64,000 nt of DNA from positions 105,283 to 169,282 of the forward strand of contig WHUX01000116.1 in NCBI GenBank assembly GCA_015179025.1, given 5' to 3'. The DNA comes from Terfezia claveryi (lineage: Eukaryota; Ascomycota; Pezizomycetes; Pezizales; Pezizaceae). Positions 1 through 64,000 of this stretch are shown piece after piece (the stretch's first letter is position 1; every line of letters begins with the position of its first letter). The translations under genes and the position numbers were made by a program. The notes under the pieces are model-generated. The model was not told the origin of the DNA, did not search any database, and saw only the letters and a list, made by a program, of their open reading frames with translations.

Positions 1-538
1 AAACCCACTCGAATTCGAAACTGGGTGAAGGAACATGTAGAGCGACTAGTTATCCCAAGGCATCACCCTAAGCATCTCTATGAGCTCCCAAATGTACTCC
101 GCAACACTTTCCGTCGTGGCATGTCGATATTACTAAGCACGCTTAACTGAAGATTTGATTTAGGTCGGTCAATCAAAATTTCCCCACTAGTTTTAACTTG
201 CCAAGGCGCTTCGTAATTGAACAATTACTAGTAGCTTACTTAATGGAAATAACGATTGTCCACCACTAGTACATATGCTTATAACAAAGGGGCGCTAGCA
301 GGGGTGCTTATCGATAAGAATTCACCGCGAGGAAAGATGTGGAGATGAAAACAACAGTGGAGCATTGCTTTTCGCTAGCCAGATCAAACTGCATGTCGCA
401 TACCCGAGCCAATTCCTACCAGTCGTTGAACCTACGGAAGTTGAGGATGAAATATATGACTGCATTCGTGAGGACTTAAGTACCCTGTTCCGCAAGCCAG
501 TTGGAAGAGATGTTACAGCGGGAAAGACGTCGAATTGA
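1..538 (+). pseudogene. unassigned coding-like fragments at window edge
   Basis: Two stretches read as open protein. Bases 1-150 are open in frame 1 from the window edge to a TGA, with a basic, leucine-rich composition. Bases 317-538 are open without an ATG and read through segments such as ALLFASQIKLHVAYPSQFLP and EDEIYDCIREDLSTLF. A third frame continues from about 490 with QLEEMLQRERRRIEGYV, which suggests a frameshift or an unrecognised splice. The joint composition is protein-like rather than random, but I do not recognise the family. It may be the end of a gene or transposase that begins outside the window. Confidence 0.25.
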
Positions 539-685
539 AGGATATGTATGTACATAGCGAGAAGGCCCAACAAACCCAAAGGAGGATCACCGAATTCTTA
601 CATCACTCCTAATATACCCATCTCTCGTCTCATTTGTCTGTTTTGCCATGTACTGTACGTTTTCTCTTGATATATCCATATATTC

Positions 686-728
686 GTTATAAGCATACCC
701 TTTCGGGTCCCAATCCCATGCTTATAAC
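686..728. repeat. 43-bp hairpin with GTTATAAGCAT ends
   Basis: GTTATAAGCAT and its inverse ATGCTTATAAC lie at either end of a 43-bp stretch, with a short CCCTTTCGGGT hairpin inside. CGTTATAAG-type ends resemble pogo-like TIRs such as those seen again near 14.9-15.7 kb, so this may be a fused or solo TIR. The same word also occurs singly near 275. Confidence 0.4.
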
Positions 729-1002
729 GAGAGTATACTGTAATAAGATATTCATCGTAAGCATTGCGAGCAGTCTGAGAAAATGGAGCAACTGGGACGC
801 TGGTAGATGTTGGTATAGCCATGATGAAACTGGACTACCTATACTATGGATCGAAAATTGCGGAATTATAGCATCATAACCTACCATATATATACTCGAC
901 CCGTACAGCCTACGTTTTTTCAGCTGAGCGGGTACTATACTGATAGTGGCAAGCCGACGTACGTTCAGTTGAGCAGCAGGCATACCGTATAATTCGCAAG
1001 TA

Positions 1003-1169
1003 CCGGGAAAACTGGTGAATAAACTCCCTGTCTGTATCTGAATCATAATTCTAGAATAAGTCAAAATTCGAGTCAAGGACGCTAATCTGCCCACAACTAG
1101 TAACGCTCCTACCACAAAAAGGAAAGAGCGAAGAGACAGACAAGGAGTCTTATTCACCAGTTTTCCCGG
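1003..1169. mobile_element. 167-bp MITE with TA target duplication
   Basis: Bases from 1003 (CCGGGAAAACTGGTGAAT..) are the near-perfect inverse of the bases ending at 1169 (..ATTCACCAGTTTTCCCGG). The inverted repeat is over 30 bp with a few indels. Both sides are flanked by TA (1001-1002 and 1170-1171), the target typical of Tc1/mariner/pogo elements. There is no coding capacity. This is a non-autonomous miniature element. Confidence 0.6.
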
Positions 1170-1615
1170 TAAAACAGTATCACTCGGCAGGATAGTATTA
1201 GTATGTAAGACAGGGCGCTAACAGCCTACTAGTAAGCTTGGCCGAAATATCCGAATCGTGTATGAGGCAGCAAATTTTTCATATAGGACAGAGTGTGCTA
1301 ATCTTGACGTTGACTGACGCTGCCGGTTTCTGGCACGAGACTAGGTTTCTTACACTCATCACCAACCTCACTTGTTCCAATGTCAATTCCGCTGGCACCT
1401 CGTGCTGGACCCGATGCGCAAACAACAAGCCAAAAACCTCGAGCAACCTCTGACAAGATCCTGTAACTAGATATCATTTATTCCACTGTCGGTGTCTTTC
1501 CCTAAATCCCTTTATGAGACAGTATCTCGTATATAAGCTATCATTTATAGGACATTAAATTCAAGGCCCCTCTGACCGACCGTTTGTAAATAAGATAGCA
1601 TTCTTACTTGCGAAT

Positions 1616-1856
1616 TAAAAGGTATTGCTTGTGGCAAGCCTACGTATTCAGCTGAGCGGGTGCCATGATAAGCCGACGTACGTTCAGCTGAGCAGTAGGC
1701 ATATTGCTTGTGGCAAGCCTACGTATATTCAGCTGAGCGGGGCAGTTGGGCGGCAAGCATATAACTCATATTGCTTGTGGCAAGCCTACGTGTATTCAGC
1801 TAAGCGGGTACCATATCACTTGTTGCAAGCCTACCTATGCTCAATTCTACGGGGCC
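1616..1856 (+). repeat. degenerate tandem repeat with CAAGCCTACGT..CAGCTGAGCGG units
   Basis: Four to five imperfect units share the words TTGCTTGTGGCAAGCCTACG and TTCAGCTGAGCGGG, with spacing of roughly 40-70 bp. Related single units lie upstream at about 925-985. The overlapping open frames here are by-products of the repeat and are not called as genes. Confidence 0.6.
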
Positions 1857-2003
1857 AGACTCCGGCAAATGTATCTTGTGGCGATCCTACCTCAGCTGGA
1901 TTTGATACTGTATTGGGTAATTCCTGGAACCTAGGAATACCTATTCATAGGCAAGCTAGAACAGATACAAGTCGACGGCTGAAAACCATCTGACCCACAA
2001 CAA

Positions 2004-2033
2004 GGGACACAATTACAAGGGACACAATTACAA
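2004..2033 (+). repeat. 15-bp direct tandem duplication
   Basis: GGGACACAATTACAA occurs twice back to back. It is a simple local duplication with no gene in the surrounding 2.0-2.9 kb stretch, where I see only short unsupported ORFs. Confidence 0.6.
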
Positions 2034-2887
2034 GTGCCAAGCTAGCAAATGAGTATCATCTTTATTCTTGCATCAGAATCGTAGTGGGAAGCCCCTGGTT
2101 GATCTGCAATGAATCCGGAAACCCAGATTCCTTTCCCAACACAAACCCTACGGTACTTCAACAATCCACTTGCTTTCCCACACTACGTGCCAGTCAAAAC
2201 TAACATGGTCCTTTGTATTGGATACCCGTCACATCCTCGTTTTTTTTAATTATTTCAATCGTGGATTCAGAGAGCTCGGCACTATTGTTTTCAACCACCC
2301 GTAGCAGATAAGTATCAGTCAATGTTGATATATATTAGTCAAACATGTGCATATATGGATATAGCAAAAATCATACTACAACACGGGGGGAAATATTTCT
2401 GGAGATTGGAGAATTTTTCCACCCTCGCTCTCAATCAAGTCGCGAACTCTAAGGGATTGTCAGCGAAACCTGCAAAGCGTTCACTGAGCAGACTGCAGCG
2501 AGGTTTTATTCATACTCTTTCATAGCGCTTCCTGTGGAGAAAAAGACCTAATTCCCAGGTCTTGATTAGTATTTAAATGTTAAATTCGGGTGTGGGGAAT
2601 CTGGGTAACAGTATCGTGAGGAACAGGGTTGGGAATCAACCGAAAGGTATTTTTACGTACAACTACACTGTGGTGAACCATTGTATTCTCTGCTTGTTGG
2701 GGGTTGAATTTTGCTAATGGAGTTGTGGGGAAATGCTAGTGGCTTGCACTGGGAACTGCGTGGTTAAATGCTTTGGAATATGAGCGGGGAATAACCCCAG
2801 CTATTAAAGTTTGAGCCTGCAAATTCTTGGTGACACATAGCAAAAGAAATCCCCAATTACATACTACCTAGTAGGCATGAGACTAAC

Positions 2888-4771
2888 TACCTGGTTTGGT
2901 TGGCACAACACCATACTACCATTCGCAACCTAGTAGTGATCAGCCACTGTCTTATGACCATCCCTGCAACCCCCCGGCAGCAACACCCCCAGCCACATCT
3001 CGTAATATATTATGACTCTGCTGATTCCGGCTATATTCACCACTATGGAAGCAAATACGCTCTACAACATGGTTACCCTCACATCCCGCCATATTCAACT
3101 CAATACCCCCATACCACCTCCCCCAGCATGACCCTTGTCATACCCGACCCCCCCCCCCAAACCCCCCCCAATAGGGCGAGTATCATGCAGGTGAACTCAT
3201 CACCACGAGAAGGCCCTTTACCTAACATCTATATTCATGATTAAACAGCTTCTAGGGCAGCAAGCAACAATATATGCAAACAGTTAGCTATCATTACAAG
3301 CCGCTCACTGCTCCAAAAATGAGCTATTTTCAGAATTAGGTATATTTCCATGATTTATGCTATTATAACCCCCATATACCTCAATCCGCTGCAATACTCT
3401 CTTCCCAGGCATTCTCAGCCACCGCCGAAAGGTCTCCAATAGCTCTGAGAGTTCTAATACCTTCCCTTTGGGCTTCATGGGTTGCTTCCATCTAGGAGGT
3501 TTTGTCACCCTCCCCTGGGGCCATTTCAACCCCCTCACAGCAACCAACAGCAACCCCACACTCACGAGTCCAACTCAGCGTCGACTTAGCTGCTCTAAAT
3601 TCCTCAACACCTAACCTAGCGCTTTGTCTAGTCTCGTGCCGTTCTAGTGCTATACTTAGCGTCCAACCTAGCGTCTACCAATGTAGTAACCAGACTTAGC
3701 GTCCAACCTAGTGCCCAACCTAGCGTGCTCTCAACACCTGCTCTGGTACATATCGGTAATGCTTGGGCTGATCTGGTAGCTATAAAGGGTGTAAAGGGTT
3801 TAAAATGCCTCGAGAAAGGCCAGCATACCGCCATGGCTAATGCGACTACCTGGAGCCCAAAATGGGGGGGTATTGTAGCTCCAGAGCGATTAGCAACCTC
3901 TCCGGGGCGGCTGAGGATGCTCTAGAGGAGTGTTGAACTCGGGGGATTGAGGAGGGCATAGATGGGGTGGATTTGGCTGATTGAATAAGAGCTCTCGGAA
4001 CTTACTCAGTGTGCTGAGTTGAGATCCTGCAATTTGTAATTTTGCACGCTCCGTGCCAACCAAACTAGCACGCTCCACCTTCAGCACTAATTTACCATGG
4101 ATATAGGTAAAGGTCTCCTCGCGGTTTTGGGCCTATTCGTACAATATAAGGCCAACAGAGGGAGTAGAGGCAGGGGTATTAATGGAGGGTGAAGATTCTT
4201 GAAGGGGGGGTATTAGAGCTCCCAGAGCTATTGGAGACCTTTCGGCGGGGGCTGAGAATGCTTGGGAAGAGAGTATTGCAGCGGATTGAGGTATATGGGG
4301 GTTATAATAGCATAAATCATGGAAATATACCTAATTCTGAAAATAGCTCATTTTTGGAGCGGTGAGCGGCTTGTAATGATAGCTGACTGTTTGCATATAT
4401 TGTTGCTTGCTGCCCTAGAAGCTGTTTAATCATGAATATAGATGTTAGGTAAAGGGCCCTCTCGTGGTCATGAGTTCACCCGCATGATACTGGCCCTATT
4501 GGGGGGGGTTCGGGGGGAGGGGTCGGGTATGACAACGGTCATGCTGGGGGAGGTGGTATGGGGGTATTGAGTTGAATATGGCGGGATGTGAGGGTAACCA
4601 TGTTGTAGAGCGTATTTGCTTCCATAGTTGTGAATATAGCCGGAATCAGCAGAGTCATAATATATTACGAGATGTGGCTGGGGGTGTTGCTGCTGGGGGG
4701 TTGCAGGGATGGTCATAAGACAGTGGCTGATCACTACTAGGTTGCGAATGGTACCTAGTGCAACCAGACTA
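2888..4771. mobile_element. foldback element with ~555-bp inverted arms
   Basis: Bases about 2918-3463 are the near-perfect inverse of about 4205-4757. The small mirror ORFs in the two arms encode almost the same peptide (..YYDSADSGYI..), which confirms the inversion. The outer ends carry the micro-element terminus: CTGGTTTGGTTGGCAC on the left and GTGCAACCAGACTA on the right, so this is probably a large member of the TAGTCTGG family. The centre (3500-4200) is non-coding and has short repeats of CAACCTAGCGT and CTTAGCGTC. The flanking 9-mers match only partly, so a target duplication is not proven. Confidence 0.6.
4757..4771 (+). repeat. TAGTCTGG-family terminus
   Basis: AGTGCAACCAGACTA forms the right end of the foldback element. 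Another isolated and more diverged terminus is at 5985-5999 (GCAGTGCAATCAGACTA-like). Confidence 0.55.
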
Positions 4772-5230
4772 GAATCTACATACGTGACTGCATATGTTCG
4801 GTTGTGCCCAGCAGAATCAGTTCGAGCTTGGAAATAATTTCATGTACACAGCGTAGCCCTACCATCGCTTACCAAAACCCCTGTTTTTGCCCCCACCATG
4901 GTCCGTCATCCTCGGGGCCTGTTAAAAATACAGGTCGGGTACTGCCGGCGATGCCAGCCTCGCTCCTATTGGCCGAAGCCTAAAAAAAAAAAATGCCAAA
5001 TACTAACCGGGCAACAATTCAGTTAACAAATTTGATGATTGGAAAGGCCTGTCCTGGCAGTACTACACCGGGGTCTGGAATGTTTGCTATACCCGAAACA
5101 TGCCACTTATTATAAACATGAACTTTTACGTGTCTTTAGGATAGTGAATGGTAAGGGGCGTTGCTATAGATCATCAGAGTTCTCATGTCTATCAGGCCTT
5201 GGAAATTTCTGAGCTTTTTGAGATTGATAT

Positions 5231-5681
5231 TTGGCTTATCGATGCACTAGAAGGTTTATTGGTGAAGTCAATAGGCCATGTCACAAGACTTTATCCGATT
5301 TGAATGATGGCATATTTCCTATCTTTCCAGTTTCATTCGCAGTCCAGATGAAGGGGGATGGAACTGATAGTATTAGGGCAAAACAGGATTCACAGTTTCT
5401 CCGCCGACGCCAAATCCCGTGTTGTCTGTCCATCTTTTGCAATCATAGACTATAAGGTGCAAGGGAGTCCAATAAGGTTGCTATAGATTTCGGAGCTCCC
5501 AATCCAGCAGGTTCTTCAGGGCACTGAGCTTACACAGCAGTTTTATGTGGCGCTTTCTAGGCAGGGGGTTTATCTTTGCTTCGTACGTTATCCGATAAAA
5601 CCTTTCTTGAACTACCAGATGATGCTCTAAGAGCAGAAATGGCTAGGGTTGGATGGATTAAACCTTCTATGAAATGCTAAC
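5231..5681 (+). pseudogene. decayed PIF1/Helitron-type helicase C-terminus
   Basis: The open frame reads FPVSFAVQMKGDGTDSI, then after a stop KVAIDFGAPNPAGSSGH, then SLLRTLSDKTFLELPDDALR in shifted frames. This order resembles the C-terminal part of fungal PIF1-like/Helitron helicases, where a conserved 'YKCQGxT' block precedes '(V/I)DLGxP' and a final 'LLRxF' segment. Here the equivalent of the YKCQG block reads NHRL followed by a stop, and several frameshifts are present. It is a remnant with no intact N-terminal Walker motifs in the window. Confidence 0.5.
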
Positions 5682-5699
5682 TATTTTGTATTACTATTG

Positions 5700-6330
5700 C
5701 AGTCTCACTGATTGTTTTATAATTTTGTAAATGTAATCAGTATGATAGACACATAATACTTTGCTATTAATGAAATTCGACGAGTAGACATAACCAATAC
5801 AGACATGCCATTGCCAGTGGCTGCTGAAACAATCCTGTTCTATTTAAGTACTCATGGCACAGTTTTAGCGCAGGATGCAAGCTAAAGCTAGATACTGGAC
5901 AAAATTATACCAACAATGACTTAAAACAAGACCTTAGAGAAGCGATTCAGAATTGCTGGGAGTAGGCCCTCAACATGCGAGGGCAGTGCAATCAGACTAG
6001 ATCCACCGTACGCTCCAGCAGCAAAGGCAACAAACTACAACCTAAACCATGAAAAGTGGCCTAGACGGGAGAGAAGCCAAGATTTGAGTTCAGGCCAACA
6101 ATATTCCTACAAGTAGTAATGTGGAGGATCAAAAATTTCTCGGTCAGTAGTAACGTACGTAGTAGGTAATTTGGATAGTAGGTATAGTCGGTAGTCGTAG
6201 TAGGTAGAGTTGGTAGTACAACATCCGCTTAGTCTGGTTGGGCATTCAGCTGAAGCAAGGTAATTTGCCAAGCCTTGTTGCAAATTTCCAAATTGGGGTT
6301 GTGGCTTTGTAGTGAATATGCCCCGTTCCG
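5700..6330. other. non-coding stretch with GTAGTAGGTA low complexity
   Basis: No supportable gene was found. Bases 6115-6235 are dominated by GTAGTAGGTA-like low-complexity sequence. Confidence 0.5.
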
Positions 6331-6335
6331 GGGGG

Positions 6336-6390
6336 GTTGTGCCAACCAGACTAGTAGATATTCATATTCACTAGTCTGGTTGGCACAACA
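6336..6390. repeat. facing pair of TAGTCTGG-family termini
   Basis: GTTGTGCCAACCAGACTAG (6336-6354) and its exact inverse CTAGTCTGGTTGGCACAAC (6371-6389) flank a short spacer. The termini face each other, so this reads as two insertions in opposite orientation rather than as one element. The inverted word GTGAATAT/ATATTCAC lies nearby. Confidence 0.6.
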
Positions 6391-6499
6391 AGCCCAAGCC
6401 AGGGGCCCCCACGAGGCTGACGACATTGCTTTACTCAAACCATGGCTTGTCCCTTTTTTTTTTTTGGCGTCGTTCACCTATAGCTGAAAAGCCAAAACG

Positions 6500-8270
6500 C
6501 CACGATAGTGTTCCATAGGCGAAAAAGAAATAACCAAGAACGCGAAAATTTGCCTTCCCATCCTAATGCCAAAGACCCAGAATCCGGTCCAGGTTTCCAA
6601 AGGATGTTTGTGCTAGGTCGACTGGGACTTTATGCCGTTGCCATCCCTTTCAAGCAGGTTGTCCTCCTCAACTCACCTTCCAAACCTAGGACTTCGCTTC
6701 CCCCCATCTAGACAAATTCTCACCGGAACCAGCACCACCTATGAATGGGGTGTAATTAATCCTGCTTTTCGTTGCTACATATGTATGTAACTACCCACCC
6801 CTTCCTGTCCTGTAATGGACGTGGCTTGAGAAAACTAACCCAATTAGTTTAGAATAAGCTAAATAAGGTTTCAACACCCTCCATAGTCTCGTGAAGTCTC
6901 AGCCGTCTCGTGCCAACCAGACTAGGCCATGTGACATAAGTCCAAACACAGCAGTGTGGAGGCACACCAAAAGTTCTTTTTCACCTGCCTATTTGGGCAA
7001 CCTGCACATGCGCGCATACCTAGGCGCATACCAGTACATATGCACATTGAAGTATGCAGTAATTCAATGCATATGCAAAAATTACTTCGCACTGATTGGC
7101 TCGCGCAACTCCATACATATGCAAAACCAATACTATGCAGGTCAATTGGGAAGCGAATAAACGAAGTAGGTAAGTTCTGTACTCCGTAGATGCCCTGAAT
7201 TCCGGCATACACGTATATGCATATGTGCATCTACAGAGGCAGTTGGAAAAGATTTTGGTGTGCGCCTCCGTGATGCTTGTGTTTCTTGGCGCTCCAATCT
7301 TTTGTAAGAAAGTGAGACCACAGCTGAACGTTACATCGGCAGCTATAATGCACATTATTGGCTGTGGATAAACTCCCCGAGACCGCCTTCTTATTCAAAT
7401 ACAAGATTTTAAATGTGCTTGATATTGATCTATTCACAATTACCTTTATGTTGATAACATTGCTATATGATATATGGCCTTGCAATATTGCAATATTTTG
7501 TCTTTGGTTATTATTCTTTCAGTCTGCAGCGGGATGCAAGCGGGCGAACTTTTGTGGGGCATGCATCGACATGCAGTTTTCTTTTGTAGCCCAAGTGGCG
7601 TCGACGCAGGCATCCGTGTGCTTAGCTTCCACTAGAATTCCGAACAAGCATGTCCAGCTCATCTTTGTGAGTCCTCAGGTTCTGGTAACCTGGTATAGTA
7701 TTTTCGTACCTAATGCGAGTGATACGCCCTTCGCACGACAAGCCTTGACGCTACATATCTACTCCCTTCAGTATAGGAGTTGCAGAACTCTGACTATCCA
7801 TTGCATAGAAGGCGTAGAGTTATGAATGCCACAAGGATTGACCTCGGCTTTTAAACTGCCTTAGCTCCGTAAACCCCTCAACCGCTTGCCTCAGACCACA
7901 CTCGCTTTCTGTTTACGGCCTGAACAGTGCTTACTGAAGTCGCTAATATCTACTCAGTTCACTGTAACTCCTTTCGACATGTTGCCGTCACTGCCCTTGC
8001 TTCTTTCGCCCAGATCCACACATGAAGGAACAAATATATGAAACGAAACACATGTTTTCACTACAATATGTAGGTATATATACATGCTACTGCATTTTGT
8101 TTTAGCAAACATAAAACTAGCCGGCCGGGCAGGGTGAATTTGCAATTAGGGCTAGTACTGTCGACGTGTCTTATATTCAGCTCCTTGCTTCGGAAATATC
8201 ACTTAGCTCGTAACTTGTTGTGTATACCTAAGACGTTCGTGCGAAGTAATACACAAGGATTGCTTTGGTG
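6500..8270. other. gene-free repeat debris
   Basis: Only short overlapping ORFs on both strands are present and none has a recognisable domain. A solo TAGTCTGG-family terminus (GTGCCAACCAGACTA) lies at 6910-6924. The 6950-7250 stretch is rich in ATGCATATG-like words. Confidence 0.4.
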
Positions 8271-8276
8271 GTTTGC

Positions 8277-10077
8277 TCAAACTGCGCACGATGATGATGA
8301 TGAGCTGATAGAAATGCAGGTAGTAGTGGTTGGACGGTTGGACCTTGGTGGGCGGTTGAATGTGACCGTTTTGGAGGGGCCTGTGCGTCGTTTCCTTGGC
8401 GTCTTCGGTGTGGACTGCTGGGCCTGTTGTGCGCCACGTAGCTTCAACAAATCCTCCCTAGTGATAGCCTTAGCTTGTGTGAGCTTTGTACGCTTTCTTG
8501 CCTCCTTTGCTTCCTCTACCTTAATTGCCAATGCCGCCTCAATCTGCTTTGCTCGGTCTTCTCCAAGATACCCCCGTGTCAAACCACCAATAGCTGCATT
8601 AGCTAGTTTGTCAACTAATACTTGAAGTTCAGGGTCATCTATAGCTTTCAGATGCTGTTGTATTTGCTGGTGAAGGTGACGGACTCCTCGGTTATTAGCA
8701 GGAGTGGCTGGAACTCCTCCAGTTGTAATAGATATTAATGGAGCTTTTGGACCAGCTGCTGCAGTACCAGTATATTGACCTAAAACTCGACGTGGATTGA
8801 ATGGATGAATCCCTGTAGTTTCGAATGCAGACAGAATATTTTTGAGTGTATATGCTGATATTCGAGCCTCACGGAAGTGTCTAATTAGTATTAGTAGTAG
8901 CTCAATATTGATAGACGCTTATACGCTTTGGGGTCTTGGTATTCGACTAGATTAAGTACTTACGGGAGGAAATTTCTCTTACTAATTGCTTCTCCAGTTA
9001 AGCGTAAATGATCCTCTACTCGATGTCCATAATATTTTTGCAAAGGTCCAAATAGTCCGATATCTAGAGGCTGGAGAATATGTGTGGTATGTGGTGGTAG
9101 GCAAAAGAGCTCAATTTGGTTTTTACTACAAAACCGAAGAAAGTCCATACTGAAATGTGAGTTGTGTCTATCAACAACTAGTAAACGCTTTTCATTTGGA
9201 TTCCTCATACTAAAGGATAGGTAGATTATAAGTACCGCTTCCGAGTAAGAGAATCAAATAATAAACGTAAATATTCCAAACCAAGAACTTGATTTGTCCA
9301 ACCTTTAGGTGAAACAGAGAACACTGTATCTTTATCTTTTTCATCAAGATAATTATGCCATTGTGCGAGCTGTGATTTACCCTTATAGATAATCATGGGA
9401 GGTAGAAAGGTTCCATCAGCTGCAACTGTCTCTATCGCAGTAATTAATTCCCGGTTGCCATTTTTCATTAATGGTGGACTCTTTCTGCCTCGCACACAAA
9501 TCACCTTGACACGAGCAGACTTTCCCATTTGCAGGCCCTTTTCATCCATATTGTATAGATTGTATGGTTTGATGGCATTTTGCTTTATTAGAGGACCAAG
9601 AATATCGAATGACTGCTTAAGCAGCTTCGGATCTGAGCTCACGATTCGCTGCTTTTTAACTCAGGCTTGTGTACTGAACTTAGATGCAAGGTGTGGATGG
9701 CGATCTAAAAACCGACTAATCCAGTGCTTCCCCAAGCGTGCTGTTTGTTCTATTTGGCCTTCCCGCTCCGCTAATATCCTCAAAGCAGTTTCTCGCACAC
9801 TATCCACTCGCATCGGAAAACCACGACGATCCATATCTTCAATTTGCCTGACTACAGACCGCTCCTCAGCTGCCCCCAGCGTCTGATCCAACTCGTGTGC
9901 CTTTCGCCTTGACTTGCGACATTTTAAACGGGCATGCACCGTACTTTTGGGCAATCCTTGGCTCTCAGCCGCCTGACGTATGCTTGGGTACTTACCTGTC
10001 TTATATCCCTGAATTGCCTTAGCAATATCAGCCTCGATTGCCGCTTCTTTAAGTTGACGTGGTTTAACTCGTCCCAT
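8277..10077 (-). pseudogene. pogo/Tigger-like DDE transposase with one in-frame stop
   Basis: This would cut and paste a Tc1/mariner-superfamily (pogo branch) element. The N-terminal part (10,077-9661) has a psq-type HTH (ATG MGRVKPRQLKEAAIE.., SIRQAAESQGLPKSTVHARL) and a CENP-B-type HTH (RQIEDMDRRGFP.., GKHWISRFLDRHP). The DDE_1 catalytic core follows: YNLYNMDEKG gives the first Asp, LLVVDRHNSH the second, and PHTTHILQPLDIGLFGPLQ the conserved late block. The C-terminus ends in a Ser-rich tail. A TGA at 9663-9661 interrupts an otherwise continuous frame (..STQA stop VKKQRIVSS..), consistent with a CGA-to-TGA change. An 83-bp intron is visible at 8963-8881 (GTAAGT..CTAAT..TAG). A second frame break at 9230-9205 could be spliced as a 26-bp GT..AG gap, shorter than normal introns. 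No clear TIRs were found. Confidence 0.8.
8881..8963 (-). other. intron in pogo-like transposase
   Basis: GTAAGTACTTAATC at the donor and CTAATACTAATTAG at the acceptor end give an 83-bp intron. Removing it fuses ..KGNFLP-type residues to HFREARISAY in frame, the expected continuation towards the conserved 'TTGIHPFNPRRVL' block. Confidence 0.65.
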
Positions 10078-10263
10078 ATTGCTACTTTGGTCGTTGGCAA
10101 GTTGTCCAGAGTATTACTTGTCGCGGGGTGGGGCTTAAAAGGCGGGGCAATGCAGAAAAAGCAATATGAGACATTGTGTCCCGCATCCCTGTCGTGTCTC
10201 GCTTCCCCGTCATATACAGTACCCTGAAACCGTCAAAACTAGCGAACTCTGTGTCCGTTATCC

Positions 10264-10413
10264 ATCTCCTTGATTCATTTCAGCTGCTCCCCGGGGAGGT
10301 TTGACAGAATTATATCTTCTTGATTCATTTCAGCTACTGCCCGGGGAGATTTGGCAGAATTACATCTCCTTGATTCATTTCAGCTACTGCCCAGGGAGGT
10401 TTGATGGAATACC
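10264..10413 (+). repeat. three 50-bp tandem repeats
   Basis: Three units start at 10,264, 10,314 and 10,364, each with CTTGATTCATTTCAGCT followed by a G+C-rich CCCGGGGAG box. They lie about 300-450 bp upstream of the protease gene start, so they could be upstream regulatory repeats, but nothing in the sequence proves that. Confidence 0.75.
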
Positions 10414-10529
10414 TTGATAACTTTCCCATTGATACTGCAGAGATTGCAATAGCTCAAGTTCAGCCGCAAGAACAATTACAGCTTTGACCCACGTAAAATA
10501 ATACCTTTCCTTGATATTGGGTTCCAAGA

Positions 10530-10553
10530 TTCATTGGGGGCAACTTCTATAAA
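10530..10553 (+). promoter_or_regulatory. putative core promoter of protease gene
   Basis: An inverted CCAAT (ATTGG at 10,532-10,536) is followed by TATAAA at 10,548-10,553, about 165 bp before the ATG at 10,717. The leader between them is pyrimidine-rich, as is common at fungal promoters. Confidence 0.4.
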
Positions 10554-10716
10554 GGGATCATAGCTTCCCCATTCCTATCAACATTCCTCAGTACCCTACA
10601 GTAGCATCCTTCTGCCGTCCACATCCTACAACTGTTCAGAGTGCTCTCACTACAATATCTCGCACAACTTACTCTTTACTCCTTATCCCTTACTAATTCA
10701 GTAAAAATCCTGTAAT

Positions 10717-13064
10717 ATGTCACTAGCTGTCAATACCGCGGAGACTAGTGATGCCAACGACATTCTTATTGCCAGCTGGTCTCTTGGAGACCCAGCATCC
10801 AGCAACCGTGCTGAGTCCATCATACACTTGCAATATCAGAATGAAGGCGATAATCACGAAGCCATCTTCGTGGATGACCGTAAAGTTGTTGAACCACTTG
10901 ATATCAGACCTGGTGGAAAATACCGCAGTAAGTCCCAGTGTTAACATTCATTCGGTGCCTGTGCAATATACATATACTAATCTTGAATTGTCGGGCAATT
11001 CAGATATTATCAAACTGTTCATGCGATATGAAGGCAACACTACAGCTGAAGCCATGGGCACGGGTTGGCTTATTGCTCCCGATGTGCTAGTGACTGCCGG
11101 CCATTGCGTTTTTGATTGGTCTTTCCCTCTTAATAAAGCAGTATCAATTGGGGCTTATATGGGCTACAATGGAAAGGCCTCCATCGGTTCACCGAATGTC
11201 ATTACTCGATATGCTACTCAAGTCGCGACCACTGTCAGGTGGCTCACTGCCAAGGAGACCAAACCCGGGGACTTTGCTGTGTTGAAGCTCAACAAGCCCT
11301 TCGACCTACGTGTTCCACCCGTCAACTTTAAGCCTACACCTATGAAAGGTGCCGGAGTCCTTGGAGTCGTCGGGTATCCTGGTGACAAGTCCTTTGGTGG
11401 AGAGCAGGGTGCACAAATGTATGAGATGTTTCTTCCAACGCACTATGACCGCAATCACTCCGAAAACCATATGTTGGATTATTTAGTTTCAACCTTCGCT
11501 GGTAAGTTTGTATCAAGCTCAACTTTGAGAAAGCAAGAATCGCTGACACTTATATTTGTTCATTACAGGTCAATCAGGGTCTCCAGTTTTGTTGGAAGAA
11601 CATGGCAAATACACCTCCATCGGCGTTCATACTTATGGTGGGAGAACCATCAATTCTGCAACAGTGCTTGGTAACGACAACCATATCACGACCTATCGTG
11701 CTTTCTGTGTGCAAGAGATGTGGAAACAGGACCACTACAAAGCGACTAGAGTGCCCGCTGGAGTGCCGGCGGGTGTCAGCGTGTATCGCATCCCAATGCA
11801 AGAGATTGAGATCGGGCAGCAGAGCACTGAGAGCTTTTTGGATGTTTTCAAGGATGTTCTGAAGGTAGTCCTACCAGTTGCAAGTACGGTGGTCTCAGTA
11901 GGCGCTCCCTTGTTAGGCCCCGTCGGCGCAGTTGTTGCCCCATTGGCAGGGGTTGCCCTCCAGGCCGCCTCAAAGCTCACAGAATCGGCATTTGAGAACG
12001 CCACTGAGAGCCACATACGTTCCGCACTCGACAGCGACGGAGCTGTACATCGGGCTATTTTGTGTGAAGCAGCAATCCATGCCCTTGGCAGACTAGACGA
12101 CGAGACACTTCATAATTCTGGTGCCCTAGCGACAATGTCCCAGGTATATGCGGCTCATGCAGATCGAGTCAAGAGACTCACACCACATCTGTCTAAGGCT
12201 CTTTTGGAACCAAGTTTACGCATCGCCATGGATCAAGTCCGTCTTGCACACAACCCCACTCTTACCCCATCCTCTCAATTCAAGAAAAGGGCACCCATTC
12301 CTGGAGCAGAGAGTTTCCTAGCCGGTACGGAATCCGAATTAGCAGCTGATTCCAATGGTACTACCTTTGTTCGTGATATGATCACTGGTGATTCTGAGGT
12401 TGTCAATGAATCTTTCATTGGTACTATGTTTGATGTACTGAAAAAGGGCGCAATTTTTGCTACTCCACTTGTTACAGCTCTTGCCCGCACGGGACTTGAC
12501 AAGCTTGATCAGGCGGTCGCAGCAAAGAACCCAAGAACCGAATCTGGCTTCGTCGAAAATCCCCAGAGTGTCCTCGATATGCTCCCTAAACGTGCCTTGG
12601 TTGGTGAAGCTGCACTTCATGCAGTCATGAAGCTACCAAAGGAGTATCTTCTTGCCCGTTATGCAAAACCGGGATCCGATGTCGAGACAGAATCCCTTAA
12701 GGATGTCATGAATTCCGTGAGCCAAAAGATCGCACCTCGAGTTTTTGCAGCTGCGCCTGTAGTTTACAAGGCTGTTACACCCATCATCAAGGACCTCATG
12801 AAGCAGAATGTGGGAAGCGGGGGCAAGATCTCAATTAAGACCCGTGCCGTTGTGGATTCTTGTACGGTTCTCCAGGGGGGCAGCCCATTGGGCAATGGCA
12901 CACCCTCCAGCACCGGAAAACAACTGGCATCCAAACAAAAATCTCTTACCCCACTCAATGGTTCCGTGAAACACGTCGTCGGCAAGGGTATGGTCATGGT
13001 TAGTGAGAAATTTGGGAACGGCAATTACGCGGCTGCTGGTGATGAGGACGATGAGGAGGACTAA
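10717..13064 (+). CDS. trypsin-like serine protease fused to repeated helical domain (734 aa, 3 exons)
   Basis: Exons are 10,717-10,927, 11,004-11,501 and 11,569-13,064, joining in frame to 734 codons plus stop. Residues 70-290 form a chymotrypsin-fold (S1/V8-like) domain: GTGWLIAPDVLVTAGHC carries His104, GDFAVLKL carries Asp160, and GQSGSP carries Ser239, so the triad is complete. There is no signal peptide; the first 70 residues (SLAVNTAETSD.., IIHLQYQNEG) look like a small cytosolic N-terminal domain. Residues 320-650 are predominantly helical, with Ala/Val/Pro-rich hydrophobic stretches (LPVASTVVSVGAPLLGPVGA at 338-357) and an internal repeat: ESFLDVFKDVL and RAILCEAAIHALGRL recur as ESFIGTMFDVL and RALVGEAALHAVMKL, with a third ESLKDVMNSV start. 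The C-terminus is acidic (DEDDEED). I do not know the helical domain. A protease-released membrane-active or self-assembling module is only speculation. The gene appears intact amid repeats. Confidence 0.88.
10928..11003 (+). other. intron 1 of protease gene
   Basis: The donor is GTAAGTCCC, a TACTAATC branch-like site lies near the 3' end, and the acceptor is AATTCAG. The 76-bp intron splits a codon after its first base and restores the frame from exon 1 to exon 2. Confidence 0.8.
11502..11568 (+). other. intron 2 of protease gene
   Basis: The donor is GTAAGTTTG, the branch site GCTGACAC and the acceptor CATTACAG. Splicing recreates the Gly of the GQSGSP catalytic serine motif, which supports the exact junction. 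Confidence 0.88.
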
Positions 13065-13700
13065 TTCTTCTCATGTATCCATGTTCCCCGAGTAGGGAAC
13101 TTAATTAAGGACATATCGGCGGTGGGTATTTTGGTTTGATTTTCCGTTTGTATCTTCCTAACGAGTGCGAGTTGCAACAGATGATACTGGGCGATGGATC
13201 TTGACACACCTGTTTTGATGAAAAAAAAAAAATGAAAAAAAAAAAAACCCTACCGCTGCCCTTGTTTGTTTTTGCGAACTTCGCTCATTTATTGTTTTTA
13301 AGTTTTTAGTAAGCTAGGATAGTATATATTTCTTATATATGTTGATTAGAATATCAATATCAAATTCTCATCCAGGCGATTAATTATTATGCACGGTTGC
13401 GAATCTTGTGTCAGTGCACATATGAATCATAAGGATATAATCGACATAAAATTAGGGCCCGGTCAAGTAAAGCAGGAGCTCAGGGGATTGACGGAATTTA
13501 ACGGAGAGGTATCCCTGCGTTGAAACACTCAAATTGCGGCTACGAAGGCAAATGCTTGTGTTCTGGCCTTCGAGGCATGTGTAAGCTGACTATGCCTCCC
13601 AATAGTACAAGAAAAGAGCTTTTATGAATTGAGATTGTCTAGGCCTGGACACGAGCCGAGCCCGAGCGAGAGAAAGCTCGAGTCCCAAAATACATGGTAA
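13065..13700. other. 3' flank of protease gene, no gene seen
   Basis: This stretch contains two A-tracts around 13,220-13,246 and AT-rich sequence without a supported ORF. A polyadenylation signal is plausible but not distinct. Confidence 0.4.
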
Positions 13701-14370
13701 AAGCTCGGACCCTGAGCTCCCTGTAAAGGAAACTGAAAAAGGCCTCCGTGGCCTCAAAAACCCCTCTACGAGGGTCTGATCGAGACTACAAAAACCTCCT
13801 CTCCCTTTTTCTTCCATTCTGGCTTGGCCAATTCCGCCCATCTGGACTTGTTTCTCCAGAAGGCTAGGTCTTGGCTCATGTGAACCATAAGCACTCAAAC
13901 GGGATATGCTGTACGTCCTCTAGGAGGTGTCCGCATTCCCATATCGTGTTGTCTGTTTGCCGATGCGGCGCAGCCAGCTCTTCTGTGGCCCTCGTTTATG
14001 TATCTCGCGTCCCGGCAGCTTATCTTGCCTTGTCCCTGAATCCACTCGGGTGGCTGCTCATGGTCCTCCTAATGGGACAGCATAGGAGTAACAAGTATTT
14101 TTTTTTTTTTAAAAAAAAAAGAGAAAAAGAATTCTGTGGACCTGGATCGACCCAAGTGTAAGCCAAGAGTGCCCTCCGTCCACATTCACATTCTCCACAT
14201 GCTGAAACCTTTTTCGTTCCTGGCACTCTTCCGGAAGGCTTTAGAGGCCTCTCTCCGGTGTTCGGAAACAGGGACGAGTTGGGCGACATCAGAGTCGGGC
14301 GTGATGGCATGGACAACTAGGGGCGAGGTAGACCAGTCAGTAGTATCGATAGGTATATTCGTTAACAACT
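13700..14370 (-). pseudogene. decayed Tad1-like LINE ORF2 C-terminus
   Basis: On the minus strand, CECGRRALLAYTWVDPGPQ matches the conserved LINE segment WNRHALSAYTWLRTNRGPQ seen intact at 39.7 kb. The expected 'HHIGKAES..CGHPTE' region continues in decayed form beyond an insertion, and a 'RRPFSVSF' segment corresponds to the 'EAFFxLLYREL' end. Stops and frameshifts show it is dead. It is interrupted by the LINE tail at 13,989-14,131. Confidence 0.55.
13989..14131 (+). mobile_element. 143-bp LINE 3'-tail insertion in older LINE
   Basis: The sequence CTGAATCCACTCGGGTGGCT, then a GGGACAGCATAGGAGTA block and an A-rich tail, matches the 3' UTR end of the LINE at about 40,310-40,372. It is flanked by TTCTGTGG at 13,981-13,988 and 14,132-14,139, which looks like a target-site duplication. 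It lies in the opposite orientation to the older LINE copy that it splits. Confidence 0.6.
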
Positions 14371-14464
14371 AAAGTCAATCAGTTATTTCTTCGATGCCTT
14401 AATCAGACTCAGGCTTTCCTTCAACGAAAACAAGATCAGAGTGTAAACTTCGCTCCTTGGATTT

Positions 14465-14765
14465 GGCTTCCCCTATATCTCATTCCGCTACCTCCGAGAA
14501 TTCCAGTATGGATAATATGTTGGATACTATTGTTCTGCAGAGGCCTACTTGATTTGCTCTTATATTTACCTTTGGGGTGTCTTTTATTTTATTTTAATTT
14601 TCTCTAGTTGCATTATTTTTAGGGTTATTATTTTATTTGGATTTTTGCCGGTCGCCTTCTTTATATATATTTTTTATGGCCTTCTATTTTTTTGGTTAAT
14701 ATTTTTAGTTTTTCTGCTGGTGTGGTTGCAATTTCACTCGTATATGGATTTGCTTATTTGTTGGT
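14465..14765 (+). repeat. T-rich dispersed repeat, copy 1
   Basis: This shares a long series of words with 16,553-16,870, such as TCATTCCGC, GATTCCAGTATG-like, CTGCAGAGGCCT, GGTTATTATTTTATTT and GCTGGTGTGGT. The two copies lie in the same orientation about 2.1 kb apart. They do not have clear TG..CA ends, so they are not called LTRs. Confidence 0.6.
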
Positions 14766-14890
14766 GCTGTGGTAGGCACATGACCGCTAACTGGTACTAT
14801 ACTACTTAAGCTGCACATATAAGTACTACTACAGTAGTTGTTACTATAGTTAGTTAGACTTGCCTTAGCCAGTGTACTGTGAACTCCTTT

Positions 14891-15711
14891 AAGCAACCCC
14901 GTTGTAAGAAACCCCTCGATATAAGAAAGTACTCTGGTCCCACCAGAATTTGTATGGGAAATTTAGAAACCCTCGGTACCAGCAGGTTTCTTAAGTACAT
15001 AGGTATATGGTAAAACATATAAAACTGAGAGTTTCTTATCTGGAAGTGGGGGTAAGTTGAGCCGCAGACCTTACGGCGACAGTTACAACCACATCTTGTC
15101 AATTGTTTTTCCACCAGTTTACACCCAATTCTAGTGTTTGCGAGCGTCTACACCAGACCTATCCTGATAAATAATTATCTAATTCCTGTACCGCTCTATA
15201 ATGCTGCCTAAAGAGACCAAAACCCAACAGGAATGGAGTCAGAAAGAACGAGATGATATTTGCAATCAACGTGAACTACATCCAGGTCAAAGCTATCAGG
15301 ATATAAAACTGTGGCTCAATACCACATATGCACCAAAGACGATCAGTAAATTGCAAATAAGCAAGGTCCTTAGTCCAAAGCGGCCACAAGCACACCTACG
15401 CAGTTACTTACGCAGTTACAGCACATAGAATTCAACCAATTGCAGCACGGGTTTGAAGTGCGAAATACGGCTCGTCCCCCTCCAAGGAGGCTCGTGCCCA
15501 GGCCTACCTTGGAAATATGATTTAACTGAAAATATACAGAAAGGAGGTCAACTAGAGGCTCTTCTATATAGAGAAAAGCGGGAAATAGAGGCATGGCTCG
15601 TAACACGCAATATTCGCGACCTGTTTTAGGGTATATCAATTTCCTTGTCGATATAAGAAACCTCTCGTTATAAGAAACCCTCGTTCCGTCTGGGGTTGCT
15701 TATAACCCGAA
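14891..15711 (+). mobile_element. non-autonomous pogo-like element
   Basis: The left end AAGCAACCCCGTTGTAAGAA and the right end, whose inverse begins AAGCAACCCCAGACGGAACG, share the AAGCAACCCC terminus. Both have subterminal TCGATATAAG/TCGTTATAAG words typical of pogo/Tigger TIRs. Inside is a CENP-B-type HTH fragment (15,201-15,428), and no DDE core remains. A second TCTTATATCG box lies inside each end. Confidence 0.55.
15201..15428 (+). pseudogene. CENP-B/psq-type HTH fragment of pogo transposase
   Basis: The 75-codon frame begins MLPKETKTQQEWSQKERDD and continues GQSYQDIKLWLNTTYAPKTI, then SKLQISKVLS. This is the usual N-terminal HTH of pogo-family transposases, in which the kinase-like spacing 'LSYxDIxxWLxxxY..ISKSTVSKIL' is recognisable. 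The frame then stops, and the catalytic domain expected in a complete transposase is missing. It would have bound element ends, but it is not functional as a transposase. Confidence 0.55.
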
Positions 15712-17090
15712 TAGAACATTTTGTGATATTTGTGGATGCGACTGTGAATTAGCCTGAGATTGGTAAATGGGACGGTGATTACTTGGTGTACCAAACTGCC
15801 AGATTGGCCAATTTAACAAATTGGCGTATTGGTCACAACAAGTTCCAACCAGACTAGCGATGGTTGCTAAATCAGAGTGACCACATGTCGTGAGGCGACG
15901 AAAGTCTGTCTGGAGTCCATCATCTGTTCAGAAATAGAATTTATTTCAACACTATGAACATATCTTTTTTTCCCTCCCCACATATGTACATTTGGAAATA
16001 GGTGTGAGCTGGCTGCACTGTGATGATATTTCAGCCTGCTACATATGCAATATTCGCCCTTCCCTAATGTTCAAACCCGCTATTTATACAATATCAGCCC
16101 GTTCCCCAGCTTTGCAACAACCTCGCCATATGGCCACTTTACTTTTTCATGTCCACAACACCCATGTTTACCCTGAACTCGCCAATACGGAGGTCTTGTT
16201 TTCCTTATTCTACATTTACTCATCTATCAGTATGATGTTAATCCTTGTATCACAGGGCCTATATAAGTGTACGTACATATGTATGTAGAAAAAAATAAGG
16301 AGAAAATTAAAAAAAGGGGGGAGGATAGGGGAATTCCGCACCTCCGTGTACATATATATATCCGGTTTTGCTACGTTTCTATAAATTAAGCAAGCCTCCA
16401 TAACAAGATTTATCTACTTTGGATGAGCCTACTCATGTCTATACCCACTACTGTTCACGATGACTGCGTTCCTTACATGGGCGCAGTCCCACTTCATTCG
16501 CAGTATGACGAGTACCTCGTCTTCTTATCCTTCCCGATTAAAAATATATGTTCCACCCTCTCCTCTATACCTCATTCCGCCACCTCAGAGGATTCCAGTA
16601 TGTATAATATGTCGGATTCTATTGTCCTGCAGAGGCCTGCTTAATTTGCTCTAGTTGTATTTATCTTTGGGTTTTTTCTTTAAAAAAAGATTTACTCTCG
16701 TCGCGTCGCATTATATTTTGGGTTATTATTTTATTTTTTTTAGTTTTGCCTGTCACATTTTATATTTTTTTTTTGGCATTTCAATATTTTTTTGGTTAAT
16801 ATTATTGGTTTGTTTGCTGGTGTGGTAATAATTTTCACTCGTACTTTGGGTTTCTTGATTATTGTTTCGCATGCAACGTATACGGTACTTATGTGCAGTC
16901 TTCATGATGAGCCACCCGGAAAGCCGGGTACATACCTCGACAAGATAGACATGGTATTGATCACCGACAAATCTATTGTCTCGTTGTGCGAAAATCATTC
17001 TAACCTTCATGCTTTTAAACTGCATATGACTAGTAAGCTATATGGCTGTCTATAGGGTAGTGATATCAACTCATCCAATAACCCCATCTT
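15712..17090. other. gene-free stretch
   Basis: There is a TAGTCTGG-family terminus at 15,842-15,856 (GTTCCAACCAGACTA), the T-rich repeat copy 2, and short unsupported ORFs. A GAGCCACCCGGAAAGCCGGG hairpin near 16,907 resembles a LINE 3'-UTR word but lacks the following LINE sequence. Confidence 0.4.
16553..16870 (+). repeat. T-rich dispersed repeat, copy 2
   Basis: This is the second copy of the repeat at 14,465-14,765, with an extra A-tract near 16,680. No coding content is supported in either copy. Confidence 0.6.
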
Positions 17091-17302
17091 TTCACACACC
17101 CGCATGCTCTGTACCCGCAGCTTGATTGAAAACGCTGCCACCTTCTCCTCCCGTACTCTCCAATCTTTCCAACTGCCGCACTAGCCCCTCCAAACATTTC
17201 CTAATCCCCATAAACCCATCCCAATTCCCTACCCCAATGGTCACCTCCTCTGCTGTCACGGTCCCTCCGTACTCTGCCCCACCATTCTCCTCATTGTCCT
17301 CC

Positions 17303-19168
17303 TCATCGTCCTCGCCCACCCGCACCATCCTTTCCATCTCCGACGGCAAATAACATAGGTATCCCAGTCCCCCTCAACCCCCATAGCTCCTCCCTCCACT
17401 TCCTAGCGGCTCTTTTAAACTTGTCCCACGCGATGCCAGGCTTAAACCTCCCTAACAACTGCTCGAAGGCTGATTTCATTGAAACTATGTTCATCATTTT
17501 GTGAGCGGCGACTACGTTAGGATCGAGGGAGAACCAGGGCTTAAGGGGGTCGGTGGGGTCCCGCATTGGCCTTATAGCTCTGGGATTGGGGTGTGACAGG
17601 TTGCTATCGGTTGTTTTTTCCGCTTCATTGGGAGGAGGAGCACAGGGGTAGATAAATAGCCAAAGAAGAACGTAGAGGAGGGACTCGAGATCATGTCTGT
17701 AGCGGTGGGGCTCTGAGGCTGAAAGGATCCGTATTGCGATAAACGGGTATGTCCCTGCCCTCTCCAGCACTAGCGGTGTGCTGGGTCTTGCACGATCGGG
17801 TGAAATGTCGACAGCATAGTCCAAATCAATCAAGCATCCATAGAGTGATGTATCTTTTGTAAATACACACCTCCCAGATTCAGATCCTTCCATTGTACTT
17901 CTCACCACTGTCGGCTCCTGCAAAGCAATGATATTATTTATAGACAGATCTCTATGCAAAATCCTGCCCGTGAAGAATAAATCCGCATGGATCACTACCG
18001 CTGCGAGTAGCGCCCTTGCTACCTCCAGCGGGGTAAGAGTAGGGTCGAATATTGTTTTTCCAAACGTACCCAGAACAAGCTGGGTATAATAGCGATTATG
18101 CCCTTGTGGAGTTGTAAGCCGGAAGCGGACATCTTGGCTAATGTCTTCGTATTCAGCGTGGAATAGGATGGGGGAGACGCTTCGAACGCCACGAGAACTA
18201 GCAAGGAGATACATCGCTGCTTCAGAGACACGCTGTGTACTACGCCATGCATATTTGACTGCGACGAGGGGCTCGGTCTGAGGCCTGCCAGTGGGGACGG
18301 TTAAGTTTGTACTCAAAAGAAGGCCTTGCCAGACGCAGGTACCTCGGGAGACAATTCCAGGGGACGAGAATATCTGGCGTAGGATTAGGATTGATTCACC
18401 AGTGGGAAGGTGAACGGTAAGATTTGTCACGTTGCCTAGGGGGTAATTACTCTCACCCGAAGCATGAGGGTGGGGTGAGTCCCAGGAAATAGATTTTGTG
18501 TGAAACCCCATTATCCCCGGGGCCATCCTGCAAACCGCCAGTAAACTCCTTACCAACAACTTAAGGCCCTTCCCCCTGTCATAAATGATCTTCGTCGACC
18601 CGACTGCCCCCCCCCCCCGGTCAAACCTCCAGAATTCACATTCTGGGCCAGTATTGGATGTTATTATGCCGAGCACCGCACAGCGAAAGGGCTGCGTCAT
18701 GAAGACCTGCTCAGCATATTGGGCAAGTTTGATGCGGAGGGACTGTCGGGTTGGGGATTTACCGGAGGCGTGTTCACCGACGAGGAGTACGGACGACCAG
18801 CCAATAGGGTGGTTGAGTGAGGCAAGGATGAAGCCAGGGCGGACTCTTGATTCGCAGAAGGCACGGAGGAGGGTGTTGCTATTATCTAGCCAGGTGGGAT
18901 AGGTTGACCTTATTTTTTGGCTGGTGTCGGTTGGGTAATTCTCGGCCCCAGCCTGCACCACACCATTCGCCACGTCACAAAACGTCACATCACTATACCC
19001 CGGCACCAAGCACTTCCAATCGCTCTCCTGCGAATCCCAAACAACGTCAACTCTCTCTGCCGCGAGGCGGTTTAAGATCAGGTCTGCAGCCTCCTCATCC
19101 GGTGCCCACTTGTCCCCCAAGAGAAACCTGTCTAGAAAGTCCCCATCCGTGACCCAATGACCATCCAA
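17303..19168 (-). CDS. FunK1-type fungal protein kinase
   Basis: This encodes a fungal-specific protein kinase, presumably intracellular, with unknown substrates. The C-terminal half holds the kinase-like core: ILHRDLSINNII (catalytic loop, around residue 405 counted from 19,168), GCLIDLDYA (DFG-equivalent) near 445, RAGTYPFIAIRIL and YRHDLESLLYVLLW. All are diagnostic of the FunK1 family. The N-terminal half (about 300 residues) is variable, as in relatives. No ATG starts this frame: the codon at 19,168 is TTG, and the frame stays open upstream to at least about 19,320 (..SNAEKRRRLASDICSLLTDAL..). The real start is therefore further upstream, across an unseen intron, or lost. The end is also uncertain, because a different frame continues from 17,349 to 17,092 with an acidic tail (GEDDEEDNEENG). 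Confidence 0.8.
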   Translation of the reverse strand: MDGHWVTDGDFLDRFLLGDKWAPDEEAADLILNRLAAERVDVVWDSQESDWKCLVPGYSDVTFCDVANGVVQAGAENYPTDTSQKIRSTYPTWLDNSNTLLRAFCESRVRPGFILASLNHPIGWSSVLLVGEHASGKSPTRQSLRIKLAQYAEQVFMTQPFRCAVLGIITSNTGPECEFWRFDRGGGAVGSTKIIYDRGKGLKLLVRSLLAVCRMAPGIMGFHTKSISWDSPHPHASGESNYPLGNVTNLTVHLPTGESILILRQIFSSPGIVSRGTCVWQGLLLSTNLTVPTGRPQTEPLVAVKYAWRSTQRVSEAAMYLLASSRGVRSVSPILFHAEYEDISQDVRFRLTTPQGHNRYYTQLVLGTFGKTIFDPTLTPLEVARALLAAVVIHADLFFTGRILHRDLSINNIIALQEPTVVRSTMEGSESGRCVFTKDTSLYGCLIDLDYAVDISPDRARPSTPLVLERAGTYPFIAIRILSASEPHRYRHDLESLLYVLLWLFIYPCAPPPNEAEKTTDSNLSHPNPRAIRPMRDPTDPLKPWFSLDPNVVAAHKMMNIVSMKSAFEQLLGRFKPGIAWDKFKRAARKWREELWGLRGTGIPMLFAVGDGKDGAGGRGR

Positions 19169-19950
19169 CGCATCCGTAAGAAGCGAGCAAATATCGCTGG
19201 CAAGGCGTCGGCGTTTCTCAGCATTGCTGGATTTGTAGACTTCGTCGGAGCCTGGAGTGGGGGGAGCTGGGGAGTTGGCCCTCGAGAGGCAAAGCGCAAG
19301 CTTTACGCTTGATGGGAGTGTAATAACAGGGAGTAGTGGGGGGTAGGGTGTTGGAGCGACGGCGGGGAGGTGGAGTCAATTTGTGTTGGGTCAAGGGATT
19401 AGATGCAGTGTGGGTAGTGCTTTGGGGGGGCACTTGACACTATGTCAGCTCAGGACACGCCTATTGGAGAGGAGAGACTCACTTTGGATTAAATAAATTC
19501 TGGAATTATTGCTTGTTGCCTTGGGGGTAGATTGACTGGGAAATTCATTCTGTAAAAACTAATGTGTTGTGGTAGAAGTAAACGCCCTGTCTACAGGTCG
19601 TGTGCTGGGTCCCTAGTTGCTGCCAAGACGTAGGGCGGCCGGTGAGAGTATTTCCCACAACATCTAGCAAGGGTAACAAAAGATACGGGAATATCTGTTA
19701 GGCAGCGGAAGTGGTATTAGCGAGGCAGCGCGGGGTGTGAAGGGTGCAGTGCGGATCTGAAGCAATATGTCTACTATAGCGGATTCTACAGTAATACGCG
19801 GAGTGGACAGTAGAGCACAGAGTTGCACTTAGGGTAATAGTATACGATGTGGGTGAAGACTTGCTTCATTGTTAACGCAAATACAAGTGTCCGGAGCGTT
19901 TGTCTATATCCATGGAAGATTCAGGGTAAGACAATGTGACAGGGATATAT

Positions 19951-20275
19951 ATACCTTAGAAATTGTCCGATAAGCCTACAGTCTTAATTAAACACAGTAT
20001 GAAGTGCCTTACTTTTTCTTTTTTTTTTTTGTCCACTTGTTTAAATTATTCTGATAATGCAATAACTTTGACTCGGTCTTTAAATTGCTTATTATTACAT
20101 ACGTCTAATAGTTGTAATCATAACAATACGTTCACCATTTGGAATCGCGAACCTTATACATGCTTGTTGGTGATACCCCTACAATGTCTTTTGCAACGGG
20201 GTTCTGCCACCGTCCTATTCGCGATTACTGTCTTAGGAAACAATATTACTATCTTATCGGACAATTTCTACGGTA
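19951..20275. mobile_element. ~325-bp MITE nested in the long-TIR element
   Basis: TACCTTAGAAATTGTCCGAT at the left and the inverse of ATCGGACAATTTCTACGGTA at the right form near-perfect TIRs of about 22 bp, with TA at the borders. The interior is T-rich and non-coding. The pattern is Tc1/mariner/pogo type. Confidence 0.6.
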
Positions 20276-20712
20276 TTATTCGGCCAATCAGAAGCAAGAA
20301 AATAGGGGGATTGCGGATAGCGGCTCCTGACAACCATATTTGCGATGTAAGGTTGCTTGCCGTACGGGTATTCTGGGTGTGTGCGCTTCAACACCGGGAA
20401 GAGGCGAATATTGGATAAATTGCGGGCTGAATATCAAGCTGGGGAAGGGACGAATATTAGGGGTTGTCAAATCCGAACCTGGTTCATACACAAGGTCTGA
20501 AATTGTCACAGCTTGGCACTTGGTAACCACTCTCATTGGCCAAATCAATGGTGGCGTAATTTCAGGTGAACCAGACATTTTGAAAGCGTCTGGTTTCTTG
20601 GTTTCTGGCCTAGGAACCTGGTTCACAAACATACACACCGCACATACACAACGCACAACACAACTACTTAGCACATGGCGAATACATCTACTGGAATACC
20701 CCCCGACCATGG

Positions 20713-20907
20713 ATGAGAGAGGAGGTTGAGCGCCTTATTGGCTGGATGGAGGAGAACCAGGAGCTATTGCAAGGAAAGGGTATTCATAAATATAGGCCTA
20801 TAGGACATCAATATCATGCCTACGAGCACTGGTATCATGGGAAATATACGGGTGTGCAGCAATGGTATCTCGTATTTCCAGAAGATCTTGAATATGCTCT
20901 GCGTTAG
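20713..20907 (+). pseudogene. Myb/SANT-like DNA-binding fragment
   Basis: The frame reads (RPW)MREEVERLIGWMEENQELL then QGKGIHKYRPIGHQYHAYEH. The Trp-rich start 'PWxxEEvexLIxWMEEN' resembles the first helix region of Myb/SANT-like domains found in fungal transposon-borne proteins. The rest of a 60-70 residue Myb repeat is not convincing, and the frame ends after 64 residues. It lies inside the 1.9-kb long-TIR element, so it may be a relic of that element's DNA-binding protein. Confidence 0.35.
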
Positions 20908-21574
20908 ATGGTGAGTTCAATATCCAGCTGAGGAAGGGTGAATATTGCATCTATTGCACCTGCGGCCAGTCAGCCAGGGGACTGCGTAGATATGGGTTGG
21001 GTATGTTAAAACAGACATCAATTATACCCGTGTTATCGCCGTTGTCGTTGTTATCGCTGCTGGTGTCGCTATTGCGACCGTTGCTCACTATCACCGCCAT
21101 CGCCACTAGGTACCACCGCCGTCGCCGCTATCGCCATATTCACCTAATTCCATATTGCCACTAAAGCCACCTGCACAAACGCAGGTATCTTACGTTCGCA
21201 CATACGCCCGCACATACACAACTATCTTGCGTATGTTTAAGTTGAGTCAACTGTCGTTGCCACCTGGTTTGTCTGGATCGCCACCCGCAATCCTAGTTTT
21301 CTCTTGCTTCTAATTGGTTGAATAACACATCCCTGCACATTGTCTTACCCTGAATTTCCAGTATATAGACAACGTTCCGGACCTGTATTTTGTGGCTTCA
21401 CTCCGCATCGTTCGCTTCGCCAAAAGTACGCTCTGCAACTCTATTGTCCACTCCGCGTATTACCATCCGCTAGAGTAGGCATATAGCTATCGATCCGCTC
21501 TGCACCCGTGTTGCCTGCCTCGCTAGGACCTCTCCGCTGCCTAACATGATATTCCAAAATATCTTTTGTTACAC

Positions 21575-22140
21575 ATATCCCTCCTTAACCGGTAGGGTGG
21601 GATTACCATTCCAACTACAAGCCATGACAATATTCGGCAAATGGACCTAATCAGCCGATCAGCCCAAGGTGGGTCGTTCTCGAGACATCCGCCTACAACA
21701 ATATCCATAATACATAGGATACAGATGTCAGATACAAGCTTGACATTCTCGCGAATAAACAATGTCAGAACCTCCTCAATAGTGACAACGGCATCAGTAT
21801 GGCCAATTGGAAGGGTGCCACGCTTTATCACTGTATGAGTGACGTCCTTTTCAATCGGGGTACCGAGGGACTAGTGCAAGCCAGACTTTTTATTTTATTT
21901 TTATTTTTGTAGTCTATACCCACAATCGATCTAAGGTCACGATGGGGTCCCGAAGTCTCCCCTTAAAAGGTTTGGCCTAAGACATAAGAAAAAGCGCACC
22001 AAATTCAATATATCCAACCAAAATCTCCGCCGCCAGATCCAATCGCCTTAATTGAGTTTGACGTTAGTACAAGGACTCAACGAGATCCACTGTGACTTTA
22101 GATACCCCTATGTAAATATTTGAACAATTCAAGTTAAAGG
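21575..22140. other. no gene seen
   Basis: Only short unsupported ORFs and a T-rich tract around 21,887-21,910 are present. A diverged GTGCAAGCCAGACT word at about 21,874 resembles the micro-element terminus. Confidence 0.35.
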
Positions 22141-22260
22141 CCTATGTTTAGGCAGCATCAAGGATTGGGAAGATATAGACCGTCCCATCTTGATTCAGGC
22201 GGACAACGGAGACATTTGGGACGCCGTGGAGGCCTTTTTCGGGTTTTAACACTGACAACT
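22141..22260 (+). pseudogene. LINE ORF2 C-terminal scrap
   Basis: Reading frames give GSIKDWEDIDRP and DAVEAFFGF followed by a stop. These match the C-terminal 'SWEELD..EAFFxLLYREL' block of the Tad1-like LINE and the related scrap at 31,640-31,960 (GSIKDWEDLDR). Confidence 0.5.
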
Positions 22261-22679
22261 GACTGGGGGGAGTGCCGGATGATCACCTCACTTCTATTCC
22301 TTTCCTTTTCTTTGTTTTCTTTTCCTTTTCAACCTCTATTGCTTTCTTACTCTATATTGGATCCAATTTATATAAATGCTATATATTGTAGCTATAACGT
22401 TAGATCTCGGGAATAATACAATCTCTATTACTCTTCACTGAGCATAATCCTTAGCTTCTCTAGTTACTGGGACTCTACTATATTGTTCTTGTAAAGAAAA
22501 GAGCCCCAGTCAAACAAAACGCTGCAAATACTTGAAGTATGAAGCAAAGTGAAGTAATCACTGCTATCAATCCACTCATGAGCCAACTGCATGTCTGAAT
22601 CAAGCCTCCCGGGAAAACAGCAGTACAGACATTTTAGTTCTTCGAGTACAGCAATCTGTGGGCATTTCGGCACCTATAC

Positions 22680-22845
22680 CAGAAATAATAATTTAGATTC
22701 AGATTCGACTACACTTGGTCGCAAATACCGAATTTCGCAGTTGACTACCTCGGCAGGATCTCACTCTGTTAGATATACGCGGTCCCTCCCACCTTCCGAC
22801 AACTGCTGATAAATCCGCTTCTGAGATAGTAGTTCTTAGTTTTTT
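22680..22845 (+). repeat. repeat shared with 33,120-33,275
   Basis: Shared words include GGATC(T/G)CACTC, AACTGCTGATA and TTC(T/A)GAGATAG(T/C)AGTTC in the same order and orientation. It lies just outside the left arm of the inverted duplication. Its partner lies inside the spacer. Confidence 0.45.
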
Positions 22846-22854
22846 CTTAAATAC

Positions 22855-23830
22855 TCATACTCCTGTTGCAAGGAGCCACCCAGAAACCCGGGTGAATACA
22901 AAACAAGGCAAGTTAATCTGCCAGGTCCGGCGCCTATGTACCGCACTGAAACAAAAACAAGTGAGAACCTAAAGAACTGGAAGGCACAAGCCAATATGAT
23001 CCAACAAAAAATAAAACTCAAGATCCCGTTGCCTGGCAAACATGGGAAGTAGGTAAACTAAAAGTAAAGAGCTCAGGAGGTGCGGGGGCCCCATACTGTC
23101 ATTAACGGGCTGGGTGCCAGATGACCTCGACCGGGCATCCGTCTGTATAGGAAGCTGAAGAAAGCTTCTACTACATCCAATTCGTCCACGCCCTCCTGTT
23201 GTATACATATAGGACGGCTGAGGAGCTCTCAGTTTGCCAAAACCTGGATACACGTAAATGATGTGTCGACCGTCCTGTGTATCATGGTCTCCGATTTTCC
23301 GATCTTATGGGGCCACAGCATCTGAGGCACTCTATTCGTACGTCGCCTTATGTAGGCTGAGAGAGGATCTGTCGGTTCCAGTCCGGCCTCCGGACGCCGA
23401 AACCTTTGGACATGGTCCTGAGTGCTTAAATTAAAAGCTTGCCTGATGCGCCCCCCCCCCCTCTGTCACATTAATTGAGTTAGAGATAATTGTACGAGGG
23501 CGGAGGCGAAAGCAGCTACATTGCTTATCGACTTCCTCATTTCCATTGATTGATTCCAATGTGGGAATAAGGAGTGGACCCAAGAGATGGAGGTATCGTA
23601 TTGATTTAGGTGTCGTTCCTTGAGGAGCTCCCCTATCTCGGATTTAATCCCTGTCCTCGCCGGCTCTCCCTTGGGGAGGTTGATACCGCTGGCTATGGCC
23701 GCAGCAGAGTCAGATAGGAGAGCGAGCATGCTGTTCTCTTCATATTCTTGGAGGCTTAAAAGGATGGCTAGCTGTTCCGAATCTGAGACTGTAGCTCATC
23801 GCCCAAATACTGGTGTCCATTAAAGCCTTT
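22855..23830 (-). pseudogene. decayed Tad1-like LINE 3' end
   Basis: The minus strand carries the LINE RNase H part (LLSDSAAAIASGINLPKGEP.., ISWVHS; 23,729-23,466), then AYIRRRTNRVPQMLWPHKIGKSE (matching AYTWLRTNRGPQ..HHIGKAES), then the 3' UTR with AACCCGGGT..TTAACTTGCC-type words ending near 22,860. Frameshifts separate the blocks. Reverse transcriptase is absent, so this is a 5'-truncated dead copy. Confidence 0.65.
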
Positions 23831-24894
23831 AGGGCAACACAACTGGTGGTTTGGGTGCCTGCACGATTCAGGAATCGTGGATACTAGTGATTCGGATATC
23901 ACGATTGGGCAATCTTGACAATTGGAGGATCGGATGGGTGCACGATTCAGCGATCAGTCTAAATGTAGCACTAATCCTTGGGGCATTCTGGATTTCAATT
24001 ATATCAATCACCACTTGCACAATTATGGGCAAAGGCTATTTAAATAACAAAAGACACAAAAAGCAGACCGAGACGAGAAAAAAATCTTAAAATTCACCAA
24101 AGCAAACAGAACAGAACAGAACACTACAAAGGAAATTCCAACTTCATACAAAGGAAACTAAACCACTCAAGATCAACCCAATCCCATGAATCAAAACCCC
24201 TGTCCATCATCCAGCAACCTTCCTTTTTCATTTTGCTTTTTGGTCCTTTCCCCCATGGTAGAAAACACCTACAGAACTCGAGGTTCTGGCCTTCTACCCT
24301 TCCTTCCCTTGTGTATTCCTATCCTTTTGTTCGTACCTGATCCTGTCAGGAGTAGAAAGACCCACCCTTGCACTGCAACAACCACGGCAGGCGGACAAAG
24401 TCCCCATACCTATATGAATGCTACACCGACCGTTTGACCCGAGTCAGTTTGTGCGAAGGGCATTGTACTCTCAGAAACCATCTTCTTTGATAGTTTTAGA
24501 GACGCTCTGCACAGCCATCTCAAGGTTAGACTACTCGCAAAGAGTCAGTCGCCTTGTGATGTTTTTCCTATGCCTGAACATAGAAGTCTGTGGGGTTATC
24601 TAAAGGAAGGTCAACTGGTCCTGCCACACTGCAATTCAATATCCCCTTACCGAAGCAAGAATCAATAGAACGTGTCCCAAAGAGACAACCCAAACCCGAC
24701 TACCCGACCGAAATCGAAAGCCTATAGGAGTGAGCCACCGACGCTTTCTGACGGCAGTCGGCTGTATGGGGATGCTTCAGCTAAAACACACCAGACATTG
24801 CTGGGCACTTTACACATGCGTGTGGAGATGCATGGTATGTCGCTACCGGAGTGACTGGTAGGACGGTGCAGGGAAGGGAACAGCCTGCAGAGCT

Positions 24895-25370
24895 TTCGAA
24901 CTCACAAGGAACTATAAACAATATGGAGATGTTAGCTTATGATACTTGTTTGAAAGGAAATAGACAGAGTATATTATATTGCTTACGATGTGGTAATGCC
25001 TTTGAACCTGGGGTTGTCACAACCCCCGAATCATTTCGTTGTCAATTCTTTCCCAGGGACTATATATAAATGGAGACGTTAACTTATAGTACTTGCAGGA
25101 GAAAGAGCATATGATATTGCTTACGTTTTGGTAATGGCTTTGAGCTTAGGGTTGTCGCAACCCAACGAATCTTTCGGCTTTCTATGCTTTCCCAGGGACT
25201 ATATCCCTGTAAAAATTTCAAATCCACAAAGAACTATATATAATATGGAGATATTAAGTTATGATACTTGTTTGGAAGGAGAAAGAGTATATTAGATTGC
25301 TTACGTTGTGGTAATGCATTTGAGCCTGGGGTTGTCACAACCCCCAAATTATTTCTTTCGCTGGAACTAC
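24895..25370 (-). repeat. three imperfect ~140-180-bp repeats with GGGGTTGTCACAACCCC
   Basis: Three units share TATGGAGAT(G/A)TTA, TTATGATACTTGTTTG, TTGCTTACG and a palindromic GGGGTTGTCACAACCCC or variant. Diverged counterparts occupy 37,330-37,690 in the other arm. The repeats lie 3' of the unknown gene. Confidence 0.6.
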
Positions 25371-25530
25371 ATATAAACCCTGTAGTTGCCTTTTTCAAAA
25401 CTTTTTGGGGGGTTCTAGTATAGAGAAGAAGGTTTAGTATCTGCACATTGAAAAGCATGAGGATAATAGCACTTACTTCTCCATGCTGAAAGGCATACCC
25501 ACAAACACCCGAAAAGACCTCGCGGTCAAT

Positions 25531-28182
25531 TCAAATGTCATTGGCCCTTCCCATCTTGAAATACAAGACAGTGTAACACACCATCAGTCTTTCTCGATCG
25601 GTCGGACCCAGCAAACCAGCATCGATCTCCAGGATCGTCCTTGCCGCCAACTCCCTCAGAAAAGCAAGCCTTTCTGGGGTCGTCGTTGGGTCGACTATTC
25701 CTTGACCCTTCGCCAACCAATTTACCTCCCTTAGCTTCTATCATTCAGAAGTCAGCAAATTTTATTTATTTAAATTTCAGTTGTTTAAATTTCAGTCATT
25801 AATGTAGTAGAGTACTTACTAGTACGCGACCGGGAGTAGCTGGCCCTGCTTGGGAGACAGGGCTATTGGCAGCTGCGGCTGGCTCTATCAGTGCAGGTGT
25901 ACCACCATTTTCACCGGTGCTTTCGCAACTAGGTTGCTCCGGCTGGCTCGCGGTGTTGGTAGACGGTCCTGGTGCTGTTAATGTTGGTGGGTTGCCCGAG
26001 GTGGAGTCTCCCTCACCATTTCCAGACGTCGGAACGGCAGTCTGTACTTTAGCTTGGGGTGGAACCGAAGTGTTTGTAGTCGGAAGGAGAGTCTTCACAA
26101 TGGCAGACTCTGCAACTTCCTTTCCAGGCACTTTCTTTCCTCCCACTCTCAGGATGATCTTCCTCACGGTTACAGTCTTCGGGGTCGAGCTGGGACTCTG
26201 AGGACCTTTGTTAACCTCTTGACCTGCCGTCGATACAGCCTTAACCTGTGAACCTGAGCTGGAGCCTCCCTCACCATTTCCAGACGTCTGAACGGCAGTC
26301 TGTACTTTAGCTTGGGGTGGAACCGAAGTGCTTGTAGTTGGAAGGAGAGTCTTCGCAACAGTAGACTCTGCAACTTCCTTTCCGGGCACTTTCTTTCCTC
26401 CCAATCTCAGTGTGATCTTTCCCACGGTTGTCGCAGTCTTCGGAGTCGCGCTGGGAGCATGAGGGCCTTTGTTAACCTCTGCTGGAGTTTGACATACCGT
26501 CGACACAGCCGTTTTCAGTGCAGGCCCTGAACCTGAAGACACCGATTGTCCCGCAATGACACCGGAACTGGCTGGCTTTCGTATCCTGTCCGTGATACAG
26601 TTTAGTTTGGGACCCAAAGACAACGCACTAAAGATCCGAACCAGGAATCCTTCTTCTTCTAAGCTGAGGCTAGAAGCCGTAGGTTCCCAATCCATCTCAT
26701 CAGTGGAACTGCCATCATCAATAAGGTCCGGAGCGTCCTGCATCAAGACCTCTCTATCAACCGGAGCGACTACAGTACTAGTCGGCTCGAAATCCATCTC
26801 ATCCTCAGGACTTCTGTCAGAATCATCCACCTGCTCTCCTTGCTGAACCTTAAGTCCAAACATGGAGCCGAGCTTGCAGGCAGCAGACAAGGCCTCGGTG
26901 ACCAATGGGGCTGCCATCCACGAATGTGTCAGGCGCGATGCCAAAGGAGCACTCTTTCTCGTGTGCTGAACACCACGAAGTGCCGGACTTTTCTTCCCAA
27001 CGGTGATTTTACTATACGGCGAACCAGAGACCGCATTTCCAGCATACCTCTGTGTTTTGGCCCCAGGTTGTCCTTCCTCGCACAAAAGCAAAGCAATTGG
27101 CTCAGTAGGAGTTCCAGTGGTTTCTACACATTTCTTCTGCACAGTGCTGATGGCCTCCAATTCTTGTGAGACAGGCATGCTATGGCTTGCAGAGGCCTGC
27201 TCGGTTGAGTTACCCATCGATACAACGGACCTGTCGCGATATAGAAGATGAATATACCGGCCGGGTCGAAAGGGATTTATTGAAGAAGGCTTGCTCGGAC
27301 ATGCAGAGGCCTTCTGTATTGCCACCACTTGGCTTGCCATATTGGGTACCGATGTGGGCAAAGCCAGTGAACAAAGCATGGAGTCTGGGACCACCATTAC
27401 CCAAGGAGCTGGAAAGGTACCAGGCATGTCAGATGAAACAGAGGCCCTTCCCTGATTGACTTGTTCCAGACATCCAGAAAGCCAGGTCACAATGGAGCTC
27501 ACATAACTCCAAGCAGACGCTCTTGGGTGACGAGCAATTACAGCAACGACCAGAAGCCAGCTGATGACACAGCTTACAACTCTGCCCGCGCCCATGCAAA
27601 CGTGACCAGCAACTCCAGCAACAGCCAGGAACCTGCTGACAACGCAGCTAACAGCCCTGCCCGTGCCTTCAATGAAGCCTGCACCAAAGAAACGAGAACG
27701 AGGAGGACAGGAGACACCATCCAACGATGCAAGGGTATCGTTTGCCAATCCAGAGGAAAGGAAATTGAGAACCCGGTAGACAACGAAGATGAGAACCAGA
27801 AGGCAGACAGTGCTGATGGACACCTCCAGAATGTTTCTCAGAACGTCGGAAATGCACAAACAGACAAGGGGAAGAGAAGGGCAAGCCACTTCAACAACCA
27901 GAAGGACTTGTCGTTCTGAGTGCCCGGCTGAACTTTCTACATTACTAGTTAGTTTTGATATGTTATGAGGTTGAGGACTTGCAGAAAGGAAGTGTAACTT
28001 ACGTGTTCTTGTTCGTGGTGGGCTGGGTAAGTCGGTGCGACCCTACATGAGTTGAGAGCCGACTCTGTTTGATGAGGGTCAGTATGCTGCACGTGATTGA
28101 GTTTAAAGCACAGCAAAGGAAAGTAGGTACCTCTCGCATCGGGCCAAACGCTGAACAGTATCGTATTCCTGTTGAGTGCCAT
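25531..28182 (-). pseudogene. frameshifted copy of 4-exon gene of unknown function
   Basis: The exon structure mirrors the right-arm gene: 28,182-28,131, 28,064-28,003, 27,936-25,820 and 25,737-25,531, with conserved splice sites. Relative to the right copy, one C is missing in the CCCC run of exon 3 near 27,858, which shifts the frame and gives an early stop (..LLFPLSVCAFPTF stop). Downstream the old frame stays open for about 690 codons, including the two EVNKGP..GGKKVPGKEV repeats and the MDFEPT and MDWEPT motifs. The loss is therefore recent, or expression continues from an internal start. The product would resemble the 803-residue right-arm protein. Confidence 0.75.
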
Positions 28183-28519
28183 AGCGGCGATCCTATCTCC
28201 TATTAGGTGAAAACAAGAAATTAGTAAAACAGCTTTCCTGGCAAACTTGACTCAGGACAAACACTACAGGTGCAAACTTACTATCCTTTGGGCTTAAATG
28301 CCTCTCACAAGGATATGAAGTTGTGGCTGAAAGGTATGCAGGTGAAGATTGCATTGTAGCAGAAATTTGTCGCACTGTACACGCTGAGCTAACTCGAAGC
28401 AATGTAAGTAATTTCTGCCTGGGTGGGGAAGAAAGAGGGAAAGGAAGGAAGGAAGGAAGAGGGGGGAGGGAGAGATATAGCAACGGTAGGGTGGGTACCT
28501 TGGGGGGAGATTGTTATCT

Positions 28520-28545
28520 ATGGAGGGTGTTGTGCCAACCAGACT
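28520..28545 (+). mobile_element. 26-bp TAGTCTGG-family micro-insertion
   Basis: TGGAGGGTGTTGTGCCAACC then AGACTA is flanked by GATTGTTATCTA on both sides (12-bp direct repeat). The homologous site in the right arm (about 34,050, minus strand) has one copy of GATTGTTATCTA and no insert, which shows directly that the insert is an addition. Confidence 0.8.
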
Positions 28546-28628
28546 AGATTGTTATCTACCTATCGACCACTCAAACAGGTTCGCCCCACAATGCATTCTC
28601 GTGCCCAGGCCGATTTACCCTGTGGAGG

Positions 28629-28646
28629 GGTAGTGCAACCAGACTA
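28629..28646 (+). mobile_element. 28-bp TAGTCTGG-family micro-insertion (core shown)
   Basis: The insert runs from about 28,619 (CCTGTGGAGGGG) to 28,646 (..TAGTGCAACCAGACTA). It is flanked by CGATTTA and CGATTTC. The right-arm counterpart (about 33,990, minus strand) reads CCGATTTATTTAC without the insert. This is the second filled/empty site pair within the window. Confidence 0.7.
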
Positions 28647-29014
28647 CGATTTCTACATCGCAGTCTTGCAATATTTTTTTTTTTTTTTTTTTAAAAACTC
28701 AGTACTCCTATGCAGCCCCGTTAGGGGGGCTATGAGGAGCCACGCGGAAACCCGGTGGATTCAAGGGAGAGGCAAGTTAATCTGCCAACCCCACGCAAAC
28801 TTAAATACACGAAATTGCAGAAGGACCCATGCTGTCATTAACGGACCTAGCCGATGACCCGGAGGCCTGACTGGTGCTCGACTGCGAAATGATGAACTTG
28901 AAACTAGAAGCTGAGATAAACTGGAAATAGTGAAGCGTAAGGAAACTCGTGAAAATTCGTAAATCTCTCTCTTCATCTCCAACTCCCGACGGCAACGGCA
29001 TTCCCGACAGCTCA

Positions 29015-29412
29015 CTACATAAGCTCACGGTATAGGAGGCTGAAGAAGGCCTCCGTAGCTTCGTATCTCTCTTCTCCTTCCCCTTCTATCCTCCAATCCA
29101 GTTCGTCGAGCTCCTCCCAGCTCCTCCTCCCCCCCAATAAACCGCTGCGTATCCGGTTGAGGCGTGGGCAGTCGAAGACGATATGTTCTCCGGTCTCAGT
29201 GGGGTGACCACATGTGCATGCTGCTGATTCCGCCTTGCCGATATGGTGAAGCCAGCTCCGTTGCGGGCCTCTGTTAGTTCTTAGCCAAGTGTAGGCTGAC
29301 AGGGCTTGTCGATTCCACTCCACTCTTCTTACCCCGAAGCCCGCCTTTGTTCTTGCTTCTTTTCGTCTCGCTTTAGAGGCTGCGCGTAGCCCTCCTTCTG
29401 TTGTTGTCTGTC
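29015..29412 (-). pseudogene. Tad1-like LINE ORF2 C-terminal domain, truncated
   Basis: The frame holds the conserved post-RNase H segment: SAYTWLRTNRGPQRSW, HHIGKAESAACTCGHPTETG with a CxC..H..C zinc-binding pattern, EHIVFDCPRL, SWEELDELDW and EAFFSLLYRELM to the stop. It is nearly identical to the LINE at 39.7-40.0 kb. The upstream RNase H and reverse transcriptase are missing at the junction near 29,412. Confidence 0.75.
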
Positions 29413-30294
29413 ACAAACGGGAGGGGTCTTCCAGCAGGACATGTCCGTTGAGTAGTGCGGTGAGGGCCTTTACCGCGCCCCAACGGGTGCATGTTCTTGT
29501 TGGTGTGTTAAGTCCAGCGTGCATTGCTGCATGTGGTCAACATCGTATTTGCGGCCTAAGGCACGATTTGCCTTTACCATTTTCATGGTCCCCTCGGAGG
29601 TATTAGCAGCGGATGACAAGGGCTCAGCTGATGCTTCACTGCCCCATGGAGCTGTAAGAGCCTGCCCGTTACGGGTGAGTGGTACGCCATTGATGAAGTC
29701 AGCCAACCCACGTCGGGATTACTATCTGCTTATCCGCCGGACTGTGTACTTTGCACCTTGAGCAGGAGGAATACCGAAGCCCCAACTTCACCATGGCCTC
29801 CCTCATCAGCTCTCAATTTCGCTATGGGACATACTCACAGCGTTACCCGTTTTCCATAACTTATACTGGACCCGACCCAGTTACTGCCAATCTTGTTGCC
29901 AACAGTAGAGAACTATGCGGTCACAACTCCGCTATAGTATTTGCCTTTGCTCCTTAAGCCTCCGCAGGTGAACTGCGTACGCATTGCTGCGTTCATTGAG
30001 ACCGACACCCGCATCCGTCCTGTCGGACCGTTACGCTGCAGTTAACCCGGAACCCCGAGCTCTTGTATGCAATGTCAGGGAACACGCGTAATGGAATTCA
30101 TTACTCTAATGGTGCTCTGAACCGTACGTAACGCCTCGCCTCAAGCTACATTTCTCAGCTCTTCGCGATGCAGAAGGTGGTACATACAAACTCCCACCAT
30201 CCACCGGCGGTGTCTCGCCACCGGTCTCTATAGGTATATTACTGTGAACACTACTGCTCAATGTGAACGATTTGCAGTGGACACTATACCAAAG
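29413..30294 (-). other. 5' part of LINE-derived insert, origin unclear
   Basis: One frame (29,706-29,470) begins MADFINGVPLTRNGQALTAP, and an overlapping frame reads TRWGAVKALTALLNGHVLLE. I do not recognise a domain. Because it lies inside the same 14-bp target duplication as the LINE 3' end, it was inserted in the same event. Confidence 0.5.
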
Positions 30295-30605
30295 GCAGTC
30301 TTGCAATAGCCCCAGACTAGCAGTAGCCTTCGTGACCTCGCAACTTCCCCCAGAGTCAACAGACTGGTTAGTACGAGGCTAGTCTCGCAATACTCTCGTG
30401 CCTCTTGAAATCGCGAGATTATGTACTATGGAGGTCAGGGCGGGTGTCAAAGTCGACCCTGCCTAACGAGCAAAATGTTCTCACCGATTCACCAATCTGC
30501 CGCCCAATTCACCAATTGTCCCCCCCCAAAAAAAAAAGAAGCGGCATAGAGATACAGCTTGCCGATCTCCTGACTGAACAAACACGACGCCAGCATCTCA
30601 TGGGT

Positions 30606-30651
30606 TAGCCTGGTTGAACTACCTCTGGCAGGGTTCGTGCTAACCAGACTA
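30606..30651. mobile_element. 46-bp micro-element with both TIRs and 9-bp TSD
   Basis: The element starts TAGCCTGGTTGAACTACC and ends CGTGCTAACCAGACTA, so both ends are family termini in inverted orientation. CTCATGGGT is found immediately on each side (30,597-30,605 and 30,652-30,660), an exact 9-bp target-site duplication. Confidence 0.85.
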
Positions 30652-30796
30652 CTCATGGGTGCGCTCCCACATTGGCATGCAAGGCACAGAGAACGCCGAT
30701 CTCCTAGTAGCCTTCGCTTGGCTCTACCTAGGGTCAGGTGAGCCGCAAGGCCTGAATCGCCACGGAAGGAGGGATCAGGCAAACCGCGAACTGGGT

Positions 30797-30913
30797 ACAG
30801 GCGCATCTCGGCATACCCGGTAATGAACGAGCGGACGCCCTGGCAAAAGCGGGTGCAGAGAACCTATACCCGAAAGACCCCCTTATTACGGAGGGAGGTC
30901 TGAAGCAGGAATA
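30797..30913 (+). pseudogene. LINE RNase H fragment
   Basis: The frame reads VQAHLGIPGNERADALAKAG then LYPKDPLITEGGLKQE and a stop. It corresponds to WVRGHLGIPGNEKADQFA at 39.5 kb, which carries the last catalytic Asp of the RNase H fold. It is an isolated fragment. Confidence 0.65.
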
Positions 30914-31640
30914 GAGGAGAAGGCGGAAGGTAGAGAGGAGGGTTGTTGGGACAGGAGGGGCGGAGCGGTGAGGTGGGAGAGAAAGGTGCGGATCAACTAT
31001 GTCCTTTGCAGGGCTGGGAAAGGGAACTGGTGAGCAAAACTGGATGTTGATCCAACATGCTAAACTTGTGGCCGACATGTGGAGACAGGCAGGCAGGCAC
31101 GTAGCCCTGGTGTACCCACGAGGAGGAAATCGGGAGGAGGTGGAATAATTGGGAGGAGATGGATGAGCGGTGCAGGTGGGTGAAGAAGATGAAGGATGGG
31201 GAGGAGAAGTCCAACTTGGACCTGATAGAGATGTTTTTCTGCCTAGACATGAGTGGGAGTGGTTGGAGCGAAGGCATGAGTGAAGATGTCTGTTTTCCTT
31301 TGTTTTCAGAGGAGGGCATGGCGGCGGAGGTTTCATTTATGGCTGGGGTGAAGGCCGGCAAGTAGGCGTGGGGGAGGCGGCGGGGCTTATTTTTGTTTTC
31401 CTTGGGTTCGGGAGACAGGACATGCATATAGCCCCTTGTTCCGTGGGTGTACCGGGTCTTTTGAGTGAGGGGATGGGGCCGTCTTACAGCCTTAGGTTCC
31501 ACAGACGTGCAGACTCAAACAAAAAAAAGGCAAGCCTCGAAGGAGCACAGAAGTGAAGCACGGACAATCCTAGCCTCGTACAAACCAGTCTGGTGTCTAT
31601 GGGGGGAGTTGCGAGGTCACAAACAATTCAAAAATATTAA
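30914..31640. other. purine-rich stretch without a supported gene
   Basis: The plus strand is GA-rich from about 30,900 to 31,380. The long minus-strand Pro/Ser frames across it are a composition effect and show no domain. Confidence 0.4.
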
Positions 31641-31960
31641 CCTGGGTACGAGGTCCAGGTTTCGGTGTGCGGAGACCAGAATCGAACACCCCAGGCCCTC
31701 TCCGCCTACACATGCCTACAGACGAATCGGGGACCCAAGAAAGAATTGCCCCGGCAAATTAGAGAACGCCAGTCGCCAATGCGGTCACCATACCCAGGAC
31801 GTTCACCACCTTGTCTTCTCTTGTCCTGACCTCAACGATCAGAGGCCGGCTCTAGGCAGCATTAAGGACTGGGAGGATTTAGACCGCTTCATCTGCCATC
31901 TGGATTCAAGGCGAGGACGTAGAGCGCTGGGGACGCCGTGAATGTCTTTTTCGGGTTCAT
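31640..31960 (+). pseudogene. LINE ORF2 C-terminal fragment
   Basis: The frame reads THAYRRIGDPRKNCPGKLEN, CGHHTQDVHHLVFSCPDL, then GSIKDWEDLDRF and a stop. It is equivalent to the CGHPTETGEHIVFDCPRL..SWEELD region of the intact-looking LINE copy but belongs to a different subfamily. It lacks RNase H and reverse transcriptase. Confidence 0.65.
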
Positions 31961-32009
31961 ATCGTCAACTCGGGGGAGAGGCAGCGCCCAATTTTCCTTA
32001 TCACAGGGT

Positions 32010-32491
32010 AGTCTGGTTGCACGACCCTCCCACAGGAGTATAGGAATAGGAATAGCTACAGGCGAGCGGAGAGATCCAAGTGTCCACTGAAGGAAGGTAC
32101 GAATAGAGCGAGTTGGTCACTGGAGTTGGTCACTGGAGTGAGGAATATGTAGAGAAGAAGATGTTTGTATACACAGTGAGTGCATGTATTGTATTGAGTG
32201 AAGAAGTGATACTTCGTTATCTCGAACAAGTAGGAACATGAACGAGATATATATACATGTATGAGCGTACATCTAAAGCATGAAGAAGAATGAGAAGGAG
32301 AAGCACATGTCCGTTGCAAGCCGTATAGCTAGGCATGAAGCAACGAGATGAGCGCGAGCAAGGTGTGAAGTACGCAACATGATGTGCAAGCCGCTGACGG
32401 CTACATATGGTATAGGTAGCAAGGCATGGGCGGAATGAACGGAATGTACTACATTCATTCTAACAAGGAGGAGGGTCGTGCAACCAGACTA
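32010..32491. mobile_element. 482-bp TAGTCTGG-family MITE
   Basis: The left end TAGTCTGGTTGCACGACCCT is the inverse of the right end AGGGTCGTGCAACCAGACTA, and the TIR continues for several more bases. Flanking 9-mers are ATCACAGGG (32,001-32,009) and ATCACCAGG (32,492-32,500), matching at 7 of 9. The interior is non-coding and includes a duplicated GTTGGTCACTGGAGT. Its 28-bp TIR equals the sequence of the solo micro-insertions. Confidence 0.75.
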
Positions 32492-32731
32492 ATCACCAGG
32501 TACTTGAGTTCGTTGCACCTTTTTTTTCTTTTTTTTTCCCCCCTAATACGGTACATATATATAAGCATATAGCTAAATTAGCCCATGTATGAACGTGCCC
32601 CAGTAAAATATTCCCAACCTTCTAAGTTCGGATTGATATTAACTAAATCAGTAACGGCCCGAGAATATTACCATATTTGGACCATGCCAAGAGTGATAGG
32701 TTCCAATCCCGGCAACTGGTGGTTCATCCTG

Positions 32732-32860
32732 ACAATTGCTAGTTCGGGTGGCTGCACGATTCCGCAGTCAGCCTAAATAGACATACTCACCCCTTGGGGC
32801 ATTCTGAATATCATTTATATCAATTACCACTTGCACAATTACGGTGCGAAATATATAAAC
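32732..32860 (+). repeat. third partial copy of the duplication's outer end
   Basis: Shared words with 23,850-24,010 and with the inverse of 38,560-38,700 are AACTGGTGGTTC, GGGTGGCTGCACGATTC, TTGGGGCATTCTG, TTTATATCAATTACCACTTG and CACAATTA. Only this end is present. The gene is not. Confidence 0.65.
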
Positions 32861-32918
32861 CCTCTTGACTATCAATATGATACCAACCGCACAATATCTT
32901 CTGCACTATCAACATGTT

Positions 32919-32940
32919 CAGTCTGGTTGGCACCAGACTA
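32919..32940. mobile_element. 22-bp palindromic micro-element
   Basis: CAGTCTGGTTGG and then ACCAGACTA (joined by CC-free GC overlap) are the two family ends fused with almost no interior. AACATGT flanks both sides (32,911-32,917 and 32,941-32,947). Confidence 0.65.
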
Positions 32941-32964
32941 AACATGTCAGAAAACTCCCAATCC

Positions 32965-33055
32965 TAATCTGGTTGGCACAAGGCCTAATCCCACCTACGG
33001 AGGGGTTGTGCAACCAGACTAAATCCCACTAGTCTCGATCGAGACTAAATCCCAC
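32965..33055. mobile_element. stacked micro-insertions at target AATCCCAC
   Basis: AATCCCAC occurs at 32,987-32,994, 33,022-33,029 and 33,048-33,055. Between the first two is a 27-bp unit (CTACGGAGGGGTTGTGCAAC then CAGACTA). Between the second and third is an 18-bp perfect palindrome, TAGTCTCGATCGAGACTA. A further terminus, TAATCTGGTTGGCACAAGGC, lies just upstream at 32,965. Confidence 0.75.
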
Positions 33056-33561
33056 ACAAGTTCGAGCTTTTGCTTGGATACAATCACGAGAACATCGATG
33101 GACTACAATCCTTCTCGATATTCCCGAATTTACTTCCTCGTGATCGCAAACGCCAAACTCCTGGTCTACCTCAGAAGGATCGCACTCACTGCTCACTCTA
33201 TTAGGCTTACATGGTCTAAGGATAATAACTGCTGATAGCTCGACTTCAGAGATAGCAGTTCGTGGGTCTGAGAGATTAGGGGGCAAGTAGTTGGCAGTCG
33301 ATAGTCGATCGGCTGGTAAAACGTTTTAAACTCAGTGCTCGTGTGCAGTGTTGTTTCTACTAGGGTCGATGATGCTGGCGAGTGAGCATGTTGGAAAAGT
33401 ATGAGAATGGAACACAGGGCTATGTGAGATCGTGGGCAGCAGGGCAATGTGAAATAGATGTGTGTTTTTATTTGTAGTCCTGGGGATCAGACATCTCTAG
33501 AAATCCCGTTTCGTGCCCAGGCCTAATTGCTTGTCCTTTTGGATCATAATGAGAGGGTAGC

Positions 33562-33786
33562 CTCGAACCCGACCGCTCCTAGGGAGGATGAGAGGGGTAG
33601 GCGACCAGACCACATCGGAATAGATGAGTAATTACAGGTGACGGGGCATTGTTGGACGATACACTGTTATATTTGTGTATTGGTCGACCGAATCACCTTT
33701 CGCACCCCATAGAAGATTGGCCAATGGGCGAGATTAGTGAATCGGTCAGAACACTACCACCTGCCCTAGGAGCGGTCGGGTTCGAG
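33562..33786. repeat. 225-bp inverted-repeat unit
   Basis: CTCGAACCCGACCGCTCCTA at 33,562 is inverted at 33,764-33,786. The right end directly abuts the micro-insertion cluster. The unit spans the outer end of the right arm of the large duplication. Confidence 0.5.
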
Positions 33787-33896
33787 ACTATCACAGGAGG
33801 AGGGTCGTGCAACCAGACTAGAGACTATACCACCTGTTAGTCTGGTTGCACTACCCCTCGCAGAGGACCACCTGTAGTCTGGTTGGATACCACCTG
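33784..33896. mobile_element. cluster of three stacked micro-insertions
   Basis: A 29-bp unit (33,792-33,820, CACAGGAGGAGGGTCGTGCA then ACCAGACTA) is flanked by GAGACTAT on both sides. A 29-bp unit in the opposite orientation (33,838-33,866, starting TAGTCTGGTTGCACTACC) is flanked by ACCACCTGT on both sides. A 13-14-bp unit (TAGTCTGGTTGGAT) follows and is again bounded by ACCACCTG. The left arm of the inverted duplication has no such units at the homologous place near 30,480. Confidence 0.8.
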
Positions 33897-34448
33897 GTCT
33901 TTTGCTCGTTAGACTGTCGGCTTTGTCACCCACCCTGACCTCCACAGTATATCTCGCAAGAGGCAGAAGATTAGTGCCTTGTAAATAAATCGGTCTCGGC
34001 AGGAGAACACATTGTAGGGCAAACCCGTTTGAGTGGTCTGATAGATAGATAACAATCTACCCCCAAAGGAACCCAACCTACCGTTGCTCTACACCTTCCT
34101 CCCTCCCTCCCTCCTTCCTTTCTTCTTTTCTTCCTTTCTTCCCTACATCCCAGACAGAAATTGACTTACATTGCTTCGAGTTACCTCAGCGTGTACAGTG
34201 TGACAAATTTCTGCTCTAATGCAATCTTCATCTTCATACCTTTCAATCTCAACTTCATATCCTTATCCCATGCATTTAAGCCCAAAGGATAGTAAGTTTG
34301 CACCTGGTCTGTTTGTACTAGTCAAGTTCCCTCGTCTTTTTTGCTCATCCTCACCTGTTCCTCATCTCCACTCCCTCATAGGTATAGAATAGGGAAGGCT
34401 GTTATACTAATATCTTGTTTTCACCTAATAGGAGATAGGGTCGCCGCT

Positions 34449-37075
34449 ATGGCACCCAACAGGAATACGACACTGTTCAGTGTTTGGCCCGAGGCGAGAG
34501 GTACATAATTTCCTTTCCTGTGCTTTAGACAACCGAATCACGTGCAGCTTACTGACATCATCAAACAGAGTCGGCTCTCAACTCAGGTAGGGTCGCACCG
34601 ACTTACCCAGCCCACCACGAACAAGGAAACGTAAGTTACACTTCCTTTTCCTTTTGCATGTCACACTTCTTTTGTGCAAGTCGTCAACTCCAAAACATCA
34701 AAACTAACTAGTAATGTAGAAAGCTCTACCGCACACTCAGAACGACAAGTCCTTCTGGTTGTTGAAGTGGCTTGCCCTTCTCTTCCCCCTTGTCTGTTTG
34801 TGCATTTCCGACGTTCTGAGAAACATTCTGGAGGTGTCCATCAGCACTGTCTGCCTTCTGGTTCTCATCTTCGTTGTCTACCGGGTTGTCAACTTCCTTT
34901 CCTCCGGATTGGTAAGCGATACCCTTGCATCGTTGGATGGTGTCTCTCGTCCTCCTCGTTCTCGTTTCTTTGGTGCAGGCTTCATTGAAGGCACGGGCAG
35001 GGCTGTTAGCTGCGTTGTCAGCAGGTTCCTGGCTGTTGCTGGAGTTGCTGGTCACGTTTGCATGGGCGCGGGCAGAGTTGTAAGCTGTGTCATCAGCTGG
35101 CTTCTGGTCGTTGCTATAATTGCTCGTCACCCAAGAGCGTCTGCTTGGAGTTATGTGAGCTCCATTGTGACCTGGCTTTCTGGATGTCTGGAACAAGTCA
35201 ATCAGGGAAGGGCCTCTGTTTCATCTGACATGCCTGGTACCTTTCCAGCTCCTTGGGTAATGGTGGTCCCAGACTCCATGCTTTGTTCACTGGCTTCGCC
35301 AATATCGGTACCCAATATGGCAAGCCAAGTGGTGGCAATACAGAAGGCCTCTGCATGTCCGAGCAAGCCTTCTTCAATAAATCCCTTTCGACCCGGCCGG
35401 TATATTCATCTTCTATATCGCGACAGGTCCGTTGTATCGATGGGTAACTCAACCGAGCAGGCCTCTGCAAGCCATAGCATGCCTGTCTCACAAGAATTGG
35501 AGGCTGTCAGAACTTTGCAGAAGTCATGCGTGGAAGCCGCTGGAACTCCTACTGAGCCAATTGCTTTGCTTTTGTGTGAGGAAGGACAACCTGGGGTCAA
35601 AACACATAGGTATGCTGGGAATGCGGTCTCTGGTTCACCATATACAATCACCGTTGGAAGGAAAAGTCTGGCACTTCGTGGTGTTCAGCAAACGAGAAAG
35701 AGTGCTCCTTTGGCATCGCACCTGACACATTCGTGGATGGCAGCCCCATTGGTCACCAAGGCCTTGTCTGCTGCCTGCAAGCTCGGCTCCATGTTTGGAC
35801 TTAAGGTTCAGCAAGGAGAGCAGGTGGATGATTCTAACAGAAGTCCTGAAGATGAGATGGATTTCGAGCCGACTAGTACTGTAGTCGCTCCGGTTGATAG
35901 AGAGGTCTTGATGCAGGACGCTCCGGACCTCATTGATGATGACAGTTCCACTGGTGAGATGGATTGGGAACCTACGGCTTCTAGCCTCAGCTTAGAAGAA
36001 GAAGGATTCCTGGTTCGGATCTTTAGCGCATTGTCTTTGGGTCCAAAACTAAACTGTATCGCGGACAGGGTACGAAAGCCAGCCAGTTCCGGTGTCATTG
36101 CGGAACAGAAGGCTGTGACGACGGTAAGTCAAGCTCCAGCAGAGGTTAACAAAGGTCCTCATGCTTCCAGCGCGACCCCGAAGACTGCGACCGTGGCAAA
36201 GATCACACCGAGATTGGGAGGAAAGAAAGTGCCCGGAAAGGAGGTTGCAGGGTCAGCCATTGCGAAGACTCTCCTTCCGACTACTAGCACTTCGGTTCCA
36301 CCCCAAGCCGAAGTACAGACTGCTGTTCAGACGTCTGGAAATGGTGAGGGAGGCTCCAGCTCAGGTTCACAGGTTAAGGCTGTGTCGACGGAAAGGCAGG
36401 CTCCAGTAGAGGTTAACAATGGTCCTCATACTCCCAGCGTGACCCCGAAGACTGCGACGACCGTGAGAAAGATCATACTGAAAGTGGGAGGAAAGAAAGT
36501 GCCCGGAAAGGAAGTTGCAGAGTCTGCCATTGCGAAGACTCTCCTTCCGACTACTAGCACTTCGGTTCCACCCCAAGCCGAAGTACAGACTGCCGTTCCG
36601 AGGTCTGGAAATGGTGAGGGAGACTCCACCTCAGGAAACCTGCCAACACTGACAGCACCAGGACCGTCTACCAACACCGCGAGTCAGCCAAAGCAACCTA
36701 GTTGCGAAAGCACCGGTGAAAATGGTGGTTCACCTGCAGTGATACAGCCAGCTGCAGCTGCCAATAGCCCTGTCCCCCGAGCAGGGCCAGCTACTCCCGG
36801 TCGCGTATTAGTAAGTACCCTACTGAATGAAATTTAATAACTGAAATTTGCTGACTTTTGAATGGTAGAAGCTAAGGGAGGTAAATTGGTTGGCGAAGGG
36901 TCAAGGAATAGTCGACCCAACGACGACCGCAGAGAGGCTTGCTTTTCTGAGGGAGTTGGCGGCAAGGACGATCCTTGAGATCGATGCTGGTTTGCTGGGC
37001 CCGACCGATCGAGAAAGACTGATGGTGTGTTACACTGTCTTGTATTTCAAGATGGGAAGGGCCAATGACATTTGA
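34449..37075 (+). CDS. membrane-anchored protein of unknown function (803 aa, 4 exons)
   Basis: Exons 34,449-34,500, 34,569-34,630, 34,720-36,810 and 36,869-37,075 join in frame from ATG (MAPNRNTTLFSVWPEAR..) to a TGA (..YFKMGRANDI). The same exons and splice sites occur in the inverted copy, which supports the model. Residues about 54-95 are strongly hydrophobic (WLALLFPLVCLCISDVL, STVCLLVLIFVVYRV), and a second hydrophobic stretch lies at about 130-172. The rest is low-complexity and polar. Acidic motifs MDFEPT (about 418) and MDWEPT (about 452) are followed by a 90-residue duplication, each unit with EVN(K/N)GPH, KI, GGKKVPGKEV (about 538 and 628) and LLPTTSTSVPPQA. The last exon (AERLAFLRELAARTILEIDA..) is a helical segment. 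No family is recognised. It is the better-preserved of two copies. Confidence 0.7.
34501..34568 (+). other. intron 1 of 803-aa gene
   Basis: The donor is GTACATAATT, a CTGACAT branch-like site is present and the acceptor is AAACAG. It splits a codon after its first base. The homologous intron in the left arm starts GTACCTACTT. Confidence 0.65.
34631..34719 (+). other. intron 2 of 803-aa gene
   Basis: The donor is GTAAGTTACA, the branch site ACTAAC and the acceptor AATGTAG. It is phase 0 and conserved in both arms. Confidence 0.75.
36811..36868 (+). other. intron 3 of 803-aa gene
   Basis: The donor is GTAAGTACCC, a CTGACTT branch-like site is present and the acceptor is ATGGTAG. This 58-bp phase 0 intron corresponds to an 82-bp intron in the left arm (25,819-25,738), which has an extra AATTTAAAT-type segment. 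Confidence 0.8.
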
Positions 37076-37079
37076 ATTG

Positions 37080-38960
37080 ACCGCGAGGTCTTTTCGGGTG
37101 TGTTTGTTGGTATCCTTTTTAGCTTCAAAAAGTACGTAATGTTATCATCATTCTTTTCATTGTGCGGATACTTTTTTATTATGTGGATACTTTTCATTGT
37201 GTGGATACTAAACCTTCTCCTCTATACTAGAACCCCCCAAAAAGATTTAGAAAGAAAAGGAAAAAGTAAGGCGTCAGGACCAAGACCGTAAGTAATTCGG
37301 GATGCCTTCCATTATGAGTACAACAAGCTAACATCTCCAGTTAAATATAGTCCAAGAAAATAAAATAAACACATTCCGGGGTTGTGTCAACCTTAGGCCC
37401 AAAGGCATTACCACAACGTAGGCAATATTAATATATGCTTTCTCCTTTCAACCAAGTATTATGAGTTAACATCTCTATATTATTTAGAGTTATTTGAGCG
37501 TTCCAAAGCTAAACAGGGATATAGTCCCTGGAAAAGGAATGAAAACGAGAGGTTCGGGGGTTGCGACAACCCTACATTGATAGGCCTTACAACGAGGTAA
37601 GCAATATAATATACTCTTTCTCCTTTCAAACAAGTATCATGAGCTAACATCCATATTATTTATAGTTCCTTGTGAGTTTGAAAGCTTTACAGGCTGTTCC
37701 CTTCCCTGCACTGTCCTACTAGTCACTCCGGTAGCGACATACCATGCATCTCCACACGCATGTGTAAAGTGCCCAGAAATGTCTGGTGTGTTTTAGCTGA
37801 AGAAATCCCCATACAGCCGACTGCCGTCAGAAAGCGTCGGTGGCTCACTCCTATAGGCTTTCGATTTCGGTCGGGTAGTCGGGTTTGGGTTGTCTCTTTG
37901 GGACACGTTCTATTGATTCTTGCTTCGGTAAGGGGATATTGAATTGCAGTGTGGCAGGACCAGTTGACCTTCCTTTAGATAACCCCACAGACTTCTATGT
38001 TCAGGCATAGGAAAAACATCACAAGGCGACTGACTCTTTGCGAGTAGTCCAACCTTGAGATGGCTGTGCAGAGCGTCTCTAAAACTATCAAAGAAGATGG
38101 TTTCTGAGAGTACAATGCCCTTCGCACAAACTGACTCGGGTCAAACGGTCAGTGTAGCATTCATATAGGTATGGGGACTTTGTCCGCCTGCCGTGGTTGT
38201 TGCAGTGCAAGGGTGGGTTTTTCTACTCCTGACAGGATCAGGTACGAACAAAAGGATAGGAATACACAAGGGAAGGAAGGGTAGAAGGCCAGAACCTCGA
38301 GTTCTGTAGGTGTTTTCTACCATGGGGGAAAGGACCAAAAAGCGAAATGAAAAAGGAATGAGGAATGTCTTGGGCTAGTGGAAAGGGCTTTTGCCCTATG
38401 GGTTTGGGATGATGGAGTGGTTTAGTTTCCTTTGTCTGAAGTTGTGGTTTCCTCTGTTCTGTTCTGTTCTATTTGCATTTTTGGTTTTTTTTTTAATTTT
38501 TAGACCCGTTTGCTTCTCGTTTTGATCTGGTTTTTGAGTGTTTTTTTTGCCTTTGCACCATGGTGCAGGTGGGGATGGATATAAATGAAATCCAGAATGC
38601 CCCAAAGGGTATTTGTATATTTGGACTGATTGCCATACCCGAATCATTAATCTCCACGATTTCTGCGTCTGCAGGCGCCCGAACCACCAGTTGCTTGGAT
38701 TGGGCCACGGGATTTGATATGGGCATCCTAATAGCGTGCATTCAGCAGCGCATGCTCATATTGGCTCATTCTCATTCGGAATACATTAGAACCTCGTTAC
38801 ATGCATTTCCTTTAAAAGAATAAATTCGCTATAAGGCCAGATGTTGACCGCGCTCCTATAACATAAGAATAAAAACTCTATAGGTATATTCTTTAGATTT
38901 TCCGTAATATTCTTATGAAAAATGGACCCTAGCAGGGGAATTGAAGCGCTATCTGGGGTT
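37080..38960. other. 3' flank of the unknown gene, no other gene seen
   Basis: This stretch mirrors 23,850-25,530. It contains diverged copies of the GGGGTTGTC repeat block and short ORFs conserved only because the arms are homologous. An AT-rich unique segment (38,820-38,960) leads into the LINE. Confidence 0.4.
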
Positions 38961-38979
38961 ATTTAGTTAGTACGATGCT

Positions 38980-40372
38980 GCAATAATGCTGATGTCTCCT
39001 AGGTCTGATGATAATTATAGGAAGGCTCATAAGGCTCCGTTCAACCTCTGCTACAATCCAGCTTTCATGGGGAGACAGGGAGGACACAACACCATTTCCT
39101 CTAATTTACAGAGTGATTATAGACCCCAAATCAGAGCAGTCCAAGCAGCTAGGCCCGTTGGCAGCCGGCATAGGTTCAATACGAGAAGAAGGATGGAGAG
39201 TCTGTTATATTGATGGTACGGGACGAAAAGGGGTGGTAGCCAGCGGCACCCACAGCGAGGATCAGACAGGAGGCACTCCCAAGGACTACGGGGGCTATCT
39301 AGGAGACCAAGCTACAGTAGCAGACGGCGAACTTTTTGCGATGCAACTGGCACTACTCAACGAAGACTCACCTATGATAGCGATCCTTTCGGACTCCCAA
39401 GCAGCGATCCAAGCAGTCCGCAACATGAGCTCAGGCTCCCCACCTAGATCCGGTATCGAAAAAGGTATCAAGTCCCTTATCACCACCAACTCGCATAGGG
39501 ACCTCCAGATATCATGGGTTAGAGGTCACTTAGGGATCCCAGGCAACGAAAAGGCAGATCAGTTTGCAAGCCTACAATCTCACCTGGGGGAACTCACCGG
39601 CCAGGAACATACAACAACAGAAGGAGGGCTCCGTGCAGCCTCTAAAGCCAGACGAAAGGAAGCAAGGACCAAAGTGAGTTTCGGGGTAAGAAGAGTGGAG
39701 TGGAATCGACACGCCCTGTCAGCTTACACCTGGTTACGAACAAACAGAGGTCCGCAACGGAGCTGGCTTCATCATATCGGCAAGGCGGAATCAGCAACAT
39801 GCACGTGCGGCCACCCCACCGAGGCCGGAGAGCACATTGTCTTCGAATGCCCACGTTTCGATCGTATACGCAGTAGCTTGTTGGGGGGGAGGGGAAGCTG
39901 GGAGGAGCTCGACAAAGTAGATTGGATAAAAGAAGGAGATGAGACATACGAAGCCACGGAGGCCTTTTTCGGACTTCTATACCGTGAGCTTACTTAAGGA
40001 AGATAATAATGCGGGTGATATCGACAGCAACGAGGGATGTCGTTGCCGCCGGGAGCTAGCCATCGGAAGAGAGAGAGAGAGAGTTACGAATTTTCACGAG
40101 TCTCTTTGGTCCTAATATTCTTAGTTCTTCCAGTTCATATTGTCATTTCTATTCTGGCATAAGTTCATCTTACTTGAGAGTCCTTTTATCACGGTCGAGA
40201 CCCAGTCAGGCCTCCGGGTCATCGGCTAGCCCGTTAATGACAGCATGGGGCCTCCTCCAAGTTCATGTATTTAGTTTGCGCGGGGTGGGCAGATTAACTT
40301 GCCTCTCCCTAGAATCCACCGGGTTTCCGTGTCTCCTCATAGCCCCCCTAACGGGGCTGCATAGGAGTACCA
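38980..40372 (+). mobile_element. 5'-truncated Tad1-like LINE, 3' end
   Basis: The open RNase H and C-terminal domain (39,008-39,997) is followed by a 3' UTR. This ends in the conserved hairpin region around 40,320-40,372 (CCACCGGGTTTCCG, ACGGGGCTGCATAGGAGTA). The same 3' end is found inverted at 28,690-28,900 and 22,860-23,110 and as the tail at 13,989. No poly-A or target duplication is visible at this copy. The reverse transcriptase lies outside the retained part. Confidence 0.75.
39008..39997 (+). pseudogene. LINE ORF2 fragment: RNase H plus zinc-binding C-terminus
   Basis: RNase H residues are in order: YIDGTGRKG (first Asp), VADGELFAMQLAL (Glu), AILSDSQAAIQAV (second Asp) and WVRGHLGIPGNEKADQFA (last Asp). 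The C-terminal CTCGHPTEAGEHIVFECP zinc-binding block and EAFFGLLYRELT follow to the stop. The frame is open for 329 codons, but its ATG is accidental, since the reverse transcriptase and endonuclease domains of a full ORF2 are absent. In a full element this protein would act in target-primed reverse transcription. Confidence 0.8.
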
Positions 40373-41408
40373 TACTTCACCGGGTAGTGCATCATCACCG
40401 GGAAATGCATCAATTCATGCAATCAACTTCTAGCAGCCCGAGACCTAGTTACACGATACACAGGAGATCCAACGCTTCTTCCAACAACAATAGGAGATAC
40501 ATGGCGGGGTCTGAGAGGAGTTTGGGGTAGTGGGGGTGCTTGACGCCTCCGAGGTAAGGGGGTATCGACTATAATAACCGACTCAACTGATGAGTCCGGA
40601 TCAAGTGGAGCTTCTAGATCAGACTCCCAATCTTCCATCTCATATCCGGACTCATCTAGCGATGCCTCAGATGCTTCAAAGTGGACAGATACCTTGCGTG
40701 GTTGCGTTGCTTTGCCTTTATTCTTCCAAGACATTGGCTGAGACATGCATTGTGCACTGGCCTCCCACGCAGCTGCGTTCTTCTTCTCAGCACGATCTCG
40801 TTGCAGGTAAAGCTGGTGGAGTACGGTGCCATCAAGAATAGTACCCTGCTCAGTTGAAAGCTCCTTCTTGTTGGTTGAGGCTGCTAACTTTTGTGCTTGT
40901 TGCCACTTTCTAAGGATATCTCGTTCCAGTTGTAAGTCTTAATTGGTATTGAGAGCGAACCTCTCTAAGGAGTCAATCAACTGTGCCAATTCAACTCGAT
41001 CAATATCCTGATCCTTCCGTTGAAGCAACAGCTTGGCTTGTCTAGCTTTGTATAGCATAGCAGTAGAATTTCGAGGTGTAGGAGAGACTGGTGGTGGGGA
41101 TGTGGATTTTGGTTCCTTTTCCAGATCTCGATAGGTTGGTAATTTAAGTAAAACCTTTCGTGGATTAGAAGGAATTAGTCTACTACCTCGCTATGCACCT
41201 TAAATATTTTCTTTAGTATATCCTTGAGTTCAAGCTTTTACTAGGAGTGGTAGAAAATTTCCCTTATTAATTGCCACATTGCCAAAATGGGTTAGATGAT
41301 CAACTTCCTTCCCATATGCTTTCTGTAGTGGAGAAAATATACCAATGTCAAGTGGCTGAAGAAGATGTGTAGTATGAGAAGGAAGATAATATACAACAAT
41401 CTGATAAG

Positions 41409-42148
41409 TAGTGTGCGCACCGAGGCGATTTTTCCCCGCGCCGCCTCGCCAAGACTCGCGCCGACGGCCGAGTTTTGCCCAAGCCTCCAACTCGGCGAGT
41501 CGGCTATATGTCGCTCTGAATTACTCGGGCCAGCGCCGAGTAGCCGACTACTCGCCAAGCCTTAGTGTCATCTACTGACGCATATTGCTCGACTGGAGGA
41601 CCAGTTTCTCATATAATTCGGTTCAAATTTAACTGAACACACCACGGATTGCTTGGATTAAAGCGATTCGTTTTATGAGAATCAGAGTGTGCAGAAATTG
41701 ATGAGGTAACAACGAATGTAATTCACATTAGCACGCAAGGCAGGGTAAGATTATACAGGAGAACGACGAGGGAATGGACAGAAGGTTAGCCACTAGTAGA
41801 ACGCAGTTGAGAAATGGCGGTAAGGATTGAGCGGGAAGGAAAAGTTCAAGTCCGTGACAGGAGGAGGAATCCGTGACAGGCGGGGCAATCCGTGACAGGA
41901 GGACGGATCCGTGACAGGAGAACGGATCCGTGACAGGAGGAGCGATCCATGACAGATAATGGAGAAAACACGAAACCAAGACCGAGGTGAAACATAGGTG
42001 ACTAATTCTTAGCGAGGACTTGGTCGATCACCGAGTAGTCGCCGAGTTGGCGGCGAGTTGGCTTCGGAAGAATGGGCGTCAGTGCGAGTCGGTACCGAGT
42101 AGGAAAAATAGTAGTAGAACTCGCCTCAACTCGAGCCGATGCACACTA
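41409..42148. mobile_element. 740-bp hAT-like MITE
   Basis: The element starts TAGTGTGCGCACCGAGG and ends with the inverse of TAGTGTGCATCGG. Flanks are CTGATAAG (41,401-41,408) and TTGATAAG (42,149-42,156), an 8-bp duplication with one change, the hAT target size. The TAGTG start fits the hAT YARNG rule. Repeated ACTCGGCGAGT-like words crowd both subterminal regions, as expected for transposase binding sites. There is no coding region. Confidence 0.75.
41846..41956 (+). repeat. ~20-bp tandem repeat (ATCCGTGACAGGAGG)
   Basis: Six imperfect units of GATCCGTGACAGGAGGA-type sequence lie inside the hAT-like MITE. Confidence 0.75.
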
Positions 42149-42474
42149 TTGATAAGAAATACAATATTCAATAAAATCAATATGAATGTGAATATCATAG
42201 CCATCAAGTATAAGAAATCGGTATTGCTGTGCTAAGACCAATTGGTCTTTAGTAATATTATTAAGATACTTTAACCATACAATACATAAAAAGCTATTAT
42301 TCCATCTAGTTTTACTATAAGTAAACTTCCAATCCTTGCAGATATCAATCAATAAACCCAAGTACTGATACTACCTCATATAATATGCTACACCCTTATT
42401 AATAATTAGCAGAAAAAGTACTCTTCTATATCCAGAGATTGTCTTCACTACTGTAATTAAATCTTATATACTAC

Positions 42475-44055
42475 TATCCATCTTCAGGATGTCGATCACC
42501 ACTGGGATGTGGATCACCCAGCTATTTATACATTTTTGACGATTTCCAGCTCTATATACAACGAAATAGACCCAGATTCTGGAATCGTATTTGAGATATA
42601 TAGTACTTTGCAAAATAAAGTCTTGCAGGTCCAAGTTGCACTACAGCTTAAATAATGCTAAGAGAAATACTGAGAATTACTGGGCTGGTTTAGTCATAAG
42701 ATATATGAATAGATGATGGTGGAGAAGGTTTCAATAATCAGAAATTACTGTTCCCACTTAGTACTTGTGGTTTATACTCACTATATATGCAATTTCATAT
42801 AATATACCCATACAGAAGGGTCGGTCCGTAATGGTACCTTCGCCAGAGATGCAAATAAAGGTATTTCTTATCGTAGCTCAACCAAACCAGACCCAGATCA
42901 ATCGCCCAATAGCTCAAATAAATACACATAGCTAAATAGAACAGATGAGCTTGTTTCAGTAACTAAATATATATTTTAGGTAGATAGAGATTGACATATA
43001 CTAAGACTTTATATTTCTTCCTAAAAAGGCTATGACACTAAGCTACATTAATTTAGGCTAAATCATATGTGCAATAGGTTCAAAAGATTGCCCTTCATAT
43101 ATTAATGCTTTTAAGATATTAAATACCTAATCCTATACTTACTTGAAAGTGGTATCCTAAAATCTACCACCTATTGGCCTATTTTCGAGAAAGGCCTTTA
43201 CAAAATGACTTTACTTTAGTTAAGTCAAAGCTACTATATAGCATGTATACAAGTGTCTAGTCTCTACAAGCATTCATATAAGCTAGTATTTGCTTAATTT
43301 AGGCTTGGTTTCATTAATTTATAATGTAGATATATTTTATGTGCCCTCCCATTGAATTGCTTATTAGTGATATATCCTCACTCAATTTTTAACAGATATT
43401 ATGTATAGAGTACTAATTGACAGGCCTACCTATTGGTATACTTTTGTACCATTAGGTATTTGATTTGGACCTCGTTTGATTGAATTATAATAGTGAATAT
43501 ATTCTATTCACCTTCTCTAGGCCTTCGTTTGGGGGTATGACGTTGCCCGGTTCTACTCAGATATCCTGTATAAGCTACTTGAGAGTATTTCCCTACCTAT
43601 GTGCTTGCTTTTGACCTATCTGGTTTTCGAATTAGGCCTGATTTGGTTGAGCTACAACAAAAAGTAGCTTCATTTGCATTCCCAGCTAAGCTACCATTTC
43701 GGACCGATCCTTCTGTATGGGCATATTATATGAAATTGCATATATCGTCAGCGCAAACCACAAGTACTAAGTGGAAACAGTAATTTCTAATCATTGAAAC
43801 TTTCTCCACCATTATCTATTTATATATCTTATGGCTAAATCTACCTGGTAATCCCTGGTATTTCTTTCAATATCATTTAAGCTGTAGTATACCTTGGGCC
43901 TGCGATACTTTATTTTGCAAAGTACTATATATCTCAAATACAATCCCAGAATCTAGGCTTATTTCATTATATATAGAGCTCGAAATCATTGAAAATGCAT
44001 AAATAGCTGGGTAATCTACATCCTAGTAGTGATCGGCATTCTGAAGATGGATGGT
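42475..44055. mobile_element. AT-rich element with ~430-bp terminal inverted repeats
   Basis: Bases 42,475-42,905 are the diverged inverse of about 43,630-44,055. Matching words are CCATCTTCAG, CAGCTATTTAT, AGATTCTGG, TTTGAGATATATAGTACTTT, CTTAGTACTTGTGGTTT, CAGAAGGGTCGGTCCG and GTAGCTCAACCAAA. The 725-bp centre has no supported ORF. The outer borders carry further weak symmetry, so no exact target duplication is claimed. Confidence 0.65.
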
Positions 44056-44194
44056 ATTAGTTACCATCTTTCCAGTTATACCACATTCCCACCATTGGTA
44101 TATTACTTTTGCCTTGTCGGATATTCCATATCGAAATTCTTTTTTATCTATATTGTAAGTATTTCCCTCGGTTATGTCACAACCATATGCTCAG

Positions 44195-44292
44195 TTGTCT
44201 TTGTTATTACCTGCGATTACAGGTGATGTATTATTATCATTGTTGTCTTTGTTATCAACTGCGATTGCAGGTGATGGATTATCATTACCTTG
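44195..44292 (+). repeat. two ~50-bp direct repeats with GATTRCAGGTGATG
   Basis: TTGTCTTTGTTATYA and CTGCGATTRCAGGTGATG recur with a spacing of about 50 bp. The CCTGCGAT..CAGGTGA word resembles the palindrome in the LTRs of gypsy element B. Confidence 0.55.
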
Positions 44293-44919
44293 CTTAGCTT
44301 CCGAGATAGGAATCTTGGGAAGCTTATTCCTTCTATTGCTCTGGCCTGGAATTATAAATATTTATAGACCTTATCCCTCGTACTGTCATTGGATCCCTAT
44401 CCAACGTCTTGTATCCTAATACAGACTTTGCCTCTTTCTACAAAGGTGTACTCCCTTGTACTCCCCTCTTGTTTAACCTCATCCCATAAACAACTCTATA
44501 GTATAGCTGCCTCCCTTAATACATACAGTAACTGCCTCTACATATCTCATATTTCTTGCCCTCTGCCTCTCTTGCCTCTTGCCCTTGCCCCCCATTTCAG
44601 CCTTCCCCTAGTTATATACATAGAATTCCTATGTGTGTCTTACTCTTGCCTTTCTCTAGATTACATATGTAGTACTCCTATAAATATAATTCCCTCTTGC
44701 CACTGCCCTAGTGTACCCCTTGGTCGCCTTGTTCCTAGAGCCTATATTATACTATGTTGGATCACTCTAATCAATTGGTATGTTCAATGTCTACCTAAGA
44801 CACCACTCTCGTACTCACAGTCAGATTTTGGGCCTGGTATGCCCTACCCATCTCTATAAACTAGGCTGACTTTGGCAGCTATAGCCAGACCATTATCAAT
44901 ATCTACCTTATTGCAAATT

Positions 44920-47009
44920 CATTAGGTTAATGGCTGAAATCAGCCATACATAAAAGACAACAGAAACAGATTATGGCTAATGACAAAGTCATAAAACTTA
45001 TCGAAGACCTTTTCTCATGCTAGGCCGACCTCGCCTCTTGCCAAAATAACCTCACAACTACTCAGAATGATTTAGTTAATAATGGAAGAACCATCCAGAC
45101 CCTAAATAGGGCCCTGGACACAATCAGATTCCAAATAGCCCCAGTACCCTAAGTATTCCAAGAACCTAAAACCCAAAATCTCCCTACCCCACCAAAGTTT
45201 AATGGCGATAGAACTTGCTTAAAAGCCTTGAAAAATTCTATTAAGATCAAATTGAATGGGGATGCTGCAAAGTTCCCTACTATTCAGTACCGATTAACCT
45301 ATGTATACAACCTACTGGAGGGCATAGCTTTAGACCAGGTCCAACCCTATGTACCCGATGACTACTTCAACCTTCCTGACATTACTACTTTACTCATAAT
45401 CCTCAACCGTACTTTTGGAGACCCAGATCCCATAGGAATAGCAACTCATACTCTCCGAGAACTAAGACAGAGAGGATATAACCTCTCAGCATATGTGGCT
45501 AAGTTCTTAAGGTTGGCAGTATAGGTGGATTAGAATGATCAGGTGAAGTGAGAACAATTTGAGGAAGGCCTCAATATTGAGCTCAAAAAGGCCCTTCTGC
45601 AATCTCCAGATATTAAGACTCTTAATGAATACATTGATTAGGTATTAAAGATGGAGCAAAAATTGGCTAGGTTGAGAGCTCAAACCAGCGCCTCCAGTAC
45701 CTATCAGCCTGTGAGAGTACAGCACCCCCAGAGCTAAATACAGCAACCACGACATTAGAACCCAAGCCTTCAGACCCAAGCTATAGCCAATAAGCCAGCC
45801 TACCCATCCCTTATGGCTGGTGGTACCACCTCCATGGATTTATTATCAGGAAGGCCCCACCTAACATAAAAAGAGAGGGAACGTTATCGCAACAATGGGT
45901 TGTATATCGCCTATAGGAAAGGAGATCACTTCATTGCAATATGTCTACTCCACAAGAACCACTCTCTAGCTATCTATGTAATTGACACCCCAGTACTCAG
46001 GATCGTGGAGGTTGACGAGTCAGGAAAAGCCCTGTCCCTTGCCTAGTTACTGACACTAGCAAGAGACCTGCCCTAGGCCATCTATCTTTATCTTTATCTG
46101 CATTTTTTGTTTCCTCTACTTCTGTTAACGAATCTTGTTTATTCAGTAAGAACTTTATTGTATCTATCTCCCTCAGAATCATTGATAGAACAATCAATAC
46201 ATCAGTACTTATAGATTGCAAAGCTTCAGGAATTGCATTCATTAACCTGGCCTTTGTTAGTAAATTCTCCATACCTACGTCCAAGCTTAGAACCTCCTAT
46301 GTTTTAGATATCATCGATAGTCAACCCATCTTATCCAGAGATATCACTAATATTATGTGCATGCCTGCCTAGGTTAGGGATTACTTTAAGGCAAACCTTC
46401 TAATATTCATAACAAAGCTCAAGTATCTAATTGTCCTTAGGATCCCCTGGCTTAGAATGTATGATTTATTTAGCTTTAGCTCTTATACATTATGCTTCAA
46501 TAGTCCTTATTGCAAAAAATATTGTGGGAATCTGAAAGCTACCATTACTGAGCTATGTGCCTTGCCACCTCTAATAACCCACCCAACCCAAGTAGTACAC
46601 CCCCCCGCACTCATCGATTCCAATTTCCCTATTTCCCCCATTTTCCCCTTTTGACCCCAGTTTTCCCTGTTACCTCTGTCTCCCTTGTACCCCCTATGCC
46701 CCTAGGTTCCTAAAAACCTCTGAATGATAGCTTCATCGGGGCAGGGGCTTTCACTTACCTCACTATGAGGCACAAGCTGAAGACTCAGCCCTGTCCATAC
46801 ATAAGGTAAATTTGGAGATTAATAAGATACAGTCAAAAGAGGAGTAAAAGTTCATGATCCCAAATGAATACCACGAATTCATCAACCTGTTCTCGAAAAA
46901 AGCTACAGAAAAACTCGCACTCTACCCACCATATGGCCCTATGATTCCACTGATTAAGGGTAAGACCCTCCCCTATAGGCCCCTCTACAGAATGACCTAG
47001 TTAGAGCTG
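44920..47009 (+). pseudogene. Gypsy element A (decayed), gag-protease-5' pol part
   Basis: This is a Ty3/gypsy retrotransposon remnant. A gag capsid region is recognisable (45,228-45,536: KLNGDAAKFPTIQYRLTYVY.., DQVQPYVPDDY, RTFGDPDPIG, LSAYVAKFLRLAV), and its order matches gag of element B. A protease-like stretch follows at 46,134-46,330 (SVLIDCKASGIAFINLAF). The start of the RT region precedes the break (YPPYGPMIPLIKGKTL.., PLYRMT). Stops are mostly TAG or TAA where Gln or Trp is expected. The element is cut at 47,009 by element B and resumes at 53,031. Confidence 0.75.
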
Positions 47010-47014
47010 TAAGT

Positions 47015-47497
47015 GTAACAGCGTAAGTCGTTGGCTGTGGCTATAACTAAAGACGTGACTCCAAGAGCGCACGAAGATGAGACTAGAACTGTAGATTGAA
47101 GTATCAAGACAAAAGGCAGAGTCTGTATTACCAAGGTTATAATACAAGACGTTGCATAAGGAACAAGAACAAGAAACGACAATTACGGCTTCCTATATAC
47201 ACGATTGCCGTGGCCAAAGGAGTGGCGCCCGACTAACTTGACGTCACCTGCGATCGCAGGTGAGACTCCGCGATCCACCTTTCTAATCCCTTCTAGTATT
47301 AAGACACTCCGAACAAGTCTGTTCGGGTGTCAAATACCACGCTGACACTCAAATCGTCACCTGCGATCACAGGTGATACTCCGCGATCCACCTCTCTAAT
47401 CCCTTCTAGTATTAAGACACTTCGAACAAGTCTGTTCGGGTGTCAAATACCACGCTGACACTCGAACAAGCCTCGCAAGTAAATTAACGCCGTGACA
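47015..47497 (-). repeat. 3' LTR of element B
   Basis: The 483-bp LTR has TG..CA ends. It holds two copies of a 113-bp repeat, whereas the partner LTR holds three, which accounts for almost all of the length difference. Confidence 0.92.
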
Positions 47498-47531
47498 ATA
47501 TCCCCTCCTTACGGCCTAAGTCCCTTGAGGC

Positions 47532-48839
47532 TTAGTCTTCGTCTTCCGGCAATGGTCCTGGTTTGCTCGGATTTCGCATGTAGAAGTCATCAATAGCCTT
47601 GAGTTTGTTGATGTTTATTGCCGGTTCCCAGTCTGGTCTTTCAAACCCTACCCATTTCACTAAGTACTCTAATTTCTTCCTCCGAAGACGAGAATTCAAG
47701 ATTTCTTCTACATGCCACTCTTCCTCATTATCAACTATCACTGGTGGAGGTGGTGGGTTGTATTGCCCAAGTAGGGGATTATTATTTGCCGCGTCGAGAA
47801 GTGAAACATGCTGGACTCGATGATAATGCACACTAGCGGGGAAGTCGAGTTCATATGCATAGGGGGATATGACCTTTGTGATCTTGTAGGGGCCAATCCA
47901 TTTATGGTCGAGCTTTCTGCTTGGCCGTTGTGTTGTAATGTGCTGGCTATTAAACCAAACCAGATCTCCCTCCTTGAATACTGGAGCATTATCTCGTCCT
48001 TTGTCTGCTTGCTCCTGTTGCCATGTCTGCGCCCTAGCCATCTCGTTTTGTAAGTGTTCCGTTATTTCCTTGATCTTCCTGGCCACCTCTATAGCACTCC
48101 GCTCATCAGGTCGTATGGGGTTTTTCTCGAAATCAAATTGCCACAGTGGGTCATAACCATAATTCGCAAAGAAGGGAGATAACCCAGTTGTTTCAGAAGC
48201 TTGATTATTAGCTGCAAACTCGGCGAGATGCAACCAGTTCTCCCAGTCATCCTGCAAATAATTAACATAAACCCGTAAATATTGTTCTAGAGTGGCATTG
48301 ACTCGTTCGGTCTGGCTGTCAGTTTGAGGATGAAACGGTGTGGACAGGAGAGATTGAATCTTAAGCACTTGACAGAGAGCTTTCCAAAAGTGAGAGATGA
48401 ATTGAGATCCACGGTCTGATACAATTGTTCTAGGAAGACCATGGAGGCGGAAGATATGCCAAGCATATAGATCTGCTAATTGCTCTGCAGTAGTGGTATC
48501 ATGACAGGGAATAAAGTGCCGCATTTTAGTTAGTCGACATACTACTACCAAAATTGCGTTGTATCCATTTGACCAGGGTAGCCCAATAATGAAATCCATG
48601 GAGATATCTTGCCAAGCACCTTGGGGAATTGCAAGTGGTCGAAGAATGCCGTATGGGGCATGTCGTGTCGTTCGAGCACATTGACAGGGGTGACAGTTGT
48701 GTACATACTGATCAACATCCTTATGCATTTTTGGCCAATAATATTGCCGCGAGATGAGCTCAAGTGTCTTGGATCGCCCTGGATGCCCCGCTGCTGGGAT
48801 ATCGTGATGGTCCTGGATTAGACGTAACTTTAGAGGCAT
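47532..48839 (-). CDS. Gypsy B integrase with chromodomain
   Basis: The 435-residue frame begins with the HHCC zinc-binding domain (HDIPAAGHPGRSKT.., CHPCQCAR). The catalytic core follows with Asp (DISMDFIIGLP), Asp (TIVSDRGSQF) and Glu (DSQTERVNATLEQYLR), then a GPY-type region (KWIGPYKITKVIS, SVHYHRVQHVSLL). The C-terminal chromodomain reads EWHVEEILNSRLRRKKLEYL, VKWVGFERPDWEPA and DDFYMRNPSKPGP. Integrase would insert the cDNA, and the chromodomain would direct it to marked chromatin. This is the best-preserved gene of the element. Confidence 0.93.
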   Translation of the reverse strand: MPLKLRLIQDHHDIPAAGHPGRSKTLELISRQYYWPKMHKDVDQYVHNCHPCQCARTTRHAPYGILRPLAIPQGAWQDISMDFIIGLPWSNGYNAILVVVCRLTKMRHFIPCHDTTTAEQLADLYAWHIFRLHGLPRTIVSDRGSQFISHFWKALCQVLKIQSLLSTPFHPQTDSQTERVNATLEQYLRVYVNYLQDDWENWLHLAEFAANNQASETTGLSPFFANYGYDPLWQFDFEKNPIRPDERSAIEVARKIKEITEHLQNEMARAQTWQQEQADKGRDNAPVFKEGDLVWFNSQHITTQRPSRKLDHKWIGPYKITKVISPYAYELDFPASVHYHRVQHVSLLDAANNNPLLGQYNPPPPPVIVDNEEEWHVEEILNSRLRRKKLEYLVKWVGFERPDWEPAININKLKAIDDFYMRNPSKPGPLPEDED

Positions 48840-49270
48840 ATAATTTGGTATATATATCCGCCTACGATATTTTAGCTTTCCATTATCCTCTTCATATTCG
48901 CCTAGTGAGATGTCCTTAGATCGCTTCTCTCCTTATTGCAGCTTAACTAATATCTTCCTTAGCAGTGGATCAACTTCAAAACCTCTATTAAACAAGTCCT
49001 CTAGTCCTAGCTCTTCTACTGTCGCATTGATTGTTAAATTGTGAGGTTTGAGAATGACTTGATTTTGAAACCTTATACATTCATCTCCTTCCTTTGGAAG
49101 GTCTCCTGACCTTCTTGTTAATGCATCTGGTTTTCCTCCTACTTTACCTGGACGGTAAACTATCTTGAAGTTGAAGCGAGAGAGAAATTCTGACTATCGA
49201 GCTTGCCGGCGGTTGAGGAGCTTTGTTGACATAAAGTATTTAAGATTTTTGTGATCTGAGAGTACTTTAA

Positions 49271-49843
49271 TTAGATGGGGGTGGATTCTAATTCAGCTCG
49301 CCATTCTTCGAAGCATCGGATAATAGCCATTAATTCCTTATCATAAATCTCATAGTTGCATTCAGTTGGTGAGTGCTTCTTAGAGAAGTAAGCAACAGTG
49401 TAAAGTATGTTATTATCGTCATATTGCGAAAGAATTCCAGCAGAAACGTAGTCTGATGCATCTGTTTCTACTATAATTTCACGGTCGGGATCAAAATGCT
49501 GGAGAACGGGAGTGGAAGTAAACGCTGTTTTAAGGTTTTGGAATGCCTTCTGGCAATCTTCGCTCCAATACCAGGTTGTATTTTTTTTTGTTAGTTTCAC
49601 GATAGGAGCTACAATCCTGAAGAAGTCTTTGATAAACCGGCGATAAAAATTGGCGAATCCTAGAAAAGCGCGAGCATTATGAAGGTTAATTGGGGATTCC
49701 CAGTCCATTACTGCCTTAACTTTAGCTGGATCCATTTGTATCCCTTCTGCTGAGATAATCATGCCCAGGTAGTGGACTATGGTCTTATGAAATTCACACT
49801 TCTCGGGTTTTAGGTAGAGGCCGGCTTTTTGGAGAGCTTGCAA
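49271..49843 (-). CDS. Gypsy B RT connection and RNase H
   Basis: The 190-residue frame has [20 protein letters not shown] (RT thumb), [17 protein letters not shown] (connection) and the RNase H core [38 protein letters not shown] and [15 protein letters not shown]. RNase H would remove the RNA strand after first-strand cDNA synthesis. The frame ends inside RNase H, and the remainder is read in another frame towards 49,150. Confidence 0.85.
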
Positions 49844-49860
49844 TACCTTGGTAAATGTGT

Positions 49861-50748
49861 TCAGTGTTCTTCAAGGGTATCGCTATATATTAAAATATCA
49901 TCAAGATAAGCCGTACAGAAATTGTCAAGGAAGGGATGGAGAATATTATTAATAAAATGTTGGAAGCTGGCAGGAGCATTTGTGAGGCTGAAAGGCATAA
50001 CTAAGGTCTCGTATAAGCCATAACGAGTTCGGAACACTGTTTTCCATTCCTCTCCTTCCGCCATCTGGATGAGGTTGTAGGCGCTTCTAATGTCAAGAGC
50101 CGTATAGTATCATGCTTTAGAAAGTCTAGTCAAAGTTTCTCGTATAAGGGGTAGTGGGTATTGGTTCTTGATAGTACCATCATTAAGACCACGATAATCC
50201 ACACAAAGACGCAAGGACCCATCCTTCTTTTTAACAAATTAGATGGGTGCACCTGCGGGAGATGAAGAGGCACGAATAAATCCTTTAGACAAGTTTTCTT
50301 CCAGCCATACTTTAAGAGCCTCTAACTCTGGTTTTGATAGGGAGTATAGAGGTCCAAAAGGGGGAGTAAATCCTTCTTTAAGAGGAATTTTATGGTCGTA
50401 AGGTCGATGGGGGGGAAGGATTTCCGCAATAGCCTTTTTAAATAATGGAAGGAATTTGTGGTATTCAGAAGGCACTAGTTCCTTGATCTTATCCTCCTCC
50501 GTCTTAGGTTGTTGTTCAGGATCTTTTAAAGCCATGTTAAGCTCGTAGATAGTTGTCCGGAAGGCTGTTTCCACTTGCTTTGCTTTTTTAACTAGGCGAC
50601 TAAAGGTTGATCCTGCAATAAGGGCAATTCGGGGGTTTTCTGGAACCGGAATTGAGATACTCTTTATGGTCGAGGGTTTTTCACAACAATGGTGGAGGCA
50701 AAAATCAGAGTCGAAAGTAATAGTGTTCTTAGCGAAATGAATATTCAC
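49861..50748 (-). pseudogene. Gypsy B reverse transcriptase with stops
   Basis: Frame 50,748-50,239 ends with the RT entry (PPHRPYDHKIPLKEGFTPPF, GFIRASSSPAGAPI). A TAA follows, then [20 protein letters not shown], a TGA in [14 protein letters not shown], and the open part to 49,861 ([45 protein letters not shown]) with the YLDD active site. The two stops are consistent with CAA-to-TAA and CGA-to-TGA changes. Confidence 0.85.
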
Positions 50749-50906
50749 ATCATGACGTCGTAGCCATGGAAGTCCTAATACTATGGGGTAGTGGCCTAGT
50801 TTGGTAATAAACAGTGGGAGTTCCTCTTGGTGCTAATCAATTATTAGCTTTAGCTTGCTAATGTGTATGATTGTCCCTGACTCGATTGGTCACCCATCAA
50901 TGACTT

Positions 50907-51104
50907 CTAGTGTTCGGGGATTATTGAGTTTATAAAGGGGAGTTGGTGATGGCTTGCAAATTCCTGGTCTATAAATGCATAACCCGTTGCTCCGCAGTCT
51001 ATCAGGGCATGAGTAAGGATTCTAGAACCATTATTGTTTAATTCACAACTAACTACAAGGTTATTCCCATCCAAAAACTCTTCCTCTGAAGACTGCAAAG
51101 ACAA
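50907..51104 (-). CDS. Gypsy B aspartic protease fragment
   Basis: ALIDCGATGYAFIDQEFASH carries the retropepsin active-site loop, here Asp-Cys-Gly rather than the usual Asp-Ser/Thr-Gly. Element A has LIDCKASG at the same place, so the Cys may be a lineage feature. The rest of the protease and linker continue after a stop in the frame at 50,748-50,239 (LHHCCEKPSTIKSISIPV..). Confidence 0.65.
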   Translation of the reverse strand: MSLQSSEEEFLDGNNLVVSCELNNNGSRILTHALIDCGATGYAFIDQEFASHHQLPFINSIIPEH

Positions 51105-51172
51105 ACTGGAAATGCTTAAAGAGTCCAGAAATTTATCCTACCTCAGCTCAGTGCCATCTCTCTGAGGTGAGG

Positions 51173-51499
51173 CTACTCTTTTGCCTGTTCCCTAACTTCT
51201 AGTCCCTTATTTGTAGTTTCCATAACCGTTTCGGCAGCTTGTAGAGTACGTTTTTGTATGTGTAGGCAAGTTCTAACTCCATGTCCCATTCCTCCACAAT
51301 AATAGCACCTCCCTTCAGCCATTCTCTTTGCATTTTCCTCTGGAGATATCTTCTTCCTTCCTGCAGACAAATCCATGGGCCCAAAGTGAGTACCCGTAGC
51401 TGTAGAGGTAGAGGGAGTTTGGACTATTTGGGGGTTAACTGGAGCGGGAGCGGTAGGGCGTAATATCATTCGGGGCGTTAGTCCAACACGATTACGCAT
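51173..51499 (-). CDS. Gypsy B zinc-knuckle (nucleocapsid-like) region
   Basis: RCYYCGGMGHGVRTC is a CCHC zinc knuckle that would bind element RNA. It is preceded by a Pro/Thr-rich linker (PTAPAPVNPQIVQTPSTSTA). The frame follows directly after the gag ORF and stops before the protease, suggesting a broken gag-pol frame. Confidence 0.75.
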   Translation of the reverse strand: MRNRVGLTPRMILRPTAPAPVNPQIVQTPSTSTATGTHFGPMDLSAGRKKISPEENAKRMAEGRCYYCGGMGHGVRTCLHIQKRTLQAAETVMETTNKGLEVREQAKE

Positions 51500-51505
51500 T
51501 TGTGT

Positions 51506-52096
51506 TTATAGCGCGCGGCGATGTGTATTTAGCCTTTGGCAGACTTCCACATACTCGTTAAACTCCGTGGGCTCAGGATGTATGGCAAGGAGATCTTGTT
51601 GTAGTTGGTAGGAAAGTCCGTGCTTTAGAGCTGCCAACTTAGCCGTATTACCCCAACTCGTTTTAGCTGCATATCGTTGGAATTCGGCAAAATAAGCAGC
51701 GAACTCCCTGACCCCCTGAATCATCGTTTGTAGTTTGTACTCTGCGTTGGCTACTCGATTTGGATCGCCGAATGCATTTTCGAGAATGGTAATAAGTACT
51801 GCTAGGTTGGTTAAGTTCACCGTATCGTTTTCAATGTAAGGGGTAACCTGATCTAGGGCATCTTCAGCTAAGGAATTTACTGCTAGTCGAAGTTTTGCTT
51901 GTTTGTCACTATAAGTAACAGCCTTTAGTTGTAGTTGGGTGAGGAAAGGACGCAGCTTATTTCGGTCTTTTCCAGAGAATTTTTCTGGGTTGGGTATCTT
52001 CTCTGAATGACCCCCTCCTTCTCCTGGTTGTAACCGAGCCAAAGTTGCATTGATAGCCCTCATATCTTCCAACTGCGTTCGAAGCTCATTAATCAT
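51506..52096 (-). CDS. gag: Gypsy B gag capsid-like ORF
   Basis: This is the structural Gag protein that would form the virus-like particle. The 196-residue frame starts with a helical segment (MINELRTQLEDMRAINATLA), then the retrotransposon-gag fold: PEKFSGKDRNKLRPFLTQLQ, LAEDALDQVTPYIENDT, ENAFGDPNRVANAEYKL, EFAAYFAEFQRYA, AALKHGLSYQLQQDLL and NEYVEVCQRLN. It stops after HRRAL, and the zinc knuckle continues in the next frame, so a stop or frameshift separates the two. A longer N-terminus may exist upstream (to 52,322). Confidence 0.8.
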   Translation of the reverse strand: MINELRTQLEDMRAINATLARLQPGEGGGHSEKIPNPEKFSGKDRNKLRPFLTQLQLKAVTYSDKQAKLRLAVNSLAEDALDQVTPYIENDTVNLTNLAVLITILENAFGDPNRVANAEYKLQTMIQGVREFAAYFAEFQRYAAKTSWGNTAKLAALKHGLSYQLQQDLLAIHPEPTEFNEYVEVCQRLNTHRRAL

Positions 52097-52427
52097 TGTC
52101 TCTTGAGTAGTTATTTCATCTCGTAACTCTTGAGTGGCTGTGCATAAGGTTGTGTCTTCTTGTTGCCTCGCCGTGATTTGATTCGTTAAGTTCGTTACTT
52201 GGGTTCGTAATCTTACGACATCTTGTCATCGGTCTAGTAGCCCTAGTAGTTGATCTAGTAGGGTAATGGTTTCGTTGAGTATTCCGGTGTAATCCTGGTT
52301 TGCTGAGTTCAACGCAGTTCACAAACGAGGAACTAGGTCGACAATAGCGGCCGGTAATTCAACAACGGGCTGAGTCATTGTTCATAGCTAGGGGTTGCAC
52401 TCAGTGGAGTGGATCGACGCAACGTAG

Positions 52428-53025
52428 TGTAATGGCATAAGTCATTGGCTGTGGCTATAACTAAAGACGTGACTCCAAGGAGCGCACGAAGATGAGACTA
52501 GAACTGTAGATTGAAGTATCAAAACAAAAGGCAGAGTCTGTATTACCAAGGTTATAATACAAGACGTTGCGTAAGGAACAAGAACAAGAAACGACAATTA
52601 CGGCTTCCTATATACACGATTGCCGTGGCCAAAGGAGTGGCGCCCGACTAACTTGACGTCACCTGCGATCGCAGGTGATACTCCGCGATCCACCTTTCTA
52701 ATCCCTTCTAGTATTAAGACACTCCGAACAAGTCTGTTCGGGTGTCAAATACCACGCTGACACTCAAATCGTCACCTGCGATCACAGGTGATACTCTGCG
52801 ATCCACCTCTCTAATCCCTTCTAGTATTAAGACACTCCGAACAAGTCTGTTCGGGTGTCAAATACCACGCTGACACTTGAATCGTCACCTGCGATCGCAG
52901 GTGATACTCCGCGATCCACCTCTCTAATCCCTTCTAGTATTAAGACACTCCGAACAAGTCTGTTCGGGTGTCAAATACCACGCTGACACTCGAACAAGCC
53001 TCGCAAGTAAATTAACGCCGTGACA
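52428..53025 (-). repeat. 5' LTR of element B
   Basis: The 598-bp LTR contains three 113-bp repeats starting at about 52,659, 52,772 and 52,885. Each begins with TCACCTGCGATCGCAGGTGA (a perfect palindrome in two of them) and includes the hairpin GAACAAGTCTGTTCG. Confidence 0.92.
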
Positions 53026-53030
53026 GTAAG

Positions 53031-53850
53031 CTTTAAAGAAATACTTGGAGGAAAACCTCAACAAGAGCTTCATTTACTACAGCTCCTCACCAGTAGTTAC
53101 CATAATGCTTTTCATAAAGAAATTGGATGGCTCTCTCTAGTTGTGTGTCGATTACCAGAGCCTAAATGAGATAATGGTTAAAAACAGGTACCCCCTACCC
53201 CTAATCCAGTAGACATTAGCTAGGCTCTCTAAGGCCAAATGGTTTACTAAACTGGATTTGAGAGGAGCGTACAACCTAGTAAGAATTGCAGAGGGGGAGG
53301 AGTGGAAAACTGCCTTTAGAACTTATTATGGCTACTTTGAGTACAATGTCATACCCTTCGGCTTAACTAATGCCCCAGCCTCTTTCCAATACTTTATTAA
53401 TAACATTCTACGAGACTTCCTGGATGTGTTCTGCATGGCTTATATCGATGATATCTTGATTTATTCAGATACTCTCATAGAACATAAGAGCAAGCTGGAT
53501 TGTTCCTCAAGTCTGAGAAATGTGAGTTTCATATACAGGAGGTCAAGTATCTAGTATTAATCATCACCACAAAAGGCATTTATATGGATCCTGCTAAGGT
53601 TACTGCAATCCAAGAGTAGGAAACCTCGACCAACTTGAAAGATATATAAGCTTTCCTAGGGTTTGCCAACTTCTACTGCCAGTTCATCTTGGGATACTTG
53701 AGGATTGCAGTACTTCTAATAGCCTTGACCAAAATAAAGGTAGAAGCTAGCTTATGTTATGGCTCAGGTAAAGAACCTACCTCTTCTAGAGCTAATACCA
53801 ATACTCTACTATAATGCTAACTGATATGGCCTAATCAACTATGTAGATAG
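53031..53850 (+). pseudogene. Gypsy element A, reverse transcriptase part
   Basis: Continuing after the insertion, the plus strand reads [76 protein letters not shown] and [12 protein letters not shown], which contains the YIDD active site. The 'LGFANFY' post-RT connection follows in broken form. Codons such as TAG replace Gln. RNase H and integrase are not recognisable before 53,870. Confidence 0.8.
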
Positions 53851-53869
53851 GGTAGTGTGGATAAAGAGA

Positions 53870-54420
53870 TTGGCATATTGAATTATATAGCCTCTAATAT
53901 CAGATCTCATATATATATCTCTTTTCTCATTTCCATAATATTCCATTTGTATATCATTCATGTATCGTTATTAGATGTATTCAAGTAATTTCCTGTTTGT
54001 CAGCCTGACTGCAAAGCATTGTAGTTCGGGCTGCCTAATTAATGTATGTCAGACTGCAATATTCCTAATTGGGAAGCAACTTCCCAATTAGGTAACAATC
54101 TGATGACAATGCTATTAAGCTGTTATAGGAAGCATCATCCAGATCTAATTATTCATTATCAGATCTAAAGCTTCTATATAACCTACTGCTTTTACATAGT
54201 TAATACAATAAGACCCAAGTGGTATTCTAAGTCTCAAATAGCTATACTCTTATCAAGTCCACTATACACCCGAGTTGTTACTGTATTTATACTTATTCTA
54301 GTTACTAATAACCTCTTTATACCCTTACTACTGACTTATATATTCATAGTTAAAGCCTGCCTGTAATATTACACCACTTGTCTATGCATCTCTATAGACA
54401 CCAATACCTTACAATCTCCT
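53870..54420. other. AT-rich segment, possible LTR remnant
   Basis: No gene was found. It may contain the 5' LTR of element C, but no second copy is in the window. A perfect 13-bp-stem hairpin, CCTAATTGGGAAG with loop CAA and its inverse, occupies 54,073-54,101. Confidence 0.35.
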
Positions 54421-54427
54421 ACAACTA

Positions 54428-56160
54428 TGTCAATGTTGAGAGGATTACTTGGTAAAGCATCTGATGAACCTATAGCTGACACTGATAATCATAGTATTGT
54501 CTAGGCATAATAACGAGCTGAACAATTTATCCAGCAATACTATGCTCCCTCATCTCAGGCTCTATAGTTTCAGGAATGCTAGGGCACCCCCCGTTAACAA
54601 ATAAGACTTGGATCAATATCCTCCTCCTCTCCAGAACCTATCATATGATCAGTCTCTCTATTGGTAGCTCCATCTACTAATCTAGGACCCTCCACTAAAG
54701 GCAAGCGACCAGCAGCTTATTACCAAACTCTAGTAGATCCTGGATACACTGCCATGAAGGCACAAGTTCAATAGCTAGAAGCAGAAAAGCAAGCTGTCCT
54801 TATACAGGTATAGTAGCTACAACAAACACAAACAGCACATACCGAATTTATCCAGCAAAGTACAGCAGATATCCAGAACACAGTCAATGCTGCTGCCAAC
54901 AAACATGCATAACTATTGAATGATATGCAAAGTGCATTTTCACAAATCCAGAACCTTATTATCTCTGGATAAGAAAACTAAACAAAGAAGTTTCAAACGA
55001 TTTACTACAACCTCCAATATCTCAAGAGACAAGCTGACTTCTACAATGACCAATACCAGCAAAGGTTTGTTAGTATTGAAGGACAATTTACTAGTATGAA
55101 AGGACAATTTACTTGCTTTCAAGATCAACTTGAGAAGGTAGAATGACGAGTACAGGCTCTTTAGCCTATACATCCTCTAGCAAATACAGTACAGAGACTC
55201 GAGCAAGCAGTAGGAGGTATACCACTATCTCCTCTACTACTAATAGAACAATAACAACCCAGAGACCCCACTCCTCTACTACCACCTCCAGTAGGACTTG
55301 GGATCTTTGAAGACAAGTAGATAGCACAAAAAGCACCACCTCCAAATAAATTCAAGAGAGACCAAATGCATCTTGAAGGCTGGATCCTTCAAATGGATAA
55401 TTATTTTCTTATTACTCTCACTCAAAATGAAGACCAGAAGCTGGCATATATTGAATTGTCAATGAATGGAAAGGCATTGGATTAGTGGAAGGCTAACCGA
55501 GTTAAGTATTACACTTAGAAGGAAGTTAAGAAGGCCATGGAAGTATATTATAGGGATCACTACTAGGCAGACCGAGCATACTATGACTTGGCAGGACTAA
55601 AAAAGATTGGTTCAATTTTAGACTACCTAACAGAGGTAGATAGGCTCAACAATTATACCAAATTATCTGGAATGCAAATCATTAATATCATCATCTCCAA
55701 CCTTCTCTATGATCTCCACAAATAAATGGCCCATTACAAAAATCTCGGTACCTTTACTCATCAATAGAGGCAAAAACCCATCAAAATAGATATTATCAAT
55801 ACTAAGTTCCAGAGTCATAACTGCTATACTGCTCCATCTCAACCAGTATTAAAGAAACGAACATTTGATGAACGAGTATAGTTTCAAGGAAAAAACTCTA
55901 CTACAACTACTACTAGCTCATCAAGAATAGAATGTCTCCTAAGTTCTATCTTTAATAAATGACAAAAAGAAGGGAGATGTACTAACTATAGAAGAAGCAC
56001 TCATAAATATTATGAATGCAGAAGCTAAAGAACTGATAAAACACCCTCTCCATCTAATACCACTACTACTCACACTACTAGTCAGGCACTAGTACTTGTA
56101 AATAAAAAAGCATGAATGGATAAAGGACAACTAAGGATTACAGAGCTGGACTCTAAAGAA
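54428..56160 (+). pseudogene. Gypsy element C gag region (decayed)
   Basis: The frame begins MSMLRGLLGKASDEPIADTD and runs through a long Gln-rich coiled-coil-like region (LEAEKQAVLIQV, QLQQTQTAHTEFIQQSTADI). It reaches a capsid-like block (HLEGWILQMDNYFLITLTQN, DQKLAYIELSMNGKAL, DYLTEVDRLNNYTKLSG). A degenerate zinc knuckle (CTNYRRSTHKYYEC) follows. Dozens of TAG or TAA codons interrupt it at positions where Gln or Trp would fit, so it is RIP-like decay. Confidence 0.65.
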
Positions 56161-56639
56161 GAAGAATCGGAAAAAGAATAATGGGTACATTACTTACTGT
56201 TGGATATACAACCAGACACTCTCCTCTTTTGACAGTCCGAATTTTTATTGGTAGGGAAGAGGTTAAGTAGTGATAGACTGTGGAGCTAGTACTCTAGTTG
56301 TTGGAAAAAGATTAGCAGTTAAGTTAGGAATTTAGAAAAGAGATCAGGAAGTTAGAGTTAGGCAGAGAGATGGATCTCGAATTTCTAGAGAAAAATATGT
56401 AGTTAATACTAGGTTTGGTATATTAGATTCCTTTTCTTATTTCTTGGGTAAGTTTAAGATAGATACCGAAGTTTTGGATATTAGAAAGAAGGATATTATT
56501 TTGGGGTTATCTTAGTTGATGGAAAATAGATTTTAAGTAGATACTTAGGACAGGTGCCTAAGAGAGATTTCTACCAGTTTGATTGTTCCTTATTCTGTTA
56601 GATAAATTCCTACTATTTCTATTCTTGAAGTTAAAGAGC

Positions 56640-58120
56640 CACTAGAGGATGGTGAGATTATACTTATTATTGATGCAAGCAAATAATACTCTCATTATGC
56701 ACATTGCTTTACTATAGAACAGGCAGCCAGACTCCTTGAACACAAGTTGTGGGACCACGAAATTCCTCTCCAAGACCCAACTACAAAGATACCATTTAGA
56801 GCTATTTATAAGACTACATAGGAGAAAGATTAAGCTCTTCAGAAGTACCTTGATGAGAACCTTCCTACAACTAAAGTCTGATGCTCATGCTCTTCCACTG
56901 GTACTCTTATCCTATTTGTTTGAAAGAAAAATGGATCTTTAAGACTATGTATCAATTACTGAGCTCTTAACCATCTTACAGTACTAAACAAATACCCATG
57001 CCCTTTTATCTCCGAGTTGCTTGATAGAACTTAAGGAGGTAAATGGTTTATATGATTGGACCTTAAGAACAAGTATAATCTCATTAGAATTGCACCAAGT
57101 GATGAGTGGAAGATAGCATTCAGGACAAAAAAGGGACTATTCGAGTATACCATTATGCTATTTAGATTGACCAATACTCTAGCTACTTTTCAAGAGATGA
57201 TGGATATGATCTTTAAGGATATGGAAGGATGTATCTAGTACTTGGATGACATCGTCATCTACAGAGGTGAAACTGAAGAAGAATACCAACAGCTAGTCAA
57301 AAATGTTCTTTAGTAATACATCTAGCATAGGCTAGTAGTTAACCTTAAAAAGTCCGAATTATATGTCCAAGACACCTTATTCCTTAGTCTTATCATCAAT
57401 GGTTAGTAAGTCTGAATGGACCCCTCCAAGCTCAAAACTATGTTACAGTGGCCTATTCCTACTAAGAAAAAAGAGGTACAAGTATTCTTAGGCTTTACTA
57501 ATTACTACCATTGAATTATTGCCAACTATAGTATAAAGGTATACCTATTAATCAACTTAACAAAAGATGTTTCTTTTAGTTGAGGATATGAGCAACAGCA
57601 AGCCTTTGAAAACCTCCGAGAATGATTCCTTAAAGCACCAATCCTTACACAGTTTGACAGACAACTCGAGATGATTATGGAGACTAATGCTAGCAATTAG
57701 GCTATTGCTGGCATTCTATCTCAATACCATATTGTCAATGGAGGAAAGCAGCTTCATCTCATCGAATACCATGCAAAAACCCTCTCCGCAGCTTACCGCA
57801 AGTGGCCTATCCATGATAAAGAATTGTTTGCAATCATGGATTGTTTCAGGAAGTGGTGAGATTAGTTAGTAGGTATTCAAGTAAATGTCTATACAAACTA
57901 TCAAGAGTTACAGTATTTCAATATGAAGTAAAAGCTCAACTCCCATCAAGCTACCTGGTACCTCCGCATATCAAAGTTCATCTATAATATTCACTATAGA
58001 CCTAGTTCGAAGATGAGTAAGCCAGATAGTCTATCTAGACATTCAGGGGAAAAGAAATCTAGTACAGTTGCCAGATTTTTTGAAGATAGACAGCTCATAG
58101 TACTAGAGGCCATCAGCAAA
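56640..58120 (+). pseudogene. Gypsy element C reverse transcriptase and RNase H (decayed)
   Basis: RT blocks appear in order: DHEIPLQDPTTKIPF, KKNGSLRLCINY, LNKYPCPFISELLD, LDLKNKYNLIRIAPSDEWKI, TKKGLFEYTIMLF and YLDDIVIYRGETEEEYQQLV. The connection (FLGFTNYYH) and RNase H (AIAGILSQYHIVNGGKQLHL, WPIHDKELFAIMDCFRKW, MSKPDSLSRHSG) follow. Stops are frequent. Integrase is missing because the element is cut at 58,636 by the LTR of element D. Confidence 0.8.
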
Positions 58121-58244
58121 GAATCTTGGTTGCCCCTACTGCCTCTGGCGCCCCTGACGCCTCCAGTGGCAACCTGCCAATCTCCATGTCTACCTCCTTG
58201 ACCAATGCCACCCCAGTGCCAGCCTTTATGCGTTTTTCTTCCCT

Positions 58245-58400
58245 AATGGAAGACCCCTCATGTCTTTCTTCTATGACACCAGACCCCCCGTATCTTTCTT
58301 CCATGACGCCAGACCCCCTGTGTCTTTCTTCCGTAACGCAAGACCCCCTATGTCTTGATTCCTTATATCTCTCTTCCACGGTGCCAGATTCCTTATGTCC
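58245..58400 (+). repeat. ~30-bp tandem repeat (TGTCTTTCTTCCATGAC-type)
   Basis: Four to five imperfect units of about 30 bp share CTTTCTTCYRTRACRC and CAGACCCCCYRT. They lie at the 3' edge of element C, where the frame across them encodes a repetitive Ser/Pro-rich peptide. Confidence 0.7.
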
Positions 58401-58635
58401 TCCTTTGACTGCACCATTGCTCCCTCATCCCTCCCCGAATCTACCTATAGCGTCTTCTTTGTGGCTGCCTCCCTGGCTCCCTTTTACCATTCCTGGACGT
58501 TTCATGTCCTGACATCATATGCTCCACTCTTCCGGACACCATGCGTATGCCTCCTCTTGCTATCCTTCTTCACTCTTCTTATGTCCTATGATACATTCTC
58601 CCCCTTACTTGTCTTGCCACGAAGTTATACATCTT

Positions 58636-59312
58636 TGTAAAGAATGGTACTAGATAGTATTCATTCGGTACCGTTTATACAATCTATATCCGTAGGCATG
58701 GACGTTTATGTATTTTGGTTCTGCTGAGGTAAGACCTCAGAAGGGTAGGGAGATTACTATGTGGGACGTTCCCGAGGGGAACAGTAATTAACTGGTGTAA
58801 TCTATCTTATATGATTTATGCTATCTAAGCTATATGATATTGATCTGATCGGAATATAGGCTTGCTTGCTCTGAGTGCTTGCTTAGTTGCTTCTTGTCTT
58901 CTGTGGATTCCAGAGGGAATCCAGCGGCCTATTTATACTCGTCTGAGATATGATGACTAAGGAAATAAATACAATAAAGGGTGGCACACCAGAAGGTGGT
59001 ATGCTATACAAAAGGGGTCATGTGGCCATAGTAATGAGTCAAACGCCTTAAATAATGGTCATGTGGCCATAGTAATGAGTCACACGCCTTAAACAGAGGT
59101 CACGCGGCCATAATGAGGGTGTCTTCATATGGCAAGTGCCATGGAACTTCCCATGGCAAATTCCGCGTGCTATAGACGCTTATAAAGCAATAGGAGGTGG
59201 TAGAAGGCTAGTCCTTCAACCGAGAGCTTAGTTACATAACATAGTAGTAATATAGGAAATACAAAAGTATATAATCAATTATATAAGCAATGAAACAACG
59301 TTCTCCATTACA
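58636..59312 (-). repeat. 3' LTR of Gypsy element D
   Basis: The segment starts TGTAAAG and ends CATTACA, giving TGTAA/TTACA inverted ends. It is preceded on the minus strand by a G-rich polypurine-like stretch (TGTGGGGAAG). It holds a three-unit 40-bp repeat (GTCATGTGGCCATAGTAATG) at about 59,017-59,120. The partner LTR lies outside the window, so the boundary at 58,636 and the expected target copy ATCTT cannot be checked. Confidence 0.65.
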
Positions 59313-59549
59313 CTTCCCCACATAGAAGGATTTCCTATTCTTACTTCCTTCGCTCTGCCATATTGGTTTCCATACATCTTAAGATTTGATGCATTGTTAA
59401 TATATTAACATTAACATGAATATCCTTAGTGTTTCCTTGACTCATGATTCTATCTCGTTCTTGTTGGATGAGAGCTCGGGTCTCATCTCTAGTTCATGGT
59501 CTTTGTTTTCCTTTAGTCCTTAGATGTCTCTTGAATGTGTCTTCCATAC

Positions 59550-60417
59550 TTCCGGTCGTCCAGAAGTCTTGAAGAATTTCGGTGGTGATATCCTTGGCGT
59601 TTACCCAGGAATCATATTTAGGAGAGTATCCTAGCCATCTGACCTTATATTGTCTTTCTCCAGTTCAAGAAGCTGTTCTAAATTCTAATATCTTTTCAAC
59701 TTCATAACGATCTTCTTGAATTGGTCCTAGTTCCTGAGATTGTCTATGAGGGAACTGGGTAGGATCGTTTTTATAGTAGGGTTTAAGTTTGCTGATATGA
59801 AAAGTATTATATATGAGGTGGAGGTCAGGTTGACTAGATAGGTCTAGGCTATAGTTATTGCGTTTCTGATTACTAGAAATAATGGGAAATGGACCTAGCC
59901 ATTTTGGTTTGAGTTTGGGTGAGACGTTCGATAGGTTGATATTTTCTGAGGAAAGCATAACTTGTCGTCCGACTGAAAATTTGGCTGTATTGGGTAGTCG
60001 TTTGTTCGCTTGAGATGCTTGAGTCTTGTTGGCATCATATAGGTTTTTAGACGTTACCTCATGACGTTCATTTGCAGGTACATATGCATTTATGGGGTAT
60101 GGAAGTATCGATACGCCAAGATGTGCATTAAATCCAAATAGTGTGGAAAAGGGACTATTCTGTCTAGCAGCATTATACCTAGAGTTAAGTTTCAACTGTA
60201 TCTCTGGTAGTTTCTGTAGCCAATCAAATCCTTCGATTTTACAGGCTCTTGCTACTTGTAGAATTTCTTTGTTCACAATTTCCGATTGTCCGTCTGCACG
60301 TGGATGATATGCGGTGGACAGTTCCAACTTGATTCCTTTATTCCTAGCCCAATCTTGAAAGTGCGTTGACATAAAAAGAGTGTCGCAGTCAAAAACAATA
60401 CAGAAAGGGTATCCCAT
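59550..60417 (-). pseudogene. Gypsy D integrase C-terminal half and chromodomain
   Basis: The frame continues the core with Asp (IVFDCDTLF) and Glu (YHPRADGQSEIVNKEILQ), then a GPY-like region (KPKWLGPFPIISSNQ, DLHLIYNTFHISKLKPYY). The chromodomain start, DRYEVEKILEFRTAS, is cut by a TGA at 59,667-59,665. The same frame resumes with QYKVRWLGYSPKYDSW and TEILQDFW, so the stop splits an otherwise complete chromodomain. A frameshift region at 60,418-60,528 separates it from the upstream pol frame. Confidence 0.85.
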
Positions 60418-60528
60418 AGTCGGGACTACATGAGTATCAAAGGTAGCAGTACATTGTTCTGCTGTGAAATTATCTGAGACAGGAATAAGAAACTTGAATC
60501 TTGATTGTCTGTCGACAATCGTCTAAAG

Positions 60529-62619
60529 TCATGAAATACAAACTACATGATCTTCTTCAACATGAATATTTGGGTACAAAATTGAACACTTAGTAAACAC
60601 AGGTGCTACTTTAAAAAAATCCATCGATATGTCAGTCCATGGCCTACTTGGTACATATAATGGGGTTACGAGTCCAAGTGGCGCCTTGTTAGAATACTTT
60701 GTCCGTTGACAAGTATCACAACTTTTGATATAGTCCTTAGTTGGTTCTGCAAAGGACTGGCAATCATATCGGTCAGTAAGATATTTCATCGTTTTTTCAA
60801 TGCCACCATAAGCGGTTGCTTCATATGCATCTTTAATAACCAATTCGAGATAGTTCTTACCTTCAATGTTAAAGGTAGAGGGCAAGACTAATCTCCATTG
60901 TCCTTGTCGGTTTTTGACATACAAAAATCCATCTTTTATTCTATAATCCTTACGGTTAACAAAGGTATCATAGTAGTTCTTCCAGATAGGACATACTCTC
61001 ATGCACGATTGATATGCGGCTTTCATACCTGTTCCTTGGTCAAGCCAGTGTGTGATGAAGTAGTCCTTATCGTCTTCCAATCCGTTGCTAATGTGCTTCT
61101 CTTCAATGAGCTTGTTGAGGGTTGGTTCGATCCTTGTGTTGAAGTCATTGATGGTGGGTTTCTTCTCCTTGCATGTGGAAGCATTATGTCCTAAGAACTT
61201 ACAGAAATCACAACGCTGTCTGGAGGTCTTGGTAACTTGAATGAAAGAGGGCAAATCTTCGTCAATTGCTACTCTCTTTTTAGAACGAGTAGTGATGGCA
61301 GCGGTGTTGATTGGAATTGCATTACTGCTGCTAGCGGTTGCAGCTGGTTGTTGAGGTACATTCCATGGTTGTTGTGGGGCAACAGGAGTATTCATGATCT
61401 CCTGTTCCATTTGTCGGTTGGTCATCTGTTCAGTAGGGTTACTGAACTGAATGCTGGGTTGGAGAGTGGGTTGTGTCGGCTTGTTGGCAATCCATCTTTT
61501 TGCCCATTCTCTGATTTCCTGGATAGCTTCTTCACGACTGAGAGCTGGTGGAGGTGGATAAACTGGCATTTGTTGTACTGGTGCTAGTTCCTTTTGAGGC
61601 TCATTTGCGGATAAGATATGCACAATACGAGTCGTAAGGAATTCCTTCTCCTTCTTAAGAACTGAGGCTGTCAGGTCACAGTTCAAACTACCATGTCTGT
61701 GGTGGTTGCAGATTGCACATATTTCGACGGTGAACATGCGGTTGTTCATGGCGTGGGAGCTGCCATGAACTGAACCATAAAAATCACCGCAAAAGGACCA
61801 GTGCATCCTTTTGTGTTGTTGCCAATTGCTATGAGCCAGGTCGATAGCAATTTCTTTTGCTTCTTCAGGAGCGAGGGTATTTTGTTGTGCGTTTTCAGAA
61901 GATGAAGGCCTATATCTTAGTCCAAGAACTGTTAAGGGTTTGTTCTGGTTTATATTGGGTACACGATCATACCCGCTGAAAACTTCTTCTGGTATAGTGG
62001 ATAGAGTCTCGTCATCTGAGGACTCTTCTTCCTTCATCATGTCATATTCGCTTTCTTCATCCTGGATGCCCTCGAAGTATGGACAGAAGATATGGTGTCC
62101 AAGTTCTTCGGCTCTTCCACGACATTTGTTGAAGTCGCAGTCGACATGCTTGAAATTGATAGCTCCGCGAGAAACCATATTGTTCTGAGTAGAGGTTTCT
62201 GGTGAGTGGAAAGTTCTTAAAGCATTGGTAGAGATGTTGCGGTTGTAGGTATGGTTAGGAGGATCGATGCTGTTGGAGATATAATCGTCCTCGGTGGTGG
62301 GAGTATCCAAGTATTTATGCTTTCTTGATAGAGCGTCTGCTATCAAATTTTCCTTTCCTGCGGTATGCTGTATGTCTGTATCCAATTCCATTAGGTAATC
62401 TTGCCATTGCCTCAATTTTTGACTTGCAGGCGTTTGAGTATGGAAGGTTACTAACGGTTTGTGGTTGGTAAGGATAGTGAACTTGTGACCTCTCAATTGT
62501 GCTTCAAAAAATTTTAATGAGTCAATAATCGCTAATAATTCTTCTTGAAAGGTAGGATAATTGAGTTGTGCTGGATTAAATTTTCTAGAGTAGAAGCATG
62601 ATGGTCTGATGTATGTCAA
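60529..62619 (-). CDS. Gypsy D RNase H, zinc-motif insert and integrase N-terminus
   Basis: The 696-codon frame opens inside RNase H (SCFYSRKFNPAQLNYPTFQE, HKFTILTNHKPLVTFHTQTP, ENLIADALSRKH). It then carries an insert of about 330 residues with three Cys/His clusters: CDFNKCRGRAEELGHHIFC, CAICNHHRHGSLNC and the CCHC knuckle CDFCKFLGHNASTC. An acidic linker and a Pro/Gln-rich stretch are also present. The integrase HHCC domain (AYGGIEKTMKYLTDRYDC, CDTCQRTK) and the first catalytic Asp (DISMDFFKVAP) follow. Zinc knuckles normally sit in Gag, so their place between RNase H and integrase is unusual. The start codon shown is internal to a broken pol. Confidence 0.8.
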   Translation of the reverse strand: MTYIRPSCFYSRKFNPAQLNYPTFQEELLAIIDSLKFFEAQLRGHKFTILTNHKPLVTFHTQTPASQKLRQWQDYLMELDTDIQHTAGKENLIADALSRKHKYLDTPTTEDDYISNSIDPPNHTYNRNISTNALRTFHSPETSTQNNMVSRGAINFKHVDCDFNKCRGRAEELGHHIFCPYFEGIQDEESEYDMMKEEESSDDETLSTIPEEVFSGYDRVPNINQNKPLTVLGLRYRPSSSENAQQNTLAPEEAKEIAIDLAHSNWQQHKRMHWSFCGDFYGSVHGSSHAMNNRMFTVEICAICNHHRHGSLNCDLTASVLKKEKEFLTTRIVHILSANEPQKELAPVQQMPVYPPPPALSREEAIQEIREWAKRWIANKPTQPTLQPSIQFSNPTEQMTNRQMEQEIMNTPVAPQQPWNVPQQPAATASSSNAIPINTAAITTRSKKRVAIDEDLPSFIQVTKTSRQRCDFCKFLGHNASTCKEKKPTINDFNTRIEPTLNKLIEEKHISNGLEDDKDYFITHWLDQGTGMKAAYQSCMRVCPIWKNYYDTFVNRKDYRIKDGFLYVKNRQGQWRLVLPSTFNIEGKNYLELVIKDAYEATAYGGIEKTMKYLTDRYDCQSFAEPTKDYIKSCDTCQRTKYSNKAPLGLVTPLYVPSRPWTDISMDFFKVAPVFTKCSILYPNIHVEEDHVVCIS

Positions 62620-62700
62620 CGGTCCTTGACCTATCCAGGATCCTAGTCCTATATCAATAGCATCATAGACTAAATATTTGGGTTCAGTAGATTCATTATT

Positions 62701-63640
62701 CTAGGGTTTTAAAACATGTGGGGAATTCATGAGTTCCTTGAGTTTTTCAAACGCTGCATTATAAGTATCTGTCCATTCCCATTTCTTTGTTTCTCCTTGC
62801 AGTTCTGACAGGGTGCTCGCATATGATGCCAAGTCAGGAATAAATCTGCTGAGATAATTAATGATTCCAAGGAATCCTCTAAGATCTTTTTTTCTTGTAG
62901 GAGTTGGAAATGTTAATATAGTAGTCCTCTTCTTCAGGTCTACATGTAATCCATCTGATGTTAAAACGTGTCCTAAGATTTCCAATCTTGGAGTAAAGAA
63001 CTGGCATTTGCTTTCTTTGAGATAGAATTTCTCATCCTGTAGACATTGAAGTACTTTCTTCAATAATTCTACATGTTCTTCATACGTTTTGGAGAATATA
63101 ATAATATCATCAATATAGATGATTAAATTTTTATAGACCATATCCTTAAAAATTTCATGCATAACACGAACCATGGTAGCTGGTGCATTTCGATCCCCTT
63201 GTTGCATAACTCTACTTCTGAAATATCCCATGTGACATAAAAAAGTAGAGTGTTGCTCAGATTCTTTATTGTTCCTAATATTAAAAAATCCATCGGCTAA
63301 ATCAAGCTTAGTCCAAATGGGATTTCCGCTACTAGTTCAATTGCTTCATTAATATCTGGCAATGGGGTATGGTCCGGTTCGACAGCTAAATTGCGGTCTC
63401 GACAATCATTGACATGTCTGGCTTCTTCCGGTTTATCTTGTTTAGGGATAGTGAACATGACTACAGCATTTGTGTCATTTTCTACTCTATATATGCGACC
63501 TGATGCTTCTTCTTCTACTAATTTGTCATGGATTTTTGTCTAAATCAATGTCCTGAGGGTCGCCATTTTGGTATCCAAGTAGCTTCTGCTTTTGGTTTGA
63601 TAGAGTGATTAATTTTCTTAGTAGAGGTAATTCCCATGGA
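62701..63640 (-). pseudogene. Gypsy D reverse transcriptase
   Basis: Broken frames from 63,640 give RIYRVENDTNAVVMFTIPKQ, HVNDCRDRNLAVEPDHTPLP and WTKLDLADGFFNIR. The open frame 63,231-62,701 continues with MGYFRSRVMQQGDRNAPATM, the active site IYIDDIIIFSKTYEEH, then the thumb (CQFFTPRLEILGHVLTSDGL) and connection (LRGFLGIINYLSRFIPD). It ends at a TAG after HVLKP, with RNase H starting just beyond in the same direction. Confidence 0.85.
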
Positions 63641-63710
63641 ATTGTCTTGGGAAATAATAAGGGAAACTCCCTTACAGGGTTGAATTATTTCTGTACCGTA
63701 GAAACGGCTG

Positions 63711-63977
63711 TCACGAGTTCTCTTTCTGAATCAGTTTCTTCTGCGTACTAATATTTTCCCAATTATCTGGTTCACTATAATCTGTGACTGATTCACAGCT
63801 GACCTGTGTATACGCTGATCTTATACCCTTCACCATAGTTCTAGATCCCTTCCATACACTTAGCTGGAATCGTGGAATGTTTTCCGGTTGGATAGTAACT
63901 GGTTCCTGATGGGCAGGAATTATTGCTCGCACTTTGCTCAGAGCAGGTTCTCCTAGTATCATGTCCCATCCAGTCAA
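63711..63977 (-). pseudogene. Gypsy D protease C-terminal part
   Basis: MTGWDMILGEPALSKVRAII matches the 'xxWDxxLGxPaL' flap-to-C-terminal segment of retropepsins, which lies between the active-site Asp and RT. The active-site loop would be upstream, outside or near the window edge. The frame ends at a stop (KKLIQKENS). Confidence 0.55.
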
Positions 63978-64000
63978 ATGAGCTACATAGAACGTTCGTT

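Follow-up and report, generated by a model that had tools for sequence, protein, structure and literature searches.

In this work we describe stray transposon ends in the genome of Terfezia claveryi: inserts of about 10-50 bases, often bracketed by a 9-base duplication, which are real, unusual and found genome-wide. Most of them consist of one transposon end, and a minority of two inverted ends fused to each other. We favor, at a probability of roughly 45%, the view that they are scars of inverted-repeat DNA transposons with the heads TAGTCTGG and TAGTCTCG, inserted by a transposase that staggers its target cuts by 9 bp. The window, the whole stretch of 64,000 nucleotides that was analyzed, belongs to an assembly of 72.6 Mb in which TAGTCTGG occurs 11,091 times as compared with 2,497 for the reversed word; within the window, its 17 occurrences compare with a mean of 2.3 and a maximum of 7 in 100 shuffles. 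The second head, TAGTCTCG (3,566 copies genome-wide against 1,717 for its reversed form), shows the same behavior, with a flank repeat at 11 of the 26 sites examined. By extrapolation, we estimate about 3,800 recognizable inserts in the genome.

The sequence-only reading had proposed target duplications of about 9 bp and named their absence from genome-wide copies as a refuting result. They were present: flank copies within 60 bp accompanied 52 of 114 TAGTCTGG sites, against 1.9 of 114 with shuffled flanks. With a threshold of at least 8/9 matches within 80 bp, a 9-bp flank copy was found at 44 of 122 sampled sites but at only 1 of 25 sites of six control words. The sample comprised the window and the places of contig C1 in order up to about 944 kb; same-context sites were counted once and sites too close to the ends of a stretch were excluded. 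The exact run among the 44 flank repeats was 9 bp in 20, 10-12 bp in 7 and shorter in 17, so that the duplication, taken as the mode, is 9 bp long, as had been claimed. The excess of inserts stops near 60 bp. A sequence-defined target hot spot was rejected, as the target sites lack a consensus, no position reaching more than 0.10 bit.

That TAGTCTGG is instead a functional word of the host, flanked by coincidental repeats, is hardly credible. The approximately 2,500 matches of the reversed word do represent a background, and no short-range flank copy was found at 78 of the 122 sites, about 50 more copy-less sites than this background explains (an estimate from genome word counts). Against it stand the excess of flank copies over the shuffled flanks and the rank of TAGTCT as first among the borders of spaced 9-mer repeats (50 of 493, in DNA mostly chosen for containing TAGTCTGG). 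Besides, the inverted-arm counterpart of the unit at 28,518-28,546, in the region of 34,040, is insert-free and represents, in this one case, a paralogous empty site according to the arm alignment.

The units of the window are listed in Table 1. All four exact repeat pairs reported earlier (CTCATGGGT, ACCACCTGT, AATCCCAC and GAGACTAT) lie where they had been placed, around inserts of 46, 29, 27 and 29 bp. An 18-bp insert, also reported, is a palindrome between AATCCCAC copies that shares its 8-9-mer target with the preceding unit, and a 22-bp insert was recovered as well, although its flanks match at only 7/9 positions. As for six termini described as isolated, all exist, five as TAGTCTGG and one (5985) as TAGTCTGA, but within 75 bp of them no flank repeat exceeds 6/9. 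The unit at 28,518-28,546 measures only 26 bp when the 12-bp repeat TAGATAACAATC is counted in full. Within 33,755-33,896, TACCACCTG occurs four times, with three units between its copies.

Table 1. Micro-inserts and related features of the window (positions in the 64,000-nucleotide stretch).
Feature	Position	Strand	Flanks or evidence
15-bp single-end unit, variant head TAGTTTGG	4053..4067	-	9/9 copies at 4044-4052 and 4068-4076
25-bp single-end unit, TAGTCTCG head	13764..13788	-	8/9 copies at 13755-13763 and 13789-13797
29-bp single-end unit	28518..28546	-	9/9 copies at 28509-28517 and 28547-28555
30-bp single-end unit, imperfect duplication (AAATCG)	28617..28646	-	only 6/9
46-bp fused pair of inverted ends	30606..30651	.	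CTCATGGGT on both sides (30,597/30,652), 9/9
Weak candidate long element, 483 bp	32009..32491	.	ends identical over 22 bp; ATCACAGGG/ATCACCAGG, 7/9
22-bp fused pair	32919..32940	.	AACATGT-like, 7/9
27-bp single-end unit	32995..33021	-	AATCCCAC at 32987 and 33022
18-bp palindrome, two fused TAGTCTCGA ends	33030..33047	.	AATCCCAC at 33022 and 33048
30-bp single-end unit, head TAGCCTCG	33558..33587	+	ATGAGAGGG on both sides, 9/9
TAGTCTCG unit split by nested 33792-33820	33764..33827	-	TACCACCTG at 33755-33763 and 33828-33836, 9/9
29-bp single-end unit nested in 33764..33827	33792..33820	-	GAGACTAT at 33784 and 33821
29-bp single-end unit	33838..33866	+	ACCACCTGT on both sides (33,829/33,867), 9/9
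14-bp single-end unit, target shared with 33838..33866	33875..33888	+	ACCACCTG at 33867 and 33889
Insert-free counterpart of 28,518-28,546 (inverted arm)	34040..34069	.	arm alignment, 92% identity over 3,829 columns

The outer edge of the units is exact at TAGTCT, and the inner edge of single-end units falls about 10-15 or 22-34 bp from it. Two subfamilies, defined by a 20-mer (TTGCACTACCCC) and a 31-mer, were scored without a fixed register for a shared exact 9-mer, which was present at 24 of 48 and 22 of 37 sites, respectively, as compared with 0.40 and 0.10 in permuted controls; the left copy adjoined TAGTCT in 23 of 24 and 20 of 22 cases. Inner edges scatter between 22 and 41 bp in the 20-mer subfamily, while 14 of 22 units of the 31-mer subfamily have theirs at 31 bp, giving a rather constant length. 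Sequence beyond the unit differs among copies, no common interior being seen by eye. An exact outer and a variable inner edge resemble truncated retro-insertions, as if a short RNA ending in CCAGACUA had been copied into a staggered nick. We consider this very improbable: the fixed 9-bp duplication and the same terminus at both borders of fused pairs fit a DNA transposase better, and the units read carry no tail.

The 26-33-bp unit might also be a complete, self-sufficient micro-element, bounded by TAGTCT on one side and by an inner CCTC-loop-GAGG on the other and moved in trans. TAGTCT is indeed the outer end common to both heads, CCTC/GAGG lies inside some units, and exact copies abound genome-wide (78 of the 31-mer and 221 of a 20-mer, with none for the reversed controls). 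We nevertheless regard this as unlikely, given the ragged inner edge of the 20-mer subfamily, the GAGG end in only 11 of 51 unique units and the mostly unique junctions of the fused pairs. Stems of at least 4 occurred in 29% of units versus 8% of shuffled ones, yet whole-unit folding was not enriched (mean z 0.07), and the inner hairpin was rejected as a structural rule.

Single ends outnumbered pairs by 39 to 5 in the 122-site sample, which undercounts pairs because loci taken as facing pairs, three of them true C1 pairs, had been left out. True pairs were found at 17 of the 35 short facing-end places read, hence at about 120 of 253 by extrapolation (L021-L035 and L192-L211 were read in list order, and L212-L231 were picked from another list). 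Of 21 fused pairs with duplications, 16 had an overlap of 1-4 bases, one had none and four had filler, the overlaps being inflated and the end length capped near 33 by scoring against 22 library ends. Nineteen of the 21 junctions were distinct; as nearly all differ, the fused pairs look as if each was made on site by end joining. As in excision footprints, the duplication is kept and the end remnants are joined with short overlaps or filler.

According to the excision model that we favor, a transposon would insert with a 9-bp stagger, generating the target duplication, and a cut-and-paste transposase would later cut, or protect, about 15-33 bp inside the ends. The cut in one strand would fall at the end of the element and that in the other strand about 15-33 nt further in (17 nt for P transposase), leaving long chromosomal overhangs to be closed by end joining. 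Joining one overhang to the opposite target copy would yield a single end, and joining both overhangs together a fused pair. If a target were hit again and the new element excised in turn, one 9-mer would come to stand three or four times in an array. P elements show tandem insertion at one target. Some 9-mers did take several units, such repeated use of a single 9-mer being noted at seven loci (by eye, among 22 rows of 103 sites). Arrays that mix subfamilies and orientations require an extra assumption and weaken the excision model. A deep staggered cut is known from the P element, whose 31-bp TIR is cut 17 bp inside, with an 8-bp duplication (PMC7776569), and this precedent supports the model; such a cut would leave single-end or paired remnants. 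The micro-inserts differ from it in their 9-bp duplication and in the position of the inner edge, at about 15 or 22-34 bp. The P-type transposase domain PF21787 had no match in the genome, but it had none in any of 14 control genomes either.

A serious rival, although we hold it somewhat improbable, is that no long element was ever there: transposase-bound ends, freed or cut off from an element, would be joined to the target with a 9-bp stagger by one or both strand transfers, and end joining by the host would finish the event. It gains from the near absence of long elements, the rather constant length of the 31-mer units, the repeated use of a single 9-mer, noted by eye at seven loci, and pairs joining ends of different subfamilies, as seen by eye at L167. 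Single-ended transposition has been described for piggyBac (PMC3952818), but those events are one end moving with the element, not stubs of 30 bp. Concerted insertion of two ends moreover predicts mostly pairs, while single ends dominate and only about half of the short facing-end places are extrapolated to be true pairs. The related proposal that single ends (~15 or 26-33 bp) were inserted directly as units, thousands of times and with reuse of targets, the cargo being one end, is possible but doubtful. The 78 sites without a flank copy weaken direct insertion and the excision model alike.

With regard to the enzyme, single ends or fused pairs with duplications, as the sequence-only reading had it, were supported, but not the role it gave to a MULE-like transposase. 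MULEs are present in the genome, and two intact ones, whose ends are perfect and whose 9-bp duplications are exact, terminate in CGGACTGACTC; the 16-mer MULE terminus CGGACTGACTCWGGAC (W at one place) has five occurrences in the genome. Given this other terminus and its five copies, the intact MULEs were rejected as the direct source, while a diverged or unread MULE is a possible one. No inward TAGTCTGG ends and no autonomous element with ends of this type were found at the 24 loci read, about 1.5 kb on each side of the domain match (12 of 21 MULE, 6 of 9 KDZ and 6 of 150 scored hAT matches), which weakens the excision model. Like MULE duplications, reported as 8-11 bp (PMC3310237, PMC5225508), that of the micro-inserts is 9 bp long, and no target consensus is seen; they differ in measuring 10-50 bp without an interior. 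MULE excision in the presence of duplications is about 90% precise, and that of Muta1 mostly so, which differs from our inserts and further weakens the excision model, although up to 13 bp of TIR are occasionally left (PMC5225508). Tomato multi-TIR MULEs include single extra TIRs with distinguishable duplications, termed solo TIRs, but those are at least 100 bp long and lie inside full elements, whereas our units of 15-33 bp are free-standing (PMC3310237). The mode of 9 bp also differs from the 8 bp that are the rule for hAT elements (PMC12730594), and from the 8 bp of KDZ/Zisupton, a figure that is Zisupton's.

Altogether, the inserts offer a dense natural record of the closure of transposase-cut sites, with an estimated few thousand events in a single genome, an exact outer edge, a size-capped inner edge, short overlaps and intact duplications. 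They point either to a staggered cut of unusual depth or to the insertion of bare ends. MITEs are non-coding, with inverted ends, target duplications and high copy number. The micro-inserts share these traits but are far shorter, mostly one-ended, and lack two ends around a common interior. Inserts of 10-50 bp are below the usual lengths of MITEs, and similar elements may therefore go unnoticed in other genomes. No description of such inserts was recognized among the papers listed from the open-licence PMC literature.

Neither a match to Rfam within the window nor a match of two 20-mers in viral_contigs, as a viral source, was obtained. Long parents are nearly absent, which weakens the excision model: among facing ends 60-12,000 bp apart, matching flanks (at least 7/9) numbered 9 versus 15 in the control. 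The 483-bp segment at 32,009-32,491 is a weak candidate for a surviving parent, with flanks agreeing at only 7/9 positions, and may alternatively be two decayed single ends. A 3.2-kb element between facing 31-mers at C712 was rejected (flanks 1/9, longest open frame 128 codons), one of these 31-mers standing alone as a single end flanked by a duplication of its own. A full palindrome was likewise rejected as a general parent, as the 78 exact 31-mers all lie outside such palindromes (by eye, with no mirrored match); full palindromes of 50-54 bp do exist at L168, L212 and L213.

The window corresponds to positions 105,283-169,282 of contig C20 in a genome of 72.56 Mb and 794 contigs, and the insert coordinates proposed in the sequence-only reading were confirmed when the window was read again. 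A protein encoded in the window shares 99% identity with a hypothetical protein of Terfezia claveryi. TAGTCTGG, the main head word of the transposon ends, occurs 17 times there (2.3 expected from the shuffled window) and 5,536 + 5,555 times genome-wide, as against 1,247 + 1,250 for the reversed word, a surplus of about 8,600. The micro-inserts are classed here as transposon end remnants, unusual in their number, their one-endedness and their re-use of targets; an open-access literature search returned nothing recognised as describing such inserts.

The nine bases preceding TAGTCTGG were seen again (at least 8/9) within 40, 60 and 480 bp at 47, 52 and 54 of 114 distinct sites, 15 of the loci having been chosen for two facing ends, against 1.7, 1.9 and 8.7 with shuffled flanks. 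In a 122-site set not chosen for facing ends (the window and loci L001-L008 and L036-L095 elsewhere in the genome), the flank copy was found at 44 sites, 27 of them exact, and at 1/25 for six control words. The exact run at these 44 sites measured 9 bp in 20, 10-12 in 7 and less in 17. Subtracting the control rate and scaling to 11,091 sites suggests, by extrapolation, some 3,800 recognisable inserts genome-wide. No short-range copy was present at 78/122 sites; since the reversed-word background would cover about 27 of them, some 50 real-looking ends are left, either decayed or the termini of something longer. A motif-blind search for exact 9-mers recurring 8-70 bp apart ranked TAGTCT, the outer edge of the ends, first as insert border (50/493), in DNA mostly selected for the presence of TAGTCTGG. 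The 116 single-end sites compared showed no target-site consensus (no position above 0.10 bit).

The inserts of the 122-site set measure either 8-18 bp, most often 15 (TAGTCTGGTTGGCAC), or 25-36 bp; a single one reaches 46 bp. Single ends outnumbered pairs by 39 to 5, pairs being undercounted because facing-pair loci already in the collection were passed over. The TAGTCTGGTTGCACTACCCC subfamily has 221 genome copies (reversed control 0), with flanks repeated at 7/9 or better in 38 of the 48 read; the 31-mer TAGTCTGGTTGGCACAAGCCTCTCGTAGAGA has 78 (control 0), of which 37 were read. With the register left free, an exact 9-mer was common to both flanks at 24/48 and 22/37 sites, respectively (permuted controls, 0.40 and 0.10), and its left copy adjoined TAGTCT in 23/24 and 20/22. 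The inner edge was scattered across 22-41 bp in the TAGTCTGGTTGCACTACCCC subfamily and fell at 31 bp in 14/22 TAGTCTGGTTGGCACAAGCCTCTCGTAGAGA sites, whose members were preselected for at least 31 bp. The junction of single-end units is exact on one side and ragged on the other. By eye, the sequence past the unit varies between copies, except in amplified repeats with a fixed insert, such as that of L144 (34 matches). This locus, on contig C21, and 33 further matches make up a dispersed repeat with about 26 near-full copies and several fixed micro-inserts, which therefore predate its spread.

The second head, TAGTCTCG, is likewise enriched (3,566 vs 1,717 for the control), with duplications at 11/26 sites read. 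Its units (e.g. TAGTCTCGATCAGACCCTCGTAGAGG) have TAGTCT and an inner CCTC-loop-GAGG in common with part of the main group and differ in the middle. Of the 51 unique units with a single end and a length of 22-34 bp, 11 terminate in GAGG and 29% have stems of at least 4 near the inner end (8% shuffled); whole-unit folding was not enriched (mean z 0.07).

Long parents were sought in the stretches examined, where facing ends 60-12,000 bp apart had matching flanks (at least 7/9) no more often than the control (9 vs 15). One 483-bp pair, at 32,009-32,491 of the window, has ends that match perfectly for 22 bp, with ATCACAGGG and ATCACCAGG as flanks; it could represent an element that has survived, or else two single ends that have decayed. 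Transposase domain searches matched 21 MULE, 9 KDZ and 150 scored hAT of 182 candidates, and no inward TIRs of the micro-insert type were found at the 24 transposase loci read; a P-type domain search had no match in the genome, but none in 14 control genomes either. Two intact-looking MULEs, L009 (C61) and L010 (C89), have perfect 16-bp ends, CGGACTGACTC(A/T)GGAC, with five genome occurrences, and exact 9-bp duplications (ttgttgagg and tgctaccta). Another MULE, L014 (C773), whose domain match lies in an open frame of 575 codons, has the same TAGTCTGGTTGGAGAG, facing outwards, in each half of a long inverted repeat, as though this unit had been duplicated along with the repeat.

Facing ends spanning 16-46 bp occur at 253 genome places (8 for the reversed pattern) and those spanning 42-72 bp at 284 (1 for the reversed pattern). 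Among 55 such loci read, an outer duplication of 8/9 or better marked 19 as true pairs; another 18 proved to be single ends, one or two per locus and separate, and the remaining 18 showed neither arrangement. Together with L165 and L168, the true pairs form a set of 21 duplication-bearing pairs, in which both halves are known ends 9-31 bp long. The halves overlap by 1-4 bases in 16 pairs, meet without overlap in one and are separated by filler in four; 19 of the junctions are distinct. Scoring against 22 library ends inflates these overlaps and caps end length near 33; independently of this scoring, a size cap is indicated by the flank copies, which are not in excess past about 60 bp.

The capped size and exact outer edge of the inserts, their ragged inner edge, intact duplications and varied junctions would fit a model in which the transposon end is cleaved (or protected) at an internal point about 15 or 22-34 bp in and the break is then closed by end joining. 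We tentatively read the micro-inserts as such excision scars, with a probability of roughly 0.45. The predominance of exact single ends would follow if one 3' overhang were joined to the target copy on the far side and its partner trimmed back to duplex. The P element is the known deep-cut case, 17 bp inside a 31-bp TIR (PMC7776569). Excision of the MULE Muta1 is about 90% precise when duplications are present; when they are missing, a TIR remnant of up to 13 bp occasionally stays behind (PMC5225508). The scar reading is weakened by the near-absence of long elements and by arrays that re-use a single 9-mer. The former difficulty would disappear if end stubs were inserted directly, but two-ended products should then predominate, and the extrapolated genome total of true short pairs is just about 120 (17/35 consecutive places, applied to 253); we regard direct insertion as a serious alternative, less probable than scars.

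Among 103 duplication-bearing sites, a further nearby copy of the same 9-mer was listed in 22 rows; inspection by eye left seven loci as genuine multi-copy targets, with orientations and subfamilies mixed. By eye, a comparable array was seen in the L144 repeat and at L174, and a TAGTCTCG unit has inserted into the centre of the palindrome L175.

Re-used 9-mer targets, and protein-coding stretches of the window
Feature	Location	Strand	Basis or remark
Re-used 9-mer target	window 33,755-33,896		by eye
Re-used 9-mer target	window 32,987-33,055		by eye
Re-used 9-mer target	L084		four copies, three units; by eye
Re-used 9-mer targets	L117, L026, L034, L031		by eye
Trypsin-like protein	window 10,727-13,064	+	precomputed Pfam PF13365/PF00089
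Fungal protein kinase	window 17,303-19,375	-	PF17667
LTR-retrotransposon polyprotein stretches	window 47,532-48,932 and 59,665-60,522	-	rve, SH3_Tf2-1, Chromo

An empty site was provided by an inverted repeat at 24,578-38,000 of the window, whose arms of about 4 kb align over 3,829 columns at 92% identity: the insert of 28,518-28,546 is missing from the right arm, which has the duplicated flank in one copy. No second empty paralogue was found in the DNA stretches examined. Each arm holds a long open frame without a Pfam match (25,799-28,042, -; 34,720-36,837, +), and the insert-rich 28.5-33.9 kb region sits between the arms.
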